DNA from: Chloroflexota bacterium
Lineage (GTDB): Bacteria > Chloroflexota > Dormibacteria > Dormibacterales > Dormibacteraceae
Reading direction: 5' to 3'
NCBI GenBank assembly: GCA_005887685.1
Contig: VBHJ01000005.1
Span: forward strand, 1 to 60,292
DNA: 60,292 bases
Positions 1 through 60,292 of this stretch are shown piece by piece. Position numbers and translations under genes: made by a program. How positions within the stretch are numbered: position 1 is the first letter of the stretch; the number at the start of each line of letters is the position of its first letter. The notes under the pieces were generated by a model. It was not told the origin of the DNA. It saw only the letters and a list, made by a program, of their open reading frames with translations, and did no database searches.

Positions 1-62
1 CCATGCGCCGCGAGGATCAGTCCGATCACCACGCGGAGAATCAACAGCCCCAACGCAACCAT
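1..62 (-). CDS. DoxX-family membrane protein, 5' end only
   Basis: This is the first 20 codons of a minus-strand gene that runs off the window. The start is the ATG at 62-60, preceded 8 nt upstream by a strong GGAGGTG ribosome binding site (77-71). The visible peptide reads MVALGLLILRVVIGLILAAH, the first transmembrane helix of DoxX/DoxD-like proteins, where a conserved AAHG motif ends helix 1. DoxX proteins are four-helix membrane proteins linked to oxidoreductase or redox functions. Only the N-terminus is visible, so the subfamily cannot be given. Confidence 0.6.
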   Translation of the reverse strand, partial: MVALGLLILRVVIGLILAAH

Positions 63-178
63 CACCAACTCACCTCCAGCGTCAACATTTGTGGATGCAT
101 GGAAATTCCACGTATCCAGGAGGTTCAAACCTGGCGGCTTGCGGACGCCTCAACACGTCTAGATAGACTCAGCCCTCA

Positions 179-252
179 GGGCCCGTAGCTCAGTTGGTCA
201 GAGCGGCCGACTCATAATCGGCTGGTCGGTGGATCGAGGCCACCCGGGCCCA
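179..252 (+). tRNA. tRNA with CAU anticodon, probably tRNA-Ile2 (k2C-modified)
   Basis: A full cloverleaf folds. The acceptor GGGCCCG (179-185) pairs with CGGGCCC (245-251), and the discriminator is A252. The D arm is GCTC/GAGC. The anticodon arm GCCGA/TCGGC has loop CTCATAA, with anticodon CAT at 213-215. The T arm is GGTGG/CCACC (228-244). The CCA end is not encoded. It lacks the three G-C pairs and open 1-72 pair of an initiator. The anticodon and variable-loop region (CTCATAATCG...TGGTCG) resembles bacterial tRNA-Ile2 more than elongator tRNA-Met, so a TilS-modified Ile(AUA) tRNA is favoured. The T loop is ATCGAGG, with A where T54 is nearly universal. Confidence 0.85.
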
Positions 253-426
253 CCCGTTTTGTCCACCCACGTCGCTTTGGGTTTACCCCATTTCGCACCC
301 TTGGCGTCAGCGGTGCGTCTCCAGGTGTCGGTTGGCGCGCGTGGTGGCGTCAGCGGTGCAGAATCCGAATGCAACGCGCCGCGGGGCTCGATCCCCCGCG
401 GTTGGGTTGAGCCTTAACATCGGCAG
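253..426 (+). other. non-coding spacer with a short direct repeat and a hairpin
   Basis: No gene is supported here. A 14-nt sequence (GGCGTCAGCGGTGC) occurs at 303-316 and again at 346-359. A hairpin of 8 bp with a 7-nt loop (379-386 with 394-401, CCGCGGGG/CCCCGCGG) lies shortly before the next gene. It has no T-run, so a role as terminator of the tRNA transcript is only possible. Confidence 0.4.
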
Positions 427-1659
427 GTGATCCGAGCCGTTTTCGGCGACGCTCTGCTCGACCCCGCCACCGGCGAGGTGATGCGTGAGGCGGTCGTGAT
501 CATCGAGAACGGGCGCGTCACGAAGTCTGGGAAACGCAATGGAGCGACGGTGCCGCGTGACGCGGAAAGGATCGACGCCGCCGGCCTCACGCTCCTGCCG
601 GGCCTGATCGACTGCCACGTGCACCTCACCAACCTCGGCAAAGGCCTCGATTTCGCGCGCGAGCTGACCACCCCTCCAACCCTCGAGCTGATGCGCGCCG
701 TGCGTGCCGCCAAACGCACGCTCGAGGCGGGCTTCACGGCCGTCCGCGATGCGGCCGGTTCTCCCGCCGGTGTCCGCATGGCGATCGACGCCGGGTACTT
801 TCCCGGTCCGCGCATGTTCGTGACGGTCAGCGCGCTAAGCCAGACGGGAGGCCACACGGACTCCCACTTCATGTGCGGCGCCGACCTCGACGTTCCGCTG
901 CCCGACCGGCCGTACATGGTGGTGGACGGCGTGGAGAACATGCGATTGCGCGTGCGCGAGGTCATACGAGCGGGCGCCGACTGGATCAAGTTGTGCACGT
1001 CCGGCGGCGTGCTGTCTCCCGGCGACCAGCCGCATCACTCCGCGCTGACGCTGGAGGAGATCCGCGCAGCCGTCGAGGAGGCCCGCGTGCACGGACTCAA
1101 GGTGATGGCCCACGCGCAGGCAAACGCGGGAATCAAGAACGCGCTGCAAGCCGGAGTCGCCACCATCGAACACGGCATCTGGCTCGACGGAGATGCGATC
1201 GAGATGATGCTCGACGGTCAGAACGCCCTGATCCCGACGCTCGTGGCGCCGCACTGGGTCATCCGTCACGCCGAGGCGGGGAAGATGCCGGCTTACGCGA
1301 TCGGGAAGGCCAAAGCCGTGATCGAAGACCACAAGGCCAGCGTCAAGCTCGCGATCGAGTCAGGCGTGAAGATCGCGTTCGGCACCGACACCGGCGTCGG
1401 CCCCCACGGCTCGAACGGCGAAGAATTTCTTCTTATGCGCGAGCTCGGTATGGAACCGCTCGACTGCATCCGCTCCGCGACGTCGGTGGCGGCGGAGACG
1501 ATCGGGATGAAGGGAGCCGGCAGCCTCGAACCGGGCTCCTGGGGAGATGTCATCGGGGTTCCGGGCGATCCCGTGGCCGACCTCTATCTGCTGGCGAAAC
1601 CCGAAAACGTCAAGCTCGTCGTCAAGGGCGGCGAAGTCGTCAAGAGTGCGCCGGCGTGA
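427..1659 (+). CDS. metal-dependent amidohydrolase (imidazolonepropionase / prolidase-like)
   Basis: 410 residues with GTG start. It has the amidohydrolase-superfamily layout: a small beta domain at each end and a TIM barrel between. Metal ligands are visible as HVH (about residues 64-66), the carboxylated-lysine candidate in ADWIKLCTSGG (about 188), His in VMAHAQ and TIEHGIW, and Asp in FGTDTG. This is the subgroup usually labelled 'amidohydrolase family protein', containing Xaa-Pro dipeptidases and imidazolonepropionase-like enzymes that hydrolyse cyclic amides or dipeptides. The exact substrate cannot be read from sequence. It ends in a GTGA overlap with a DUF6941 gene and a DedA gene, so the three are probably co-transcribed. 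Confidence 0.85.
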   Translation: MIRAVFGDALLDPATGEVMREAVVIIENGRVTKSGKRNGATVPRDAERIDAAGLTLLPGLIDCHVHLTNLGKGLDFARELTTPPTLELMRAVRAAKRTLEAGFTAVRDAAGSPAGVRMAIDAGYFPGPRMFVTVSALSQTGGHTDSHFMCGADLDVPLPDRPYMVVDGVENMRLRVREVIRAGADWIKLCTSGGVLSPGDQPHHSALTLEEIRAAVEEARVHGLKVMAHAQANAGIKNALQAGVATIEHGIWLDGDAIEMMLDGQNALIPTLVAPHWVIRHAEAGKMPAYAIGKAKAVIEDHKASVKLAIESGVKIAFGTDTGVGPHGSNGEEFLLMRELGMEPLDCIRSATSVAAETIGMKGAGSLEPGSWGDVIGVPGDPVADLYLLAKPENVKLVVKGGEVVKSAPA

Positions 1660-2084
1660 GGCTCGACTGGGCGCTGCTCGCCAACGCCGCCGAAGCGCCG
1701 CCCAACGGGCTGGTCTACATCCTCGGCGCGGGCTTCGACACATTGATCCGCGACCAGTACCCGACTCCCTTCGGCGGCGTGATCGTGCTCCGCCTCCAGA
1801 CCACGCGGCTCGAGACCGAGCGGCCGCACAAAGTCGAGGTCCATTGCGCCGATGAGGACGGCAAGCTGGTCCTGCCCAATCCGATCGTGCTCAAGCTGCC
1901 CGCGCGCCAGGTGCCGGCAGACTACCCGCACGGTTGGGACCTCTCGGCGAGCATCGTGATCAACCTGGCCAGCGTGCCGATCGAGCGACCCGGCTTCTAC
2001 AACTTCGAGATCATGATCGACGACCAGCAGGTGCGGACCCTGCCATTCAGGGCGGTAAAAGCAGCGGCGGTCCAGACGGTTTGA
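1656..2084 (+). CDS. DUF6941 family protein
   Basis: 142 residues. The GTG start overlaps the stop of the amidohydrolase (GTGA). The opening pattern LDWALLANAAE...LVYILGAGFD and a predicted all-beta fold match the DUF6941 family (an ADYAxV..GKLxxxGG-type start), whose function is unknown. No signal peptide or membrane segment is seen, so it is probably cytoplasmic. The gene ends in a TTGA overlap with the downstream DedA gene. Confidence 0.7.
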   Translation: MRLDWALLANAAEAPPNGLVYILGAGFDTLIRDQYPTPFGGVIVLRLQTTRLETERPHKVEVHCADEDGKLVLPNPIVLKLPARQVPADYPHGWDLSASIVINLASVPIERPGFYNFEIMIDDQQVRTLPFRAVKAAAVQTV

Positions 2085-2680
2085 CCGCCGCCGTCAGCAG
2101 CTTCGTCGCCGGGTACGGCCTCCTTGCCGTGTTCGTCCTGATGGTCGCCGAGAGCTGCGGGTTTCCGTTTCCAAGCGAGGTCATCATGCCGACCGCCGGC
2201 TTGCTCGCTGCCACCGGACACATGAACCTCGTCGCGGCGATCATCGCGGGCGCAGCCGCCAACCTCGTGGGATCCCTGATCGCGTATGCCGTCGCGGCTC
2301 GCTTCGGCGAACCGCTGCTCCTCGGCCCAGGCCGTTACATCGGCATCCGCCGCCATCACCTGGAGATCGCGGATGGATGGTTCCGGCGCTGGGGCCTGCT
2401 CGCGGTGTTTGTCGGTCGCGTGCTGCCCGTCATTCGCACCTACATCTCTTTCCCGGCCGGGCTCGCCCGTATCGACCTGACCAGGTTCTCGATGCTGACT
2501 TTTGTCGGCGCGCTGCCGTGGTGCGCCGCCCTCGCCTTGGTGGGCTACGTGCTCGGCCGGAACTACGACCGGATCAGCGGCCCGCTGGAGAAGGGTGCGA
2601 TCGCGATCGCGCTGTTAGTCGTGATCGCCGTCATCGCCTGGTACGTGCGAGGCCGCGAACCGGCTCGCCGCGAAGCCTGA
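2081..2680 (+). CDS. DedA-family (VTT domain) membrane protein
   Basis: 199 residues. Start chosen at TTG 2081, which overlaps the previous stop as TTGA and gives a complete first helix; an internal ATG would cut into it. DedA signatures are clear: the re-entrant E-x-x-GFPFPSEVIMPTAG segment and the second F-x-GRVLPVIRTYISFPAG segment with its conserved Arg. Four or five hydrophobic helices follow the usual spacing. DedA proteins are inner-membrane VTT-domain proteins linked to lipid-carrier (C55-P) or phospholipid translocation and proton-motive homeostasis. Its 3' end overlaps the convergent oxidase gene by 66 bp. Confidence 0.88.
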   Translation: MTAAVSSFVAGYGLLAVFVLMVAESCGFPFPSEVIMPTAGLLAATGHMNLVAAIIAGAAANLVGSLIAYAVAARFGEPLLLGPGRYIGIRRHHLEIADGWFRRWGLLAVFVGRVLPVIRTYISFPAGLARIDLTRFSMLTFVGALPWCAALALVGYVLGRNYDRISGPLEKGAIAIALLVVIAVIAWYVRGREPARREA

Positions 2681-3727
2681 GATGTCGCGCTTCGTTCCGC
2701 CGTCGCAGACCAGGTCGGCGGCGATGTCGCCGATCACCGGCGCGAACTTGAACCCGTGACCTGAGCACGCGCTGATCACGATGACGCGCGAATCCTCAGG
2801 ACTGAAGTCCACGACGAAATGGCCGTCGGGCGTGTTGGTGTACATGCAGGTCAGGGTTCGGGTCACGTGCCCGCTCACGCCGCGGAGGTAGGTCGCGGCC
2901 AGCAGGCGAAGGGGGTCGATGTCGACCTCGTCGACACGGCGCCGGATGGTCTGTGGAGTAGTCGTCTCGCCGTCGTGATGGCGGCCGAGTTTGATCGTCT
3001 TGCCGTCCAGGCTGGGGATGCCGTACATGAAGCCCGAGTCGCGTGACTGGCGCACGAACGCGGGAAAACGATCGGGGGCGAAATAGTCCGCGTCGCGCGC
3101 GATCGAGAACCATCCGTGGACCTGGCGCTCGACGCGAAGTGGGATCCATTCGATCAGCTCCGGCGTCCATGGGCCGGCGGCGACGACCACCGCATCGAAA
3201 CGCGAGCGGAGCTCCGAGATCGATTTCACTTCGGTGTCGCGGACGACTTGCGGCACCTCCGCGAGCATCGCGGCCACCGCCGCCTCCGGATTGAGCACGC
3301 CCGCCTGCCGGTCGAGCACCGCCATGTCGCCGTCGTGCACGAGGTGGCCGGGGAACCGCTGCCGCAGCGCCTCAGAATCGAGGATCTCGGCGTCGAGGCC
3401 GTGCTTCCTGGCCGACGCCGACGCGCCGGCGACCACCTCGGACGAAGCGTCTCCGATCATCAGCGCGCCGGTCATGGTCAGGATCTGTCTGCCGCTGATC
3501 GCCTCCAGCTCTCGCCACAGGGGGAAGGCTTCCTGGAGCAGCGGGACATACCAGGCGCCTTCGAAGTACGCGGTGCGGATGATGCGCGATTCGCCGTGCG
3601 ACGAGCCGCCTGCGTGGGGAGGCGAGAGGCGGTCGAAGCACACGACGTCGACCCCGCGCTTGGCGAGCCTCCACGAGGTCGCGGCGCCCATCGCACCGCC
3701 ACCGACCACCGCAACCCGCAAGGTCAC
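2615..3727 (-). CDS. FAD-dependent oxidase, sarcosine oxidase / N-methyltryptophan oxidase type
   Basis: 370 residues. The GTG at 3727 overlaps the stop of the upstream lipoyl gene (GTGA) and gives the family-typical N-terminus TLRVAVVGGGAMG. This dinucleotide-binding motif is followed by GGSSHGESRIIR, characteristic of the monomeric sarcosine oxidase / SolA group. Cys at about residue 321 in SACSGHGFKFAP matches the cysteine that binds FAD covalently in these enzymes. They oxidise N-methyl amino acids to the amine plus formaldehyde and H2O2; the actual substrate is unknown. The partner gene, a free lipoyl domain, is unexpected. Confidence 0.85.
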   Translation of the reverse strand: MTLRVAVVGGGAMGAATSWRLAKRGVDVVCFDRLSPPHAGGSSHGESRIIRTAYFEGAWYVPLLQEAFPLWRELEAISGRQILTMTGALMIGDASSEVVAGASASARKHGLDAEILDSEALRQRFPGHLVHDGDMAVLDRQAGVLNPEAAVAAMLAEVPQVVRDTEVKSISELRSRFDAVVVAAGPWTPELIEWIPLRVERQVHGWFSIARDADYFAPDRFPAFVRQSRDSGFMYGIPSLDGKTIKLGRHHDGETTTPQTIRRRVDEVDIDPLRLLAATYLRGVSGHVTRTLTCMYTNTPDGHFVVDFSPEDSRVIVISACSGHGFKFAPVIGDIAADLVCDGGTKRDISGFAASRFAASHVPGDDGDHD

Positions 3728-3969
3728 TCCGGGGTGATACGGGCGATCGGCTGGCCCGGCACGACCTGGTCGCCGACCTCGAGCAGCAGGGCTTCGACGA
3801 CTCCCGCGACGGGGGAGGGGATCTCTGCGTTGACCTTGTCGGTGTGCGCCTCCATCAACGTCTCGCCCTCCGCCACGCGCTCGCCCTCCTGCTTGGCCCA
3901 CGCGCCAACGGTGATCTCCTCGGCGCCCTGCAGCTCCGGCATGACGACCTCCTGGGCCTCGACGCTCAC
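3724..3969 (-). CDS. stand-alone lipoyl (biotinyl-like) domain protein
   Basis: 81 residues, essentially one lipoyl domain and nothing more. The beta-hairpin that carries the modified lysine is seen as HTDKVNAEIPSPVAG (Lys at about residue 44), with the usual MPELQ start and the second half ending in GDQVVPGQPIARI. The DKVNAEIPSP sequence is of the 2-oxo acid dehydrogenase E2 type rather than biotin carrier (AMKM) or GcvH. No E2 catalytic or subunit-binding domain follows. It ends in a GTGA overlap with the FAD oxidase, so the two products are made together. Its partner enzyme is not evident in the window. Confidence 0.8.
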   Translation of the reverse strand: MSVEAQEVVMPELQGAEEITVGAWAKQEGERVAEGETLMEAHTDKVNAEIPSPVAGVVEALLLEVGDQVVPGQPIARITPE

Positions 3970-3982
3970 AGAGCTATTGTCG

Positions 3983-5569
3983 TCACGCCATCGACACCAC
4001 GTCGAGCAGGTCTTCGTCCCAGTAATCGAGCCGCCCCTCCGGCATGAACATCACACGACCCGGCTGCAACGCCTCGACAAACTCAGGGTCGTGACTGACG
4101 ATCAGCATCGTCCCCGGCCACTCCGACAGGGCCCGCGCGACTCCGGACCGGGACGGCGGGTCCAGGTTGTTCGTCGGCTCGTCGAGCAGCAGAAGGTTGT
4201 GCCGGCCCGCGACGAGCTGCGCCAGCGCCAGCTTCGTCTTCTCGCCGCCGGACAGGGTCCCCGCGTCCTGTCGAGCGATGTCGCCGGTCAGCCCGAACAT
4301 GCCCAACAGCGCACGGAGCACCCGCTCTTCGGCGTCCGACTGCTCCCGCATGTGAGCCAGCACCGGCACTCCCGGCCTGATTCCCTCGTGCTCCTGCGCG
4401 TAGTAGCCCAGCGAAACACCGTGACCCAATCGAAACGAGCCCGCATTCGGCTCGCTCTGTCCGGCCAGGATTCGCAGCAAGCTCGTCTTCCCGGCGCCGT
4501 TCAAGCCCATCACGAGGAGCCGCTCGTGCCGCTCCACCTCGAAGGACACATCCCGGAACACGAGTGGACCGCCATAACCCTTGGCGAGGCCGTTCGAGTG
4601 CAGGACGATGCGACCGCTGTGAGGCGGGTCGGGAAAGCTGATCTTGACCTTGCGCTCCCGACGGGGCGCCGTCACGCGCTGCGCCTTCATCCGCTCCACG
4701 CGCGTGAAGATCGAGTGAGCTTGCTTGGCGCGTTTCTGCGTCTGGCGGCGCATCACCTCAGCCAGAAGGCTCAAACGCTGGATCTCGGCCTGCTGCCGCT
4801 GGGCCAGCGAGGTCAGCCGCTTTTCCTCGAGGCGTCGGGCGGCCTGGTACTGCGAGTAGGTGCCGCGATACTCGATCAAACGTCCGGAGTCGAGGTGCAG
4901 GACCCGGGTGATCGAGGCGTCCAGCAGCGCCAGGTCGTGGCTGACCACGATCACGGCGCCGCGGTACTCGCGGAGGAAGTCCATCAACCAGGTCTTGGCG
5001 TCACTGTCGAGGTGGTTGGTCGGCTCGTCCAGCAACAGCAGGTCCGCGTCGGCGAACAGGACGCGCGCCAGCTCGACCCGGCGGCGCTCGCCACCGGATA
5101 GAACGCTCAGGGGCAGGTCCACGCGGTCGAGCCGCAGCCCGAGCCCGCTTGCGATCCTTCGCGCCTCGGATTCGCTCGAGTACCCGCCGTCCAGCCGGTA
5201 GCGCTCCTCGGCCTCCGAATACTTCTCAATGCTCGCGATGGAGTGGTCGTGCTCGAGCACCTGGTGCAGCTCGGAGAGGCGGGCCGCCGCCTGGTCCAGC
5301 CCGCGACCCGACAGGATGTGGGACAGCGCGGTATGCGCTGCCTCGGCGCGCGGCCGCGGATTCTGGGGGACATAGCCCAGGGTCCCCCGGCGCAGCACAA
5401 GGCCGCCGGCCGCGTCGTCCTCGGCGGCCAGGACCTTGAGCAGGCTTGTCTTGCCCGCGCCGTTGCGTCCGACCAGCCCGACCTTGTCGCCCGCGGCCAC
5501 GGTGAAGCTCGCATCCGAGAGCACTCGGCGCGCGGCGACGTCAATCGCGAGATCCCTGGCCTGAATCAT
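3983..5569 (-). CDS. ABC-F family ATPase (translation factor / ribosome protection type)
   Basis: 528 residues with two ABC cassettes and no membrane segments. Walker A motifs are GRNGAGKTSLL (about 35) and GLNGAGKTSLL (about 345). The signature motifs are LSGGERRRV and LSGGEKTKL, and Walker B in both halves reads LLLLDEPTN. A charged helical linker rich in E, K, R and Q separates the cassettes, as in ABC-F proteins that enter the ribosomal E site (EttA, Uup, Vga and others). The subgroup cannot be decided from sequence alone. It lies upstream of the lipoyl and oxidase genes on the same strand, with a 13-nt gap. Confidence 0.88.
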   Translation of the reverse strand: MIQARDLAIDVAARRVLSDASFTVAAGDKVGLVGRNGAGKTSLLKVLAAEDDAAGGLVLRRGTLGYVPQNPRPRAEAAHTALSHILSGRGLDQAAARLSELHQVLEHDHSIASIEKYSEAEERYRLDGGYSSESEARRIASGLGLRLDRVDLPLSVLSGGERRRVELARVLFADADLLLLDEPTNHLDSDAKTWLMDFLREYRGAVIVVSHDLALLDASITRVLHLDSGRLIEYRGTYSQYQAARRLEEKRLTSLAQRQQAEIQRLSLLAEVMRRQTQKRAKQAHSIFTRVERMKAQRVTAPRRERKVKISFPDPPHSGRIVLHSNGLAKGYGGPLVFRDVSFEVERHERLLVMGLNGAGKTSLLRILAGQSEPNAGSFRLGHGVSLGYYAQEHEGIRPGVPVLAHMREQSDAEERVLRALLGMFGLTGDIARQDAGTLSGGEKTKLALAQLVAGRHNLLLLDEPTNNLDPPSRSGVARALSEWPGTMLIVSHDPEFVEALQPGRVMFMPEGRLDYWDEDLLDVVSMA

Positions 5570-5642
5570 GGGCCCTCAATTGTTACGACAAGCGGCGGCC
5601 GGCGTTCTGTCATTCAAATTCGCGCCCAGGAGGCCGGGTCAC

Positions 5643-6548
5643 ATGAAGAAGGTCCTAGTCATCGTCAGCATCCTCGCGGCGGCGGCCGCCTGCGGCGGCG
5701 GGAACACCGCCGGCAGCAGCACGTCTTCGAACGGAGGCACGTCTCTCTCGCAGCCCGCTTCGGGTGGCGGCCAGACCTCGAAAGCCGCCGGCCAGCCCAA
5801 CGGCACGACGGGCGGCACGACCACTCTGCCAGGCGACACCGTCCCGGCCCTCGCGGGTCCGCCGGTGATCCGGCAGGCGCAGCTGGCCGTGAGCGTCAGC
5901 AACGGATCGTTCGACTCGAAGCTGGCGCAGGTGCGCACGCTGGTCGAGTCAGAGGGAGGCTACATCGCCGGGACCGATGCTCAGGCGAATCCGGCCAGCA
6001 ACCCTGAAGAGAGCCAGATTCGCACCGGCGTCATCAGCTTCATGGTGCCGGCGGCGCATTTCGACGACACCATCGACCAGCTGTCGAAGGTCGGCAAGGT
6101 GCAGAGCGAACACATCACCGGCACCGACGTCAGCGCTCAATACGTCGACCTCCACGCCCGCTTGGCCAACGCCGAAGCCCAGCACGCGGCGATGCTCGCG
6201 CTGCTGACCAAGGCGCAGAACATCAACGACATCATCGCGGTGCAGAACCAGATCGGACAGATCACGGCGCAGATCGAGCAGCTGAAGGGTCAGATCAAGT
6301 ACCTGGATGACAACACGTCCTACAGCAACGTGTCCGTGACGCTGACCGAGGCCGGCGCCCCCGCGCAGGCCGCATCCTCGGACAACTGGGGTTTTGCGAC
6401 TGCCCTCAGCGCCGCGGCGCACAATTTCGTCACCACGATCGACTACTTCGTCACCGGGCTCGGCGCGGTCGGGCCGTTCATCGTCCTGGCCGGCATCGGC
6501 TTCCTGGTCTGGCGCCGCCGCCGGACGCCCCAGCCGAAACACGCGTAA
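5643..6548 (+). CDS. DUF4349 lipoprotein
   Basis: 301 residues. Start at ATG 5643 with AGGAGG upstream, which gives a clean lipoprotein signal (MKKVLVIVSILAAAAACGGG, lipobox Cys about 17). A Ser/Thr/Gly/Gln-rich spacer follows, then the DUF4349 domain: VIRQAQLAVSV...GYIAG, SFMVPAAHFDD, VGKVQSEHITGTDVSAQYVDL, a coiled coil and LDDNTSYSNVSVTL. A C-terminal transmembrane helix ends in RRRR. The family is a membrane-anchored extracytoplasmic protein of unknown role. The gene is divergent from the ABC-F gene, so promoters probably lie in 5570-5642. Confidence 0.88.
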   Translation: MKKVLVIVSILAAAAACGGGNTAGSSTSSNGGTSLSQPASGGGQTSKAAGQPNGTTGGTTTLPGDTVPALAGPPVIRQAQLAVSVSNGSFDSKLAQVRTLVESEGGYIAGTDAQANPASNPEESQIRTGVISFMVPAAHFDDTIDQLSKVGKVQSEHITGTDVSAQYVDLHARLANAEAQHAAMLALLTKAQNINDIIAVQNQIGQITAQIEQLKGQIKYLDDNTSYSNVSVTLTEAGAPAQAASSDNWGFATALSAAAHNFVTTIDYFVTGLGAVGPFIVLAGIGFLVWRRRRTPQPKHA

Positions 6549-6554
6549 TAAGTC

Positions 6555-6586
6555 GAGCGGGTCCCTGCGGAATCAGGGACCCGCTC
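6555..6586 (+). terminator. perfect 13-bp hairpin after the DUF4349 gene
   Basis: GAGCGGGTCCCTG (6555-6567) is exactly complementary to CAGGGACCCGCTC (6574-6586), with a CGGAAT loop. It starts 6 nt after the stop codon. There is no T-run, so it may be a Rho-assisted terminator or an mRNA 3'-end stabiliser rather than a classical intrinsic terminator. Confidence 0.6.
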
Positions 6587-6604
6587 CAGTAACCTGCACC
6601 GGTA

Positions 6605-7084
6605 ATGCCGAGGGCATGGTTCGCTGTGGCGGCGGTCGCGGTCTGCGCGATGGCCTGCGGTGGCGGGTCGGCCGCCACTCAATCGCCCCCGCCCACGTCT
6701 CCCGCCTCGTTCAGCCCCACGCCGACGCCGACTCAGGCCGGCCTCGTGTTCAAGTTGCAGCCCGAGCCGGGTGTGACCGCCACCGGCACCGCCACCGTGA
6801 CCACCACCTCGAAGACGGTGACGGTCGAGCTCAAGATCGCGGGGCTTGGCGCGAGCTCGGCGCACGTCTCACACATCCACCTCGGCAGCTGCCAGTCCAG
6901 GGGCGGTATCGCGTTCGCTCTCAACACTGTCGTGGTGGACGGCCAGGGCGACGCGGACACGAAGTCGACGCTCCAGCTGACCTACCCGCCCTCGTCAGGC
7001 ACCTGGTATGTCGTCGTGCACGCCGGCCCGGACATGCAGGGGTCGAACGCGACTTACCTGCTCTGCGGCAACCTCTTCACCTAG
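6605..7084 (+). CDS. secreted lipoprotein with CHRD-like domain
   Basis: 159 residues. An N-terminal lipoprotein signal ends in AMAC|GGG, followed by a Pro/Ser/Thr linker. The rest resembles the CHRD beta domain: VSHIHLGSCQSRGGIAFAL, a strand-rich centre, then GTWYVVVHAGPDMQGSNA and a final CGNLFT. The H-x-H-x-G and VHAG elements are typical of CHRD and related Cu/Zn SOD-like folds. The two cysteines (SCQS and LLCGN) could form a disulfide. Location is extracytoplasmic and membrane-anchored; the function is unknown. Confidence 0.72.
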   Translation: MPRAWFAVAAVAVCAMACGGGSAATQSPPPTSPASFSPTPTPTQAGLVFKLQPEPGVTATGTATVTTTSKTVTVELKIAGLGASSAHVSHIHLGSCQSRGGIAFALNTVVVDGQGDADTKSTLQLTYPPSSGTWYVVVHAGPDMQGSNATYLLCGNLFT

Positions 7085-7091
7085 GCGCGCC

Positions 7092-7619
7092 ATGACGTCG
7101 GAAGAGTCGGAGTCGGAGTCCGGCCAGGTCCTTCAGCTTCCGACCTCGGCCCGCGCGACCGACATCGCGCTCGACGAGCTGGAGCTGGTCTACGCGTTCA
7201 TCTACGCGCGCGTCGGCAACCGCGCCGATGCCGAGGACCTGACCCAGCAGGTCGCCCTCAAGGCGATCCCCCGGCTTCGCGAGGGCGCGCCCGCAAGCGC
7301 CATCCGGGGCTACTTGTTCGCGACGGCGCGATCCGTGCTCGGCGCCTTCTGGAGCACGCGTCTTGGACTGTCGGAATCCGAGCTCCGCGAAGACCTCGCC
7401 ATGCCTGTGGCCCCGGGGCCACCCTCCGAGGAGGGGACCGAAACGGTCCAGCTGATCCTGGCCCAACTCTCCGACAACTACAGGCGTGTGCTGGAGCTGC
7501 GTTTCCTGCACGGGTATTCGTTGAAGGAAGTTGCCTCGGAGATGAAATCGACAGTTGGCGCCATCAAGGTCATGCAGCTCCGCGCGTTGCGGGCGGCGGC
7601 GAAGGTGCGCCCGGAATGA
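7092..7619 (+). CDS. ECF-type RNA polymerase sigma factor
   Basis: 175 residues, start at ATG 7092. Region 2 is visible as VYAFIYARVGNRADAEDLTQQVALKAI with the typical NRADAEDLTQ core. Region 4 is QLILAQLSDNYRRVLELRFLHGYSLKEVASEMKSTVGAIKVMQLRAL, the sigma-70 region 4 HTH. The acidic N-terminus is not conserved. It ends in an ATGA overlap with a membrane-anchored Rieske protein, the position normally held by an anti-sigma factor. Confidence 0.88.
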   Translation: MTSEESESESGQVLQLPTSARATDIALDELELVYAFIYARVGNRADAEDLTQQVALKAIPRLREGAPASAIRGYLFATARSVLGAFWSTRLGLSESELREDLAMPVAPGPPSEEGTETVQLILAQLSDNYRRVLELRFLHGYSLKEVASEMKSTVGAIKVMQLRALRAAAKVRPE

Positions 7620-8266
7620 ACGGCAAGCGCGAGAACAGGATCGACAAGATCGTCTCCGACCTATTGCGGGGTCGCCGCCTGAAGCTGCGCGGCGGCGATG
7701 CGGAGGAAAAGGCCGCCATCACGGCCGCGGCGCGACTCGCCGCTGCGCGCCAAGGCTCCCAGCGCATGCACCCGGCTTTTCGCAAGAGGCTCGCCACGCT
7801 GCTGGAGCAGGCGCCGAAGAAGGACCGCGTGACCCGGCGCGCCGCGCTGGTCGCCGGTCTTGGCCTCGCGGCAGGCGTCGCGGCAGGGACGTTGCTCGGC
7901 CGAGCCACGCAGCCGGGCGTCATGCCGGTGGCGGGCGCCGCGATCGATCCCGTCGATGGTCGCTGGATCGACGTCGCCGCGATGAGCGACCTCGCGGAGG
8001 GCCAGGGCAAGCGCGTCAAGGCGGGTGGCATTGGGGCGTTCGTGTTCCGGCGCGGCCAGTCGGTGACGGCGGTCTCATCCATCTGCTCCCACCTGCCGTG
8101 CGAGCTGTGGTGGGACGGAAGCAACAGCCACCTCGCGTGCCCGTGTCATCCAGCGTCGTTCCGCCCGGACGGCAAGCCGACCGACGGCTATGCCCTTCCC
8201 GCTCTGAACGCGGTCCAGGTGCGCGTCACCGCCGAAGGACGCATCGAGGTGCTGGGGACCGAATGA
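7616..8266 (+). CDS. membrane-anchored Rieske [2Fe-2S] protein, possible redox-sensing anti-sigma
   Basis: 216 residues. The first ~75 residues are charged and helical and look cytoplasmic, much like the N-terminal part of small anti-sigma factors. One transmembrane helix follows (RRAALVAGLGLAAGVAAGTL). The outer part is a Rieske domain with CSHLPC and CPCHPASF supplying the Cys/His cluster ligands and the disulfide cysteines. The reading frame begins inside the sigma gene's stop (ATGA), so expression is coupled. Known Rieske proteins serve bc1/b6f complexes or dioxygenases; no such genes are nearby. A role in sensing redox for the sigma factor is inference. Confidence 0.8.
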   Translation: MNGKRENRIDKIVSDLLRGRRLKLRGGDAEEKAAITAAARLAAARQGSQRMHPAFRKRLATLLEQAPKKDRVTRRAALVAGLGLAAGVAAGTLLGRATQPGVMPVAGAAIDPVDGRWIDVAAMSDLAEGQGKRVKAGGIGAFVFRRGQSVTAVSSICSHLPCELWWDGSNSHLACPCHPASFRPDGKPTDGYALPALNAVQVRVTAEGRIEVLGTE

Positions 8267-8526
8267 ACGTCCGGGCGCACAGGTCGAGGCAGATTGCCCT
8301 GGACCGGTGTCTTCAGCTTCTCGAGGAGGCGCAGGTCCGCGGGCGGGTCCGCATCGACGGGCCGCTTGGCGCGTCGCTGCGACGTCATCTCGAGCGGGCC
8401 GGGGTCATCGCCGACCACCGGTTGGAGGGCCGGCGCATCGACCGGGTGCTCGACGACATCTTCGCGCTGCAGGCGCAATTGCTCGGGCAGGACCCGGAGG
8501 ACAGCCGGCACCACAACGGGTCTTAG
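8263..8526 (+). CDS. small hypothetical protein
   Basis: 87 residues, with ATG start in an ATGA overlap with the Rieske gene, which supports it as a real gene of the same operon. It is basic, predicted helical (RQIALDRCLQLLEEAQ; LRRHLERAGVIADH; IDRVLDDIFALQAQLL) and has no membrane segment or metal motif. I do not recognise a family. Its place suggests an accessory to the sigma/Rieske pair. Confidence 0.6.
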   Translation: MNVRAHRSRQIALDRCLQLLEEAQVRGRVRIDGPLGASLRRHLERAGVIADHRLEGRRIDRVLDDIFALQAQLLGQDPEDSRHHNGS

Positions 8527-8528
8527 TC

Positions 8529-8566
8529 GCCCCTCCGCCCGCACCTTCCCCCTGGATGGGGAGGAC
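8529..8566 (+). repeat. dispersed double-hairpin element, copy upstream of metK
   Basis: CCCCTCCG, a short spacer, then a hairpin with arms CTTCCCC (545-551 of the 8 kb block, i.e. 8545-8551) and GGGGAGG (8558-8564) around a TGGA loop. It matches the right half of the element seen at 20945, 46886, 46979 and 51461. It lies in the short gap between the small ORF and metK; the AGGA at its end is 18 nt from the metK GTG. Confidence 0.55.
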
Positions 8567-8582
8567 ACTATGATCTGCCTTT

Positions 8583-9809
8583 GTGACAACAAGCTTCAGC
8601 TCATCGCGCTCGTTTCTGCTCACCTCCGAATCGGTCACCGAGGGGCATCCTGACAAGGTCTGCGACCAGGTCTCGGATGCGGTCCTCGACGGGATGCTGT
8701 CGCAGGACGCTCACGCCCGGGTCGCGTGCGAAACCGCGATCACAAAGGGACTTTGCGTCGTGATCGGCGAGGTGACCACGCATGCGGACCTCGACATCCA
8801 GCGCACGATCCGCGACACGATCCGCGCGATCGGTTACAACGACGAGCAGATCGGATTCGACGCCGACCACGCGCTGATCCAGGTCTATCTGAAAGAGCAG
8901 TCGCCGGACATCGCCGCCGGAGTGAATCACTCGCTCGAGGAGCGCGAAGGCTCGTTGGAAGACGACCCGTTCGAGCTGCAGGGAGCGGGGGACCAGGGCA
9001 TGATGATCGGCTTCGCCTGCCGCGAAACGCCGGAGCTGATGCCGCTCACGATCTCGCTCGCCAACCGGCTGGCGAAGAAGCTGGCCGAGACGCGAAAGGA
9101 CGGGTCGCTTCCGTTCCTGCGGCCCGACGGCAAGACGCAGGTGACCGTCGAGTACGAGCTCGGACGGCCAAAACGCATCGAGGCGATCGTCGTCTCGACC
9201 CATCACGCGGCGAGCGCCACGCAGAAAGAGATCGCCGAGGGCGTCCGCGAGCTCGTGATCAATCCGGTGCTGAAGGGCCAGGTGGTCGACGCCGCGACGA
9301 AGATCATGGTCAACCCGAGCGGTCATTTCGTCCTCGGCGGCCCCGCCGCTGACGCCGGCCTGACAGGACGCAAGATCATCGTCGACACGTACGGCGGCGT
9401 GGCACGACACGGCGGCGGCGCTTTCAGCGGCAAGGACCCGAGCAAGGTCGACCGGTCCGCGGCCTACGCGGCGCGCCATGTGGCGAAGAACCTCGTCGCG
9501 GCGGGTCTGGTGGATCGCTGCGAGGTCCAGGTCTCGTATGCGATCGGTCGCGCGCACCCGACCTCGATTGCGGTCGAGACGTTCGGCACGGGCACGAAGT
9601 CCGAAGACGAGCTGCTCGCGCTGGTCCGCCGCCATTTCGACCTGCGGCCTGGCGCGATCATCGCGAACATGAACCTCCTGCGCCCGATCTACCGCCAGAC
9701 CGCCACCTACGGGCACTTTGGTCGCGATGACCTCGGAGTGCCTTGGGAGGCCACCAACAAAGTCGAGGCGCTGCGCGCGGACGCAGCCGTCGTAGTGCGT
9801 CCGAGCTAG
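8583..9809 (+). CDS. metK: S-adenosylmethionine synthetase
   Basis: 408 residues, GTG start. It makes S-adenosylmethionine from methionine and ATP. Family signatures are present: [22 protein letters not shown] at the N-terminus (methionine and Mg/ATP site), [12 protein letters not shown], the P-loop-like [20 protein letters not shown], and the C-terminal [13 protein letters not shown] / ISYAIG-like region ([10 protein letters not shown]). Length is normal. No SAM riboswitch is recognisable in the 56 nt before it. It lies downstream of the Rieske operon and just before an MshC/CysS-type ligase gene. Confidence 0.97.
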
Positions 9810-9837
9810 AACGAAACCTTTTCGCGTCCGCGACACG

Positions 9838-10992
9838 CTGACCGAGCGGAAGGTTCGCTTTGATCCGGTCCGCAAGCCGTTCACGCTGTATGTGTGCGGC
9901 ATCACGCCCTATGACTCGGGACACATGGGTCACGCGTTCACGTTTTCGATCTTCGACGTGCTGGTGCGATTCCTCGAAGCCGGCGGCGTGCGCGTCAAGT
10001 ACGTCCAGAACGTCACCGATATAGACGACCCGTTATTCGAGCGCGCGCGCCGTGATGGCATCGACTGGCGGGAGCTGGCGGACCGCGAGACGCAGGTGCA
10101 CATCCGCGACATGACCGTGCTCGGCTGGCGGCGGCCGGACGTGATGCCCCGGGTTTCCGGCGAGATCAAGCGGATCGTGTCCGCGGCGTCGAAGCTGCAT
10201 TCATCGGGCTTCGCCTATCGTTCCGACGCGCTTTACTTCGACGCCAGCAAATATCGCGGCTACGGCCGCCTGTCACACCGGACGCGGCGCTCGATGCTGC
10301 GCAAGCTCCGCGACGAAGGGTTGCTCGGCAAGGTCGGCCCGGATGCGAAGCGCGATGCGCTCGACTTCCCGCTCTGGCGCCCTTCCGCCCCGGAAGAGCC
10401 GGCGTGGCCCTCGAAGTTCGGAGAGGGCCGCCCGGGATGGCATATCGAGTGCTCGGTGATGGCCATGCACTACCTCGGCGAACAGATCGACATCCACGGC
10501 GGCGGGCGGGACCTGCAGTTCAGCCATCACGAGTCGGAGCGCGCGCAGTCGGAGTCGTTGACCGGCAAGAAGCCCTTTGCTCGCGCATGGATGCACACCG
10601 GGATGGTCCGATACGAGGGCCGCAAGATGAGCAAATCGCTCGGCAACCTCGTCAAGGTCAGCCAGGCGCTGCAGCGCGCGCCGGCGGCCGCGGTGAGGCT
10701 CTACCTCGTCTCGCACAGATACGGCCGCGACTGGGACTTCGGCTGGCAGGGACTTGCGCGCTCGGCAAGGTTGGTCGAGCAGATGCGTAAATTCCTCGCC
10801 GACGACGAACGTGCGGGTAAGCGCAAGACGCCGCCCGGTCGGGCGCTGATGGATGAGTTCAACGCGGCGCTGGCCGACGACCTCGACACGCCTCGAGCCG
10901 TCCGGGCGATGCGGGCCGCGTTGCGTCAGCGCGACGCGGCAGCGCTGCGGGGGATGAAAGAAATCCTGATGGGTTCCGCCGCCCTCAGCTGA
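9838..10992 (+). CDS. MshC-like cysteine ligase (cysteinyl-tRNA synthetase paralogue)
   Basis: Class I synthetase fold with TLYVCGITPYDSGHMGHA (HIGH-type motif and zinc Cys), YVQNVTDIDDPLFERARRDG, WHIECSVMAM (zinc ligands), IDIHGGGRDLQFSHHE and KMSKS in RKMSKSLGNLV. These stretches, especially CGITPYD and DIDDPLFERA, look closer to mycothiol ligase MshC (Cys + GlcN-Ins) than to CysS, and the anticodon-binding C-terminus is short. There is no ATG, GTG or TTG that gives a complete N-terminus: GTG 9892 starts at the zinc Cys and loses the first strand. CTG 9838 is used here as the likeliest start; the frame is open back to 9796. Confidence 0.72.
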   Translation: MTERKVRFDPVRKPFTLYVCGITPYDSGHMGHAFTFSIFDVLVRFLEAGGVRVKYVQNVTDIDDPLFERARRDGIDWRELADRETQVHIRDMTVLGWRRPDVMPRVSGEIKRIVSAASKLHSSGFAYRSDALYFDASKYRGYGRLSHRTRRSMLRKLRDEGLLGKVGPDAKRDALDFPLWRPSAPEEPAWPSKFGEGRPGWHIECSVMAMHYLGEQIDIHGGGRDLQFSHHESERAQSESLTGKKPFARAWMHTGMVRYEGRKMSKSLGNLVKVSQALQRAPAAAVRLYLVSHRYGRDWDFGWQGLARSARLVEQMRKFLADDERAGKRKTPPGRALMDEFNAALADDLDTPRAVRAMRAALRQRDAAALRGMKEILMGSAALS

Positions 10993-11293
10993 TCTCTAGC
11001 GGAGACCCGCAGTTTGGGCACTCCATGTTCTCGTCGAGCTGGACCATCGTCTCGCAGACGGGGCACAGGACGTCCGTGATGGCGGGAGCCGAAGATTCGT
11101 CCTCCTGAGCCTGGGCCTCCAGGTCCGCCGGCACCGCCGCCAGGTCAAGCGCCGGCGCGCCGCAGTTGAGGCAGACGTAGCTGGCCTGCGTCACGCGGTG
11201 GTCCTGGTAGACCCCGGCGGCGTCCACCTCGACCTCGGCGAACAGGGCGCGGAACAACCGGCCTCCGCAGCGGGCCGAACAAACGAGCAACAT
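10985..11293 (-). CDS. small zinc-ribbon protein
   Basis: 102 residues. Two CxxC-type pairs in VCLNCG, and another pair of knuckles in LCPVCE and ECPNCG near the C-terminus, suggest one or two zinc ribbons joined by an acidic linker. An N-terminal CSARCGG adds further cysteines. No catalytic motif or membrane segment is seen, and I do not recognise a named family. The stop overlaps the end of the convergent MshC-like gene by 8 bp. It lies 22 nt downstream of the ABC permease on the same strand. Confidence 0.6.
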   Translation of the reverse strand: MLLVCSARCGGRLFRALFAEVEVDAAGVYQDHRVTQASYVCLNCGAPALDLAAVPADLEAQAQEDESSAPAITDVLCPVCETMVQLDENMECPNCGSPLEIS

Positions 11294-11315
11294 TCCGCAA
11301 CCCAGACTACGTACT

Positions 11316-12416
11316 TCAGCCCAGACGTCGGCGGAGAGTTGCCGTGCCGGCCGCGATCAGCAGGATGCAGAATCCCGCGACCACGGCGGCATCCAGCTGC
11401 AGGGACGGCCAGGTCACGTCCGCTCCCTTGACCATGATGTCGCGCATTCCATTCACCGCGTAGGTAAGCGGCAGCACGTCGGACAGCCACTGGAGGCCCT
11501 TCGGCTCGGTGGAGACCGGGAAGATGATGCCCGACAGCAGAACCTGCGGCACCACCACCAGCGGTATGAACTGCACGGCCTGGAACTCCGAGCGCGCAAA
11601 CATGCTCAGGAAGATGCCGAGATTGACGGCGGCGATGGCCATCAGCGCCTCCATCCCGAAAATCAGGAACACGCTCCCCTGGTTGTGGATGTGGAGGATG
11701 GCGAGGGCGAACACGAGCACCTCGACCGCCTGGACCAGCGCGAGCACGGTGAATCCGAGCATGTATCCGACTACGATCTCGCCTCGTCGCAGCGGACTTG
11801 CCATCAGCCGCTCGAGAGTGCCCTGGGATCGCTCGTTGAGAAACGACACGATGGTGATCACGAAGACGAGAAAGAACACCACGAGGCCGACGAACGCCGC
11901 GCCAAAGTAATCGAGCGTGTCGTAATTCTGGCCACCGTAGAGATACTTGACCTGGAACTGGAAGGTGACGCTTCGCCCGCTGACGCGCGAAGCGAGCGAG
12001 ATCATCGACTGCTGCAGAGCCTGGATGACCGGAGCGTCTTCGCCCGGCTGCGAACCTTCGAGATGGACCTCAGGCGCGACGGTGCCCGCCTGGGCCTGCT
12101 GGCTGAAATCGGACGGCAGAACGATGTAAGCGACGAGCGATCCGTCCTTGAGCTTGGCGTCGCCGTCGGCCGCATTGATGTCGGTGGCCCTGATGTGGCT
12201 CGAGCTCTTCAGGCCGTCCGCGACGATCGCACCGAGCGGACCGGAATCCTGGTTTGCGACGCCCACTTCCGGTGCGCTGGTCGAGCCCCGCATGATATAG
12301 CCGAGAAGGCCGAGGATGACGATCGGCGCCACGAACAGAAGCGCGAGGGTACGCCGGTCGCGGCGGAACCCCTGCAGAAGCCGCCTGGTGATCGCGACGA
12401 TGCGATGCCCGCTCAT
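11316..12416 (-). CDS. ABC-2 type permease of an export system
   Basis: 366 residues. ATG start overlaps the stop of the ATPase gene (ATGA). Topology is that of DrrB/YhgE-like ABC-2 exporters: one N-terminal helix (LALLFVAPIVILGLLGYIM), a ~140-residue extracytoplasmic loop, then five helices at the C-terminal half including YFGAAFVGLVVFFLVF and the ERSQGTLERLMASPLRRGEI coupling loop. It forms a two-gene exporter with the ATPase and is preceded by a TetR gene, the usual arrangement for drug or lipid efflux systems. The substrate is unknown. Confidence 0.87.
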   Translation of the reverse strand: MSGHRIVAITRRLLQGFRRDRRTLALLFVAPIVILGLLGYIMRGSTSAPEVGVANQDSGPLGAIVADGLKSSSHIRATDINAADGDAKLKDGSLVAYIVLPSDFSQQAQAGTVAPEVHLEGSQPGEDAPVIQALQQSMISLASRVSGRSVTFQFQVKYLYGGQNYDTLDYFGAAFVGLVVFFLVFVITIVSFLNERSQGTLERLMASPLRRGEIVVGYMLGFTVLALVQAVEVLVFALAILHIHNQGSVFLIFGMEALMAIAAVNLGIFLSMFARSEFQAVQFIPLVVVPQVLLSGIIFPVSTEPKGLQWLSDVLPLTYAVNGMRDIMVKGADVTWPSLQLDAAVVAGFCILLIAAGTATLRRRLG

Positions 12417-13129
12417 GACTCGTTCCTTCCGGCGAGTGCGAGGAAGGCTTCTTCTAAGTTTTGCGAGCCGCCCTGCGTCCGGATGTCGGCGGGCGAACCC
12501 TCGGCGAGGAGCCGCCCGTACTGGATCAGTCCCAACCGCTGGCAGCGGTCCGCCTCGTCCATGACGTGGCTGGACACGATCATGGTGGTTCCTGCCGCCG
12601 CCATGCGGCGGAAGGAGTCCCAGAACTGCACACGCAGCTGCGGATCGATGCCGACAGTCGGCTCGTCGAGCAGCAGGAGCTCCGGACGATGGACGAGCGC
12701 GCACGCGAGCGAGCAGCGCTGCCGCAAGCCTCCGCTGAGCGTCGCCACCACAGATCCGCGTCGCTCATAGAGCTGCACCAGCTCGAGTGCCTGCTTGACG
12801 CCGTCCTCTGCGCCGTTGATGGCGGCAAAGAACCGCACGTTCTCTTCGACTGACAGCGCGGGATAGAGCGCCGCCTGTTGGGTCATATAGCCGATGTGTC
12901 GCAGGACCGCGACCTGGGGCATTCGCTGCCCGAGCACGGTCACCGTGCCGGCATGGGCTTCAAGGAGGCCGCAGATCAGGCGAATGAGCGTCGTCTTCCC
13001 GGCCCCGTTGGGGCCGAGGAGGCCATAGATCTCGCCCTGCCGCACCCGCAGGGTTACGCCGTTCAGCGCCTTGAAGGAGCCGAAAGACTTGGAGACGTCC
13101 TCCACGGTGACGGCATAGGTTTCGCTCAT
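12413..13129 (-). CDS. ABC exporter ATP-binding protein
   Basis: 238 residues from ATG 13129, chosen because GGAGGAG lies just upstream and the family N-terminus (ETYAVTVEDVSKSFGSFKAL) starts there. Walker A is GPNGAGKTTLI, Q-loop MTQQAAL, signature LSGGLRQRCSLA, Walker B LLLLDEPTVGID and the H-loop His lies in VSSHVMDEA. This is the DrrA/CcmA-type family that powers ABC-2 permeases. It sits between the TetR gene (11-nt gap) and the permease (ATGA overlap). Confidence 0.92.
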   Translation of the reverse strand: MSETYAVTVEDVSKSFGSFKALNGVTLRVRQGEIYGLLGPNGAGKTTLIRLICGLLEAHAGTVTVLGQRMPQVAVLRHIGYMTQQAALYPALSVEENVRFFAAINGAEDGVKQALELVQLYERRGSVVATLSGGLRQRCSLACALVHRPELLLLDEPTVGIDPQLRVQFWDSFRRMAAAGTTMIVSSHVMDEADRCQRLGLIQYGRLLAEGSPADIRTQGGSQNLEEAFLALAGRNES

Positions 13130-13140
13130 CGCGCTCCTCC

Positions 13141-13908
13141 TCAAATGGCCATGGCACGGAGCCAGGTCTCAGCCAGCTCGGCAACTGCCTGCTCTCCATC
13201 CATCTCGAAACCGAGAACTTGCTCGGCCGCAGGACGAGTCAACAGGTGAAAAAAGATCGGACCCGCAAAGGACTGCAGGGCAAGCAGGGGATGCATGGGC
13301 CGCAAACGCCCGGCCGACATCTGTGTGGTGATGTATTTGACCAGCGATCCCACCAGGCTCGCGATCACTTCACGCACCGCCCCCTCTGTATCCGGCGCGA
13401 GGCTGCTGACCTCGAAGAAGAGCGCCCTCAGCAGGCCGGTCCGATTTTCGCCGCGGGCATAGACGGTTCGATAGACCGCGCGGGCGACCTCCGGCATCAC
13501 GGCCTCGGGCGGCTCGTCGCCCATTGCCTCCAGCACCCTGGTCACAGGTTCGAGTGGGGAGTAGGTCCGCACGAGGCCGGTGAAAAGTGCCCCCTTGCCG
13601 GGGAAGAGCCGGTACAGCGAGGCCCGCGAGACGCCAGCCTTGCGGGCCAGCTCGTCCATGGAGAGAGAGCTCAGGCCGCGCTCGCCCACCATCCGGAAGG
13701 CCGCGGCAAGGATCCGGTCCCTGGAGCCGGGCTCGGGCACTCGGTTCAGGGCCTGGAACAGGGCATCCCGCGATTTGAAGGCCCTGTAGAAGCCGGCGCG
13801 GGAGACGCCGGCAGCCGCGGCGAAATCGGCCACTGTCGGTTTGCCTCCCATGGCCACGACCACGCGGGCGCGGTTCAGGATTCGGCCACGTGAATCCCCT
13901 TCGGCCAC
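13141..13908 (-). CDS. TetR-family regulator with two N-terminal HTH domains
   Basis: 255 residues. Two TetR-type HTH regions occur in series. The first is about residues 8-52 with GVSRAGFYRAFKSRDALFQAL. The second is about 60-107 with RILAAAFRMVGERGLSSLSM followed by GVSRASLYRLFPGKGALFTG. The remainder is a normal TetR ligand-binding/dimer domain. TetR proteins normally carry one HTH, so this chain would bring four to a dimer. It precedes the ABC exporter genes and is expected to repress them; a set of inverted and direct half-sites lies right at its start (13911-13953). Confidence 0.85.
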   Translation of the reverse strand: MAEGDSRGRILNRARVVVAMGGKPTVADFAAAAGVSRAGFYRAFKSRDALFQALNRVPEPGSRDRILAAAFRMVGERGLSSLSMDELARKAGVSRASLYRLFPGKGALFTGLVRTYSPLEPVTRVLEAMGDEPPEAVMPEVARAVYRTVYARGENRTGLLRALFFEVSSLAPDTEGAVREVIASLVGSLVKYITTQMSAGRLRPMHPLLALQSFAGPIFFHLLTRPAAEQVLGFEMDGEQAVAELAETWLRAMAI

Positions 13909-13910
13909 CG

Positions 13911-13953
13911 GACAAGACTAGACAAGACGTCGCGTCTCGTCAAGCCTCGTCTT
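13911..13953 (-). promoter_or_regulatory. candidate operator for the TetR regulator
   Basis: On the plus strand GACAAGAC occurs at 13911-13918 and 13921-13928, followed by GTCTCGTC at 13934-13941, which is its inverse with one mismatch, and by CTCGTCTT at 13946-13953. The two central copies form a palindrome around GTCGC. The cluster lies 3-45 nt upstream of the TetR start codon, where autoregulatory operators normally sit. Four half-sites would suit a protein with two HTH domains per chain. Confidence 0.55.
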
Positions 13954-13969
13954 AACGCGCTGGGTTGCG

Positions 13970-14386
13970 TCAGGCCTGGATCGGCGACCAACCTGACATA
14001 CGAAACACCGAAATGGCCACCACCGGACCGATTGGACGCGCGTGTCGATATTGCGGATAGCGGCCGGCCAGCATTTCAATCGCATGCTCGGCCTGGGCGA
14101 CGTCGGCGACGATTTGCGCGGCGCCGTCGATCCGCACCCACCACAGCCGGCTCCAGTCGTCCTCGTAGTGGTCGAAGAGCACCGACACCGAGGGATTGGC
14201 CGCGATGTTGCGCAGACGTTTGAGGTCAGAGGTTCGCTTCGGCTTCGCGTCGACCGCGAAGTAAAGCGTGTCGCCATCGACCACAAAGCAGATGGGCACG
14301 ACGTGCGGTCGGCCGGCCACATCGACCGTCGCCAGGCGTGCCACCGGCATCTCCGCGATGCGCCGCCTCATCGCCGTGGCGTCCAT
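13970..14386 (-). CDS. PPOX-class (F420-dependent type) oxidoreductase
   Basis: 138 residues. The split-barrel flavin/F420-binding fold is shown by VARLATVDVAGRPHVVPICF, the DGDTLYFAVDAKPKR strand, LRNIAANPSVSVLFDHY and DDWSRLWWVRIDGAA. This combination is typical of the TIGR03668 'PPOX class F420-dependent' proteins. These reduce or bind quinone- or bilin-like compounds; the real substrate is unknown. The gene is divergent from the DUF2203 gene with only 21 nt between starts, though a second ATG at 14371 is possible. Confidence 0.82.
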   Translation of the reverse strand: MDATAMRRRIAEMPVARLATVDVAGRPHVVPICFVVDGDTLYFAVDAKPKRTSDLKRLRNIAANPSVSVLFDHYEDDWSRLWWVRIDGAAQIVADVAQAEHAIEMLAGRYPQYRHARPIGPVVAISVFRMSGWSPIQA

Positions 14387-14407
14387 CCAACGAAGTATCG
14401 TTGAGCC

Positions 14408-14812
14408 GTGCAGAGGCTCCGCACATACACGGTCGAAGAGGCAAACCGCGAGCTGCCGCGGGTGCGTCCGATCGTCGCGCAGATAGCGGAGCTCTCAGCC
14501 CTCAGACCCGACCTCGAGGAGCAGCTGCGCATGGCCGATTACAAAGTGCAGCGCCCGGGGTCCAACGGCGATGACCGCGAGCGGTTGCAGCAAGCTCGAG
14601 ACGCGGTGCACGGCGCCGAGGAGGAGCTTCTCAAAGCGGTGCTGAACCTCAACAGCATGGGGATCCAGCTCAAGGGCCCACTCGAGGGCCTGATCGACTT
14701 TCCGTCCTATCGCGACGGCGAGCTGGTCGAGCTTTGCTGGAAGCTGGGCGAGGAGCGGGTCGAGCACTGGCACCGGGTCGGCGAGGGATTCTCCGGAAGG
14801 AAAAGGCTCTAG
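14408..14812 (+). CDS. DUF2203 family protein
   Basis: 134 residues, GTG start. Typical DUF2203 features are visible: the N-terminal YTVEEANRELPRVRPIV, an alpha-helical coiled centre, the ING/LNSMGIQLKGPLEGLIDFP motif and the closing ELCWKLGEERVEHWHRVGEGF. The family is of unknown function, cytoplasmic, and common in Terrabacteria. It ends next to the convergent dxs gene. Confidence 0.88.
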   Translation: MQRLRTYTVEEANRELPRVRPIVAQIAELSALRPDLEEQLRMADYKVQRPGSNGDDRERLQQARDAVHGAEEELLKAVLNLNSMGIQLKGPLEGLIDFPSYRDGELVELCWKLGEERVEHWHRVGEGFSGRKRL

Positions 14813-16699
14813 CTAGCTCTCCGTCTTCTCGGGAACGCCGCCCCTGACGGCCTCGTAGACCGACCGGGCGACGCCCGCCGCGTCGAGGCCGTGCTGTTTC
14901 AGGATGTCCGAGGCCTTGCCCTGGGGCAGGAACTCGTCGGGCAGCGCCAGGGTCCGGACTCGACCCGCCAGACCGTGTGGCGCAAGCGCTTCCAGCACCG
15001 CGCCGCCGAAGCCGCCGGTCCCCACGTTGTCCTCAACCGTGATCACGACCCGATGGCGTCGCGCCCAGTCCGCGACGCGGGGATCGACCGGCTTCACCCA
15101 TCTCGAGTTGACCACGCTGCAGGAAACGCCCTGGAGCTCGAGGCGTTCGGCTGCTTCGCCGGCGACCTCGACCATCTTGCCGACGGCGAAGATCACGGCG
15201 TCGTCGCCCTTGCGGATCTCTTCCCATCGCCCGACCGGAAGCGGCTCCACCGGCAGGTCGGGAATCGCCGGAACGGGTCCTTTCGGATAGCGAATCGCGA
15301 CCGGGCCGTCGCTCGCAAGCGCGGTCTCGAGCAGCGCGCACAGTTCCGTGGCGTCCTTCGGCGCGGCGACCTTGAGGTTGGGAATCATGCGCAGGTAAGA
15401 GAGGTCGAAGATGCCGTGGTGCGACGCCCCATCGGGACCGGTCACTCCAGCGCGGTCGATGACGAAAACCACCGGCAGCTTATGCAGAGCGACGTCCATG
15501 ATCGTCTGGTCGAAGGCGCGCGCCAGAAAGGTCGAGTAGATGCAGACCACCGGATGCATCCCCGCCATCGCCAGGCCCGCGGCAAAAGTCACCGCGTGCT
15601 GCTCGCAGATGCCGACGTCGAAAAATCGATCGGGGAACTCTTTCGCGAAATTCAGGAGTCCGGTCGATGAGGCCATCGCGGCGGTGATCGCGCAGACCTC
15701 CGGCCGCCTGGCCGCCGAGCTCATCAGCGCGTCGCCAAATATGTCCGTGTATGTGAGCTCGGTCGATCGCGGCCGGCCCGTCAACGGGTCGAACGCGCTG
15801 ACGCCGTGCAGCTTGTCCACCTCGTCTTCGACCGCCGGGCCATATCCGTGGCCCTTCTCGGTCACGACATGAACCACGACGGGCTCACGCAATTTCTTGG
15901 CGCGCGTGAGGACCTCCTCGAGAGCCGGCTCGTCGTGACCGTCGACAAGCCCGGCGTACTTGATGCCCAGGCTCTCGAACATGGTCGAGGGCTGCAGGAG
16001 CTGCTTGAGACCTTCCTTCACGCGGTACGCGGCCTGGTCGGCCGAATAGCCGACGAGCGGCAGCTCGCGCAGCAGCCGCGAGATGTCGTCCTTGATGCGC
16101 TCGTATCGGGGGTCGACTCGGAGCTGCGAGAGGTGGCGGGCAAGGCCGCCGACCGTCGGCGCGTAGGACCGGCCGTTGTCGTTGATCACGATGATCAGGT
16201 TCGGCGGCTGAAGGTGGGCGATCTGGTTCAAAGCTTCGTAGGCCATGCCGCCGGTCAGCGCGCCGTCGCCGATCACAGCGACGACAAAGCCGCCCACCTT
16301 CTTGCGCAGCCGCGCCTCCGCGACACCGAGCGCATAGCTGAGAGAGGTTGAGGCGTGGCTGTTCTCGACGAGGTCGTGCTCCGACTCCTTGCGCGACGGG
16401 TACCCGGAAAGGCCGTTCGCCTGCCGAAGCCCCATGAACTGCGCCGCTCGGCCGGTGACGAGCTTGTGCACGTACGCCTGGTGTCCGGTGTCCCAGACGA
16501 TCGCGTCCTTCGGGCTGTCGAACACGCGGTGGAGCGCGAAGGTCAGCTCGACCACTCCGAGGTTCGGCGAGAGATGCCCGCCGGTGCGAGAGGTCTGCTC
16601 GACGAGGAAGGCGCGGACCTCAGCCCCGAGCTCAGTCAGGCGGGCCTGGTCCAGTGCTTTGAGGTCGGCGGGCGAATGGATCGTCTCGAGGATGGCCAC
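14813..16699 (-). CDS. dxs: 1-deoxy-D-xylulose-5-phosphate synthase
   Basis: 628 residues. It condenses pyruvate and glyceraldehyde-3-phosphate, the entry step of the MEP isoprenoid pathway. Signatures: GGHLSPNLGVVELTFALH near the N-terminus, the TPP-binding GDGALTGGMAYEALNQ...INDN, the transketolase centre GICEQHAVTFAAGLAMAG and DRAGVTGPDGASHHGIFDL, and the C-terminal domain with VEDNVGTGGFG. Length is normal. It follows pepA with a 6-nt gap and ends a four-gene minus-strand cluster. Confidence 0.97.
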   Translation of the reverse strand: MAILETIHSPADLKALDQARLTELGAEVRAFLVEQTSRTGGHLSPNLGVVELTFALHRVFDSPKDAIVWDTGHQAYVHKLVTGRAAQFMGLRQANGLSGYPSRKESEHDLVENSHASTSLSYALGVAEARLRKKVGGFVVAVIGDGALTGGMAYEALNQIAHLQPPNLIIVINDNGRSYAPTVGGLARHLSQLRVDPRYERIKDDISRLLRELPLVGYSADQAAYRVKEGLKQLLQPSTMFESLGIKYAGLVDGHDEPALEEVLTRAKKLREPVVVHVVTEKGHGYGPAVEDEVDKLHGVSAFDPLTGRPRSTELTYTDIFGDALMSSAARRPEVCAITAAMASSTGLLNFAKEFPDRFFDVGICEQHAVTFAAGLAMAGMHPVVCIYSTFLARAFDQTIMDVALHKLPVVFVIDRAGVTGPDGASHHGIFDLSYLRMIPNLKVAAPKDATELCALLETALASDGPVAIRYPKGPVPAIPDLPVEPLPVGRWEEIRKGDDAVIFAVGKMVEVAGEAAERLELQGVSCSVVNSRWVKPVDPRVADWARRHRVVITVEDNVGTGGFGGAVLEALAPHGLAGRVRTLALPDEFLPQGKASDILKQHGLDAAGVARSVYEAVRGGVPEKTES

Positions 16700-16705
16700 T
16701 CTTCG

Positions 16706-18202
16706 TTAACGCCCAGGGGCGGCCATGAGTTCCGCCAGCTCGATGCACAACCGGGTGCCCGCCCCGCTGGGCCCACGCAGAACCGTCGTCAACTCAAGGT
16801 TGGTGTTCCAGGCGGCGGCGGCGATGTCGATGTGTGCCCACGGCTTGCCCCCCGCGAACTCGGCGATGAACATGCCTCCCATGATCGTGCCTGCTTCACC
16901 GTACTCCGCGTTGCGGAGGTCGGCGATCTGGCTGCGCAGAAGGATGCGGTAGTCGGCGTACATCGGGAGACGCCACACTCGGTCGCCCGCCTCCCGAGAT
17001 GCCTGGTCGACGAGCGACCAGAAACCATCGTCGTTGCTCACCGCTGCGCTGGCCGCGTGTCCGATCGCGATGGTGGCCGCTCCGGTCAGGGTGGCGAGGT
17101 CCACGAGGTGGGTGGCGCCGTTGCGCAGAGCGTGGGTCAGAGCATCGGCCAGGACCAGCCGGCCTTCGGCATCGGTGTTGACGACTTCGACCGTCTTGCC
17201 ATCCGCGCTGACCATCACGTCGCCCGGGCGCTGCGCGTTCGGGCCGGGCATGTTCTCGGCTGCCGCGACGACCGCCATGACGTCGAGGGGCAGCTTGCGA
17301 GAGGCGATCACGTCGATCGCCGAAAGCACAGCGGCCGCTCCCGACATGTCGTCTTTCATCTGGCTCATGTTCTCGGGGTTCTTGAGCGAGATGCCGCCGG
17401 TGTCGAATGTGATGCCCTTGCCGATCAGCGCGAGTGCGGCGCCGTTGGCGCCGGCTTTGTCGTGGTTCCCGTGGTAGCGCACGCGGATCAGGCGGGGAGG
17501 TTTCGCGGAGCCGGCGCCGACGCCCAGCAGGAGGTTGTAGCCGCCCGACTTCAGCTCGGCGGGCCCGAGAATCTCCAGCTCCAGGTTGTGGCGCTTTGCG
17601 ATGCGCGACGCCTCCTGCGCGAGCGCGTCGGGGGTGAGCTCGTTGGCAGGTGCGTTCTGCCACTCGCGGGCCCGGTTGGTTGCCTCGCCGTTCTCCTGCG
17701 CGGCCACGACCTCGCGCTCGCGCCCGGCGCCGAAGCCGACCAGCACCAGCTCGTCGATCTCGCGCCGTTCGGGCGCCGCTCCGGTCTGCCGCGACCGGCG
17801 CTCGAAGGTCCCCATCACGCACCCCTCGATGACCGCCTTCAGGCTGTCCGTGCCAAGCGGCTCAGCACGCAGCACGGCCATGCGTTTGTAGCCCCACGTG
17901 CGCGAGGCGCGCACCAGCTCGTGATGCGCAGAGCGGACGCGCTGCCCGTCGAGGTCGTGGAGCGCGCCGAGGCCATAGAGGATTACGCGGCGCGGTCCGA
18001 TCTTGCCCTGCGCGGGGATGGGCAGCACCTCGTGGATGCGGCCCCTGAACTCCGCGTTGACCACCATCTCGGAGAGCACCCCGCCCATCGCGCGATCGAG
18101 CTCGGCGGCCGACTCGGCAAGGCCCTGGCCGGTGGCGACTGGGATGGCGAGCGCGTCGACGTTCAGCTCGGCGGCGCCCGCCGAGACCAGGCTGATCTTC
18201 AC
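16706..18202 (-). CDS. pepA: leucyl aminopeptidase (M17)
   Basis: 498 residues. The M17 signature NTDAEGRLVLADAL is present, together with GKGITFDTGGISLK (Lys and Asp metal ligands) and DMSGAAAVL. These are the two-zinc active-site residues of PepA/LAP enzymes, which release N-terminal amino acids from peptides as cytoplasmic hexamers. The N-terminal macro-like domain covers about residues 1-170. PepA proteins can also bind DNA in some bacteria; nothing here shows that. Located between the LutB-LutA gene and dxs. Confidence 0.95.
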   Translation of the reverse strand: MKISLVSAGAAELNVDALAIPVATGQGLAESAAELDRAMGGVLSEMVVNAEFRGRIHEVLPIPAQGKIGPRRVILYGLGALHDLDGQRVRSAHHELVRASRTWGYKRMAVLRAEPLGTDSLKAVIEGCVMGTFERRSRQTGAAPERREIDELVLVGFGAGREREVVAAQENGEATNRAREWQNAPANELTPDALAQEASRIAKRHNLELEILGPAELKSGGYNLLLGVGAGSAKPPRLIRVRYHGNHDKAGANGAALALIGKGITFDTGGISLKNPENMSQMKDDMSGAAAVLSAIDVIASRKLPLDVMAVVAAAENMPGPNAQRPGDVMVSADGKTVEVVNTDAEGRLVLADALTHALRNGATHLVDLATLTGAATIAIGHAASAAVSNDDGFWSLVDQASREAGDRVWRLPMYADYRILLRSQIADLRNAEYGEAGTIMGGMFIAEFAGGKPWAHIDIAAAAWNTNLELTTVLRGPSGAGTRLCIELAELMAAPGR

Positions 18203-18235
18203 GGCGTCTTAAAGGTTAACGATCACCGCCTGGCG

Positions 18236-20308
18236 TTAAGCGAGATGTTCGGCCACCAGCTCGAGCACGTGCGCGACGCGTAGCTCGATTCCGCGTTTTC
18301 GAGCCGCCGCCGCGATGTGCATCAGGCAGCCCGGATTGTCCGACGCCACCACCGCGCAGCCTGTCTTCGCGATCGCGTCAAGCTTCCACTGCGCGAGCCG
18401 ATCCGCCACGCCCGGCCACTCCAGGCTGAACGTTCCGCCGAAACCGCAGCAGTTCGCGATGTCGGGCAGGTCGACCACCTCGTAGCCGGCGAGCTCGAGG
18501 AGTCGCCTCGGCTCGCGCTTCAATCCGAGCTGTCTCAGCGATTGGCAGGAGTCGTGATAGGCGACCTTCAGGCTCATCCGCCCCGGCTCTACGAGCCCGC
18601 GATTTCTTTCCGCGAGCTGCAGCACGAATCGCGTCGAGTCGCGCATCCGGTCCCGCACGTCGCCATCGGGAGTGGCGCCCCAGTCCGGCGCGTCGATGGT
18701 GAACGCGCCGAAGCACGAGGCCGAGGGCGTCACGATCAACCCCTTGGAATTTCGAAGACTTGCGGTCAGGTCGCCAGAGAGCTGGGCCCCGGTTTTGAAG
18801 TCCCCGGCATTGGCCGCGATGAGGCCGCAGCACCACTGCTCCTTGGGAAATCCAACCTGGAAGCCCGCCGCGGTTGCGATCTGCTGCAGGGCGACCGCGG
18901 CGTCCGGCCAGATCCGGTCGGCAAGGCACGAGGCGAAGATCGTCAGCGGTTCGCCGTCCACCTTGCCGGGTTGCGCGCGGTCCCGATACGGGGTCCGGGC
19001 GAGGCGGGGCTTACTGGGCACCAGCGCGCTGAAGGGTGCCGCCGCTCGCATCAGGGTGTCGGCCAGCTTCGGCCTCTTCCACAATCCGACCACGGCCTGC
19101 TTGCGCAGCGACTTGCGACCCGCGCGGCGGTGCTCGAGGATCTGGCGCGGCAGCGGGATGTCGACCGGGCAGATCTCCTGGCACGCGTTGCACTGGACGC
19201 AAAGCGTGTTGGACAGGTCCGCATCCTCCAGGCCGTGATGGAAGGGCGACAAGACGAGGCCGATCGGTCCGTTGTAGGCCTGGCCACCGAACTGGTGGCC
19301 GCCCACCGCCATGAACGGCGGGCATGCGTTGGAGCACGCGCCGCATCGGATGCAGGTCAAGGCGTCGCGGAAGATCGGGTCCTCGAGCATCTTCTCGCGA
19401 CCGTTGTCGAGGATCACGCAATGCAGCTCGCGTGGTCCGTGCACACCGATCGTGAGCGACTGCTCGATGTCGGCGGATCGCGACGGCCCGGTGATCCAGT
19501 TGACGTAGCTGCTGATGATCTGACCGGTGCCGCTGCGTGGAAGCATCCGCAAAACCGCGACCGCGTCGTCGAGTGACGCAACGAGCTTGTCGATGCCGAA
19601 CACTGCGATGTGTACCGGCGGCAGCGTCGTCGTCAGGTCTGCGTTGCCCTCGTTGGTGACGAGCACGATGGTCCCGGTCTCGGCGATGGCCATGTTCGCG
19701 CCCGAGATGCCAACCGTCGCGTCGATGAACTTCTGGCGCAGCGTCTCCCGCGCGTGGAGCTGGATCGCCTCCACGGTCGCCTCGGTGCCGAACACCGCGG
19801 CGGCGTCTTCCTTCGTGAGGTGGATCGCCGGTGCGATGAGATGCGACGGGCGCGTGTGCGTCAGCTGCACCATGCGCTCACCGAGGTCCGTCTCGACGAC
19901 TTCCATCCCGAGACCCTCGAGGTACGCGTTGAGCTCGATCTCCTCGGTCGCCATCGATTTGCTCTTGGTCACGACCATGCGGTTTCCGGCGGGAAGTCCG
20001 CTGCCGGCGTTCCAGCACAGCTGGCCGATGATGTCTCGCGCCTCCGCGGCGTTGGCGGCCAGGTGCACCACACCGCCCACGGCCGCCAGGCGCTGGGTGA
20101 ACTGCTCCAGCAGCTCGGGGAGGCGGTCGAGGTTGGCTTTGCGCCGGCGCTTGAGGTCGGCTCGTCCCGCCGCGAAATCAAAGCTCTCGAAGGCGGCGTT
20201 ACGTCGGCCGCGCAGGCCGGTCATCGCGTGGATCAGCGCTTTCTGGAGGTTCGGATCGTCGAGCGCCTTGTTGACGCGGCGCGAGAAGTGCCTGCGGCTT
20301 TCAGGCAC
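18236..20308 (-). CDS. LutB-LutA fusion, lactate utilisation iron-sulfur protein
   Basis: 690 residues; GTG start at 20308 overlaps the end of the DUF255 gene by 8 bp. The first ~450 residues are LutB: the DUF162/LUD domain (VVTKSKSMATEEIELN, GISGANMAIAETGT) and a ferredoxin module with CIRCGACSNACPPF and CVQCNACQEICPVD. The rest is LutA: two CCG motifs, QWCCGL and NCCGFGGTFS, typical of cysteine-rich heterodisulfide-reductase-like domains. LutABC oxidises L-lactate to pyruvate. Normally LutA and LutB are separate; here they are one chain, in LutB-LutA order. No lutC is seen nearby. Confidence 0.9.
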   Translation of the reverse strand: MPESRRHFSRRVNKALDDPNLQKALIHAMTGLRGRRNAAFESFDFAAGRADLKRRRKANLDRLPELLEQFTQRLAAVGGVVHLAANAAEARDIIGQLCWNAGSGLPAGNRMVVTKSKSMATEEIELNAYLEGLGMEVVETDLGERMVQLTHTRPSHLIAPAIHLTKEDAAAVFGTEATVEAIQLHARETLRQKFIDATVGISGANMAIAETGTIVLVTNEGNADLTTTLPPVHIAVFGIDKLVASLDDAVAVLRMLPRSGTGQIISSYVNWITGPSRSADIEQSLTIGVHGPRELHCVILDNGREKMLEDPIFRDALTCIRCGACSNACPPFMAVGGHQFGGQAYNGPIGLVLSPFHHGLEDADLSNTLCVQCNACQEICPVDIPLPRQILEHRRAGRKSLRKQAVVGLWKRPKLADTLMRAAAPFSALVPSKPRLARTPYRDRAQPGKVDGEPLTIFASCLADRIWPDAAVALQQIATAAGFQVGFPKEQWCCGLIAANAGDFKTGAQLSGDLTASLRNSKGLIVTPSASCFGAFTIDAPDWGATPDGDVRDRMRDSTRFVLQLAERNRGLVEPGRMSLKVAYHDSCQSLRQLGLKREPRRLLELAGYEVVDLPDIANCCGFGGTFSLEWPGVADRLAQWKLDAIAKTGCAVVASDNPGCLMHIAAAARKRGIELRVAHVLELVAEHLA

Positions 20309-21986
20309 GCGTTCGGGACGCTTCTCGGATGGCCTCCGCCAGCGCGGTCGGTGTCGACACCGGCGCCAAGCATATGGTCCCGACACACACGACTGCCCGC
20401 TCGTCACCAGTCGGATCGACCACGGCATATGGATGCGCGACCATCGCCGCGTGCGCCAGCTCTGGGTTCCTGGTCGACACCTTGATGGCGTGTCGCAGGC
20501 GGTCGAGCGCGCGGGCGAACACCGCCGCCATCAGCCCGTAGGACTGCGGCAGGGCCGCCACCGATTCGAGCGCCTTGCGCGCGCGCTCCCGATAAGGCGC
20601 CGAAGGATCACCGGCAAGGATGTCGAGCTCGATCAGCGCCATCGCCGCCACAGAGTTCTCGGCAATCGGCTTGATGCGCTCGCCGAGCCGGCCCAGCTCG
20701 TCACCGCCGGCGTGGTCGAAATAACCGCCGAGCTGGGAATCGGCGTAACGGTCGTCGAGGTGGGCGGCAAGGTCGAGCGCGACCTGCATCCACTTTTCGC
20801 CCAGTCCGTGCTGATATGCGCGGACGGCGGCCCAGAGCGACCAGACCTGGTCGCCGAGCTGACCACCGACCCCCTCGGCATGCGTCATGCCTTCGCCGCG
20901 GCGGTAGGCACGCTTGAAGAGCGACTCGAGAAGGTGATGTACTCCAGCCCCATCCCCCGGCTTCGCCGGGTACTTCCCCATGAATGGGGAAGACATTGCT
21001 ACCGCTAGGGCCGCGTTCCATGAGGTGTAGATGCGGCGGTCGACGAACGGCGCGGTGGACTGCGCCCGCTCTTCCGCGTCCATCGAGTAGTAGTGCTCGT
21101 CGGCGTCCTGGCTCCCGCCGTAGAGCCCGGTCTTCGGGTCGCGGAGCACGCGATCGAGGTAGCCGGTGGTTCGGTCCAGTGCGTCGGCCATGCCGGCAAG
21201 GGCGAGCGCTTGCACCAGCCCCGCGTGGTCCTCGAGCATCTTTTCGTAATGGGGGACGCTCCAGTCCTGCGTCGTCGAGTAGCGGAAGAAGCCGCCCTCG
21301 ACCTGGTCGTAGGTCCCGCCGCCGGTCATCTGCTCCAGCGTGTGGACCGCCATGCGCCCCAGGTCCGGGTCCGACCGCAGCACGAACTGCTCGAGCAGGA
21401 GCAGGATCGCGTCGGTCTGCGGAAACTTGGGCGCGTTGCCGAAGCCGCCGTACTCGGGGTCGTAGGCCGATTTGACCGCGTCCAGGATCAAGTCGACAAG
21501 CCCGGCGTCGAGTTCGCCGGCGCTGCGCGCGACCCCGGAAGCCGCCCGCTTGCGCGCCTCGAGGACGCGACTCGCGATCTCCGCCTGGTTGCCCCGGTAG
21601 TAGGTCGAGATCTGCGTGAGGGCGGTGGCCATCTGGTCGGGGGGCAGATAGGTCGCGCCGGTGAGGATGTCGCCCGACGCGGTCAGGAAAGCCGTCGTCG
21701 GCCAGCCGCCCATGTTGTATCGCTGATTGATGTCGGGGCGGACGTCGTTGTCGACGCGCACGGGCACGTATTCGCGGTTGATCAGGTCGATGACCCCGGC
21801 GTGCGAATAGGTGGTCTCGTCCATGACGTGGCACCAGTGGCACCACACCGCCGAGATGGAAAGAAGGATGGGACGGCCGGTCTGCCTGGCCTGCTCAAAA
21901 GCCTCCTGCGACCAGGGACGCCAGTTGATCTCCGACGCGCGGTTCGGGCGCGGCGAGAAGTGGAATTCGTCGGTCGCTTGCGCCAT
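20301..21986 (-). CDS. DUF255 / thioredoxin-domain protein (YyaL/spermatogenesis-associated 20 family)
   Basis: 561 residues from ATG 21986. The N-terminal thioredoxin-like domain has NRASEINWRPWSQEAF, the WCHWCHVM active site (CxxC) and YNMGGWPTTAFL, all diagnostic of DUF255. The C-terminal part is an alpha/alpha barrel related to glycoside hydrolases and N-acylglucosamine epimerases. It is somewhat shorter than many homologues (around 650-700). A dispersed repeat has been read through in frame at 20945-20996. It begins a minus-strand cluster with the Lut fusion, pepA and dxs. Confidence 0.88.
   Translation of the reverse strand: MAQATDEFHFSPRPNRASEINWRPWSQEAFEQARQTGRPILLSISAVWCHWCHVMDETTYSHAGVIDLINREYVPVRVDNDVRPDINQRYNMGGWPTTAFLTASGDILTGATYLPPDQMATALTQISTYYRGNQAEIASRVLEARKRAASGVARSAGELDAGLVDLILDAVKSAYDPEYGGFGNAPKFPQTDAILLLLEQFVLRSDPDLGRMAVHTLEQMTGGGTYDQVEGGFFRYSTTQDWSVPHYEKMLEDHAGLVQALALAGMADALDRTTGYLDRVLRDPKTGLYGGSQDADEHYYSMDAEERAQSTAPFVDRRIYTSWNAALAVAMSSPFMGKYPAKPGDGAGVHHLLESLFKRAYRRGEGMTHAEGVGGQLGDQVWSLWAAVRAYQHGLGEKWMQVALDLAAHLDDRYADSQLGGYFDHAGGDELGRLGERIKPIAENSVAAMALIELDILAGDPSAPYRERARKALESVAALPQSYGLMAAVFARALDRLRHAIKVSTRNPELAHAAMVAHPYAVVDPTGDERAVVCVGTICLAPVSTPTALAEAIREASRTRA
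20945..20996 (-). repeat. dispersed double-hairpin element inside the DUF255 coding region
   Basis: Left hairpin CCCGGC-TTC-GCCGGG (20956-20970) and right hairpin CTTCCCCA-TGAA-TGGGGAAG (20973-20992). Compared with the 46.9 kb copies the stems differ, but both arms change together. Translated on the minus strand it adds MSSPFMGKYPAKPGDGA in frame to the DUF255 protein, just after the conserved TSWNAALAVA segment. Confidence 0.75.
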
Positions 21987-22009
21987 CGGGAGAAGGTTAC
22001 GATGAGGTC

Positions 22010-23368
22010 GTGATCTCAACGAGCGCTGTCGACGCGTACATCGAGAAGCACTCGCGCCGCTTCGTCGATGACCTCAAAGAGCTCTGTTCGTTTCCCAGCA
22101 TCTCCAACCACGGGCGGGATGCAGTCCAGCCGGCGCGCGACTGGCTCGCGAACCGGCTCGCGCGTTACACGGACCGGGTCGAGACCCTCGAGGCGGGCGG
22201 CATGCCCGCGCTCTATGCGGAGGTTCCCGGAGCCGGGCGCCGCAAGCTCCTGCTGTACGAGCACTACGACGTCCAGCCGGTCGACCCTATCGACCTCTGG
22301 GACTCGCCACCGTTCGAGCCGGCGGAAAAGGACGGGAGGATCGTCGCGCGCGGCGTGGCCGACGACAAGGCCGACGTCATGGCGCGAATCCACGCGCTCG
22401 AAACCTTGAAGGAGCTCGGCGAGGTGCCGGTCACATTGCGCTTCCTGATCGAAGGCGAGGAGGAGATCGGCTCGAAGACGTTCGAGAAGATCGCCCACGA
22501 TCATGCCGCCAAGTTGCGTGCCGACGGCTGCCTGTGGGAATCGGGCACGTCGTTCGACGATGCCGGCCGTCCCACGTTGCAGTTCGGCTGCCGCGGCCTG
22601 GTGTACGTCACCCTGCGGGTCAAGCTGCTCGACTTCGACCAGCATTCGGGCTTCGCGTCGATCTATCCATCGGCGCCGATGTACCTCGTCGGCGCGCTGG
22701 CCAGCTTGCGCGACCAGGACATGAACATCAAGATCGACGGCTTCTACGACAAGGTCGTCAACCCGACGGAGGCCGACCGCCGGATGATGGCGGGCATCGA
22801 CCCCGAGGTCGAGAAGCGGCGCAAGCTCGTCGGCTTCGAGAAGCTGGTCCGCGACCCGAAGCCGGACCAGGTCATTGAACAGATGCTGTTCCTGCCGACA
22901 TGCAACATCGCGGGCGTCACCACGGGCTACCAGGGCCCCGGGTCGAAGACCGTCCTGCCGGCGGAGGCGACCGCGAAGCTCGACTTCCGCCTGATTCCAA
23001 ACCAGGATCCCGACGAGGTGCTGGAGCTGCTGCGCAAGCACCTGGACAGGCACGGCTTCGAGAAAGTGGAGATCCTGGCCGGCGAGGGAGAGAAGCCGGC
23101 GCGCTCCGACCCGGCTTCCGCCGTTGCACGGACGGTCATCGATTGCGTGCGCGAGATGCACGGCGAACCGGTGTTGTGGCCGTTCATGCCCGCCACCGGG
23201 CCGATGCACCCCGTCGTCGCGGACCTCGGCATTCCGACCGTGCTGCCGGTGGGCGTGGGCCGGCCCGACAACCGGATCCACGCGCCGAACGAGAACATCA
23301 GGGCCGCGGACTACATCAACACCGTCCGACTGATGTGCCGGATCTGGGAGCGTTTCGGGGCCGGCTGA
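22010..23368 (+). CDS. M20-family metallopeptidase (dipeptidase)
   Basis: 452 residues, GTG start. M20 features: YEHYDVQPVDPIDLWDSPPFEP (metal His and Asp), ARGVADDKADVMARI, the catalytic/metal EGEEEIGS motif and the C-terminal MPATGPMHP...HAPNENI with a metal His. A dimerisation lid domain lies at about residues 190-310. This subgroup is annotated as M20/M25/M40 dipeptidases. Divergent from the DUF255 gene, with 23 nt between start codons. It overlaps the next gene as TGATG. Confidence 0.92.
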   Translation: MISTSAVDAYIEKHSRRFVDDLKELCSFPSISNHGRDAVQPARDWLANRLARYTDRVETLEAGGMPALYAEVPGAGRRKLLLYEHYDVQPVDPIDLWDSPPFEPAEKDGRIVARGVADDKADVMARIHALETLKELGEVPVTLRFLIEGEEEIGSKTFEKIAHDHAAKLRADGCLWESGTSFDDAGRPTLQFGCRGLVYVTLRVKLLDFDQHSGFASIYPSAPMYLVGALASLRDQDMNIKIDGFYDKVVNPTEADRRMMAGIDPEVEKRRKLVGFEKLVRDPKPDQVIEQMLFLPTCNIAGVTTGYQGPGSKTVLPAEATAKLDFRLIPNQDPDEVLELLRKHLDRHGFEKVEILAGEGEKPARSDPASAVARTVIDCVREMHGEPVLWPFMPATGPMHPVVADLGIPTVLPVGVGRPDNRIHAPNENIRAADYINTVRLMCRIWERFGAG

Positions 23369-23655
23369 TGGAGAAGCTGACCGACAAGCTCTTCACCGTC
23401 AAGTACAACGAGGACACCGGGAAGCCGCACATCGAGGTGATCGACCAGAACGTCTGCCTGTCCAAATGCACGGGCAAGTACTGCAACCACTTCTGCCCCG
23501 CCGGGGTCTACGAGTGGAACGAGGAGCAGAAGAAGAACCTGGTCAGCTTCGGCAACTGCATCGAGTGCGGCGCCTGCTCCATCGGATGCCCCTTCGACAA
23601 CATCTCCTGCCATGCGCCTCGTGGGGGGTACGGCGTCAAGTACCAACATGGCTAA
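23368..23655 (+). CDS. FixX-like 4Fe-4S ferredoxin
   Basis: 95 residues, ATG start within the TGATG overlap with the M20 gene. Cysteines occur as CLSKCTGKYCNHFCPAGVYEW and later CIECGACSIGCPFDNI, the ferredoxin-like pattern of FixX, including the VSFGNC lead-in and the C-terminal PRGGYGVKYQ. FixX normally serves the electron-transfer flavoprotein-quinone oxidoreductase FixC. No fixABC genes are visible; instead a TrxB-type flavoprotein follows 48 nt downstream. Confidence 0.85.
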   Translation: MEKLTDKLFTVKYNEDTGKPHIEVIDQNVCLSKCTGKYCNHFCPAGVYEWNEEQKKNLVSFGNCIECGACSIGCPFDNISCHAPRGGYGVKYQHG

Positions 23656-23675
23656 TCCGGCAAGTTAGGAATAGC

Positions 23676-23706
23676 CACTGCCCCGGGAACAATTGTTAAG
23701 GCAGTG
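23676..23706 (+). promoter_or_regulatory. hairpin covering the trxB start codon
   Basis: CACTGCC (23676-23682) is complementary to GGCAGTG (23700-23706), which contains the GTG start at 23704-23706. The 17-nt loop includes a perfect 10-bp palindrome AACAATTGTT (23688-23697). It could limit initiation, or the palindrome could be a regulator site. Confidence 0.35.
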
Positions 23707-24636
23707 AGCGAGTACGACGTCATCATCGTGGGGGGCGGTCCCGCAGGGCTGGCGGCCGCGCTCTACACCGCCCGGATGAACCTGAAGACGGTGATCCTGG
23801 ACCGTGGGCCGCTGGGCGGCCAGCTCCTCAACACCGAGCTGGTCGAAGACTACCCTGGCTTTGACTCGATCCTGGGGTCCGAGCTCGCCATGAAGATGGG
23901 CGAGCACGCCCGGCGGTTTGGGGTCGAGGTGCGTGACTTCGAGCCGGTCAAGGAGATCGACGTCGAGGGCACCTCCAAGGTGGTCCGGCTCGAGTCCGGG
24001 GAGGAGCTCCGGGCGCCCGCGCTGATCATGGCCGCCGGGGGCCTGCCCCGCTACCTGCAGGTCCCGGGGGAGAAGGAGTTCTGGGGCCGCGGCGTGAGCT
24101 ACTGCGCGGTGTGCGACGGCGCTTTCTTCAAGGGCCAGGAGCTCGCGGTCATCGGTGGAGGGGACGCTGCGGTCGAGGAGGGCGACTTCCTCACGCGCTA
24201 CGCGTCAAAGGTTTACATCTTGCACCGCCGCAGCGAGCTGCGGGCCCAGCCGATCCTGGTCGAGCGCGCCCTCGAGAACAAAAAGATCGAGTTCATCTTC
24301 GACGCGCAGGTGAAGGAGATCACCGGTGACGGCAAGGTCCACTCCGTCAAGTACGAGCAGCACGGCAAGGCGAAGGAGCTTCCGGTGGGAGGCGTGTTCG
24401 TCTTCATCGGATTCGTGCCCAACTCTTCGCTGTTCAAGGTCCATGTCGACCACGACGCGGGCGGCTACATCCTGACCGACCGTGACCTGCAGACGTCGGT
24501 CGAGGGGATCTGGGCAGTCGGTGATGTGCGCGCCCAGCTGACCAAGCAGATCGCCACCGCGGTGGGGGACGGGACGACGGCGGCGGTCGCCGCGTCGCAG
24601 TACATCACGACGCTGAAGGACGCGGCCCGGACCTAA
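23704..24636 (+). CDS. trxB: thioredoxin reductase / TrxB-type NAD(P)H-flavin oxidoreductase
   Basis: 310 residues, GTG start. FAD-binding IIVGGGPAGLAAALYTAR, the redox-active CAVC in VSYCAVCDGAFF, the NADPH-binding GGGDAAVEEGDFL with HRR, and the FAD-binding end WAVGDVRAQLTKQIATAVGDG are all in place. It reduces thioredoxin or a thioredoxin-like partner. Preceded by a FixX-like ferredoxin, so a ferredoxin-linked role cannot be excluded. The HRRS segment is consistent with NADPH use. Confidence 0.9.
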   Translation: MSEYDVIIVGGGPAGLAAALYTARMNLKTVILDRGPLGGQLLNTELVEDYPGFDSILGSELAMKMGEHARRFGVEVRDFEPVKEIDVEGTSKVVRLESGEELRAPALIMAAGGLPRYLQVPGEKEFWGRGVSYCAVCDGAFFKGQELAVIGGGDAAVEEGDFLTRYASKVYILHRRSELRAQPILVERALENKKIEFIFDAQVKEITGDGKVHSVKYEQHGKAKELPVGGVFVFIGFVPNSSLFKVHVDHDAGGYILTDRDLQTSVEGIWAVGDVRAQLTKQIATAVGDGTTAAVAASQYITTLKDAART

Positions 24637-25805
24637 GGGGCGGCGCCGACGTAGACACGCAGCTGAAACGTGTAACGTCCGTCGGCTGACGCCGCGTCGA
24701 CCCTCGAGACGCCGGCCTGGTGGGCGGTGAACTTCGCGACCGGACTGCCGTCCGATCCTGGGAGCACGTCGAGCGAAAGCACGCTCGGGTTGCTCGTCTT
24801 GAACTGCACACCCGGCCACTCCGTCGAGGGCCAGCCGGACAGGTCGACGGTCAGGTCTCCGCCAGTGTTCACGAAGGTCTCACTTCCGTCGTCCGAGGTG
24901 GTCGCGGTGACGTGCACGTACTGCGTCTGGCCGGCCCCGACATTGGCGGGGTTTTGAACGCCCGGCATCGCGCCTTGCGCTAAGACCAGCCCGACCATGA
25001 CCGCGACATAGGCTCCCCACGCGAGGTTGCGCGTTTGGGACACCGGGCTGGAGAACCCCGGAACGCGGAAGGCCAGGTTGCCGATGTTGAGAAGGACCCC
25101 AATCCCAAGAATGATCCCCGCGAGGATCAGAACGCTCACCGCCAGAGAGCCGACCGCCGCCATGTTTCCTGAGGCGATCGCGCCGGGCAGCGCGAAAAGG
25201 CTGACGACTCCGCCTAGCCCGAACCGCAATGCGACCAGGATCAGACACAGGCTTACCGCTCCGCCCACGATTCGGGGCACGCCGACCGTGCGGACCTGCA
25301 TCACGTTTCGCTCCGCCAGATCGAGCTCGCCCAGAGACGGCACCGTTGCGCCCTTCAAGAGGTCCGCGGCAGCGCGCTTCACATCGCCCGCGGAGGGCGA
25401 TCCCGGCGGAGTGCCGGCGACCCCGACTCGACCGGTGTCGGAGTCGACGGTCCAGATCGAAGCAGGCACACCGGCGCCCTCCACCGTTCCGGGCTGCGTC
25501 AGCTGGTTCCCGGGTGCGACGTGCACTACGACGACCCCTGGCCGAACCCTGCGCTGGATCGCGTTGGGCCTCCAGTTGGCCTCGGCCCACGTCGCCGCCG
25601 CCATGGCGGCCGCGTGGGGATTCTGACCGGGTCCGCTGAAGAGCAGAAAGGCCGGCGTGGCGCCTTGCTGCCGGTACGCGATCCGTGTGGTGTTGCCGGC
25701 GAACGATTGGAAGCGCGCGTCGGTCTGCGCTGCGAGCCGGTAACGGCTGCGCGGAAGGATCCGGACGAGGGACGCGCGCGCGAGGTCTTCGACGTCGAAA
25801 GGCAA
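24633..25805 (-). CDS. hypothetical membrane protein with extracytoplasmic beta domain
   Basis: 390 residues, TTG start (25805). The first ~165 residues look soluble. Three or more transmembrane helices follow at about 175-290: VGGAVSLCLILVALRFGLGG, a long segment ending in LILAGIILGIGVLLNIG, and WGAYVAVMVGLVLAQG. The last ~90 residues look like an Ig/Big-type beta domain (VHVTATTSDDGSETFVNTGG; SVLSLDVLPGSDG). I do not recognise a family. It overlaps the end of trxB tail-to-tail by 4 bp. Confidence 0.6.
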   Translation of the reverse strand: MPFDVEDLARASLVRILPRSRYRLAAQTDARFQSFAGNTTRIAYRQQGATPAFLLFSGPGQNPHAAAMAAATWAEANWRPNAIQRRVRPGVVVVHVAPGNQLTQPGTVEGAGVPASIWTVDSDTGRVGVAGTPPGSPSAGDVKRAAADLLKGATVPSLGELDLAERNVMQVRTVGVPRIVGGAVSLCLILVALRFGLGGVVSLFALPGAIASGNMAAVGSLAVSVLILAGIILGIGVLLNIGNLAFRVPGFSSPVSQTRNLAWGAYVAVMVGLVLAQGAMPGVQNPANVGAGQTQYVHVTATTSDDGSETFVNTGGDLTVDLSGWPSTEWPGVQFKTSNPSVLSLDVLPGSDGSPVAKFTAHQAGVSRVDAASADGRYTFQLRVYVGAAP

Positions 25806-25866
25806 AGCCCGCCGATGATAGGTCTGGAGCCGGGTCGCCGGGCCCGCTTAGCCCCTCACCACCCCA

Positions 25867-26154
25867 TTACTCCTGGGTGCGCGAGGATTCCGGCACGGGA
25901 TCGCGGCCCAAGATCATGAATGCAGCCCCGAGCGCGACGCCCAGCGCGGCAGGCCCGAAATCGACGATCGGCCCGTCCCTGAAAGCGAGCCGGATGATCA
26001 GCGATCCGAAGACGAAGATGCCCCCCAGCACGAGTACGATCCGGAACCGTCGCGCGACGAGTCGAAGCTGCCGCCGAAATCCGCCGGGCCGGACGGCGAG
26101 CACGCTCAGGGTCATCGCCACGATGACGATCAGGCCGAGGAGGAAACCCCTCAC
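25867..26154 (-). CDS. small membrane protein
   Basis: 95 residues, GTG start directly after the TGA of the dehydrogenase gene (TGA then GTG, minus strand). Three hydrophobic helices are separated by a basic loop (RPGGFRRQLRLVARRFR): FLLGLIVIVAMTLSVLAV, IVLVLGGIFVFGSLIIRL and the ALGVALGAAFMIL segment. No known family is recognised. It is likely co-transcribed with the dehydrogenase. Confidence 0.6.
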   Translation of the reverse strand: MRGFLLGLIVIVAMTLSVLAVRPGGFRRQLRLVARRFRIVLVLGGIFVFGSLIIRLAFRDGPIVDFGPAALGVALGAAFMILGRDPVPESSRTQE

Positions 26155-27075
26155 TCAGTAGCCCTCGACGACGACGTTGAGCAGTGGTTCGCCGCGCGAG
26201 AACCTACCAACCTGGTCGGCGACCAGGCGCCAGGATCGGTCGAGCCTCTTGCGCACCCAGCCGCCGACGTGCGGCGTGATCAGGATCCCGGGCGCCGACC
26301 ACAACGGATGGCCGTCGGGCAACGGTTCGGGATCAGTGACATCCAGGGCCGCGCGGATCTGACCGGCAAGCAGCGAAGCGAGCAGAGCGTCGGTATCGAC
26401 GAGCGGCCCACGCGCCGCGTTCACTAGCAATGCGCCACGGCGCATCCTGGAGATGAACTTCGCGTCCACCATGCCGCGGGTCGATTCGGTGAGCGGCAGC
26501 AGCACGATGACGACGTCCGCCCTCGGTAGGAGGTCGGGTAATTCCGTCGGGGGTGATACGCCGTCCCTGGAGTGCATCGCCACGCGGAGGAACTTGACCC
26601 CGAACGGCGCGAGGCGCCTTTCCACGGCGCGCCCGATCGAGCCGTAACCCACAATCAGGACGGTCGCATCCTCGAGGTCATCGGCTTCGGTCGCCGGCTC
26701 CAACCATCGGGCGTTGCGCTGTCCGTCGACATGGGCCGGGAGGTTGTGGAGGCTCGCCAGGATCGCCATCACCACCCATTCCGAGACCGAGGTGTCGTGC
26801 ACTCCCGATGCATCGCAAAGCACCACCCCCGCGGGAATTTTGTCGGCGAGCCGGTCGACTCCCGCGGACAGCGTCTGGACGACCTGCAGGCCGTCGAGTC
26901 GCTGGATCACTTGAGTAATGCGTTCCACGCTGAACCCCGCGACCAGGAACTGGCCGCGGCCGAGTCGCGCGGGCAGCCGGCCATCGGCCGGCAGGTCATG
27001 GATGGCACTGATGGGCGGCAGCAGCGAACGGTGCTCTGGTCGAGTGCCGGCTGGAATCCACACGTCGACTGTCAT
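26155..27075 (-). CDS. D-2-hydroxyacid dehydrogenase
   Basis: 306 residues from ATG 27075. The NAD-binding Rossmann motif is VLIVGYGSIGRAVERRL, and the family pattern continues with LPLTESTRGMVDAKFISRMRRGALLVNAARGPLVD. The catalytic triad is present: Arg in NAARGPLVD, Glu in the DPEPLP region and His in LITPHVGGW. These enzymes reduce 2-keto acids to D-hydroxy acids or the reverse; the substrate cannot be assigned. The N-terminal catalytic half is short, so the chain is a little under the usual 315-330. Confidence 0.9.
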   Translation of the reverse strand: MTVDVWIPAGTRPEHRSLLPPISAIHDLPADGRLPARLGRGQFLVAGFSVERITQVIQRLDGLQVVQTLSAGVDRLADKIPAGVVLCDASGVHDTSVSEWVVMAILASLHNLPAHVDGQRNARWLEPATEADDLEDATVLIVGYGSIGRAVERRLAPFGVKFLRVAMHSRDGVSPPTELPDLLPRADVVIVLLPLTESTRGMVDAKFISRMRRGALLVNAARGPLVDTDALLASLLAGQIRAALDVTDPEPLPDGHPLWSAPGILITPHVGGWVRKRLDRSWRLVADQVGRFSRGEPLLNVVVEGY

Positions 27076-27100
27076 GGCGCATTGATGGTATCGGTGTGAT

Positions 27101-27295
27101 CTAGCCGAACCGGCGCACGAACATGAACATCGCGGGAATCCACTCTTCGCCGTTGACCTTGCGGCGCCGCCTGGTCCGGCGCAGAAAACCCCAGACCCAG
27201 AGCTCGCCCGCCTTCGTCGGTGTCGCCCTGTCTTCCTGCTCGAGCTCGCGCGACAACGATTCATCGTCGTCGAGCGGGGCGAAGATCGAGTACAT
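27101..27295 (-). CDS. small hypothetical protein
   Basis: 64 residues from ATG 27295, which has GGAGAAG just upstream; a longer frame from GTG 27352 also exists. Acidic N-terminal half (LDDDESLSRELEQED), basic centre (RRTRRRRKVNGEEW) and a hydrophobic, aromatic end. No family recognised. Coding status is supported only by the ribosome binding site and codon-like composition. Confidence 0.4.
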   Translation of the reverse strand: MYSIFAPLDDDESLSRELEQEDRATPTKAGELWVWGFLRRTRRRRKVNGEEWIPAMFMFVRRFG

Positions 27296-27478
27296 GCTTC
27301 TCCGCTCGAGGCTCCGGAGATCCCGCTCCTCCAACTTTCGTTGGCGTCCCACGCCTCGAATTTTCCCTCAGGCGGCCGGAGACTCACACGCCGTTCCAAG
27401 CGCGTTTTGAGGTTCGCCGCAGACCATCGGATCCTGGAGTGCACCGGACGTCCGGAGCCTGTGGGATAGGGGGTTCGC

Positions 27479-28288
27479 ATGACCACACAGCCGGCGTACA
27501 CATCGTCGACGCTGAGCGATGTCGGTGGCGAGCGCGTCAACCGATCGGGCTTCGGCACGAAAGCCGTGTGGTTCTTCCGAGCTCTGCTGCTCGTGCCATT
27601 CGTCCTCATGGCGCCGGAGGTGATCTCGGCGCTTCGCGGCAGCCCGGATGGAGTGGCGAACATTTCCGCTTCGGTCGCCGACGTTCTCGGAACGTCGACC
27701 TTCCTGATCTTCATCCTGATGCTGGCCGTCACGCCGGTCTACACGATGACGGGCTGGAGATGGCACACCGTTCTTCGCCGCGATTACGGGATCGCGATGT
27801 TCGCGACGGCCGCTACCGACCTGACGCTGGCGGCCATCACGACCGGTGACACCTTCCCCGGCACGGTGCTGACTCGAGTCGGTGGGCATACCTTCCTGGC
27901 CGCGGGAACGCTCTCCACGCTCCTGCTGATTCCGCTCGTCGTTACGGCCAACCAACCGGCGCAGCAATGGCTTGGGCGGCACTGGAAAGGGGTTCAACGC
28001 TTGACGTACGTCGTCTGGGGAACCATCCTCGTTCACCTCTTTCTTCTCTTCGGCTTGAGCGCGATCTTCATCGATGCGGTCGCGGTGAGCGCCCCGCTTG
28101 TTTTCATGCGACTTCCTCTCGTGCGGCGCTGGTGGACCGCAGCGCGGCGCCGGGGTTCGCGTCGGTTCGTGCGAGCGGTTGCGGCGGTCGCCCTCGTCGG
28201 CGTCTTCAGCCTCGGATTCGTGCCGTTGGTGCACGAGCTCGCCGTGAAGGGGTCGGCCGCCTTCGTGCAGAACCCGAACCGTGATTGA
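27479..28288 (+). CDS. ferric reductase-like / MsrQ-like membrane protein
   Basis: 269 residues with six or so hydrophobic helices. The layout and the segment LGRHWKGVQRLTYVVWGTILVHLFLLFG match the MsrQ/YedZ-type ferric-reductase transmembrane domain, where helices carry b-type heme. GWRWHTVLRRDYGIAMF corresponds to the 'RR.LGL' loop. The usual HRLVY is VQRLTY here and the usual LH in the helix after RRxLG is TD, so some of the expected heme histidines are missing while H in VHLF and HTFL remain. No msrP gene is adjacent. The overlap with the next gene suggests an operon of membrane proteins. Confidence 0.65.
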   Translation: MTTQPAYTSSTLSDVGGERVNRSGFGTKAVWFFRALLLVPFVLMAPEVISALRGSPDGVANISASVADVLGTSTFLIFILMLAVTPVYTMTGWRWHTVLRRDYGIAMFATAATDLTLAAITTGDTFPGTVLTRVGGHTFLAAGTLSTLLLIPLVVTANQPAQQWLGRHWKGVQRLTYVVWGTILVHLFLLFGLSAIFIDAVAVSAPLVFMRLPLVRRWWTAARRRGSRRFVRAVAAVALVGVFSLGFVPLVHELAVKGSAAFVQNPNRD

Positions 28289-28631
28289 GCCTGCCGCGCC
28301 TCAGAGGTCGTCCTACGAATCACATGCAGCGCGGCGCCGTGAGGCGAAGCGCTTGATCGATGCGCTCACGACCGTCTGTGTCGTGGTGGCCGTCGCCATC
28401 GGGACGAGCCAGCTGGTCAAGGAAGGCCTGCAGGAGTTTCTCTACCGTCCACCGGGCGTGGGCGCGAGTCCATCCGTAGCGGCACCCGGTGCCAACGCCG
28501 CCGAAACCCCGCCGGAGGTAGCGCAAATCGTTCCGACCCAACCGAGCCCGACTCCCCAACCAATCCAGCGACGCGTTCACAGCGGCTCGGAGGTGAAGCG
28601 CGATCCTGACCGTGGCCGGCCATACCGTTAG
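28281..28631 (+). CDS. single-pass membrane protein with Pro-rich tail
   Basis: 116 residues, GTG start overlapping the MsrQ-like gene by 8 bp. A basic N-terminal stretch is followed by one helix (ALTTVCVVVAVAIGTSQLV) and a Pro/Ala/Thr-rich C-terminus likely outside the membrane. No family recognised. The stop overlaps the next GTG start by 20 bp. Confidence 0.55.
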   Translation: MIEPAAPQRSSYESHAARRREAKRLIDALTTVCVVVAVAIGTSQLVKEGLQEFLYRPPGVGASPSVAAPGANAAETPPEVAQIVPTQPSPTPQPIQRRVHSGSEVKRDPDRGRPYR

Positions 28632-29103
28632 GCGGCGGGTGCTCTCAGCACTCCTGATCGCACTCGGCTTCTATGCCCTCAGCGACATCTTGCTCTGGCA
28701 GCGGATCTTCGAGGCGCATCAGCTCTCGATGTTCGACTCGCAGTACCAGACCGGGCACGTCGCGATCCTGGTCGGGATGATGGGGGTCGGGGCCGTCCTG
28801 CTGCTCGACGCAGGTGTGTGGGCGCTCTGGTACGAAGGCGCGCTTTACACGATCGCATTCGGCGGCGGCGCGGATGTCCTCTACTACTGGCTGGACGGAA
28901 GGCAGATACCGGCGGTCCTGCCGTGGCTCGATCGCTCGCGCCTGATCTTCGTCCGCCCGTTTACCGGCGATGTCACGAGCCTCGAATTGCTTGCCTCGGC
29001 GGCGTTCTGGATGGGCTTGTGGCTTTCCATGCTGGTGATGTTGCCGAAGATAAGGGCGTGGCGCTCTGCTGCACGACGCGCCGCGGGGAGCAATCGTCAG
29101 TGA
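28612..29103 (+). CDS. hypothetical polytopic membrane protein (DUF2243-like appearance)
   Basis: 163 residues with GTG start. Four hydrophobic helices: VLSALLIALGFYALSDILLW, HVAILVGMMGVGAVLLLDAG, LWYEGALYTIAFGGGADVLY and FWMGLWLSMLVMLP. A short YWLDGR loop is polar. I cannot assign a family with certainty. It completes a three-gene run of overlapping membrane proteins and ends against the convergent carbonic anhydrase gene. Confidence 0.55.
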   Translation: MAGHTVRRRVLSALLIALGFYALSDILLWQRIFEAHQLSMFDSQYQTGHVAILVGMMGVGAVLLLDAGVWALWYEGALYTIAFGGGADVLYYWLDGRQIPAVLPWLDRSRLIFVRPFTGDVTSLELLASAAFWMGLWLSMLVMLPKIRAWRSAARRAAGSNRQ

Positions 29104-29609
29104 CGCGGAGTCGATGGCCGGCGGATCTCGGTGAGAGCGTTGCCGGCGAGGTCGTACACGAACCCGCGAACCTTGTCGCGGTGACTGAGACCTTCAAAAG
29201 CTCTGATGCGCTCAACGTCTTCGAGGACCGCATCGATCGGGTCGGCGAAACATCCAAAGCCTTCGGCGAAAGAATGTCCCGTTGCCGTTGCAATTCGTTG
29301 CGCCAGGTCTGACTCGGTGAACCGGCCCATGGCGCAGTCCGTGTGATGAAGGATCATCACCTCGCGAGTGCCAAGGATCGCTTGCGATATGGCCAGGCAC
29401 CGCACTGCATCGACGGATGCTCGGCCGCCCGCGTTGCGGATGACGTGCGCGTCACCCGGTCTCAGCCCAAGTAGCGCCGCCACATCAATCCGCGCGTCCA
29501 TGCATGTCAACACCGCAAGTTTCATCAGAGGTTCGATGACTCGAGCGGCCATACCCAGATAATGCAGTCGAGAATTCATCACGACCTGATCGATCGCGTC
29601 CATGGCCAT
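29097..29609 (-). CDS. beta-class carbonic anhydrase
   Basis: About 170 residues from ATG 29609; ATG 29603 and 29579 are alternatives and none has a clear ribosome binding site. Zinc ligands and dyad are visible: CMDARID (Cys, plus the Asp-Arg dyad), then HHTDCAM (His and Cys). VIRNAGGRASVDAVRCLAIS is the family strand-helix. It interconverts CO2 and bicarbonate. Short compared with plant-type enzymes, in line with the mycobacterial Rv1284-like subgroup. Confidence 0.88.
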   Translation of the reverse strand: MAMDAIDQVVMNSRLHYLGMAARVIEPLMKLAVLTCMDARIDVAALLGLRPGDAHVIRNAGGRASVDAVRCLAISQAILGTREVMILHHTDCAMGRFTESDLAQRIATATGHSFAEGFGCFADPIDAVLEDVERIRAFEGLSHRDKVRGFVYDLAGNALTEIRRPSTPRH

Positions 29610-29663
29610 GGGGACAATGACACTCCTCGCGCACCGCTGCAAGCGCCATCATGGACAGGGTCC

Positions 29664-30422
29664 ATGAATGTCGGTGATATCGATGTAGCTCGGATAGGGC
29701 TTGGGACGAACCGGCTCACGAAGACCGCGGAGAACGTGGCGTTCGTCAAGGCGGCGGTCACCGCCGGGGTGCAGATGATCGACACCGCCCACTCCTACAC
29801 CGGCGGCGAGAGCGAGGAGACGATCGGCGCTGCACTGTCTTCGATTCCCAAGGGATGCATGGTCGCCACCAAGGGAGGGATCGGCGGTCCCGGCCGCGGC
29901 CGCCCGGAGGCGCTGCGCGATGAGATCGAGCAGAGTCTCCGCCGCCTGAGGACCGACCAGATACCGCTGTACTACCTGCACCGCGTCGACCCGCAGACTC
30001 CGCTCGAGGAGAGCCTCGGCGCGATCAAGGAGTATCGGGACCGCGGCAAGATCCGCCATGTCGGCATCTCAGAGGTCGGGATCGAGCAGATCGAGCGCGC
30101 CCGGAAAGTTGTCCCGATCGTCGCCGTGCAGAACCAGTACAACCTTTCCGAGCGCAAGTACGAGGCAGTCGTCGACTACTGCGCCAAGGAAGGGATCACG
30201 TTCATTCCTTTCTTTCCGTTGAGAGGGGGCGGCGGCCGTGAGCTCGACGAGATCGCGGAGCGCCACGGCGCGACACGCCAGCAGGTCATGTTGGCGTGGC
30301 TCCTGCGGCGCTCGCCTGTGATGCTGCCGATACCCGGCACGCTGTCGCTCCAGCACTTGAGAGAGAACCTGGCGGCGTCGAACATCGACTTGACTGACGC
30401 CGAGTTCGAAGCGCTTCGCTAG
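29664..30422 (+). CDS. aldo/keto reductase
   Basis: 252 residues from ATG 29664. The barrel and catalytic tetrad are visible: Asp and Tyr in MIDTAHSYTGGESEE, Lys in ATKGG and His in YYLHRVD. NADPH-binding appearance at the end: PIPGTLSLQHLRENLAA. QNQYNLSER and IPFFPLRGGG match the subgroup of short bacterial AKRs. The substrate is unknown. Its start region lies close to that of the divergent carbonic anhydrase. Confidence 0.9.
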   Translation: MNVGDIDVARIGLGTNRLTKTAENVAFVKAAVTAGVQMIDTAHSYTGGESEETIGAALSSIPKGCMVATKGGIGGPGRGRPEALRDEIEQSLRRLRTDQIPLYYLHRVDPQTPLEESLGAIKEYRDRGKIRHVGISEVGIEQIERARKVVPIVAVQNQYNLSERKYEAVVDYCAKEGITFIPFFPLRGGGGRELDEIAERHGATRQQVMLAWLLRRSPVMLPIPGTLSLQHLRENLAASNIDLTDAEFEALR

Positions 30423-30465
30423 CAAACGCTGTCGACAGAGCAGGGATGCTTCGCCCGGCGAGTCG

Positions 30466-32055
30466 CTACTGCGTTACGTCGATCCAGACCAGGCCCGGGG
30501 GCAGCGTCAGAGGGTTGCCGTTGTCGAGCGTGAACGTAAGGGGGCCGTGGCTGTCGGTCGAGGCCCAGTTGCCGGTGTAGTGCTGTCCTTTGTAGAAGAC
30601 TTCGATCCGGCCATTGGTGTCCATGTCGTAATCGTGAATGTGCGCGCCATGTCCGTCGCCGACGTCCAGCAGCTGCTCACGCGTGTGCAGCTGGATGACC
30701 ATCTCGATGCGCAGCGGTTGGTGCTGGCTGGCGTCCTGGTACGGATGTCCTTCCTCCGACTTGGTGTAGGTGCCGGTCGCGGCGTCGTAGGAGTAGACCG
30801 AGTAGTGCTCGTCCACGGTAAAGCTGTTGATAGGAGCTCCACCCGAGACGTTCGGGCGGGTCTTCGGGAACACGTAGCCGGCGACGTTGAACAGCTCTTC
30901 CGCGGCGAGCACGCGGTCTCCGTTGATCAGCAGGTTGTCGGGCGCGTCGCGCGATCCCGTCCGGTACTGGAATCCGACCTGGTCGAAGAACTGCGGCGTG
31001 GGATCGGACGCGGCGCGGTTGCGCGTCGCCTGCGACTCGCCTGACTGGAAGAGCAGGCCCTTGTAGTGCCGGCCCAATTTCAGAGAGATGAATCGTGCCG
31101 ATCGCATGGGTCCGATCACGTCCGGCGCGTTCTGGAAGATCGCGGTCAGCCGGGTGATGCCGCCTTCGGCGAGGTACTCATAGACGATGTCGGCGGCTTG
31201 CAGCCCGTTCTGGTCGCGTGCGAACTCGTCGTTGGGAATCTGGATCAGCGCCGGGTACCGCAGCGAGATTGTGTGCTCGTGGTCGTGCCAGTACACGCCG
31301 GTCTTCAGCGAGAAGGCGGCCGCCACGAGGTGACCCGACTGGTCTCGTCCGCCGGGTGCGATCTGCACCGTCAGCGGGCCCGACGGCAAGCCTGCCGTGA
31401 CGAACGTCGCGCTCTTGTCGTCCACCGCCCACTTCAAGGTCGCGATCTGAGCGCCGACGGTCACCTTGATCGTCACCGGCTCCATCGTGTCGTTGAAGGT
31501 CAGCTTCATCGTCGAGCCGGGATCGATCTCCATTCCGTCCTTCAGAGGGCTGCCGTTGCCGGCCGTGATGGCCAGGACGCGCGGAATGATGATCGTCGTG
31601 AAAGTCCACTGCCCTCCGTTGACGTGGTGACGACTCGTATCTGAAGTGGGTTTCAGGTTGACGGTGTAGGTGGTCAGCTCCTGCAGGGGCTTGCTCGGAG
31701 TCCACGCATAGGTGGACTGACCGGAGACCGGGCTGACAGAGCCGTCGGTCGCCGGCGTGATCGAGAAGGCCGAGCGGACCGCTTCGATCGATACCGAGCG
31801 CGAGAAGTTGAACGCGAAGTTGCCATCCGTCGGAACATCCTTCTGGCCGTTCTTGACGTTGGTCGCGACGCTGGTCGGCAGGGTGTTCTCGTACGCGAGG
31901 AATGCGCCCAGGCCGATGACCACGACCAGGACGACCATGCCGACCGCGGCCCAGCCGCGACGGCCGAATCGCTTGCGGCGGCGCACCGGTCGCCTAAGAG
32001 GCGGGGCCGCGGGAGACGCAGGCTCGAGCTCGGGGAGTGACGTAGATATGGACAA
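30466..32055 (-). CDS. DUF3048 (YerB-type) protein with Big_5-like domains
   Basis: 529 residues. A Pro/Arg-rich cytoplasmic N-terminus precedes one helix (GWAAVGMVVLVVVIGLGAFLAY). Next come two Ig-like Big_5 modules (about 65-240) with FAFNFSRSVSIEAV and LKLTFNDTM-type strands. The C-terminal half is DUF3048: the AADIVYEYLAEGGITRLTAIF motif, GPMRSARFISLKL and the LLFQSGES stretch are diagnostic. YerB-like proteins are surface lipoproteins or membrane-anchored proteins of unknown function. Gene order suggests a separate unit with DUF971/Mrp upstream on the same strand. Confidence 0.88.
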   Translation of the reverse strand: MSISTSLPELEPASPAAPPLRRPVRRRKRFGRRGWAAVGMVVLVVVIGLGAFLAYENTLPTSVATNVKNGQKDVPTDGNFAFNFSRSVSIEAVRSAFSITPATDGSVSPVSGQSTYAWTPSKPLQELTTYTVNLKPTSDTSRHHVNGGQWTFTTIIIPRVLAITAGNGSPLKDGMEIDPGSTMKLTFNDTMEPVTIKVTVGAQIATLKWAVDDKSATFVTAGLPSGPLTVQIAPGGRDQSGHLVAAAFSLKTGVYWHDHEHTISLRYPALIQIPNDEFARDQNGLQAADIVYEYLAEGGITRLTAIFQNAPDVIGPMRSARFISLKLGRHYKGLLFQSGESQATRNRAASDPTPQFFDQVGFQYRTGSRDAPDNLLINGDRVLAAEELFNVAGYVFPKTRPNVSGGAPINSFTVDEHYSVYSYDAATGTYTKSEEGHPYQDASQHQPLRIEMVIQLHTREQLLDVGDGHGAHIHDYDMDTNGRIEVFYKGQHYTGNWASTDSHGPLTFTLDNGNPLTLPPGLVWIDVTQ

Positions 32056-32071
32056 CGGGCCGCGGGAATTA

Positions 32072-32380
32072 TTACACGAGGTGCCGGAGGAGCGAGAACG
32101 TATAGATCCCCGTGGCGTGGCCGCTCTCGAACGCGATCTGGAGCGCGTACTGGCCGACCAGCGTCACATCGCGGATGCGCACCTCGGCGTCGTTGAGGGT
32201 TTTCACGCGTGCCAGCCGGCCCGGTATGCCGGCCTCACCTCGACACTCGGCGCATGGGCAGGCCCATCGCAGCTGCTCGCCGGAGTACGTCGATCGCGCA
32301 CCGTCTTCCCACGTGACCTCCATCACCTGGCGCTCGCGGTCGACGTCGACATTCGTGGGAAACGGATCTGGATCTTGCAG
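32072..32380 (-). CDS. DUF971 domain protein, in frame with mrp after a TAG
   Basis: About 102 residues if started at CTG 32380. The domain is recognised from VDVDRERQVMEVTWEDGA, LRWACPCAECRGE and FESGHATGIYTFSLLR. Starting at the first GTG (32326) or ATG would delete the first strand. It lies in the same frame as Mrp and is separated from it only by TAG (32392-32390) and four codons. DUF971 occurs fused to the C-terminus of Mrp in HCF101-type Fe-S carrier proteins, so this may be a split or read-through version of that fusion. Confidence 0.7.
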   Translation of the reverse strand: MQDPDPFPTNVDVDRERQVMEVTWEDGARSTYSGEQLRWACPCAECRGEAGIPGRLARVKTLNDAEVRIRDVTLVGQYALQIAFESGHATGIYTFSLLRHLV

Positions 32381-32389
32381 CGGCTTGGC

Positions 32390-33475
32390 CTAGTGCACGT
32401 TGATGACCGGAAGCTGGCGAAACGATTGTATGGACGTGCGGGCCGCGACCTGCGATGCGATTGCCACAAACGCCTTCGCGCCCGCGGATTCGGGCCGCGA
32501 GATGACCACCGGGGTTCCGGTGTCCGCGTCTTGCCGGATTCCTTCCTCCAGCGGTATCGCCCCGAGGAAAGGAACACCGAGCCGCTTGGCCGCAGCCTCG
32601 GCGCCGCCATGGCTGAAGATCTCATGCCGATGGCCGCAGTCGGGGCACACGTACCAGCTCATGTTTTCGATGAGGCCGAGCGGTGTGACGTTGAGCTTGC
32701 GGAACATCTGCAGCGCCTTGACCGCGATGTCGGTTGCGACGTCCTGCGGAGTGCACACGATGGCGACGCCGGTGAGCGGCACCGCCTGGGCGAGTGTCAG
32801 CGAGGCATCGCCGGTGCCCGGCGGTAGGTCGATGACCAGGTAGTCGAGAACTCCCCAATCGACCTGCACCATCATCGCCTCGATCGCTTTGCCCACCATC
32901 GGGCCGCGGTAGATCGTCGGCTGGTCGCCCGGGTTGATGTGGCCGAAGGACATCAGCTTCATGCCATGGGCTTCGATGGGGAGGAGGTGGCCGTTCACTT
33001 GCTGGGGGACGACATGCGACCCCGTCATCGCGGGAATCGACGGGCCGTAGATGTCGGCGTCGAGCAGACCGACCGAAGCGCCGCTCTTGCACAACGCCGC
33101 CGCGAGGTTGACGGCGACGGTCGACTTGCCGACCCCACCCTTTCCCGATGCGACGGCGATCGTCTGCTTCACGCCCGGCAGGATCTCGGAAGGCTTCGGC
33201 CGCAAGAACGCCGGCCGCACGTTGGCCGTCATCCGTACCTCAACCGCCGTCACGCCCGGCAGCTCGCCGACCGCGTCCTCGGCCTGCGACTTGAACCGGT
33301 CGCGCACCGGGCAAGCGGGAGTCGTGAGCTCGAACGTGAAACTGACCTTTCCCTGCGGGCTGACGTCGAGATCTTTGATCATCCCCAGGCTCACGACGTC
33401 GCGACCCAGGTCCGGGTCCTTGATCCGGCCCAGTACCTCGAGCACCTGTTGCGACGAAGGCGTGGTCATCGGCAC
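32390..33475 (-). CDS. mrp: Mrp/NBP35 family iron-sulfur cluster carrier ATPase
   Basis: 361 residues. N-terminal DUF59/MIP18 domain (about 8-85: VLEVLGRIKDPDLGRDVVSL, TTPACPVRD). The ATPase domain has deviant Walker A GKGGVGKST (111-119), DADIYGPSIP, and the conserved CPDC pair (CPDCGHRHE) that bridges an Fe-S cluster between subunits. It carries and delivers Fe-S clusters. Its TAG stop is followed, in the same frame, by a DUF971 domain. Divergent from the NAPRT gene with 34 nt between starts. Confidence 0.93.
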   Translation of the reverse strand: MPMTTPSSQQVLEVLGRIKDPDLGRDVVSLGMIKDLDVSPQGKVSFTFELTTPACPVRDRFKSQAEDAVGELPGVTAVEVRMTANVRPAFLRPKPSEILPGVKQTIAVASGKGGVGKSTVAVNLAAALCKSGASVGLLDADIYGPSIPAMTGSHVVPQQVNGHLLPIEAHGMKLMSFGHINPGDQPTIYRGPMVGKAIEAMMVQVDWGVLDYLVIDLPPGTGDASLTLAQAVPLTGVAIVCTPQDVATDIAVKALQMFRKLNVTPLGLIENMSWYVCPDCGHRHEIFSHGGAEAAAKRLGVPFLGAIPLEEGIRQDADTGTPVVISRPESAGAKAFVAIASQVAARTSIQSFRQLPVINVH

Positions 33476-33509
33476 GGGATGTTACCGGGGCTGCTAAGTT
33501 CATTGCGCC

Positions 33510-34520
33510 ATGAAGCAGGTGACGGCGCTCGCACCGAGTTCCGACCTGCTCGCGTATTACGCCACCGCCGCCTCCGACGTCTACTTCCAGCGCGCGCAGA
33601 GAACGCTCGCCGGCGCACACGTGGACGCGGTCGTCGCGATGGATTTCTTCGCCGGCAAGCCGGGCGTCTTGTGTGGGGTGACGGAGGCGGTCCGGCTGCT
33701 CTCCGAAGTGCTCCAGGAAGGCGATGAGGCGTATGCGATCGCCGAAGGCGCGGCCATCGGCGCGAAGGAGACGGCGTTGCGGGTGCGCGCGCCTTATTCG
33801 AGATTCGGCGTCTACGAGACGGCGCTGCTGGGCATGCTTTCCAGCTGCACGGGCTGGGCGACCGCGGCGCGTGAGGTGGTCGACGCCGCGGCCGGCAAGC
33901 GGGTGATCAGCTTCGGCGCCCGGCACGTCCACCCGCTCATCGGTCCGACCATGGAGTATTCGGCGGTCGTCGGCGGATGCGCCGGCTGCGCCACGCCCCT
34001 TGGGGCTCAGCTCGCCGGGCTGGAGGGCGCCTCGGGCACGATGCCGCACGCGATGATCCTTCTCTTCGGCGACACCGTGAAAGCGGCGCTCGCTTTCGAC
34101 AAACACATGGGTGACGACGTGCTGCGCATCGTGCTGGTCGATACGTTCAAGGACGAGGCGGAGGAATCGCTTCGCGTCGCCGAGGCACTCGGCAAGCGCC
34201 TGCGGGGCGTCCGGCTCGACACGCCAGGTGAGCGGGGGGGAGTCACCGTCGATCTGGTCAAAGAGGTCCGCGCCCGTCTCGACCTGGCCGGTTACAGCCA
34301 CGTCGGCATCTTCGTCTCCGGCGGCCTGGACGCGGCGAGGATTCGCGAGTTCGAAGCCGCGAAGTGCCCCATCCATTCATACGGGGTGGGGATGTCGATC
34401 AGTTCCGCGCCGCCGATCGCTTTCACCGCCGACATCAAGGAGATCGGGGGCAAGCCGATGACCAAGCGCGGCCGCGTCCCTGGCGCGGCTCCGAACCCAC
34501 GCCTTGCTCGCGTCATCTGA
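33510..34520 (+). CDS. nicotinate phosphoribosyltransferase family protein
   Basis: 336 residues. The NAPRTase fold is shown by GVYETALLGMLSSCTGWATAAREV, the active-site VISFGARHVHPLIGPTMEYSAVVGGC region, GTMPHAMILLFGD and IFVSGGLDAARIREF (phosphate-binding). It makes nicotinate mononucleotide from nicotinate and PRPP in the NAD salvage pathway. It belongs to the shorter type without the C-terminal extra domain. It ends in a CTGA overlap with the uracil-DNA glycosylase frame. Confidence 0.87.
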   Translation: MKQVTALAPSSDLLAYYATAASDVYFQRAQRTLAGAHVDAVVAMDFFAGKPGVLCGVTEAVRLLSEVLQEGDEAYAIAEGAAIGAKETALRVRAPYSRFGVYETALLGMLSSCTGWATAAREVVDAAAGKRVISFGARHVHPLIGPTMEYSAVVGGCAGCATPLGAQLAGLEGASGTMPHAMILLFGDTVKAALAFDKHMGDDVLRIVLVDTFKDEAEESLRVAEALGKRLRGVRLDTPGERGGVTVDLVKEVRARLDLAGYSHVGIFVSGGLDAARIREFEAAKCPIHSYGVGMSISSAPPIAFTADIKEIGGKPMTKRGRVPGAAPNPRLARVI

Positions 34521-35146
34521 CCAGGGCAGCCCTTCTCGCCCACCAGGCCGCGTGCCGAGCTTGCCACGTCTGCGTCGACCAAGCCATCATCCCGGAGGCA
34601 AACCCGACCTTCGAAGGCCGATGGGGAGCGCCTTTCTTCCTGGTTGGGCAGGCGCCAGGACCGATGGAGCGCGAATCGCGACGGCCATTCTCCGGTCGCG
34701 CGGGCAAGGAGCTCGACCGGTGGATGCTGCGGGCCGGCTTTCGCGACGCCGAAGAGTTCCGCCGCCTGACCTACATCGCGGCGCTCATGCGCTGCTTCCC
34801 GGGACGCAATCGGCAGGACACCGGAGACCTTCGGCCGCCTCCTGCCGCCGTGGCGAACTGCGCGCACTGGCTGGATTCGGAGCTGAAGCTTCTCCGGCCC
34901 AAAGTTCTGATCCCTGTCGGGCAGCTGGCGATCGCGCGTTTCCTCGGGCAGGGCTCGTTGGAAGATCGCGTCGGCAAGAGGTTCGGTGAGCGGCCAGTCG
35001 TCGTGCCACTCCCTCATCCATCGGGACAGAACCGCTGGCTCAACTCGCCGGCCAATCGTGAGCGGTTGGATGCAGCGCTTGCATTGATCAGCGAGTTGCG
35101 TTCGAATGTCGCCAACAAGACAGGAACACGGAGGACGGCGAAATGA
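34517..35146 (+). CDS. uracil-DNA glycosylase, 4Fe-4S family (family 4/5-like), apparent CTG start
   Basis: 209 residues. Four cluster cysteines: CRACHVC near the N-terminus, Cys in MRCFPG and Cys in ANCAHWL. The active-site motif is VGQAPGPMERESRRPFSGRAGKEL and the DNA-binding loop is LPHPSGQNR. It removes uracil from DNA. CRAC lies only ~10 codons from the overlap with NAPRT, and the only possible start giving it is CTG 34517, which sits in CTGA with the NAPRT stop. The first ATG in frame beyond it is far inside NAPRT (34364). The end overlaps the next gene as ATGA. Confidence 0.85.
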   Translation: MTRAALLAHQAACRACHVCVDQAIIPEANPTFEGRWGAPFFLVGQAPGPMERESRRPFSGRAGKELDRWMLRAGFRDAEEFRRLTYIAALMRCFPGRNRQDTGDLRPPPAAVANCAHWLDSELKLLRPKVLIPVGQLAIARFLGQGSLEDRVGKRFGERPVVVPLPHPSGQNRWLNSPANRERLDAALALISELRSNVANKTGTRRTAK

Positions 35147-35460
35147 AATATCTGCTGGTCTATTACGGCGGCTCGATGCCTGAAACACCGGCGCAGCAGG
35201 CTCGAGTTATGAAGCAGTGGACGACATGGTTCACCAAGCTGGGTCGCGCCATCGTCGACCCGGGCAATCCTTTTTCGGGCTCCGTAAACAAGATCAAGCC
35301 GGACGGCACCGTCGCCAAAGGACCGGTGGGCCAGCGCGCGTCGGGCTACAGCATCGTGGAGGCGCCGTCGCTCGACGCGGCGACGAGGATGGCGAAGGGT
35401 TGCCCGGTGATCAAGGGCGGCGCGCAGGTTTCTGTCTACGAAACCTTCAACGTGATGTAG
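35143..35460 (+). CDS. YCII-related domain protein
   Basis: 105 residues, ATG start in an ATGA overlap with the glycosylase gene. The ferredoxin-like YCII/DGPF fold is suggested by MKYLLVYYGGSMPE, the WTTWFTKLGRAIVDPGNP segment and the closing EAPSLDAATRMAKGCPVIKGGAQVSVYE. The family includes muconolactone-isomerase-like proteins of mostly unknown function. It is likely co-transcribed with the glycosylase. Confidence 0.8.
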   Translation: MKYLLVYYGGSMPETPAQQARVMKQWTTWFTKLGRAIVDPGNPFSGSVNKIKPDGTVAKGPVGQRASGYSIVEAPSLDAATRMAKGCPVIKGGAQVSVYETFNVM

Positions 35461-35467
35461 TCGAGCA

Positions 35468-36139
35468 TTGCCTGCGTTCTTTGCCAGGCGGGAGCGTGGC
35501 CGGGCCGTGATCGAAGGCGCCGACGCCCGACACCTTGCGCGTTCGCTGCGCGCCCGGCCGGGCGAGGAGATCGAGGTGATCGATCCCGACGGCTTCATGC
35601 TGACCGTGCGGCTGGATGAGGTCTCAGCGTCACGGGTCGAGGGCGTTGTCGTGGCCGAGCGGGCGCACCAGCCGGAGCCGGCGGCGCGCATCACGATCGC
35701 TATCGCCAACCTGCCGGGCCCTGCGCTCGAGCTGGTCCTTTCGCGCTGCACCGAGGCGGGCGCGTATGCCTTCGTCGTCTTCCAGGCCGACCGCAGCGTG
35801 GGCCGCGCCGAAAAGCTGGAGCGATGGTCCACGATCTGCCGCGAGGCGGCGATGCTGGCGGGACGTCTTCGCGTGCCGGAGGTACTCGCCGCGTCGTCGG
35901 TGGAGGTCGCAATCGGCGCCGAGGACTATCCGGTGATGCTGTCGCGTGACTCGCCGCAGAAGCTCGCCGACCTGACATCTCCACGTGACCTCGCCCTCTT
36001 CGTCGGACCGGAAGGCGGGTGGACTGGGCGCGAGCTCGACCTCGGGATGACCACCGCGTCGCTTGGACCGCGCAACCTGCGCGCCGAGACGGCGGCTCTG
36101 GTCGGGTTGGCCGTCGCGCTAGCTGCGCGCGGCGGCTAG
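35468..36139 (+). CDS. rsmE: 16S rRNA m3U1498 methyltransferase
   Basis: 223 residues, TTG start (35468). The N-terminal PUA-like part is HLARSLRARPGEEIEVID. The SPOUT methyltransferase part ends in the RsmE signature: FVGPEGGWTGRELDL, LGPRNLRAETAALVGLAVAL, with the trefoil-knot SAM-binding loops. RsmE methylates U1498 of 16S rRNA. Length is slightly under the usual 240-250. It ends against the convergent membrane protein gene. Confidence 0.93.
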   Translation: MPAFFARRERGRAVIEGADARHLARSLRARPGEEIEVIDPDGFMLTVRLDEVSASRVEGVVVAERAHQPEPAARITIAIANLPGPALELVLSRCTEAGAYAFVVFQADRSVGRAEKLERWSTICREAAMLAGRLRVPEVLAASSVEVAIGAEDYPVMLSRDSPQKLADLTSPRDLALFVGPEGGWTGRELDLGMTTASLGPRNLRAETAALVGLAVALAARGG

Positions 36140-36480
36140 TTCTTGGGCCGGCGGGCGGTGTCGACCTCGCCGGTGATGGCCACCACCGAAGCGATACCGA
36201 AAATCACGGCCCCGAGCACCAGCAGACCGGCGGCCACCGGCAGCGCCCGCTCGATGAGGGCGAGGCCGAGGCAGACCAGGCCGACCGCCAGCACCAGCGT
36301 CGCGTAGATCCGGAAGCCTCGCTTCGACGCGGCGAAACCTGGTGGCAGGCTGCCCAGGTATTTCGAGGTGACGGTCCGCATGACGTAGTCGCCGGCCCCG
36401 AGAAGGTTCACCAGCAGCACGATGCCGGCGAGGATGAGCAGCACACCGATCACGAGGACAAACGCCACGATCCCTAGCAT
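36136..36480 (-). CDS. small polytopic membrane protein
   Basis: 114 residues from ATG 36480. Helices: [18 protein letters not shown] with [26 protein letters not shown], and [21 protein letters not shown] basic cytoplasmic end (DTARRPKN). No family recognised. The start is only 7 nt from the lepA GTG on the opposite strand. Confidence 0.6.
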
Positions 36481-36487
36481 TCTGACC

Positions 36488-38296
36488 GTGGCGGTCACGA
36501 CCAGGCAGGCGCTGGTGCGGAACTTCTGCATCATCGCCCACATCGATCACGGCAAATCGACGCTGGCGGACCGGCTGCTCGAGCACACCGGGTCGATCAG
36601 CCAGCGCGACATGCAGGACCAGGTCCTGGACACGATGGACCTGGAGCGCGAGCGTGGGATCACGATCAAGCTGCAGGCCGTCCGCATGACCTATCCCGCG
36701 CACGACGGACAGGCATACGAGCTGAACCTAATCGACACGCCGGGGCATGTCGACTTCGCCTATGAGGTATCGCGCTCGCTGGCGGCGTGCGAGGGCGCGA
36801 TCCTCGTGGTCGACGCGGCCCAGGGCATCGAAGCCCAGACGCTTGCCAACCTCTACCAGGCCGTCGAGGCGGGGCTCACCATCGTGCCGGTCGTCAACAA
36901 GATCGACCTCGACGCAGCGCAGCCCGAGATGGTCGCAGAGGAGATTTCCGACGTGACCGGCATCCCGCGCGAGCAGGTGATCTTCGCCTCGGCCAAGCTC
37001 GGCACCGGTACGGAGGAGATCCTCGAGGCAGTGGTGACCCGCGTGCCGCCGCCGCGAGGCGAGCCCACCAAGCCGCTGCGCGCCCTGATCTTCGACTCGC
37101 ACTACGACCCCTACCGGGGTGTCATCACATACGTGCGTGTCGTCGACGGCGAGATCATTCCGCGTACCAAGATCCGGATGATGAACACCGGCAAGATCCA
37201 CGACGTGGACGAGGTGGGTTGGTTTGCGCCCCGGCCACGGCCGGCCGAAAAGCTGACCGCGGGCGAAGTCGGTTACGTGATCGCGGCGATCAAGAACGTG
37301 GTCGACGCCCGCGTGGGCGACACCATCACGACGTCAGAGCACGGCGCGACGACGCCCCTGCCCGGCTACCGGCAGGTCAAGCCAATGGTGTTCGCCGGCT
37401 TGTTTCCGACCGACTCAGAGCAGTTCCCCGACCTCAAGGAGGCGTTGGAGAAGCTGCAGCTAAATGACGGCGCCCTGTCGTTCGAGCCGGAAAACTCGGC
37501 GGCACTGGGATTCGGTTTTCGCTGCGGATTCCTTGGCCTGCTTCACCTGGAGATAGTCCAGGAGCGCCTCGAGCGCGAGTTCGAGCTCGAGCTGATCACG
37601 ACGGCGCCCACGGTCGAATACCAGGTAAAGCTGCAGCGCGGCGAGGTCATCGCGGTCGACAACCCGGCCCTGATGCCGGACCCGACGCTCATCGAATCGA
37701 TCTCCGAGCCATTTGTGAGGCTGTCGATCATCGTGCCGACCGGGTCTGTCGGTCCGATGATGGAGCTCTGCCAGGAGCGACGCGGCGCCTTCAAGCACCT
37801 CGAGCACCGGCCTGGCGACCGCGTGGTCCTCGAGTACGAGATCCCGCTGGGCGAGATCATCCACGACTTCTACGACCAGTTGAAGTCGCGCTCCAAAGGC
37901 TACGCCTCCATGGACTACGAGATGATCGGATTCCGCGAAGGCGAGCTGGTCAAGCTCGACGTGCTGGTGGCGGGCGAGCCGGTCGACGCGCTTTCCCTGA
38001 TCACGCATCGCGGCAAGGCGCAGTCGCAGGGGCGCCGGCTGGTCGAGAAGCTGAAGGCGATCATCCCCCGCCAGATGTACGAGGTGCCGATCCAGGCCGC
38101 GATCGGTGGGAAGATCGTCGCGCGGGAAACGATCCCGGCAATGCGCAAGGATGTGCTCGCCAAGTGCTATGGCGGCGACGTGACCCGCAAACGCAAACTC
38201 CTGGAAAAGCAAAAGGAAGGCAAGCGACGAATGAAGAGGGTCGGCGCGGTTGAGATACCGCAGGAAGCGTTCATGGCGGTGCTCAAGCTTGATTAA
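36488..38296 (+). CDS. lepA: elongation factor 4
   Basis: 602 residues from GTG 36488; a GTG at 36515 is an alternative that fits the common LepA N-terminus more closely. G motifs: [30 protein letters not shown]. The LepA-specific C-terminal domain is present ([20 protein letters not shown]). It back-translocates or remodels stalled ribosomes. It is followed by a lipoprotein gene whose TTG overlaps the lepA end. Confidence 0.96.
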
Positions 38297-39368
38297 GGTC
38301 GCAGGGGCCTTCGCGCTTTTCATATTGCTCGCAGGCCTTGCCGGCGCGTGCAGTCTCAAATCGCTCGGATCGTCGTCGGCCGCCATCAAGCCGGCGGACC
38401 TGTACGCCGCAAGCCCAACGGCCGCTGATGCCAACTCCCTGCTTGGCGGTGGGAACTGGTGGACGGCGGCTCCAACTTTTCAGATGAAGCCTCTCGACGA
38501 TGCGAGCTTCCCACCGGCTGTTTCGTATCTACTGATCCGCCGCTTCTCCAACGTCGGGACGGCGGAGCTATGGCGGGTCCGGTACTTCCAGTACGAAAGC
38601 TCGAGCACTGCCACGTCCGCGATGACGTCCAACCAGAGCGCGTTCACCAACACGGTCACCGCAAAGAAGGTCGGCGACCAGGTGCTCTACGTGCAGCTGA
38701 AGGTCTCCAACTCGGCCCTGAATGGAGCGCCTTACGAGGCGCTCGCGATCATCCGCGTCGGTTCGGTCTTGATCGAGAGCATCCTGCTGAAGAACGACGC
38801 GTTCCCGAGCACGGATCGGCAGGGGAAGGTGGCGGACAAGCTCGCATCGGGCGTGACCAAGGTCCTGGCCGGCAAGATCCACGGCACTCAGGTCTCCTCG
38901 AGCGAGCTGGGCATGCTGCCCCCGCCGAACTCTTACATCACGCTGCTCGGCGCGGTGCGCCTGCCCGTCGAAGCGTGGCCATTGATGCTCCACCTCGCCG
39001 CGCCCAGCACCCTCGCAACGGCCTTCAAGGCGGATCAGATCAACGAATTTGTCTTCGGCGATTACGTCCTGGACAGCGACACTCACATGGAAGTCCTGGC
39101 ATCGATCCTGATGTTCCCCTCCGCAAGCGCCGCGAGCGAGGTGTTCAACGCGTTCAAGGGAGCCAACACGCTCAGTCCAGACGGAGTGCTCGCCTTCTAC
39201 AACGACGCGTTCGGGCAGTACGAGTATTTCGTTCTGTCAGGGACCCGCCTCGGCTTGCTGATTTGCAAATCGACGGCCGAGCTGGACGTCAGCGAAGCGG
39301 CATCCCGTGCGTGCGAGAAACCACTCGAAACGGTGGCCGCCGCGTGGCCGGCCGTCTTCAGCGGCTAG
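38289..39368 (+). CDS. hypothetical lipoprotein
   Basis: 359 residues. TTG 38289 is chosen because it starts a lipoprotein signal ([22 protein letters not shown], lipobox Cys about 21). The rest is beta-rich and extracytoplasmic, with no transmembrane helix. Repeating features such as [20 protein letters not shown] and [15 protein letters not shown] suggest duplicated two-layer domains (about 40-190 and 200-355). No family recognised. Convergent with the epimerase gene. Confidence 0.65.
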
Positions 39369-40344
39369 ACGCTTCCGAGGTTCGGGCGGACTCCCGCGTC
39401 GCCTGAAACCACTCCCATTCCCTGGTCAGGCCTTCCCGAAGCGATACGCGCGGCTCCCAGCCGAGCTTCTCGCGAGCGAGGTTGATCGAAGCGCCGGTAT
39501 GACGCGGGTCGCCCGGCGCAGCCGGCAGCAGCCGGCGCCGGACCTTGATCCGGCTGATGTCTTCCAGCGTGTCCAGCACCCGGTTGACGGTGACGCGGCT
39601 GCCGCCCCCGAGGTTGATGATCTGGCCGACCACGTCGGCCGACGCCGCCTTCACGGTTCCGTCGACGGCGTCTGACACGTACGTGAACTCGCGGGTCTGC
39701 TCGCCGTCGCCGAACACCTCGATCTCCTGCTCTTCGACCAGCGCCTCCATGAAACGGCAGAACGCCATGTCGGGGCGCTGGCGCGGCCCGTACACCGTGA
39801 AATAGCGCAGCGAGATCGCGGGGATGCCGAAGTTGCGCATGTACACAAAGGTGAGGTGCTCGGCGGCCAGCTTCGTCATCCCATACGGCGAGACTGGGCG
39901 AGGGAGGGCGGTCTCCTTGGTCGGAAACATTTCGGCATCCCCGTAGACAGACGAGCTGGATGCGAACACGAGCCTCTCGACCGGGGTTTCCCTGAGCGAT
40001 TCCAGGAGCCGTTGCGTGGCGACGATGTTGTCGTGCACGTAGCGGTCGAAGTGACCTCCCCAGCTTGGCCGTACGCCGGGTTGGCCCGCGAGGTGGAAGA
40101 CGACGGTCGCGCCGCTCAAGATGCGCTTCAGGTCAGCGTCGACGAGGTCGGTCTCCTCGAGGGAGAAGTTTTGATGCGCCCTGGCGGCGGCGAGGTTTTG
40201 CTCCTTGCGTTCGCGTTCGTAGTAGTCGCTGAAGCTGTCGATCCCCACGACCTCATGGCCCGCCGACAGCAGGCGCTCGCAGAGGTGCGAGCCGATGAAA
40301 CCGGCGGCCCCCGTGACGACGACCCGCGTTGGTGCGCTGAGCAT
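39358..40344 (-). CDS. NAD-dependent nucleotide-sugar epimerase/dehydratase (SDR)
   Basis: 328 residues. Rossmann motif VVVTGAAGFIGSHLCERL. Catalytic SxnYxxxK: SSSSVYGDAEMF, and SPYGMTKLAAEH (Tyr and Lys). FTVYGPRQRPDMAF and REFTYVSDAVDG are typical of the UDP-glucuronate / GDP-mannose-type epimerases. The exact sugar is unknown. A related partial gene occurs at the right end of the window, which suggests nucleotide-sugar work for a surface polysaccharide. Confidence 0.9.
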   Translation of the reverse strand: MLSAPTRVVVTGAAGFIGSHLCERLLSAGHEVVGIDSFSDYYERERKEQNLAAARAHQNFSLEETDLVDADLKRILSGATVVFHLAGQPGVRPSWGGHFDRYVHDNIVATQRLLESLRETPVERLVFASSSSVYGDAEMFPTKETALPRPVSPYGMTKLAAEHLTFVYMRNFGIPAISLRYFTVYGPRQRPDMAFCRFMEALVEEQEIEVFGDGEQTREFTYVSDAVDGTVKAASADVVGQIINLGGGSRVTVNRVLDTLEDISRIKVRRRLLPAAPGDPRHTGASINLAREKLGWEPRVSLREGLTREWEWFQATRESARTSEASSR

Positions 40345-40398
40345 TCGGACAAGAAGTGTGGCCGGTGACCGCCGTTTTGCAGCCGCGACCTATCTTTT

Positions 40399-40854
40399 AT
40401 GTCCGTGAACCGATTCGAGACATGGCTCGCGAGCACGAACTTGGGGGTGACCGTGCGCGAGTTTCCCGAGGGGACCCGCACCGCTGTCGACGCCGCGCGC
40501 GCCGTTGGATGTGAGGTGGGTCAGATCGTGAAGTCCCTGGTCTTCATCGCGGCCGGCAGGCCGGTCGTGGCGCTGGTCAGCGGGGCAAACCGCCTCGACG
40601 AAGGCCGCCTCGCCGCCGTCGCCGGGGACCCTGTCGCGAAGGCGGACGCGGACACAGCGCGCACCGCCACGGGCTATGCGATCGGCGGCGTGCCGCCTTT
40701 CGGCCACGCCACGGAGGTTCCTGTGTTCATGGACCGCGACCTTTTCGGTTACCGCTCGGTCTGGGCGGCGGCGGGCCGGCCTGACTCGGTGTTTGAGATT
40801 CAACCCGAGCGGCTGCGGGAACTTAGTAAGGCGATGGTTGCGGATCTCAAATGA
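40399..40854 (+). CDS. YbaK/EbsC-type aminoacyl-tRNA deacylase
   Basis: 151 residues. INS-domain features: VDAARAVGCEVGQIVKSLVF with the catalytic Lys, followed by ALVSGANRLDEGRLAAV and ATGYAIGGVPPFGHATEVPVFMDRDL. These proteins hydrolyse mischarged tRNA (for example Cys- or Ala-tRNA-Pro). It ends in an ATGA overlap with the next gene. Divergent from the epimerase gene. Confidence 0.9.
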   Translation: MSVNRFETWLASTNLGVTVREFPEGTRTAVDAARAVGCEVGQIVKSLVFIAAGRPVVALVSGANRLDEGRLAAVAGDPVAKADADTARTATGYAIGGVPPFGHATEVPVFMDRDLFGYRSVWAAAGRPDSVFEIQPERLRELSKAMVADLK

Positions 40855-41174
40855 GCGGCATCCTCGTGTTCTGCAGGGACTGCGGAAAGCAGGTCGAGAG
40901 CTCGCAGACGAGGGACGGTCGGTGCCTGGACTGCCAGGTGCGGCGGTCGGTCGCCGACCTGCGCGACGAGCACGCGCGCCTGTGGCGCAAGCGCGAACGG
41001 TACCGCTCGCAAAATGCGAACGTGGAGCAGATCGGTAGACAGATCGCGCGCACCGAGGACCGCATCGCTCAGAGGATCAAGGAGCTCGTGCCCAACGACA
41101 AGGAGGCGGTCGAGCATTTGCGCCGCGAGCTCGAGGCGGCGCGCGGTCAGCGCTACACCATAAAAGGCGTATGA
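40851..41174 (+). CDS. zinc-ribbon plus coiled-coil protein
   Basis: 107 residues, ATGA overlap with the YbaK gene. CRDCG...CLDC forms one zinc ribbon in the first 30 residues. The remaining ~75 residues are a highly charged heptad helix (ADLRDEHARLWRKRERYRSQ and on). No named family recognised. Stop overlaps the hemW start (ATGA). Confidence 0.65.
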   Translation: MSGILVFCRDCGKQVESSQTRDGRCLDCQVRRSVADLRDEHARLWRKRERYRSQNANVEQIGRQIARTEDRIAQRIKELVPNDKEAVEHLRRELEAARGQRYTIKGV

Positions 41175-42319
41175 ACCCCCCTCTCCCTCTCCCCTATGGG
41201 GACAGGGGTCTGCAGGCTTTCCGGCATCTTTACGTCCACGTTCCTTTTTGCAAGCACAAGTGCGGTTACTGCGACTTCAACGCTTACGCCGGGATGGATC
41301 GGCTCATGCCGGATTACGTCGATGCGCTGGAACGCGAGCTGATCTTCGCGCGCGAGCGGCATCCCTTCCAGCAGCTCGAGACGGTCTACCTCGGCGGCGG
41401 GACGCCAAGCCTGCTGCCCGCCCCCCTGATGTCGCGGCTGCTGCATTTCATCCGGGCGAATTTCAACGTGGCGCCCGATGCGGAGGTCACGCTGGAGGCA
41501 AACCCGGCGAGCACCGACGAGCCCAGGGTCGCCGCGTGGCTCGAAGGCGGGGTGAACCGGCTGAGCCTCGGCGTGCAGGGATTCGACCGGCGCGCCCTGG
41601 CCGTGCTCGAGCGCCGGACCGACGCCGCGCAGGCCACCCAGGCGTTCGGCCTCGCTCGTGACATGGGCTTCGCGAACATCAGCATCGACCTGATCTATGC
41701 CGTGCCATTCCAGAGCCTCACGAGCTGGCTCGACACTCTGCGCCGTGCGATCGCGCTGGGACCCGACCACGTGTCGACCTACTGCCTGTCGTTCGAGGAA
41801 GGAACGCTTCTTTATCGCCGTCGCGAAGAGGGGAAGCTGCCGGAGCTCGAGACCGACCTGCAGTGGGACCAGCTGGACGCCGCATGCGTGGAGCTGGAGG
41901 CCGCCGGCTATCACCGTTACGAGGTCTCCAACTGGGCGCGGGGCGGGGGTTTCGAGTCGCGCCACAATCAGGCGTACTGGCGCTGCAGGCCGGTTTACGG
42001 CGCGGGCGCGGGCGCGCATTCCTACGCCACCGACGGCGCAAAGGCATGGCGGTGGTGGAACGTCGCGCGGCCGCGTGACTATATCGGCGCGACGCCAACC
42101 CCCAGGGCGGATGGGGAGGAGCTGGATCCGCGCAAGGCGGCAGCCGAATCGCTCATGCTCGGCCTCCGCACAGCGGAGGGCATGACCGCGCCGGCCGGAT
42201 TCGACGGCGAGCTGAGTCGCCTTCAGCGCCAGGGCCTGGTCCGGCGAGTCGACGGAAGGGTCGTCCCGACGCGCCGCGGCCTCGACCTGCACAACCAGAT
42301 CGCCCTCGCCGTTCTTTGA
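41171..42319 (+). CDS. hemW: HemW-like heme chaperone (radical SAM)
   Basis: 382 residues. Radical SAM motif CKHKCGYCDF (about 28-37). Also VYLGGGTPSLL, EANPAS, GVNRLSLGVQGFD and VSNWARGGGFESRHNQAYW, all standard for HemW (formerly annotated as oxygen-independent coproporphyrinogen oxidase). HemW lacks the extra residues of HemN and acts as heme chaperone. The ATG overlaps the upstream stop as ATGA. The first ~16 codons lie over a CCCC/GGGG palindrome and look like an added N-terminus (NPPLPLPYGDRG) before HLYVHVPFC. Confidence 0.88.
   Translation: MNPPLPLPYGDRGLQAFRHLYVHVPFCKHKCGYCDFNAYAGMDRLMPDYVDALERELIFARERHPFQQLETVYLGGGTPSLLPAPLMSRLLHFIRANFNVAPDAEVTLEANPASTDEPRVAAWLEGGVNRLSLGVQGFDRRALAVLERRTDAAQATQAFGLARDMGFANISIDLIYAVPFQSLTSWLDTLRRAIALGPDHVSTYCLSFEEGTLLYRRREEGKLPELETDLQWDQLDAACVELEAAGYHRYEVSNWARGGGFESRHNQAYWRCRPVYGAGAGAHSYATDGAKAWRWWNVARPRDYIGATPTPRADGEELDPRKAAAESLMLGLRTAEGMTAPAGFDGELSRLQRQGLVRRVDGRVVPTRRGLDLHNQIALAVL
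41176..41208 (+). repeat. palindromic element at the 5' end of hemW (weak match to the dispersed family)
   Basis: CCCC (41191-41194) TAT GGGG (41198-41201) with an outer CCCC (41177-41180) / GGGG (41205-41208) pairing. It shares the CCCC..GGGG hairpin with the element at 46.9 kb but not the TTC-loop hairpin, so membership is uncertain. Confidence 0.35.
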
Positions 42320-42366
42320 TCACCCGCGACCGCCACGCGATTCGCGGGCGTTGGTGAGTTAGAGGT

Positions 42367-42687
42367 ATGCGGCGAGCCTTGCCCCGACTCACCCCGGCCA
42401 TGACCGTCCTGGCTGTGATCGTGGTCTTGCTCGTGTTGGTCGATGCCGCGGTCGCGACCCGCCTGGTCGCCACGCGATCGAACTCGCCCGCAGCCGGCTC
42501 GAGCCGGCAAACCGCCACTGGCCACCCGTGCAACCATGGCTATTACGTCTCCCAGGCCGCCCACGCGAAGAAGGGCGGACACTCGGTTAGCGGGATCGCC
42601 CAGAGCGACCTGGGCAAGGACGGCAAATGCACGGCACCGCTGCCGTCCAAGGCGCCGGCCGGCTCCGACGAGGGATCGGACGGCTAG
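42367..42687 (+). CDS. small secreted or membrane-anchored protein
   Basis: 106 residues. Signal-anchor helix MTVLAVIVVLLVLVDAAVA near the N-terminus, then a Ser/Gly/Ala-rich tail with HPCNHGYY, HAKKGGH and KDGKC: two cysteines and several His. No family recognised. It lies just upstream of the CIRCE element and hrcA, on the same strand. Confidence 0.6.
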   Translation: MRRALPRLTPAMTVLAVIVVLLVLVDAAVATRLVATRSNSPAAGSSRQTATGHPCNHGYYVSQAAHAKKGGHSVSGIAQSDLGKDGKCTAPLPSKAPAGSDEGSDG

Positions 42688-42705
42688 AGTCTGCTGTAAC
42701 CTGAT

Positions 42706-42732
42706 TTAGCACTCTCGTCGGGAGAGTGCTGA
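42706..42732 (+). promoter_or_regulatory. CIRCE operator of hrcA
   Basis: TTAGCACTC-N9-GAGTGCTGA at 42706-42714, 42715-42723 and 42724-42732. This is the CIRCE consensus with one base changed in the right arm (GAGTGCTAA). HrcA binds it and represses heat-shock genes. The right arm contains the GTG start codon of hrcA (42726), so bound HrcA would block both promoter and initiation region. Confidence 0.93.
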
Positions 42733-43757
42733 AATCGAAATTGGAAGACAGAAAACAGGCCATTTTGCGGGCGGTCGTGCACGAGTTCACGACGAATGCG
42801 GTTCCGGTCGGCTCGCAGGCGCTCCAGAGCCGCTACTTCGTCAACCTCTCCTCGGCCACCATCCGCAGCGAGCTGGCCGAGCTGTCCGATCTCGGCTACC
42901 TGACCCAGCCCCATACCTCGGCCGGACGCATGCCGACCGACTCCGGCTACCGCTACTTCGTCGATTTCCTGATGGACCTCGAGCCCATTCCCGATCGGAT
43001 CAAGGGCTTCATCGCCGACGAGCTGCGCTCGGCCCCCGCCGACGTTCAGGGCATGGTCGAGCGTGTGGCGATGACCGTCGCGGCAGTGACCCAGAACGCA
43101 TCCGTGGCCAGCGCGCCGCAAGGCTCGATGGCCCGGGTCAAGCACCTCGACCTGGTCTCCCTGGAACCAAAAGAGGTGCTGTTGATCCTGCTGCTCGAGG
43201 GCAACCTGCTCCGACAACAGGTGGTCACCATGACCGAGCCGGCGACGCAGACGCAGCTGACGCGATTGACCGCCCGGCTCAACTCCTCGCTCGGTGGCCA
43301 GGCCAGCGACGAGGCGCGCCGCCACTACGACTCCGCGCCGCTCGGACTGGAGAAGGAGTTGCTTGGACGCGTGATCGCGGTCCTGGACCTCTACGAAAAA
43401 GGATCCGAAAGCCTGGTCGTCCACGATGGAGTGCGCAACCTCCTGCGTCACCCGGAGTTCGCGGAATCGTCGCGCCTGACGCAGGTGCTCGAGGTGCTGG
43501 AGGAGACGCGCTACCTCACCGTTCTGCTGCGCCAGCTAATCGGCGAGTCGGACCTGCAGATCGTGATCGGCTCTGAAAACCTGTCGAGCCAGCTTCAGGG
43601 ATGCACGGTCGTGTTGACGACATACGGTCCTTCCGATCGCCTGAAAGGAGTGCTCGGCGTGATCGGCCCGACCCGGATGGCGTACAGCCAGACGGTGGCC
43701 CGCTTGCAGGCGGTGGCCCGCGGCGCAAGCGACCGCATGGCGGAGCTTGGAGTTTGA
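42726..43757 (+). CDS. hrcA: heat-inducible transcription repressor
   Basis: 343 residues. GTG 42726 gives the normal N-terminus (KLEDRKQAILRAVVHEF). The winged-helix region continues with PVGSQALQSRYFVNLSSATIRSELAELSDLGYLTQPHTSAGRMPTDSGYRYFVD, which is diagnostic. The C-terminal dimer/sensor region ends in GCTVVLTTYG, GVLGVIGPTRMAYSQTVARL. It is autoregulated via CIRCE and leads the grpE-dnaJ genes. Confidence 0.96.
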   Translation: MLKSKLEDRKQAILRAVVHEFTTNAVPVGSQALQSRYFVNLSSATIRSELAELSDLGYLTQPHTSAGRMPTDSGYRYFVDFLMDLEPIPDRIKGFIADELRSAPADVQGMVERVAMTVAAVTQNASVASAPQGSMARVKHLDLVSLEPKEVLLILLLEGNLLRQQVVTMTEPATQTQLTRLTARLNSSLGGQASDEARRHYDSAPLGLEKELLGRVIAVLDLYEKGSESLVVHDGVRNLLRHPEFAESSRLTQVLEVLEETRYLTVLLRQLIGESDLQIVIGSENLSSQLQGCTVVLTTYGPSDRLKGVLGVIGPTRMAYSQTVARLQAVARGASDRMAELGV

Positions 43758-43788
43758 GCGCCGCGCCTCCCGCGGTATCTAAAGGACG

Positions 43789-44337
43789 ATGACGACTCGA
43801 AAGCATCCGCACGACCCGCGTCAGGGCGACCAGCCGGAGCCGGCCACAGCCTCACTCGAAGGCAAGATCGCCGAGCTCGAGGCGGCGCTCGCCGAGGCTC
43901 GTGACCGCCACCTTCGGCTCGCCGCGGACTTCGACAACTACAAGAAGCGCGCGCGACTGGACCAGCTCGAGACGATGCAGCATGCATCGGCGGAGCTCAT
44001 CGGGCGCCTGCTCCCGGTGCTCGACGACCTGCGGAACGTCCTCGACCACAAGCCGGACGGCGTAGACGAGTCGTGGGTCAAGGGCCTGGAGCTCAGCGTC
44101 CGCAAGCTCGAGGAGGCGCTGGGCGCGCATGGCCTGCAGCCCATCGATTCGGTCGGCGAGCGCTTCGACCCCAAGGTCCACGAGGCCGTGGGACATGAGG
44201 AATCGACCGAACATCCCGAGGATACGGTCGTCTCCGAGCTTCGTCGCGGCTATCGCGTCCGCGACCGCGTGGTGAGACCGGCGCTCGTCAAGGTCGCCCG
44301 GCCGCCCGCGCTTCCTTCCGACAGCGACCCCGCCTGA
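43789..44337 (+). CDS. grpE: nucleotide exchange factor GrpE
   Basis: 182 residues. A long N-terminal coiled coil (KIAELEAALAEARDRHLRLAADFDNYKKRARLDQ) is followed by the GrpE beta-wing region: GLQPIDSVGERFDPKVHEAV, DTVVSELRRGYRVRDRVVRPALVKVA. It releases ADP from DnaK. It sits between hrcA and dnaJ with short gaps; dnaK is not in this cluster. Confidence 0.95.
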   Translation: MTTRKHPHDPRQGDQPEPATASLEGKIAELEAALAEARDRHLRLAADFDNYKKRARLDQLETMQHASAELIGRLLPVLDDLRNVLDHKPDGVDESWVKGLELSVRKLEEALGAHGLQPIDSVGERFDPKVHEAVGHEESTEHPEDTVVSELRRGYRVRDRVVRPALVKVARPPALPSDSDPA

Positions 44338-44345
44338 AGACGCCT

Positions 44346-45464
44346 GTGGCGGTCAAGCGCGACTACTACGAGGTGCTCGGCGTCGGCAAGCAGGCTTCGC
44401 CTGACGAGCTGAAGCGCGCATTTCGCAAGATCGCGATGGACTCGCATCCCGACCGCAACCCAGACGATGCGATCGCGCACGCCCGATTCAAGGAGGCGAG
44501 CGAGGCCTACGCCGTGCTGTCGGATCCTGAGCGGCGCCGCAGCTACGACATGTTCGGGCACGCTGCAGTGGGAGCGGGCGGACCCGCCGTGGACTTCACC
44601 GACATGCCCTTTGCGGACATCTTCGACACGTTCTTCGGCGGCGGATTTGGCGGTCGCGCGCGCCGGGAGCGCTCCAACCGAGGCGACGACCTCCGCTTCG
44701 ACATGACGATCACATTCGAAGAGTCGTTCACCGGGGTCGAGAAGCAGGTCGACGTATCGCGCCACGCGACGTGCGAGCGGTGCACCGGAAGTGGGGCCGA
44801 GCCAGGCACCGGACAGGACACATGTCCGGGATGCGGAGGTGCGGGCCAGATCCGTCGTGCCGCGCAATCGTTTTTCGGGCAGGTCATCACGACGGCGACG
44901 TGCCCGACCTGCGGAGGTGCCGGCCGCATCCTCAGGGACCCCTGCCACCAGTGCCGGGGCCAGGGACGCGTCCTGAAGTCGGGGAGGCTTGCGGTGAAGA
45001 TCCCCGCCGGCGTTGACACCGGGTCGCAGATCCGGATCAGCGGCGAGGGCGAGGCCGGGCTGCGCGGCGGCCCGCCGGGCGACCTGTACGTCGTGCTGCG
45101 CGTGAAGGCGCACCCCGAGCTGGCACGACACGATCAGGACATCGTCTTCGAGCTGCGAGTCAACATGGTCCAGGCCTCGCTGGGCGACCGGATCGAGATT
45201 CCGACCCTGGAAGGCCCGGTGGAGATTGCAATTCCCGCTGGCACCCAAAACGGACAGTCGTTCCGACTTCAGGGCCGGGGCATGCCCGACGTGCGGGGCG
45301 GCAGGCGCGGCGACCAGTACGTGGTCGTCCAGGTCGTCATCCCGAAGGACCTGAACCCCGAGCAGAAGGCGCTGCTGCGGAAAGTGGGGGGCCTTACGGG
45401 CAAGCCGGAGAAGGTCTCCAGGGGCTTTTTCGACAAGCTGCGCGATGCAATCAGTCTCGACTGA
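44346..45464 (+). CDS. dnaJ: chaperone protein DnaJ (type I)
   Basis: 372 residues, GTG start. J domain with HPD (DSHPDRNP), then a Gly/Phe region (FFGGGFGG). Four CxxCxGxG zinc repeats: CERCTGSG, CPGCGGAG, CPTCGGAG, CHQCRGQG. The substrate-binding C-terminal domains follow. It stimulates DnaK ATPase and delivers unfolded protein. No dnaK lies next to it in this window. Confidence 0.96.
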   Translation: MAVKRDYYEVLGVGKQASPDELKRAFRKIAMDSHPDRNPDDAIAHARFKEASEAYAVLSDPERRRSYDMFGHAAVGAGGPAVDFTDMPFADIFDTFFGGGFGGRARRERSNRGDDLRFDMTITFEESFTGVEKQVDVSRHATCERCTGSGAEPGTGQDTCPGCGGAGQIRRAAQSFFGQVITTATCPTCGGAGRILRDPCHQCRGQGRVLKSGRLAVKIPAGVDTGSQIRISGEGEAGLRGGPPGDLYVVLRVKAHPELARHDQDIVFELRVNMVQASLGDRIEIPTLEGPVEIAIPAGTQNGQSFRLQGRGMPDVRGGRRGDQYVVVQVVIPKDLNPEQKALLRKVGGLTGKPEKVSRGFFDKLRDAISLD

Positions 45465-45527
45465 GGCGGCCGCGACTTAATATTCGCGTCGCGTTACTTG
45501 CGTTCTGAAGCCGAGAGAGGAAGGTGG

Positions 45528-46553
45528 GTGGCCGCTGTGGCGGCTGCGGTGGTCGTTGTTTTTGCCTGCGCGCCTCCTCCGAAGACGGTCGCCAACCTTT
45601 CGTCTCCCACACCCTCGCCTTCGCCGACACCTACCGCCCCACTGCAAGCCTCGAGCGCGCCGTTCCACGGCGGCGAGGTCGGGGTGGCGTACGGGGCGGT
45701 GGCTTTATCGGCGACCGGTGGTGTGGCGCCGTATGCCTGGAGCGTCAGCACCGGGGCGTTGCCGGGCGGCTTGACGCTCGGGCCGGATGGTTCGGTCTCA
45801 GGCAGCCCGACGAGCGCGGGGGCGTTCTCCTTCACGATCCAGGTCGCCGACGCAGGCACCAGCACCGCGAGCCTGCCGGGGACGATCTCGATCGCCGCGC
45901 CCCTGTCGGCGAGCCTGATCCCGTCCTGCGCCCAGTACTGCCGGGTCGAACTGGGGTGCGTGACCGTGTGCGGCGGATTCGGCCAGGTGAGCGGAGGGGT
46001 AGGCCCCTACACCTACACGCTGACGCAGGGTCCGCTTCCTGCCGGGACGTCGCTGTCGGGTCTGACGCTGACGGGGACGTTCGGCGGTCTGTCCGGCTAT
46101 CTGAAGTTCACTGTCCAGATCACGGACGTCATGGGCGCCAGCGCAACGGTCGCGCCTACGTTCTGGATGTACCAACACATTTCGTTCGCCGGAGGAACGA
46201 TCCCTGTCAACGGCCAGTTTCCTTGCTGGTGGACCGGAGCCGGCCTAAACACTCCGGGCTGCACCGCACAGTTTCCCTACGGTGGTGGCACCCCCAACTC
46301 GGGAACGGTCACGGCGACCGCAAGCTGGGCAAGCTATGCGTGTTCGGCTGGAGGCGGTCCCCCGACGCTGCCAGCGGTCAGCGTTGCGAATGGGCTGGTC
46401 ACAGTGTCCGTGCCACACGGGGGGGCCTGCCCGTTTACGGGCGGTTACAAGGGCACACTCACAATCGTGCTCACGAATCAGGATTTGTGTACCGCTGGGC
46501 CCACGAGATGTTCGGTCGCGGGTCAGGTGAACATCACCCAGTTGGCGGGCTGA
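45528..46553 (+). CDS. lipoprotein with Ig-like (He_PIG type) repeats
   Basis: 341 residues from GTG 45528, chosen because GAGAGGAAGG lies upstream; TTG 45498 is also possible. The lipoprotein signal AAVAAAVVVVFACAPP is followed by a PTPSPSPTPT linker. Two putative Ig repeats are visible: ATGGVAPYAWSVSTGALPGGLTLGPDGSVSGSPTSAG, and VGPYTYTLTQGPLPAGTSLSGL. The last ~110 residues are Cys- and Gly-rich (CWWTGAGLNTPGC; CSAGGG) and beta-like. It is probably displayed on the cell surface. Confidence 0.7.
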   Translation: MAAVAAAVVVVFACAPPPKTVANLSSPTPSPSPTPTAPLQASSAPFHGGEVGVAYGAVALSATGGVAPYAWSVSTGALPGGLTLGPDGSVSGSPTSAGAFSFTIQVADAGTSTASLPGTISIAAPLSASLIPSCAQYCRVELGCVTVCGGFGQVSGGVGPYTYTLTQGPLPAGTSLSGLTLTGTFGGLSGYLKFTVQITDVMGASATVAPTFWMYQHISFAGGTIPVNGQFPCWWTGAGLNTPGCTAQFPYGGGTPNSGTVTATASWASYACSAGGGPPTLPAVSVANGLVTVSVPHGGACPFTGGYKGTLTIVLTNQDLCTAGPTRCSVAGQVNITQLAG

Positions 46554-46618
46554 CGGCATAACTTCGCAACTTGCGGGGTAGTTATCAAGTTCAGTAGCTT
46601 TGATCCGTATAGAAGAGG

Positions 46619-47065
46619 ATGACAGTGTCCAAAACGATCGATCTCGAACTCACCCGGGCCGAAGTTGAGGTCCTGGAGCTGGAAGCCCGGCTCCGGGTGG
46701 TGCCCATGAACGACACCCAGCTTTCCGACGCCCTGAAGACCGCCCTGGCGGCCAAGAAGGAGCGCCTGGCGAAGCTTCGGACCCTCCACGCCACCGCCGG
46801 CCGAGCCAGCCGCAAGGAAGAAGGTGAACCCGCTGCACGCCGGCCGCCGGCCGCCCCTGAAGCGGACCGTGCCCCAAAGGCCGCAGACGAAAGGCGGCAA
46901 GTAAGGGTTCTCGGCAGCCCCTCCGGCGCTTCGCGCCACCTCCCCATGAATGGGGAGGAACGGGGTGAAGCAGCGGCTGACGAAAGGCGGCAAGTAAGGG
47001 TTCTCGGCAGCCCCTCCGGCGCTTCGCGCCACCTCCCCATGAATGGGGAGGAGACTTTTCGGTGA
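46619..47065 (+). CDS. small coiled-coil protein with a C-terminus built from two repeat units
   Basis: 148 residues, ATG with AGAAGAGG upstream. Residues ~1-60 are helical (TIDLELTRAEVEVLELEARL; LKTALAAKKERLAKLRTL). Residues ~88-148 are two in-frame copies of the dispersed double-hairpin element, each reading ERRQVRVLGSPSGASRHLPM. The repeat period is 93 bp (31 codons). This makes the C-terminus recent in origin; the native gene may have ended earlier. It overlaps the region before the GGDEF/EAL gene. Confidence 0.55.
   Translation: MTVSKTIDLELTRAEVEVLELEARLRVVPMNDTQLSDALKTALAAKKERLAKLRTLHATAGRASRKEEGEPAARRPPAAPEADRAPKAADERRQVRVLGSPSGASRHLPMNGEERGEAAADERRQVRVLGSPSGASRHLPMNGEETFR
46886..47052 (+). 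repeat. dispersed double-hairpin element, two tandem copies
   Basis: Two identical 74-nt stretches (46886-46959 and 46979-47052) at a 93-bp period. Each holds the left hairpin GGCGC-TTC-GCGCC (first copy 46925-46937) and the right hairpin CCTCCCCA-TGAA-TGGGGAGG (46939-46958). The element is preceded by GGCAAGTAAGGG, also found at the 51.46 kb copy. Confidence 0.9.
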
Positions 47066-47120
47066 ACTCCAATTCCCGGCCCGACCGTTATCTTTCTGCG
47101 GGTTGGCAAAAGAGCTGAGC

Positions 47121-50100
47121 GTGTCCACGGCGCCCGCTGCCGATCCTTTGTTTGGGGCGGCGTGGGCTGCGATCGGGCTGGCGCGGCCAACCCGGCCGTG
47201 GACCCTCCCCGTGGTCAACGGGGTCGCCGTCGCCGCGATCATCGGCGCGGTCGCCTACCGAATCTGGGAGGCCCGTCCTCCGGCCGAGGTGCTGCGCGAA
47301 GAGGCGATTCTCATCGGCATCGGCGTGGTGTTTGCCGCGGTCGCGGTGTGGCTAAAGGCCTCGCCGCGGGGCTCGAGCCTGCTCCTCCAGCTCCCGGTCA
47401 TGGCCACCGCGACCGTGCTGACCGTCCTGGTCATGGGGACGGCCGGCCGATGGCTGGGCGACGATCTCCCTCCGCTGGCAGCCGTCAGCTTCGCGACGAT
47501 ATTTCTGCACTTCGAGGTCGGCCTGCACTCGCGCCAGTTCGGCTACGTCTTCGGCATCGCGATCCTCGGCCTGGGCGTGCTCTGGGTCTACGCGGTCAGC
47601 CAGCTGATGGTTTCGCTGAGCACCGTCGTGGTCTGGACCCTCGTGCTGATCGGGCTGGGCATCCTCGCCATGCTCACCAGCCGCGCGGTGGAACGCGACC
47701 TCGGCGTGCAGGTCGAGCGACAGAGCTCGCTGCTCGCAACCCTCAGTGACCTCGGCGAAGGCCTGCTGATCACCGAGAACGGCCGTTTCGTGGTCGGCAA
47801 CGACGCCTACGTCAACCTCACCGGCTACACCCGCGACCAGCTGGCCGCCATGCCGTCGCTGATCGAGCTGGCGCCACCTGAGGATCGCGAACGGCTTTCG
47901 ACGAATCTCACCAAAAGACTTGCCGGGGGCGATGTGCCCGCTCGGTACATCTCGGCCATCATCAACAAATCCGGGTCGCGTGTTGAGGTGGAGGTCGCGA
48001 TCCATCGCGTGACGACCAGGCGCAACCAGCTTCTGACCCTGGTGAGCGACATCAGCGAGCGAAAGCGCGCCGAAACAGCGGAGCGCGAGACGGAGACCCG
48101 CTTTCGGATTCTTTTCGAGCAGGCACAGGCGGGCATGGCGTTCACGAGCCTCGACGGGCACATCACGACGGTGAACCCGGCGTTCTGCGATCTCGTCGGT
48201 TACAGCGAGGCCGAGCTTCGCACCCTCTCCCTTCTCGACATCACGCACCCCGACGACGTCGGTGCACTACGGGAGGCGATGCACTCGATGCTGGCGGGCG
48301 AAGAAGAAGGTCGCCGCATCGAGAAGCGGTACACACGCAAGAACGGCGAGCACGTGTGGGTCGACCTCACGATGCGCCTGGTCCGAAGCACTGACGACAA
48401 GCCGCTGTACTTCCAGACGGTCGCCGTCGACATCAGGGATCGCAAGCGCGCGGAGGTGCTGCAAGCCGCGCGGTTCGCGGTCACGCAGGCGCTGGTGACT
48501 TCGCCCGGTTGGGAAAAGGCGGCGCCAGGGGTGCTCGAAGGCCTGTGCCGAACGCTCGATTGGGAGCTTGCCGAGTACTGGGAAGTCGACGTCAACCGCG
48601 AGGCGATGCATTTCGTCACGTCTTGGAAGAGGCCGGGCCGCGATACCACCTCATACGAAGCCAGCGCATCGCAAGTGACCTACCGCCGCGGTGAGGGGTT
48701 GGCGGGACGCGTCTGGGAAGCGGGCGCGCCGGTCGCGATGCCCGACCTCGCGGGCGACACCTCGGTGCGGTCAGGCGCGGCGGTCGCGGTCGGACTGCAC
48801 GGCATCGTCGGGTTTCCCGTCCGCAGCGGCCGCCGCGTGGTCGGCATGATCTCCCTCCACACCTGGGCGGCGCGAGACCTCGACGACGGCCTCGTCGCGG
48901 TGATGAACGACGTCGGCTCGCAGACCGGAGAGTTCGTCGAGCGGAAACGGGCGGAAGTCGCGCTGCAGGACAGCGAGAAGCGGATGCGCTCGGTGCTCGA
49001 CAACGTTTCCGACGGACTCGCCACCATCGACCCGGGCGGAATCATCGAGTCGGCCAACCCGGCGGTGACGAAATTGTTCGGCTATACGGAAGAGGAGCTC
49101 ACCGGCCAGCAATCCGACGTGCTCATCGCGACGACTCACCGCAGCGCATTTGACAACTACCTCCAGAGGCGGCTGAACCTCGACATCCCTGTAAGCGGCG
49201 CCCACGAGACGATGGGCAAGCGCAAGAACGGCAGCCTGTTTCCGCTCGAGTTCGTCGTCAGCTCGATGCAGGTCGGTCCACGCCACCTGTTCATCGCGAC
49301 CCTGCGCGACATCTCGGAACGCAAGGCGCACACGGACGCGCTCGAGTACCAGGCGCTTCACGACGCGCTGACCGGGTTGCCCAACCGAAGCCTGTTCGGC
49401 GACCGGCTGCGCCAGGCGCTGCTCGCCGCCCGCCGCAATCAGAAGATGTTCGGCGTGCTGCTGCTCGACCTGGATCGGTTCAAGGACATCAACGACGCAT
49501 TGGGACACGACCGCGGCGACAGCCTGCTCCAGGAGGTGACGGCCCGGCTGCGCGGCGTGCTGCGCGCGACGGACACGATCGCCCGGCTTGGTGGCGACGA
49601 GTTCGCGGTGCTCACGACCGACGCCAAGCATCCCGAGGACGTCATCGCTTCGGCGCGCAAGATCATAGCCTCGCTCGAAGGCCCCTTCGCCATCGCCGAC
49701 CAGATGGTCGAGACCGGCGCGTCGATCGGGATTGCGATGTACCCGGTGCACGGCGACGATCCCGGCACGCTGCTGCGCCGGGCCGATGTTGCGATGTACG
49801 TCGCCAAGCGCTCAGGCGGCGGCTACGCGATGTACCAGCCTGAGCAGGAGGCGCAGACGCTGCGCCGCTCAGGACTTGCGGGCGAGTTGCGCCGATCCAT
49901 CCCGCAGGGTGAGCTGGTCCTCCACTATCAACCGCAGGTCACGCTTGCGACCGGCGCCGTGCACACGGTCGAAGCGCTCGTCCGCTGGAACCATCCGCGC
50001 GATGGTCTAATGCCGCCGGACCGGTTCATACCGATGGCCGAGGAGACGGGAATCATCCATCCGCTGACCGCGTGGGTCATCGACTCGGCGCTCGAGCAGC

Positions 50101-50657
50101 TCTGCAAGTGGTTGAACGACGGGCTTGACGTGTCGGTGTCGCTGAACGTGTCCCCGCGCAACATCGAAGACCACTCGCTCGAGGAGATGGTCGCGCGGGC
50201 TCTGGGCAACTTTAAGGTCGAGCCAAATCGCCTGACGCTGGAGATCACCGAGGGCGTGGCGATGGCGGCCGCGGCGGCGAAGGCGCTGCACCGGCTGCAC
50301 GAGATCGGCGTGCGGCTGGCGCTCGACGACTTCGGTACCGGCTACTCGTCACTCCTTTATCTGATGCGGCTGCCGGTCAATGAGATCAAGATCGACCGCT
50401 CGTTCGTCTCGGCGCTGGCCACCGACCCCGACTCGGGCGCCATCGTGCGCTCGGCCGTCGGCCTCGGACACAACCTCGGCCTGCGGGTCGTGGCTGAGGG
50501 CCTGCAGGACCGGATGGCGGAAGCGGTGCTGGTCGAGGCGGGATGCGACGCGGCGCAGGGCTTCCTGGTCGGCCGGCCAGTCGAGGCAGGCGAGATCACG
50601 GCTCTCCTGACGGGTCAATCAGGCCTGGCCCCGCAGGCTGACCAAGCTTCGCTCTGA
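47121..50657 (+). CDS. membrane-anchored PAS-PAS-GAF-PAS-GGDEF-EAL c-di-GMP protein
   Basis: 1178 residues from GTG 47121. Several transmembrane helices fill the first ~190 residues. Then PAS at about 200-320 and 325-445, GAF at 450-610, PAS at 620-740, GGDEF at 745-905 and EAL at 920-1170. The GGDEF motif (ARLGGDEFAVL, about 824) and the I-site RATD five residues before it are intact. The EAL motif (VEALVRW), LEITEG, DDFGTGYSSL, IKIDRSFV and VVAEGLQ are also complete. It may both make and break c-di-GMP, with PAS/GAF sensing. Its TGA overlaps the CTG of the reductase frame. Confidence 0.93.
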   Translation: MSTAPAADPLFGAAWAAIGLARPTRPWTLPVVNGVAVAAIIGAVAYRIWEARPPAEVLREEAILIGIGVVFAAVAVWLKASPRGSSLLLQLPVMATATVLTVLVMGTAGRWLGDDLPPLAAVSFATIFLHFEVGLHSRQFGYVFGIAILGLGVLWVYAVSQLMVSLSTVVVWTLVLIGLGILAMLTSRAVERDLGVQVERQSSLLATLSDLGEGLLITENGRFVVGNDAYVNLTGYTRDQLAAMPSLIELAPPEDRERLSTNLTKRLAGGDVPARYISAIINKSGSRVEVEVAIHRVTTRRNQLLTLVSDISERKRAETAERETETRFRILFEQAQAGMAFTSLDGHITTVNPAFCDLVGYSEAELRTLSLLDITHPDDVGALREAMHSMLAGEEEGRRIEKRYTRKNGEHVWVDLTMRLVRSTDDKPLYFQTVAVDIRDRKRAEVLQAARFAVTQALVTSPGWEKAAPGVLEGLCRTLDWELAEYWEVDVNREAMHFVTSWKRPGRDTTSYEASASQVTYRRGEGLAGRVWEAGAPVAMPDLAGDTSVRSGAAVAVGLHGIVGFPVRSGRRVVGMISLHTWAARDLDDGLVAVMNDVGSQTGEFVERKRAEVALQDSEKRMRSVLDNVSDGLATIDPGGIIESANPAVTKLFGYTEEELTGQQSDVLIATTHRSAFDNYLQRRLNLDIPVSGAHETMGKRKNGSLFPLEFVVSSMQVGPRHLFIATLRDISERKAHTDALEYQALHDALTGLPNRSLFGDRLRQALLAARRNQKMFGVLLLDLDRFKDINDALGHDRGDSLLQEVTARLRGVLRATDTIARLGGDEFAVLTTDAKHPEDVIASARKIIASLEGPFAIADQMVETGASIGIAMYPVHGDDPGTLLRRADVAMYVAKRSGGGYAMYQPEQEAQTLRRSGLAGELRRSIPQGELVLHYQPQVTLATGAVHTVEALVRWNHPRDGLMPPDRFIPMAEETGIIHPLTAWVIDSALEQLCKWLNDGLDVSVSLNVSPRNIEDHSLEEMVARALGNFKVEPNRLTLEITEGVAMAAAAAKALHRLHEIGVRLALDDFGTGYSSLLYLMRLPVNEIKIDRSFVSALATDPDSGAIVRSAVGLGHNLGLRVVAEGLQDRMAEAVLVEAGCDAAQGFLVGRPVEAGEITALLTGQSGLAPQADQASL

Positions 50658-51466
50658 GAGCGCTCGTTTTCGGCGCCGGCGGACAGCTCGGTCTCGAGCT
50701 CGTCGAACTCCTTGGAGCCGAATCCGCAGTCCCGCATGACCGGCTTTCGATTGTCGACGGGGAAGCGGTTGAGGCGCTGATTGCGGACCGCAAGCCGGAC
50801 GTCGTCTTCAACTGCGCCGCGTACAACGCCGTGGATCGCGCCGAGCTGGAGCCCGCGCTTGCCCACGCGATCAACGCGGAAGGGCCGCGCCACGTCGCCG
50901 CCGCATGCAGGCGCCACGGTGCGATGCTCGTCCACTTTTCAACGAACTTTGTCTTCGACGGCAAGCACGAAGAGCCGTACGTAGAGGCCGACGAGCCGTC
51001 GCCCATCTCGGTCTACGGCCACTCCAAGCTCGAGGGCGAGCGGAGGGTGCTCGAGACCGGAGCGCACGTGCTGCTGGTCAGGACCGCGGCGGTCTTCGGC
51101 GGCCCACACAGCTTCCCCCAGCGCATCCTCGACCGGGCGCGGTCGGGCGAAAAGCTGCGGGTCGTGTCCGACCAGCGCGTCAACCCGACCTACGCCGAAG
51201 ACCTTGCGGCGGCGGCGCTTCAGCTCGTCGAGGAGGGCGCGGCAGGCATCGTTCATGTCGTCGCCAGGGAGTGCACCGGCTGGGACGACTTCGCCCGGGC
51301 CGCGCTGGAAGAGTTCGAGGTTGCGGCGCCGGTCGAGTCCGTGACGAGCGCGGCCTATCCGTCGGCGGCTCGGCGCCCCCTCAACGGCTGCCTGGGAACG
51401 ACCCGATTTCCACCGCTCCGGCCCTGGAGGGAGGCGCTTCACGAATGGGCCGCGGGTCTGAAGTAA
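50654..51466 (+). CDS. dTDP-4-dehydrorhamnose reductase-like protein, apparent CTG start
   Basis: 270 residues from CTG 50654. The Rossmann motif LVFGAGGQLGLELVELL lies just after this codon, matching the usual start of RfbD (MKILxFGxxGQLG). No ATG, GTG or TTG precedes it in frame (the frame is open only from 50642), and the first ATG/GTG (50831) would delete the nucleotide-binding site. The CTG lies in CTGA with the stop of the GGDEF/EAL gene. The family continues with NCAAYNAVDRAE, STNFVFDG and SVYGHSKLEGE (Tyr/Lys). It reduces a dTDP-4-keto sugar. The stop TAA belongs to a dispersed repeat. Confidence 0.85.
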   Translation: MRALVFGAGGQLGLELVELLGAESAVPHDRLSIVDGEAVEALIADRKPDVVFNCAAYNAVDRAELEPALAHAINAEGPRHVAAACRRHGAMLVHFSTNFVFDGKHEEPYVEADEPSPISVYGHSKLEGERRVLETGAHVLLVRTAAVFGGPHSFPQRILDRARSGEKLRVVSDQRVNPTYAEDLAAAALQLVEEGAAGIVHVVARECTGWDDFARAALEEFEVAAPVESVTSAAYPSAARRPLNGCLGTTRFPPLRPWREALHEWAAGLK

Positions 51467-51570
51467 GGGCTTCCATCAGCCCCTCCGGCCGTTCCGGCCA
51501 CCTGCGGGACAAGCCCGTTAAGGACGCGCGAGACGCGCGCCGATTGATTGCCCCATAGATGGGGAGGACA
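51461..51570 (+). repeat. dispersed double-hairpin element after the rfbD-like gene, with an internal insertion
   Basis: AAGTAAGGGCTTCC...CAGCCCCTCCGG starts here and contains the TAA stop of the upstream gene (51464-51466). Left hairpin GGCCG-TTC-CGGCC (51487-51499). The right hairpin CCCCA-TAGA-TGGGG (51551-51564) is parted from its 5' ACCT by about 47 nt (51504-51550) that contain a CGCGCG..CGCGCG stem. So this copy seems to have an inserted piece. Confidence 0.75.
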
Positions 51571-51784
51571 AGAGCCTAAAAAAGGCTCGGGCCGGGCGAT
51601 TTCTCGACACCGGCTCCGAGCTTGGCTGCGGGGGGTGAGGTTCTAACTAAGAATGAGGTCCTGGATTCCTTTCTGAAGGCCCGCGCGCGCATTCGCGCAG
51701 TGAAAAGTTTGGCACGAAATCTAAGGACGGGCCGATCGATCTTTGCATATTTTCAACGACGAAACGCCTGCGTCACTCGTGGAA
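51571..51784 (+). promoter_or_regulatory. structured leader upstream of the HTH/exosortase operon
   Basis: No gene is seen here. Two mutually exclusive hairpins occur. GAGCCT (51572-51577) pairs with AGGCTC (51583-51588) around AAAAA. Alternatively GCTCGGGCCGG (51585-51595) pairs with CCGGCTCCGAGC (51610-51621) with one bulge, using the same bases as the first right arm. This could be an attenuator or other switch. The stretch 51690-51784 holds only an A/T-richer region around 51735-51760 that may be a promoter. Confidence 0.4.
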
Positions 51785-51831
51785 TCCCAAGCCCTTAAGT
51801 TGTGAAAGGGGACTCCCAAATGCTTAAGCTG
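51785..51831 (+). promoter_or_regulatory. pair of direct repeats, candidate operator
   Basis: TCCCAAGCCCTTAAGTTG (51785-51802) and TCCCAAATGCTTAAGCTG (51814-51831) share 14 of 18 bases and are spaced 29 bp apart. They lie 20 nt before the start of a tandem BldC-like HTH gene. BldC proteins bind direct repeats head to tail, so this pair is a natural candidate site. No clear ribosome binding site follows. Confidence 0.5.
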
Positions 51832-51850
51832 CGTTGCTCCAGCAAACGTC

Positions 51851-52207
51851 TTGCACAGATTGATCAGTTCGAAGGATGTGGCAGCTCGTCTCGGCGTGAG
51901 CCAGGCGACTGTCTTGCGTGCGGTGGCACGAGGACTCCTGCATCCCGCGCTCGTCACCCCAGGGGGACATCGCCGGTTCAGCGAACGGGACGTCATCGCT
52001 TTTGCCGCCGGCCTCCAGGACGAGCCTGCCGGCGCGCGACTCATCTCCACCGGTGAGGCCGCCAGGCTGCTCGGGGTCAGCCAGCCAACCCTCAACCGCG
52101 CGGTTCGGAACGGGCGCCTCCGTCCCACGCTGACGACGCCGGGCGGGCATCGGCGCTTCGACAGTGCCGAGCTCAGCGCGGCGCTCTACCTGGAGAGCAC
52201 CGCCTGA
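51851..52207 (+). CDS. regulator with two BldC/MerR-type HTH domains in one chain
   Basis: 118 residues from TTG 51851 (TTG 51860 is an alternative). Two very similar HTH_17-type domains: LISSKDVAARLGVSQATVLR...LVTPGGHRRFSERDV (about 4-50) and LISTGEAARLLGVSQPTLNR...TTPGGHRRFDSAEL (about 64-112). The TPGGHRRF wing is the hallmark of BldC-like proteins. No effector or recombinase-associated features are seen. It ends with a TGATG overlap with the GT2 gene, so it is the first gene of the exosortase operon and its likely regulator. Confidence 0.8.
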   Translation: MHRLISSKDVAARLGVSQATVLRAVARGLLHPALVTPGGHRRFSERDVIAFAAGLQDEPAGARLISTGEAARLLGVSQPTLNRAVRNGRLRPTLTTPGGHRRFDSAELSAALYLESTA

Positions 52208-54576
52208 TGGCGCAAGGAGAAGATCCCGGCAGGCTGATCGGGCCGCGCCCGGAGCGCGGCCACCTCGCCTGGAGCATCCTGCTCAACGGCGTCCTGGTTG
52301 GAGCCTTCGTCGTTGGCTTCATCCCGATCGTCGCCATCGTCCACGGATTCATCGACCTTGTGCAGCAGTCAAAGATCCGAAGTGGCTCCGACTGGGCCGC
52401 CTACGGCTTTGCCTTCACCGGGCTCCTCCTGGGCGCGATCTTCTTCGCCTATGCGATCAAGTACTACCTGAGCACTGTGATGGTGCTGCTGACCACGCTG
52501 GTCGGCGGCGGCCGGAATGGAAACGGAAACGGGTCCAAGGCGAACGGCAACGGGCTGAGCCGCATCAACGGAAACGGCAACGGCTATCACCTTGACCTCG
52601 GTTACCACCCCTTTGTCTCCGTGCATGTCGCCGCATACAACGAGAAGCGGGTCATCGAACGACTGCTGAACGCTCTGTCGCAGCTCGAGTATCCCGAGTA
52701 CGAGGTGGTCGTCGTCGACGATTCGACTGACGAGTCGGTCCAGATCCTGCAGCAGTGGGTCGGCCGTCCTCGTTTCAAGATCCTCCACCGGACAAGCCGC
52801 TCGGGATACAAGGGCGGTGCGCTGCGCGAGGCGCTCAAGGTCATGGATTCACGAACCGAGTACGTCGTCGTGTTCGACGCCGACTCGGTTCCGTTCCCCG
52901 ACTCGATCGAGCGTTTGATGCCGCTGTTCTACCGCGTCAGCGAAGGCACTTCGAGCAGGCGCTTCGAGGCGGCATTCGGACGAACCGATCCACCATCGGA
53001 GCCTGGACAGATCAAGCGCCGGCCCGAGGTCGCGGCGGTGCAGAGCTACCAGTGGCACGTGCTGAACAAGTCGGAGAGCTGGCTGACCGAAGCGGTGCGC
53101 GCCGAGTATGCCGGCAGCTACATGATCGAGCGTCCATTCCAGGACGCGGTCGGGTCGCTGAAGATGATCGCGGGCACGGCTTACATGATTCGCGCCGACG
53201 TCCTGCGCAACATCGGTTGGGGCACCAGCATCACCGAGGACTGGGAGCTGACACTCAAGCTCTACGCGCGCGGATACAAGGTGATCTACACGCCATGGGC
53301 TGAGACGCCTGCCGAATGCGTCAGCACCTTCGCGCGCCTTGCCCGTCAGCGGATGCGATGGGCGGAGGGGCACACGCACAACGTCCGCAAGTGGTTTCTT
53401 CCGATCCTGCGCTCGCCGCTGGTCACCCCGATCGAGAAGCTCGAGTTCCTCTACGACTCGACCTACTACCTGCAGGCTGGGTTGTTCGTGCTGGGCACGG
53501 TGAGCTGGGTCGTCTCTGAGGTCGTGTTCCGCACGCACGTGCCTGGATGGACCGCGCTTCTCGGGTGGTCGCTTCTCTTCTCGAACGTCTTCGCCCTTCC
53601 ACTCATGAACCTGGGCGGGCTCATCCTGGAGGAGGCGCCGGCGCGTGACGTGCAAGGCGTTTTCGGAGCGCTGGCCCTGTCCTTTGCCCTGGTGCCGTTC
53701 CAGGGATGGGCCGCCTTCAAGGGGCTGATCAGCAAGGACGAAGGGCCGTGGTTCCGAACGCCGAAAACGGGCCGCGTCACCGACGAGGTCCACCACCTCC
53801 GGCGTCTCCACCTGCTGGGCCGTTGGCTGCGCGGGCGCCGCCCGGCGAGCTCGCGGTGGACGCCGCCCGCCGCGCCGTTGGCGGCCACGCCGCTGCGCCG
53901 CATGCGTCCGCATCGACGCTGGCTGGCGCTGTTGTTCAGCGGCCTTGCGATCGCGTCCGTGCGGGCGCCCATCGTCAAGGCGGCCGGCAACCCGCTCTAC
54001 CTGCACGGAACTGGCACCGCACCGGCGTGTACCGCCGGCACTCTCGACCAGACCGTCGGCAGCAGGGCTCCGGCATGCGAGATCCAATCGGGCGCCGGCG
54101 TGACGACATGGTCGTTCAGCAACTTGCCGGCGCAGACGGTGGCCGCGGGCGTATGGAGCTTCAAGATGTACTGGACCGGTGGCACCGGCAACACCGCCGA
54201 CACGGTGAGCGTCGCGGTCGGCGCGTCGGCGACGTCGAGCTGCGCCGCGTTCGTGGCGCTGATCCCAAACGTAGGCTCGACGTGGTCCGCCACCTACGGA
54301 TCGAGCGGCGCCAACACGACCAGTCCCTTCACCTTCAACACCAGTGCCAGCCAGCTGCCGCTGGTGATCACACCGGGCGGGTCGCTGTGCGTCCAGGTGA
54401 CGCTCACGCACAGCACGGGCGGCAAGCCCTCACTTGTCTACGACGGCCCCGCCGGTTCCGGAGACACGAACCTGATCGCGCCGAGCATCATCGTCCCCGA
54501 ATCGCTGCTCGGCTTCCTTGGCTTCGCCGTGGTCATTCCGATCTTTGCGTCGCGCCTGATCAGGAGGCGTCGGTGA
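52207..54576 (+). CDS. membrane GT2 glycosyltransferase with ectodomain and exosortase-type sorting tail
   Basis: 789 residues. Two N-terminal helices, then an Asn/Gly linker (about 98-125). The GT2 domain shows VSVHVAAYNEKRVIERLL (137 on), VDDSTD (~170), FDADSVP (~223), TEDWELT (~344) and the processive QRMRWAEG (~381). Further helices follow, up to about 520. The basic segment before 574 precedes a hydrophobic helix (LALLFSGLAIASV) and a beta-rich, Ser/Thr/Gly-rich ectodomain. The last 27 residues are VPES, a hydrophobic helix and RLIRRRR, the three-part arrangement of PEP-CTERM-like signals. The GT half resembles cellulose synthase-like enzymes without PilZ. GTGA overlap with the exosortase gene. 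Confidence 0.82.
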   Translation: MAQGEDPGRLIGPRPERGHLAWSILLNGVLVGAFVVGFIPIVAIVHGFIDLVQQSKIRSGSDWAAYGFAFTGLLLGAIFFAYAIKYYLSTVMVLLTTLVGGGRNGNGNGSKANGNGLSRINGNGNGYHLDLGYHPFVSVHVAAYNEKRVIERLLNALSQLEYPEYEVVVVDDSTDESVQILQQWVGRPRFKILHRTSRSGYKGGALREALKVMDSRTEYVVVFDADSVPFPDSIERLMPLFYRVSEGTSSRRFEAAFGRTDPPSEPGQIKRRPEVAAVQSYQWHVLNKSESWLTEAVRAEYAGSYMIERPFQDAVGSLKMIAGTAYMIRADVLRNIGWGTSITEDWELTLKLYARGYKVIYTPWAETPAECVSTFARLARQRMRWAEGHTHNVRKWFLPILRSPLVTPIEKLEFLYDSTYYLQAGLFVLGTVSWVVSEVVFRTHVPGWTALLGWSLLFSNVFALPLMNLGGLILEEAPARDVQGVFGALALSFALVPFQGWAAFKGLISKDEGPWFRTPKTGRVTDEVHHLRRLHLLGRWLRGRRPASSRWTPPAAPLAATPLRRMRPHRRWLALLFSGLAIASVRAPIVKAAGNPLYLHGTGTAPACTAGTLDQTVGSRAPACEIQSGAGVTTWSFSNLPAQTVAAGVWSFKMYWTGGTGNTADTVSVAVGASATSSCAAFVALIPNVGSTWSATYGSSGANTTSPFTFNTSASQLPLVITPGGSLCVQVTLTHSTGGKPSLVYDGPAGSGDTNLIAPSIIVPESLLGFLGFAVVIPIFASRLIRRRR

Positions 54577-55157
54577 AAACGAACGACCGCGACAACATCA
54601 ACCTCACGCTCATTGCGCTCACGTGCGCGATGCTCATGGTGCTCCCGCTCGTCACGACCTTCGACGACCTGCTCACATCGTGGGCGATGCAGCTGGGCGC
54701 GAACAATCCGCTACAGGGCATCGTGCCCGCCGAATCGCGGATGGTCGTGAGCCTCCTTGGCCTGGTCGGAATTCACGCCGCCGCGTCGGGCAGCCATCTG
54801 GTCGTGTGGGACGCCTCCGGCTCGATGCACACGCTGTTCATCTCCTGGAACTGCATCGGTTGGCAGAGCCTCATCCTGTTCGGAGTCAGCCTGGTTTCCG
54901 GGCTGCGCGGAACGCAGTCGCTGGAGTCGCGCCTTCAGGTGATCTGCATCGGCGTCGCCGGCACCATGCTGCTCAACCTCGTCCGGGTGGCCGCCGTGGC
55001 GGCGATCGCAGCGACGGTGGGCGTAACGCCGGCGATCCTGTTTCACGACTATGGCGGCACGATTCTCTTCGTCGCCTTTCTATTCGCCTTTTGGGCTTTC
55101 GCGCAGCGCTGGATTCTCGATTCGCCGCCGTCGTCTCAGCAAGAGATGACCGCGTGA
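54573..55157 (+). CDS. exosortase/archaeosortase family protein
   Basis: 194 residues, GTG start in GTGA with the GT2 stop and GGAGG just upstream. Five or six hydrophobic helices. The family catalytic residues are in place: Cys94 in SWNCIGWQSL, Arg138 in LLNLVRVAA and His158 in LFHDYGGTI. Exosortases are membrane cysteine peptidases/transpeptidases that cleave proteins at a C-terminal sorting signal. The protein is shorter than EpsH-type exosortases (about 280 or more) and has no extra C-terminal domain. The nearest possible substrate is the upstream GT2 protein itself. Confidence 0.82.
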   Translation: MKTNDRDNINLTLIALTCAMLMVLPLVTTFDDLLTSWAMQLGANNPLQGIVPAESRMVVSLLGLVGIHAAASGSHLVVWDASGSMHTLFISWNCIGWQSLILFGVSLVSGLRGTQSLESRLQVICIGVAGTMLLNLVRVAAVAAIAATVGVTPAILFHDYGGTILFVAFLFAFWAFAQRWILDSPPSSQQEMTA

Positions 55158-57382
55158 ACCGCTGGCTCCGGCTTGCACTGCAGACGGCCTTCGGGCTGGC
55201 CCTGCTGTGGCTGTGGCTGCGCACGGTCTCCCTGCCCGAGATCCTGAGCCACGCGCGCGTTCACAACTGGTGGGCAGTCGCTGTGATGCTGCTGCTCGCC
55301 CTGGTGACGAGCACGATCCGCGCGAGGCGCTGGCTGATATTGCTGCGACCGCTGGCTCCTGTAGGGATGGTGCGCGCATTCGCGATGAACGCCGGCGCGA
55401 GCCTGCTCAACTATGTCCTTCCCATTCGATCGGGCGACGCCGCTCGCTACTGGTGGCTGTGGCGCCGTCATCGCGTGCCGTCGGGCTCGGCGCTGGCCAC
55501 GATCGTGATCGACAAGTCATGCGACCTCGCCGCGGTGGCGATCGTTCTCGGCGGGCTCGCGCTGGTCGCCTCGACCGGCGTCGTGAGCGCGCCGCGCGGC
55601 CTCTTCGGGGCGGCGGCCCTCGCCATCGTGCTGCTGGGCGGCGTGTTCGGCACCGCGATTCTCGGCCCGCGCATCGCCGGATCCGCCCGGTTCCGGCGGC
55701 GGCTCCCGCCTTCGGTCGCGGACGGCATGGCCGGCCAGGCCTTCGCCTTTCGTGCTGTGGCCAGGAGCGTGTGGACGCCGCCGGTCGTCGGGCGGCTCGC
55801 GGCCCTGACCGCGGTCGCTCTCGTGATCGACGCGTTCAACTTCAGCCTGCTGTTCTGGGCGCTCGGCGTCGAGGTGCCCACGCTGAAGGCGATGGCCGCC
55901 TACCCCGCGCTTCTGCTCGCCTTCGCCGTCCCCGCGGGACCCGGTTACGTCGGAAGCCTCGAGGTGGCGGGCTCGCTGGTGCTGGGCGGAGGCCTGGGCC
56001 TGGGCGCCTCGATCGCGGCGGGGGCGATCGTGCTCTACCACGCGATCACCGCCGGTTACTCGCTGGTGCTCGGCCTGCTGGGCCTTCTGCTCGTCGGCGG
56101 CAAGCGGCGCGCCAAGGCGGGAGGTCCTCGCCGGATCGCGGTGTTCCACTGCGGCTTCACGTACGCGGGTGGTGGCGAGCGCCTGGTGATCGAGGAGGTC
56201 CTTGGGCTTCGCCGCCGCGGCTATGAAGTCGAGTGCTACGCGCCGACCGTCGACGCCTCGCGCTGCTATCCCGACCTCATCGGAGAGGTGCGCGTCAAGA
56301 CGTTCCTTCCGCAGCTGCCGCGCTGGTTCCCGTTCCGCGAAGCGATCCAGATGGCGGCGACGGCGCTGGTAATGCCGCTGTACGCGTGGCGATTCAGGGG
56401 CGTGGATGCGATCGTCGGCTGCAACCAACCGAGCGCATGGATCGCGTGGTGGGCGGCGCGCCTCATGGATGTGCCCTACGTCGTCTACCTCAATCAGCCG
56501 AACCGCCTTGTCTATCCGCGGAACATCGACCGGCAGACCGGATGGATCTCCAACGCCGATTACCGGCTGCTCGCCGCGATCGTCGTGCGCGCCACGCGAT
56601 TTGTCGCGTGGGCGGACCGGCGCTCGATCCAGGAAGCAGACCTGCTCCTGGTCAACGGCAACTACATCGGCGACATCATCCGCAAGACGTACGCCAAAGA
56701 GGCGATTGATTGCCCGGCGGGATGCCACGTCGCAAGCTCCGGCTTCCCCCTGCCGGTCGATGCGCGTTTCAGTGGCGGCCTGACCATCAACGGTTATCCG
56801 ATCCGCCGCCCTTACGTTCTCCTCACCAACCGGCATTACCCGCAAAAACGATTCGACCTGGCGATCAGGGCGATGGCCGACGTACGCAAGAAGCATCCCC
56901 GAGCGCAGCTCGTGATCCCGGGACCGGCCACCTCGCACACCGCGTCGCTGAAGGCGCTGGTGGCCAAGGTCGGGATGGATGATGCAGTCCTTTTCCTCGG
57001 GCCGATCGCCGAAGACGAGCTGCAGTCGCTCTACGAAGGCGCCGCGGTGTACGTCTACCCCGCGCCCGAGGAGGATTTCGGCATGGGCGTGATCGAATCG
57101 ATGGCCAAGGGAGTGCCCGTGGTCGCATGGAACCAGGCCGGCCCGACCGTCACCGTCGCGCCCGGGACCGGGCACCTCGCCGAGCCGCTGGACGTGGCCG
57201 ATTACGCCGCCGGCATCACCAGGCTGCTCGACCAGCCGCTCGAAAACCAGGCGACCGGCGTGCGCGCGTTCGAGTGGGCGCGTCGGTTCGATTGGGAGAG
57301 GCACATCGACGTCCTCGAGAAGGCTGTGCTGGACGTCGCCCGCGCGCACGAGCAAGTGGCACTGGAAGCGGCGACGGCTTGA
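55154..57382 (+). CDS. fusion of LPG-synthase-TM (flippase-like) and GT4 glycosyltransferase
   Basis: 742 residues, GTG start in GTGA with the exosortase stop. The first ~315 residues are the lysylphosphatidylglycerol-synthase TM region (UPF0104/AglD-type): LNYVLPIRSGDAARYWWLWR, VIDKSCDLAAVAI, AFAVPAGPGYVGSLE. From ~327 a GT4 domain begins (IAVFHCGFTYAGGGERLVIEE), and ends in APEEDFGMGVIESMAKGVPVVA (about 637-660), the EX7E nucleotide-sugar site. The first part may move or bind a lipid-linked sugar, the second adds a sugar in the cytoplasm. The two are usually separate genes. Confidence 0.87.
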   Translation: MNRWLRLALQTAFGLALLWLWLRTVSLPEILSHARVHNWWAVAVMLLLALVTSTIRARRWLILLRPLAPVGMVRAFAMNAGASLLNYVLPIRSGDAARYWWLWRRHRVPSGSALATIVIDKSCDLAAVAIVLGGLALVASTGVVSAPRGLFGAAALAIVLLGGVFGTAILGPRIAGSARFRRRLPPSVADGMAGQAFAFRAVARSVWTPPVVGRLAALTAVALVIDAFNFSLLFWALGVEVPTLKAMAAYPALLLAFAVPAGPGYVGSLEVAGSLVLGGGLGLGASIAAGAIVLYHAITAGYSLVLGLLGLLLVGGKRRAKAGGPRRIAVFHCGFTYAGGGERLVIEEVLGLRRRGYEVECYAPTVDASRCYPDLIGEVRVKTFLPQLPRWFPFREAIQMAATALVMPLYAWRFRGVDAIVGCNQPSAWIAWWAARLMDVPYVVYLNQPNRLVYPRNIDRQTGWISNADYRLLAAIVVRATRFVAWADRRSIQEADLLLVNGNYIGDIIRKTYAKEAIDCPAGCHVASSGFPLPVDARFSGGLTINGYPIRRPYVLLTNRHYPQKRFDLAIRAMADVRKKHPRAQLVIPGPATSHTASLKALVAKVGMDDAVLFLGPIAEDELQSLYEGAAVYVYPAPEEDFGMGVIESMAKGVPVVAWNQAGPTVTVAPGTGHLAEPLDVADYAAGITRLLDQPLENQATGVRAFEWARRFDWERHIDVLEKAVLDVARAHEQVALEAATA

Positions 57383-59901
57383 GGTCAGCGCGAGCTCGGC
57401 TCGCAGTCCTCGACGGTTTGATCGTATCCGCTGCCGTCATCGGCGCGGGTTTCGCCTCCGGAGCGTTCGTCGGGACGGTGAAGGGCTATGACGGATGGGG
57501 CCACCTGACGAAGGTCGTGCTTGTCGTCGCGAAATTCCCGGCTATCGACTGGAACGCCGATTGGTACAACGGCTCGCCGTTCTTTCTCGGGGGATATCCG
57601 CCCCTCTTCTACCTTGCGGCGGCGGCGCTGAACGGGCTGGGGGTCGGCGCGATGTCCGCGATGAACGTGCTCATGGCCGTCAGCTATCTCGCGATGACGG
57701 TCAGCCTTTTCGGACTGGTCCGGGTCGCGACCGGCTCGAGACTGGGAGGCATGGTCGCGGCCGGCCTGGCCATGGCGACGCCGGCGTTCTGGACTCCCTA
57801 CGTCCAGGGCGGACTGTACACACGCGTATTCGGGATGGGCTTCGCGTCACTTGCGATCTTTCTCGCTCTCGTCTACTTGCGCCGACCCACCTGGGCTCGC
57901 TATGTCGCCTGTGTCGCCGCGACCCTCGGTGCGCTCAGCAGCCACATAGTCCTGGCCGCGCTCGCCGTGACCACGGTGGCGCTCGTCCTGATGTTCACGC
58001 CGGATGGCGAAGGGCGCATCCGCTGGCCAAGGGTCGCGTTGGTGGCCCCGATGGTGCTCCTCGCGGCCTACTACTACCTGCCGCTTGCCTTCTCCTTTCA
58101 ATCGGGCGCCCAGCAGACGGCGTCGTACCCTGCGCTCGACCTCGCCGGCCTGGCCCTGTCTCTCGTACCGGTCCTCCCGGCGACCGCGTTGCTCGTGCTG
58201 GCGCGGCTCCGGTCAAGGTCATCGCGAGCTGCGACGTCGGACAGGCTGATGGTGGTGCTAGGCGCTGTGTCAGCCCTGATGTTGCTCTACGCGCTGGCGC
58301 CTCTGCCGCGTGTGGCCGGGCTGCACAGCCCCGACATGCTGTTCTTCATCGTCTGGTTTGGCGCGGCGCTGGCCGGATTGGTCCTGGGCTCGATCAAGGT
58401 ACCCACCACAGCGTGGCAACGGCAAGGCTCCGCCATCGCTGCGGTCGCGGCGACCGCGATCCTGGTGGCGATGGGAGTGCCGGCGGTCGCCTCGTCGGCG
58501 GTGCGTAACCCCGCCGACCCCCAGAACATCACGGCGGGGTGGCACCCCGTCGACGCGCCCGACGGATCGTTTCGAGTCGCGAGCCCTTCCGACAATCTCT
58601 CGGCCTGGTTCAACGGCGTGTACGACGTTCCGCAGACCCGCGGCTACGCCGCCATCCCTCAGATGCTGAACCCGGACTTTCTGTACTGGCTGGACACGAC
58701 CGCCTGGAGCGCCGACGCGTCGGACGAGCAGCGGACGTTCCTCTTCGACTGGTACGCGGTGCGTTGGATCTACGTGCCGGCGCCGTACATGGCGTCGACG
58801 GCCGGGGTCCTGCCGCGCCTCCATGCCCGCCCGGATCTCTATGCGCCGGTGGGCCCTGGAAACGGCGGCACGACCCTGACCTTCGAGTACCTTCGCCCGA
58901 GTCCGATCGCGGCCGCCACCAACGCCCCGATAGTTCTTTTCATCGGCGACCCGTCCGACTATCGGCTCGTATTTCGCGACCTGTCCTACAGCGGCTTTGA
59001 CAGCGAGCACGCGGTGCTCGTCGACGGTGGACCGTATGTCGACGACCTCACGGCGCAAGAGCTGTCGCGATTTGACGAGGTCGTGATCTACGGCGGGCGA
59101 GCCCACGACCAAGCTCGCGCGCTCGACCTCCTCACCCGATACGTGACCTCTGGTGGCGGCATGGTGCTCGACAAGGGGGGTTTGTCGCTGCCCGTGACAG
59201 CGACCAGGGCGGTCCAGGTCAGCAATGACTGGCAGTTCCGCGCGGAGAGCTCGCCGATCACGGATGGAATCGACTTTTCCGCCTTCGGGCCGCCGAGCTA
59301 CAACGGCGGCCCATGGACCGTGTCGACTGCAACGGGCCTGAAGAGCTGGGTCCATCCGGTGCTTTGGTCGGGCAGCGATCCAGTCGTCGCCACCGGCCAG
59401 CTCGGGGCGGGCCGGGTTGTCTGGTCGGGTCTCAACCTCCCGTATCACGTCGACACTTTCCGCAACGCAGAGGAGTCGCGGTTCCTCACCTCGGCGATCG
59501 CGTGGGCCTCTCGCCACGGCTCCATGCCGGCCGCCGTATCGACTGCCCACCAGGCCGATCCCCAGCTGCTGGTCGTGTCGGTGCCTTCACCGGCGCGCGG
59601 GATCCTTTTCAAAGAGACCTACTTCGATCGCTGGCACGCATACGTCAACGGGGATGCGGCGACCATCTATCGGGCCGGCCCGGGATTCATGTACGTCATG
59701 CTGCCGCCGAGCACCGCATTTCCCGCCACGGTCACCTGGCGTTACGAGCGCTCGCTGGCGGACTGGTCGGGCATGGTCGTGTCAGGCGCGACGCTGATCG
59801 CGCTCATCGCCTGGCCGAGGTGGCAGGGGACGGTCCGCAGAAGGTTTGGCATCTGGTGGGACAGCCGGACCACGCGCTGGGCTGAGGACGAAACTAGTTG
59901 A
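57379..59901 (+). CDS. large polytopic membrane protein (6-pyruvoyl-tetrahydropterin synthase-related / GT-C-like)
   Basis: 840 residues; TTG start in TTGA with the GT4 stop. About ten to twelve helices in the first ~400 residues with GYDGWGHLTK, DWNADWYNGSPFFLGGYPPLFYL, typical of the PTPS_related membrane family and GT-C-like proteins (acidic residue in the first outer loop). The ~400-residue outer part is beta-rich, including a glutamine-amidotransferase-like VVIYGGRAHDQARALDLL...GGGMVLD stretch. One last helix follows before the cytoplasmic end. It probably acts in sugar transfer or polymer export on the outer side of the membrane. Confidence 0.7.
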   Translation: MRSARARLAVLDGLIVSAAVIGAGFASGAFVGTVKGYDGWGHLTKVVLVVAKFPAIDWNADWYNGSPFFLGGYPPLFYLAAAALNGLGVGAMSAMNVLMAVSYLAMTVSLFGLVRVATGSRLGGMVAAGLAMATPAFWTPYVQGGLYTRVFGMGFASLAIFLALVYLRRPTWARYVACVAATLGALSSHIVLAALAVTTVALVLMFTPDGEGRIRWPRVALVAPMVLLAAYYYLPLAFSFQSGAQQTASYPALDLAGLALSLVPVLPATALLVLARLRSRSSRAATSDRLMVVLGAVSALMLLYALAPLPRVAGLHSPDMLFFIVWFGAALAGLVLGSIKVPTTAWQRQGSAIAAVAATAILVAMGVPAVASSAVRNPADPQNITAGWHPVDAPDGSFRVASPSDNLSAWFNGVYDVPQTRGYAAIPQMLNPDFLYWLDTTAWSADASDEQRTFLFDWYAVRWIYVPAPYMASTAGVLPRLHARPDLYAPVGPGNGGTTLTFEYLRPSPIAAATNAPIVLFIGDPSDYRLVFRDLSYSGFDSEHAVLVDGGPYVDDLTAQELSRFDEVVIYGGRAHDQARALDLLTRYVTSGGGMVLDKGGLSLPVTATRAVQVSNDWQFRAESSPITDGIDFSAFGPPSYNGGPWTVSTATGLKSWVHPVLWSGSDPVVATGQLGAGRVVWSGLNLPYHVDTFRNAEESRFLTSAIAWASRHGSMPAAVSTAHQADPQLLVVSVPSPARGILFKETYFDRWHAYVNGDAATIYRAGPGFMYVMLPPSTAFPATVTWRYERSLADWSGMVVSGATLIALIAWPRWQGTVRRRFGIWWDSRTTRWAEDETS

Positions 59902-60292
59902 CCGACTCGGCCCAGGAGATTAGGTCGCGCAGCCCACGGTCGAAGGCGACCTCTGGTTCCCACCCCAGGTCGCGCCCGGCCTTGGTGATGTCGCTGACGT
60001 AGAACTTCTGGTCGCCTTCGCGCCAATCGGCAAAGGTGAACTGCGGTTTATGTCCGGTCAGCTCCCCGATCTGGTCGATCACCTCGAGCAGGTTGCGCTG
60101 GTTTTCCGGGCCCCCGCCGACGTTGTAGATCTCGCCTCGCGTGATGCCGATCTTGTCGATGGCGGTCGCGTACAGGGCGCTCAGGTCGCGGGCGTCGAGA
60201 AGGTCGCGGACCTGCGTCCCGTCGCCATAGATCGTCAGCGGCCGGTCTTTGAGGATCGAGTGGACGAAATGCGCGACCCAGCCCTGGTCTTC
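59894..60292 (-). CDS. NAD-dependent epimerase, CDP-paratose 2-epimerase type (partial)
   Basis: Only the C-terminal ~132 codons are in the window; the 5' end runs off the right edge. EDQGWVAHFVHSILKDRPLTIYGDGTQVRDLLDARDL and IYNVGGGPENQ are typical of CDP-paratose/CDP-tyvelose-2-epimerase-like SDR enzymes; the segment after the edge should contain the NAD motif. It converges on the membrane protein gene with an 8-bp overlap. Together with the epimerase at 39.4 kb and the RfbD-like gene it points to synthesis of unusual sugars for a surface glycan. Confidence 0.82.
   Translation of the reverse strand, partial: EDQGWVAHFVHSILKDRPLTIYGDGTQVRDLLDARDLSALYATAIDKIGITRGEIYNVGGGPENQRNLLEVIDQIGELTGHKPQFTFADWREGDQKFYVSDITKAGRDLGWEPEVAFDRGLRDLISWAESVN

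Follow-up and report, generated by a model that had tools for sequence, protein, structure and literature searches.

A Chloroflexota glycosyltransferase carrying its own predicted sorting substrate probably forms a dedicated surface module with the adjoining exosortase

What exosortases use as acceptors, and why they are sited in polysaccharide loci, are poorly resolved questions in the field. PEP-CTERM/exosortase A (EpsH) systems combine a tripartite tail and an enzyme of the exosortase superfamily with an exopolysaccharide neighborhood (PMC1569441; PMC12188702), and they serve many separate proteins, with 35 PEP-CTERM proteins accompanying cyanoexosortase B in Nostoc punctiforme (PMC12188702). 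For the archaeosortase ArtA, processing is reported to be followed by lipid attachment (PMC9263693). In the XrtG system of Firmicutes, one locus is annotated as a Firmicu-CTERM protein, an exosortase, and two glycosyltransferases (PMC12854382). The original prediction for the locus studied here saw no clear substrate for XrtG systems; the Firmicu-CTERM partner shows this to be wrong, and the fusion that we describe therefore varies a three-part arrangement that was already known. Titles and abstract openings in the literature yielded no paper on a fusion of this GT2–exosortase–substrate kind, with an earlier mention in Haft et al. 2012 being possible.

The locus lies in a window of 60,292 nucleotides from a Chloroflexota bacterium (contig VBHJ01000005.1), whose sequence allows a single exosortase, a single substrate, and a single synthase to be matched with one another. 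One plus-strand ORF (positions 52,207–54,576) encodes 789 residues comprising a GT2 synthase and an ectodomain; a second, also on the plus strand (54,573–55,157), starts with GTG and encodes a short exosortase of 194 residues, and the predicted GTGA overlap between the two genes is present. Alignments and a fold model confirm that the larger protein ends, as had been claimed, in a signal-like helix, a beta ectodomain, and a tail of VPES, hydrophobic helix, and RRRR. The proposed union of synthase and sorting substrate in one polypeptide stands as well, in that the fused architecture is real and conserved beyond the contig. This architecture, its conservation, the GT2 motifs, the tail, a conserved V-x-A|A site, and the exosortase Cys/Arg/His triad are all read directly in the sequence. 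Together, the parts probably constitute a dedicated three-part surface module of GT2 synthase, exported substrate, and exosortase, in which the substrate is the C-terminal part of the synthase. The likeness to the XrtG system is that an exosortase, a CTERM protein, and glycosyltransferase sequence share a single locus (PMC12854382), but the genes are separate there, whereas the substrate is fused to the GT2 in the window. The window proteins also score far under the curated cut-offs that define XrtG membership (19.9 versus 102.75 bits for the TIGR03110 exosortase and 31.4 versus 363.95 bits for the TIGR03111 GT2). What they appear to follow is XrtG-like logic, with one exosortase, dedicated CTERM protein, and GT2 per locus, either fused or, in one genome of an archaeal phylum (G514), split.

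Processive GT2 synthases are marked by the motif set D, D, TED, and QxxRW. The synthase part of the window protein (52,207–53,772), which consists of N-terminal hydrophobic segments, a GT2 domain, and C-terminal hydrophobic segments and ends in RTPKTG (53,755), carries DDS (52,717), DAD (52,876), TED (53,233), and QRMRW (53,347), as do PgaC/IcaA and BcsA; among the aligned homologues, one copy (L010) is missing the QRMRW segment. It matches PF13641 (1.8e-26) and PF00535 (3.9e-22), and its matches to solved structures include chondroitin and cellulose synthases. No named NCBIfam subtype cut-off was reached, the best match being PgaC at 88.7 bits versus 422.3. We predict that this is a processive-type enzyme that synthesizes a sugar polymer and that would differ from PgaC/IcaA and BcsA in bearing, at its C terminus, an exported domain that ends in a sorting tail.

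The exosortase exceeds the curated superfamily cut-offs of TIGR04178 (35 bits versus 23) and PF09721 (27.2 versus 25.7). Cys94, Arg138, and His158 (codons at 54,852, 54,984, and 55,044), named in the original prediction, are invariant in all 24 aligned exosortases, and their equivalents occur in 33 of 33 short exosortases picked for a tree, archaeal members included. Judged by the family cut-offs and these residues, the protein belongs to the exosortase/archaeosortase superfamily, which it has in common with the archaeosortases (ArtA/PGF-CTERM, ArtC, and thaumarchaeosortase). The conserved Cys/Arg/His of its family differs, however, from the Cys/Arg/Arg listed as critical for ArtA (PMC9263693). 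For the window protein and three relatives, every NCBIfam subtype model matched at E ≤ 1 stayed under its cut-off, the best for the window protein being ArtC, XrtX, and thaumarchaeosortase. Five longer thaumarchaeosortase-like proteins, which also gave weaker matches, do not belong to the clade formed by the short exosortases in the tree, which has long branches, that of G514 the longest, and gives no order of fusion versus split. An ordinary-looking, much longer exosortase matched in G157 was left out.

Across 110 genomes of the class, 38 have an exosortase match and 36 an ectodomain match; in the two with an exosortase and no ectodomain, the exosortase stretches amount to 78 and 43 matched positions only, and the pair co-occurs and apparently decays together. 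The exosortase genes of the class survey number 44; in a hand tally, 37 of them come immediately after a frame with GT2 sequence and ectodomain, including three with a frame break in the GT2 or exosortase (G079, G053, and G065 C314) and one that fits 24 exosortase residues only before its contig ends (G081 C243). The remaining seven comprise four behind an ectodomain cut by a contig end, one without readable upstream sequence, and two fragments. Whether the tailed GT2 travels with the exosortase had been put forward as a check, and in the class survey it does: close GT2s (E ≤ 1e-100) occur in 35 of the 110 genomes, 34 of which have exosortase and ectodomain too. The 35th (G089), sole candidate for a tailless GT2 in an exosortase-less genome, was rejected, its contig ending just inside the ectodomain; the contig of a second GT2 in G106 ends inside the ectodomain start. 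Wherever close class GT2s are readable far enough downstream, the ectodomain or its start is present. Because the GT2–ectodomain fusion recurs in the class, chance is excluded.

Beyond the class, a survey of 400 genomes of the phylum found the ectodomain in 19 (E ≤ 1e-5), every one of which belongs to the 23 genomes that match the exosortase, and the fusion is also found in another family of the phylum. In an archaeal phylum, the fusion adjoins a short exosortase in five genomes (G571, G464, G488, G601, and G656), so that both bacteria and archaea have the parts in physical linkage, while in G514 exosortase, tailed ectodomain, and GT2 are three overlapping genes, a natural split version that serves as a control. 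All these genomes are MAGs, and the frame is broken in some copies (L003/G079, L088, L162, and L025), as might be expected if two genes had been joined by an error of assembly or reading frame, but the recurrence of an identical junction in many assemblies, in different species, and in archaea refutes this explanation, whose probability we regard as negligible. An unfused tailed ectodomain protein is present in G053, and in G218 one exosortase comes after a tailed protein that has no GT2 in its visible part; both cases show that exosortases of this kind may also act on unfused substrates.

Between synthase and ectodomain lie a variable Arg-rich linker (53,773–53,910), predicted to be cytoplasmic, and a signal-peptide-like helix (53,911–53,982) ending in APIVKA. 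Because the full-length AlphaFold model was poor (pLDDT 49) and not usable, the topology was derived from charges and hydrophobicity: the linker has 8–13 K/R versus 1–4 D/E across 21 homologues (helix left out of the count), and the flanks are Arg-rich and the ectodomain Arg-poor. The helix ends in V-x-A|AGN, a signal-peptidase-like site. By alignment of 21 bacterial homologues, position −1 is Ala in 20 and Ser in 1, and position −3 is Val in 19, Ala in 1, and Ser in 1, with −2 variable; AxA-type ends are seen in archaeal copies, as read by eye. The window helix is short, with 24 bp (8 residues) missing relative to three aligned relatives. From the conservation of this site, cleavage probably separates the ectodomain from the GT2, and lasting action in cis is therefore not established. 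The original prediction had the exosortase act in cis with synthesis, which is unproven given also the split genes of G514, the unfused substrate of G053, and the G218 case. Were the signal anchor left uncleaved, the ectodomain would stay on the GT2, and the exosortase would trim the tail and might link the entire synthase to a lipid or to the polymer that it makes, yielding a self-anchored synthase. The long retention of the fusion, found with 37 of the 44 exosortase genes in the class and in the five archaeal-phylum genomes, suggests that joining matters and fits such a reading, but the bacterial and archaeal helix ends and the G514 split argue against it, and we consider it unlikely.

The ectodomain (53,983–54,492) is Ser/Thr/Gly-rich, begins with AGNPLYLHG, and is all-beta and jelly-roll-like by fold match. 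Its AlphaFold model (pLDDT 83) consists of strands apart from the tail helix, and CocE-type esterases head its PDB matches (best TMq 0.62, E 2.9e-5); in these, the matched region is, we take it, the C-terminal jelly-roll domain. Carbohydrate-binding modules rank weakly among the fold matches, which leaves glycan binding a guess. Over cut-off, neither ectodomain nor tail matched any family of Pfam or NCBIfam. The L090 ectodomain was missed by local HMM runs and found by other searches; in viral contigs, six stretches fitted a pattern and none was a relative. In G102, an ectodomain-like stretch (38.9 bits, at C56) lies without a tail in an 818-residue open frame, presumably Tad-pilus-type from its appearance by eye, with no GT2 or exosortase match within the surrounding 8 kb.

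The tail (54,493–54,573; VPESLLGFLGFAVVIPIFASRLIRRRR) starts with VPES at residue 763 (base 54,493) and has, on inspection of the alignment, a PEP-CTERM-type layout of short motif, hydrophobic helix, and basic end. In the alignment of 22 ectodomain sequences (A1), P, E, one Gly, and a second Pro are invariant and neighboring tail residues vary; two distant copies outside it, L090 and L111, have VDE and VPD in place of VPE. The tail alone matched 0 NCBIfam families at E ≤ 1. Unlike the many-protein EpsH systems, the window's own genome gave nothing over cut-off with PF07589. It also encodes another GT2–ectodomain–tail fusion, a diverged copy of the one in the window, and the only significant tail-profile matches there are these two fusions (E 4.3e-20 and 5.0e-18), followed by partial ones at 0.93 and 2.07; dissimilar tails would escape this short profile in a MAG that is 94% complete. 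Neither finding that had been set beforehand against the idea, an unconserved tail or many proteins with the same tail, came true. A helix with an Arg tail would also fit a simple C-terminal membrane anchor, with the ectodomain an extracytoplasmic accessory of the synthase and the exosortase acting elsewhere, and the altered PE of the two distant copies agrees with this. We nevertheless regard it as quite improbable in view of the invariant P and E amid variable residues, the gene overlap, co-occurrence, and apparent co-decay, the own-genome result, and the IPE tail retained by the separate G514 ectodomain protein.

In the dedicated module that we favor, the chain would pass the last GT2 helix and the cytoplasmic linker and re-enter the membrane through the internal signal peptide, so that the ectodomain would be exported. 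Signal peptidase would cut after VxA, freeing it from the GT2, and the exosortase would cut at or near VPE and hand the new C terminus to an acceptor, which may be a lipid or else a glycan or glycolipid made by the GT2 and neighboring enzymes. The beta domain would then sit at the cell surface and help hold polymer there, the fusion supplying one substrate per synthase, produced at the same spot. More tentatively, and with a lower likelihood than the module itself by a wide step, the acceptor might be the glycan or glycolipid produced by the same synthase that the substrate was cut from; each synthase would then supply the protein cap or anchor of its polymer, in a self-supplied protein–polysaccharide conjugation unit common to bacteria and archaea. 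Experiments with two or three genes could now test how sorting is tied to polymer synthesis.

The genes around the core, all on the plus strand, recur to differing degrees among 23 contig loci. Upstream, a double HTH_17/BldC-like DNA-binding protein (51,851–52,207), the stop of which overlaps the GT2 start, has a match in 14 loci, as does rmlD (dTDP-4-dehydrorhamnose reductase; 50,654–51,466), whose apparent CTG start overlaps the preceding stop. Downstream, overlapping the exosortase stop, one gene (55,154–57,382) joins a flippase-like domain (LPG_synthase_TM) with a GT4 glycosyltransferase, and the flippase is matched in 18 loci; a large membrane protein (PTPS_related; open frame 57,127–59,901, with its real start, by eye, probably near 57,380) is matched in 4. 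A PAS/GAF-GGDEF-EAL cyclic-di-GMP enzyme (47,043–50,657) is matched in 12 of the 23.

The two overlapping open reading frames of the original prediction, encoding a GT2 protein of 789 aa (52207-54576) and an exosortase of 194 aa (54573-55157), are present as described. The first exceeds the thresholds of the Pfam GT2 models, and its top NCBIfam match, which scores under the cut-off, is the poly-GlcNAc synthase PgaC. It contains DDS, DAD, TED, and QRMRW sequences, the motif set of processive synthases, and its solved-structure matches (n = 18) include chondroitin and cellulose synthases. The second passes both TIGR04178 and PF09721, bearing out its assignment as an exosortase, and reaches the cut-off of none of the named exosortase subtype models. 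One homologous GT2 copy (L010, 1984-4281) lacks the QRMRW segment owing to an in-frame gap, reflecting either loss or an assembly fault.

Following RTPKTG (53755), the GT2 chain continues with a variable Arg-rich linker, a hydrophobic, signal-like helix extending to APIVKA, AGNPLYLHG, a Ser/Thr/Gly-rich beta ectodomain of about 170 residues, and a tail comprising VPES, a helix, and RRRR. Charge counts for 21 homologues give 8-13 K/R and 1-4 D/E in the linker and 4-8 K/R and zero D/E in the end beyond the tail helix, whereas the ectodomain contains 1-6 K/R; because of this charge distribution, the ectodomain should be extracytoplasmic. In the alignment of these homologues, position -1 relative to the AGN (or AN) start holds Ala in 20 and Ser in one, position -3 holds Val in 19, Ala in one, and Ser in one, and position -2 is variable, a pattern typical of signal peptidase I sites. 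The archaeal helices, judged by eye, terminate in AQA, TQA, VQA, or TEA. The window's own signal-like helix (53911-53982) is missing 24 bp (8 residues) relative to three aligned relatives, leaving a hydrophobic stretch of ~14 residues. The ectodomain is confidently predicted to be all-beta (pLDDT 83), and CocE-type esterases head its PDB matches (TMq about 0.6 over 231 alignment columns, 571-residue chain), the matched region presumably being their C-terminal jelly-roll domain. No Pfam or NCBIfam family exceeds its cut-off for the ectodomain, nor does any NCBIfam family for the tail alone.

The genome to which the window belongs (3.05 Mb in 264 contigs, 94% complete) contains two exosortases of this type, the window's and a copy on contig C62 with 54% identity, which is also preceded by a GT2-ectodomain fusion, with the tail IPEFLLPFVGLAVIAP. 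The ectodomain profile finds the two fusions only (E ≤ 10). The tail profile matches them at 4.3e-20 and 5.0e-18, the next matches being at 0.93 and 2.07 with partial profile coverage; the three PF07589 matches all fall short of the cut-off. As predicted, therefore, GT2-fused proteins, here two, are the only visible substrates within this metagenome-assembled genome. PF09721 has one match in it, the window's exosortase.

The tailed GT2 was also expected to travel with the exosortase, and among the 23 loci retrieved by a contig search the two frames abut or overlap in every bacterial locus with enough upstream DNA; in L004 and L020 the contig ends upstream and only the ectodomain end is visible. 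The 4-bp overlap of the window recurs in 14 of the 23 loci rows (the L003 row was read in the wrong frame). Within the class, 38 of 110 genomes have an exosortase match and 36 an ectodomain match. The discordant genomes, G077 and G100, retain exosortase pieces with 78 and 43 positions matched and yielded no ectodomain in the class ectodomain search, which looks like joint decay of the two. The 45 exosortase rows correspond to 44 genes, two rows being pieces of one G065 gene. GT2 sequence and ectodomain share one adjoining frame for 37 of these 44, including three with a frame break within the GT2 or exosortase (G079, G053, and G065 C314) and one with only 24 exosortase residues on the contig (G081 C243). 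For four the ectodomain is cut by a contig end (G073, G081 C43, G109, and G070), one is unreadable (G065 C110), and two are the fragments.

Several bacterial copies depart from this arrangement. In G053 the tailed ectodomain proteins form an expanded set that includes fused and unfused members, some over the usual length (L087, 901-1764, and L088); besides the GT2-fused ones there is one unfused protein of 287 aa that combines a C-x-x-C N-terminal segment with a signal-like helix and a VPEL tail. G218, which belongs to a different family in the phylum, encodes two exosortases. One lies immediately 3' of a receiver-MshEN-GT2-ectodomain protein with the tail VPDATLW; the other follows a protein that spans 1058 aa or more, has the tail IVPER, and shows no GT2 in its visible part. 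Receiver and MshEN domains fused to GT2 adjoin the same exosortase type in L111 (5227-8799, minus strand) and L112 (5665-8181, plus strand). The second copy in G091 has VDE in place of PE; in G371 a contig end cuts the ectodomain tail, and in G253 the GT2 lies 3' of the exosortase and the contig ends ahead of any ectodomain. In L091 (2-1555), the ectodomain profile matches in two halves that lie ~140 residues from each other within a single frame, resembling an insertion. A weak ectodomain-like match in G102 (38.9 bits) lies in an 818-aa open frame (L095, 4463-6919, minus strand) that by appearance we take to be a Tad-pilus-type protein. It has no tail, and the surrounding 8 kb contain no GT2 or exosortase match; the ectodomain fold family may thus extend beyond the synthase/exosortase module.

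The module also occurs in archaea. In the phylum of Ca. Terraquivivens (Nitrososphaerota; G455), 100 of 398 genomes have exosortase matches, of which only nine genes in eight genomes match strongly (E < 1e-30) over nearly the full length of the short protein; the others are weaker, mostly in longer frames, and thaumarchaeosortase-like. Two of five thaumarchaeosortase-like proteins examined (L123 and L130) have Ser at the expected catalytic Cys. A GT2-ectodomain fusion with an IPE or VPE tail adjoins the exosortase in G571, G464, G488, G601, and G656, the last with two exosortases beside the fusion. L150 (1938-3918), from a genome of this phylum, has two different short exosortases in tandem 3' of one GT2-ectodomain gene. 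The same parts are split over two frames in G455, where a C homopolymer occurs close to the break, and the G684 exosortase lies at a contig end. In G514, three frames each overlap their successor: the exosortase (L151, 5623-6285), a tailed ectodomain carrying a signal-like helix of its own (6267-7097), and a GT2 without ectodomain (7073-9844). By Rosetta-stone logic, fusion in these genomes and separate but adjacent genes in G514 indicate that exosortase, tailed ectodomain, and GT2 belong to one unit.

The module reads as a synthase, an exported substrate, and a sorting enzyme. Conservation of VxA|A implies that the fusion is made as a polyprotein, whose ectodomain would be freed at its N terminus by signal peptidase and at its C terminus by the exosortase, giving a mature ectodomain of the type that the split G514 genes would produce. 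The S-layer glycoprotein processed by ArtA gains a lipid (PMC9263693), and by analogy a lipid is one candidate acceptor for the ectodomain. PEP-CTERM proteins, a further analogy, are thought to tether exopolysaccharide to the cell (PMC12188702). A more daring candidate is a glycan or glycolipid made by the GT2. Nearest in logic is the XrtG cluster of a CTERM protein, XrtG, and two glycosyltransferases (PMC12854382), but the window's proteins widely miss the XrtG family cut-offs. This combination points to a variant of a known arrangement, with an unnamed exosortase subtype and a dedicated GT2-fused substrate in bacteria and archaea. A literature search, whose coverage did not extend to the principal review by Haft et al. 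(2012), found no description of such a module.

MshEN domains, which bind cyclic-di-GMP, are fused to GT2 in G218 and G253; together with the GGDEF-EAL neighbor, these fusions suggest cyclic-di-GMP control. Among the 23 contig loci, whose contigs are of unequal length, GGDEF-EAL is matched in 12, rmlD in 14, HTHx2 in 14, and a flippase in 18; the diverged loci L021, L023, L024, and L025 match none of the four. The window's rmlD (50654-51466) has an apparent CTG start overlapping the preceding TGA (CTGA), and starting at the first ATG, GTG, or TTG would make it about 60 residues shorter. In L090 (3377-6094), HTH_17 and GT2-ectodomain occupy a single open frame; the window has a distinct HTH gene, which overlaps the GT2 start.
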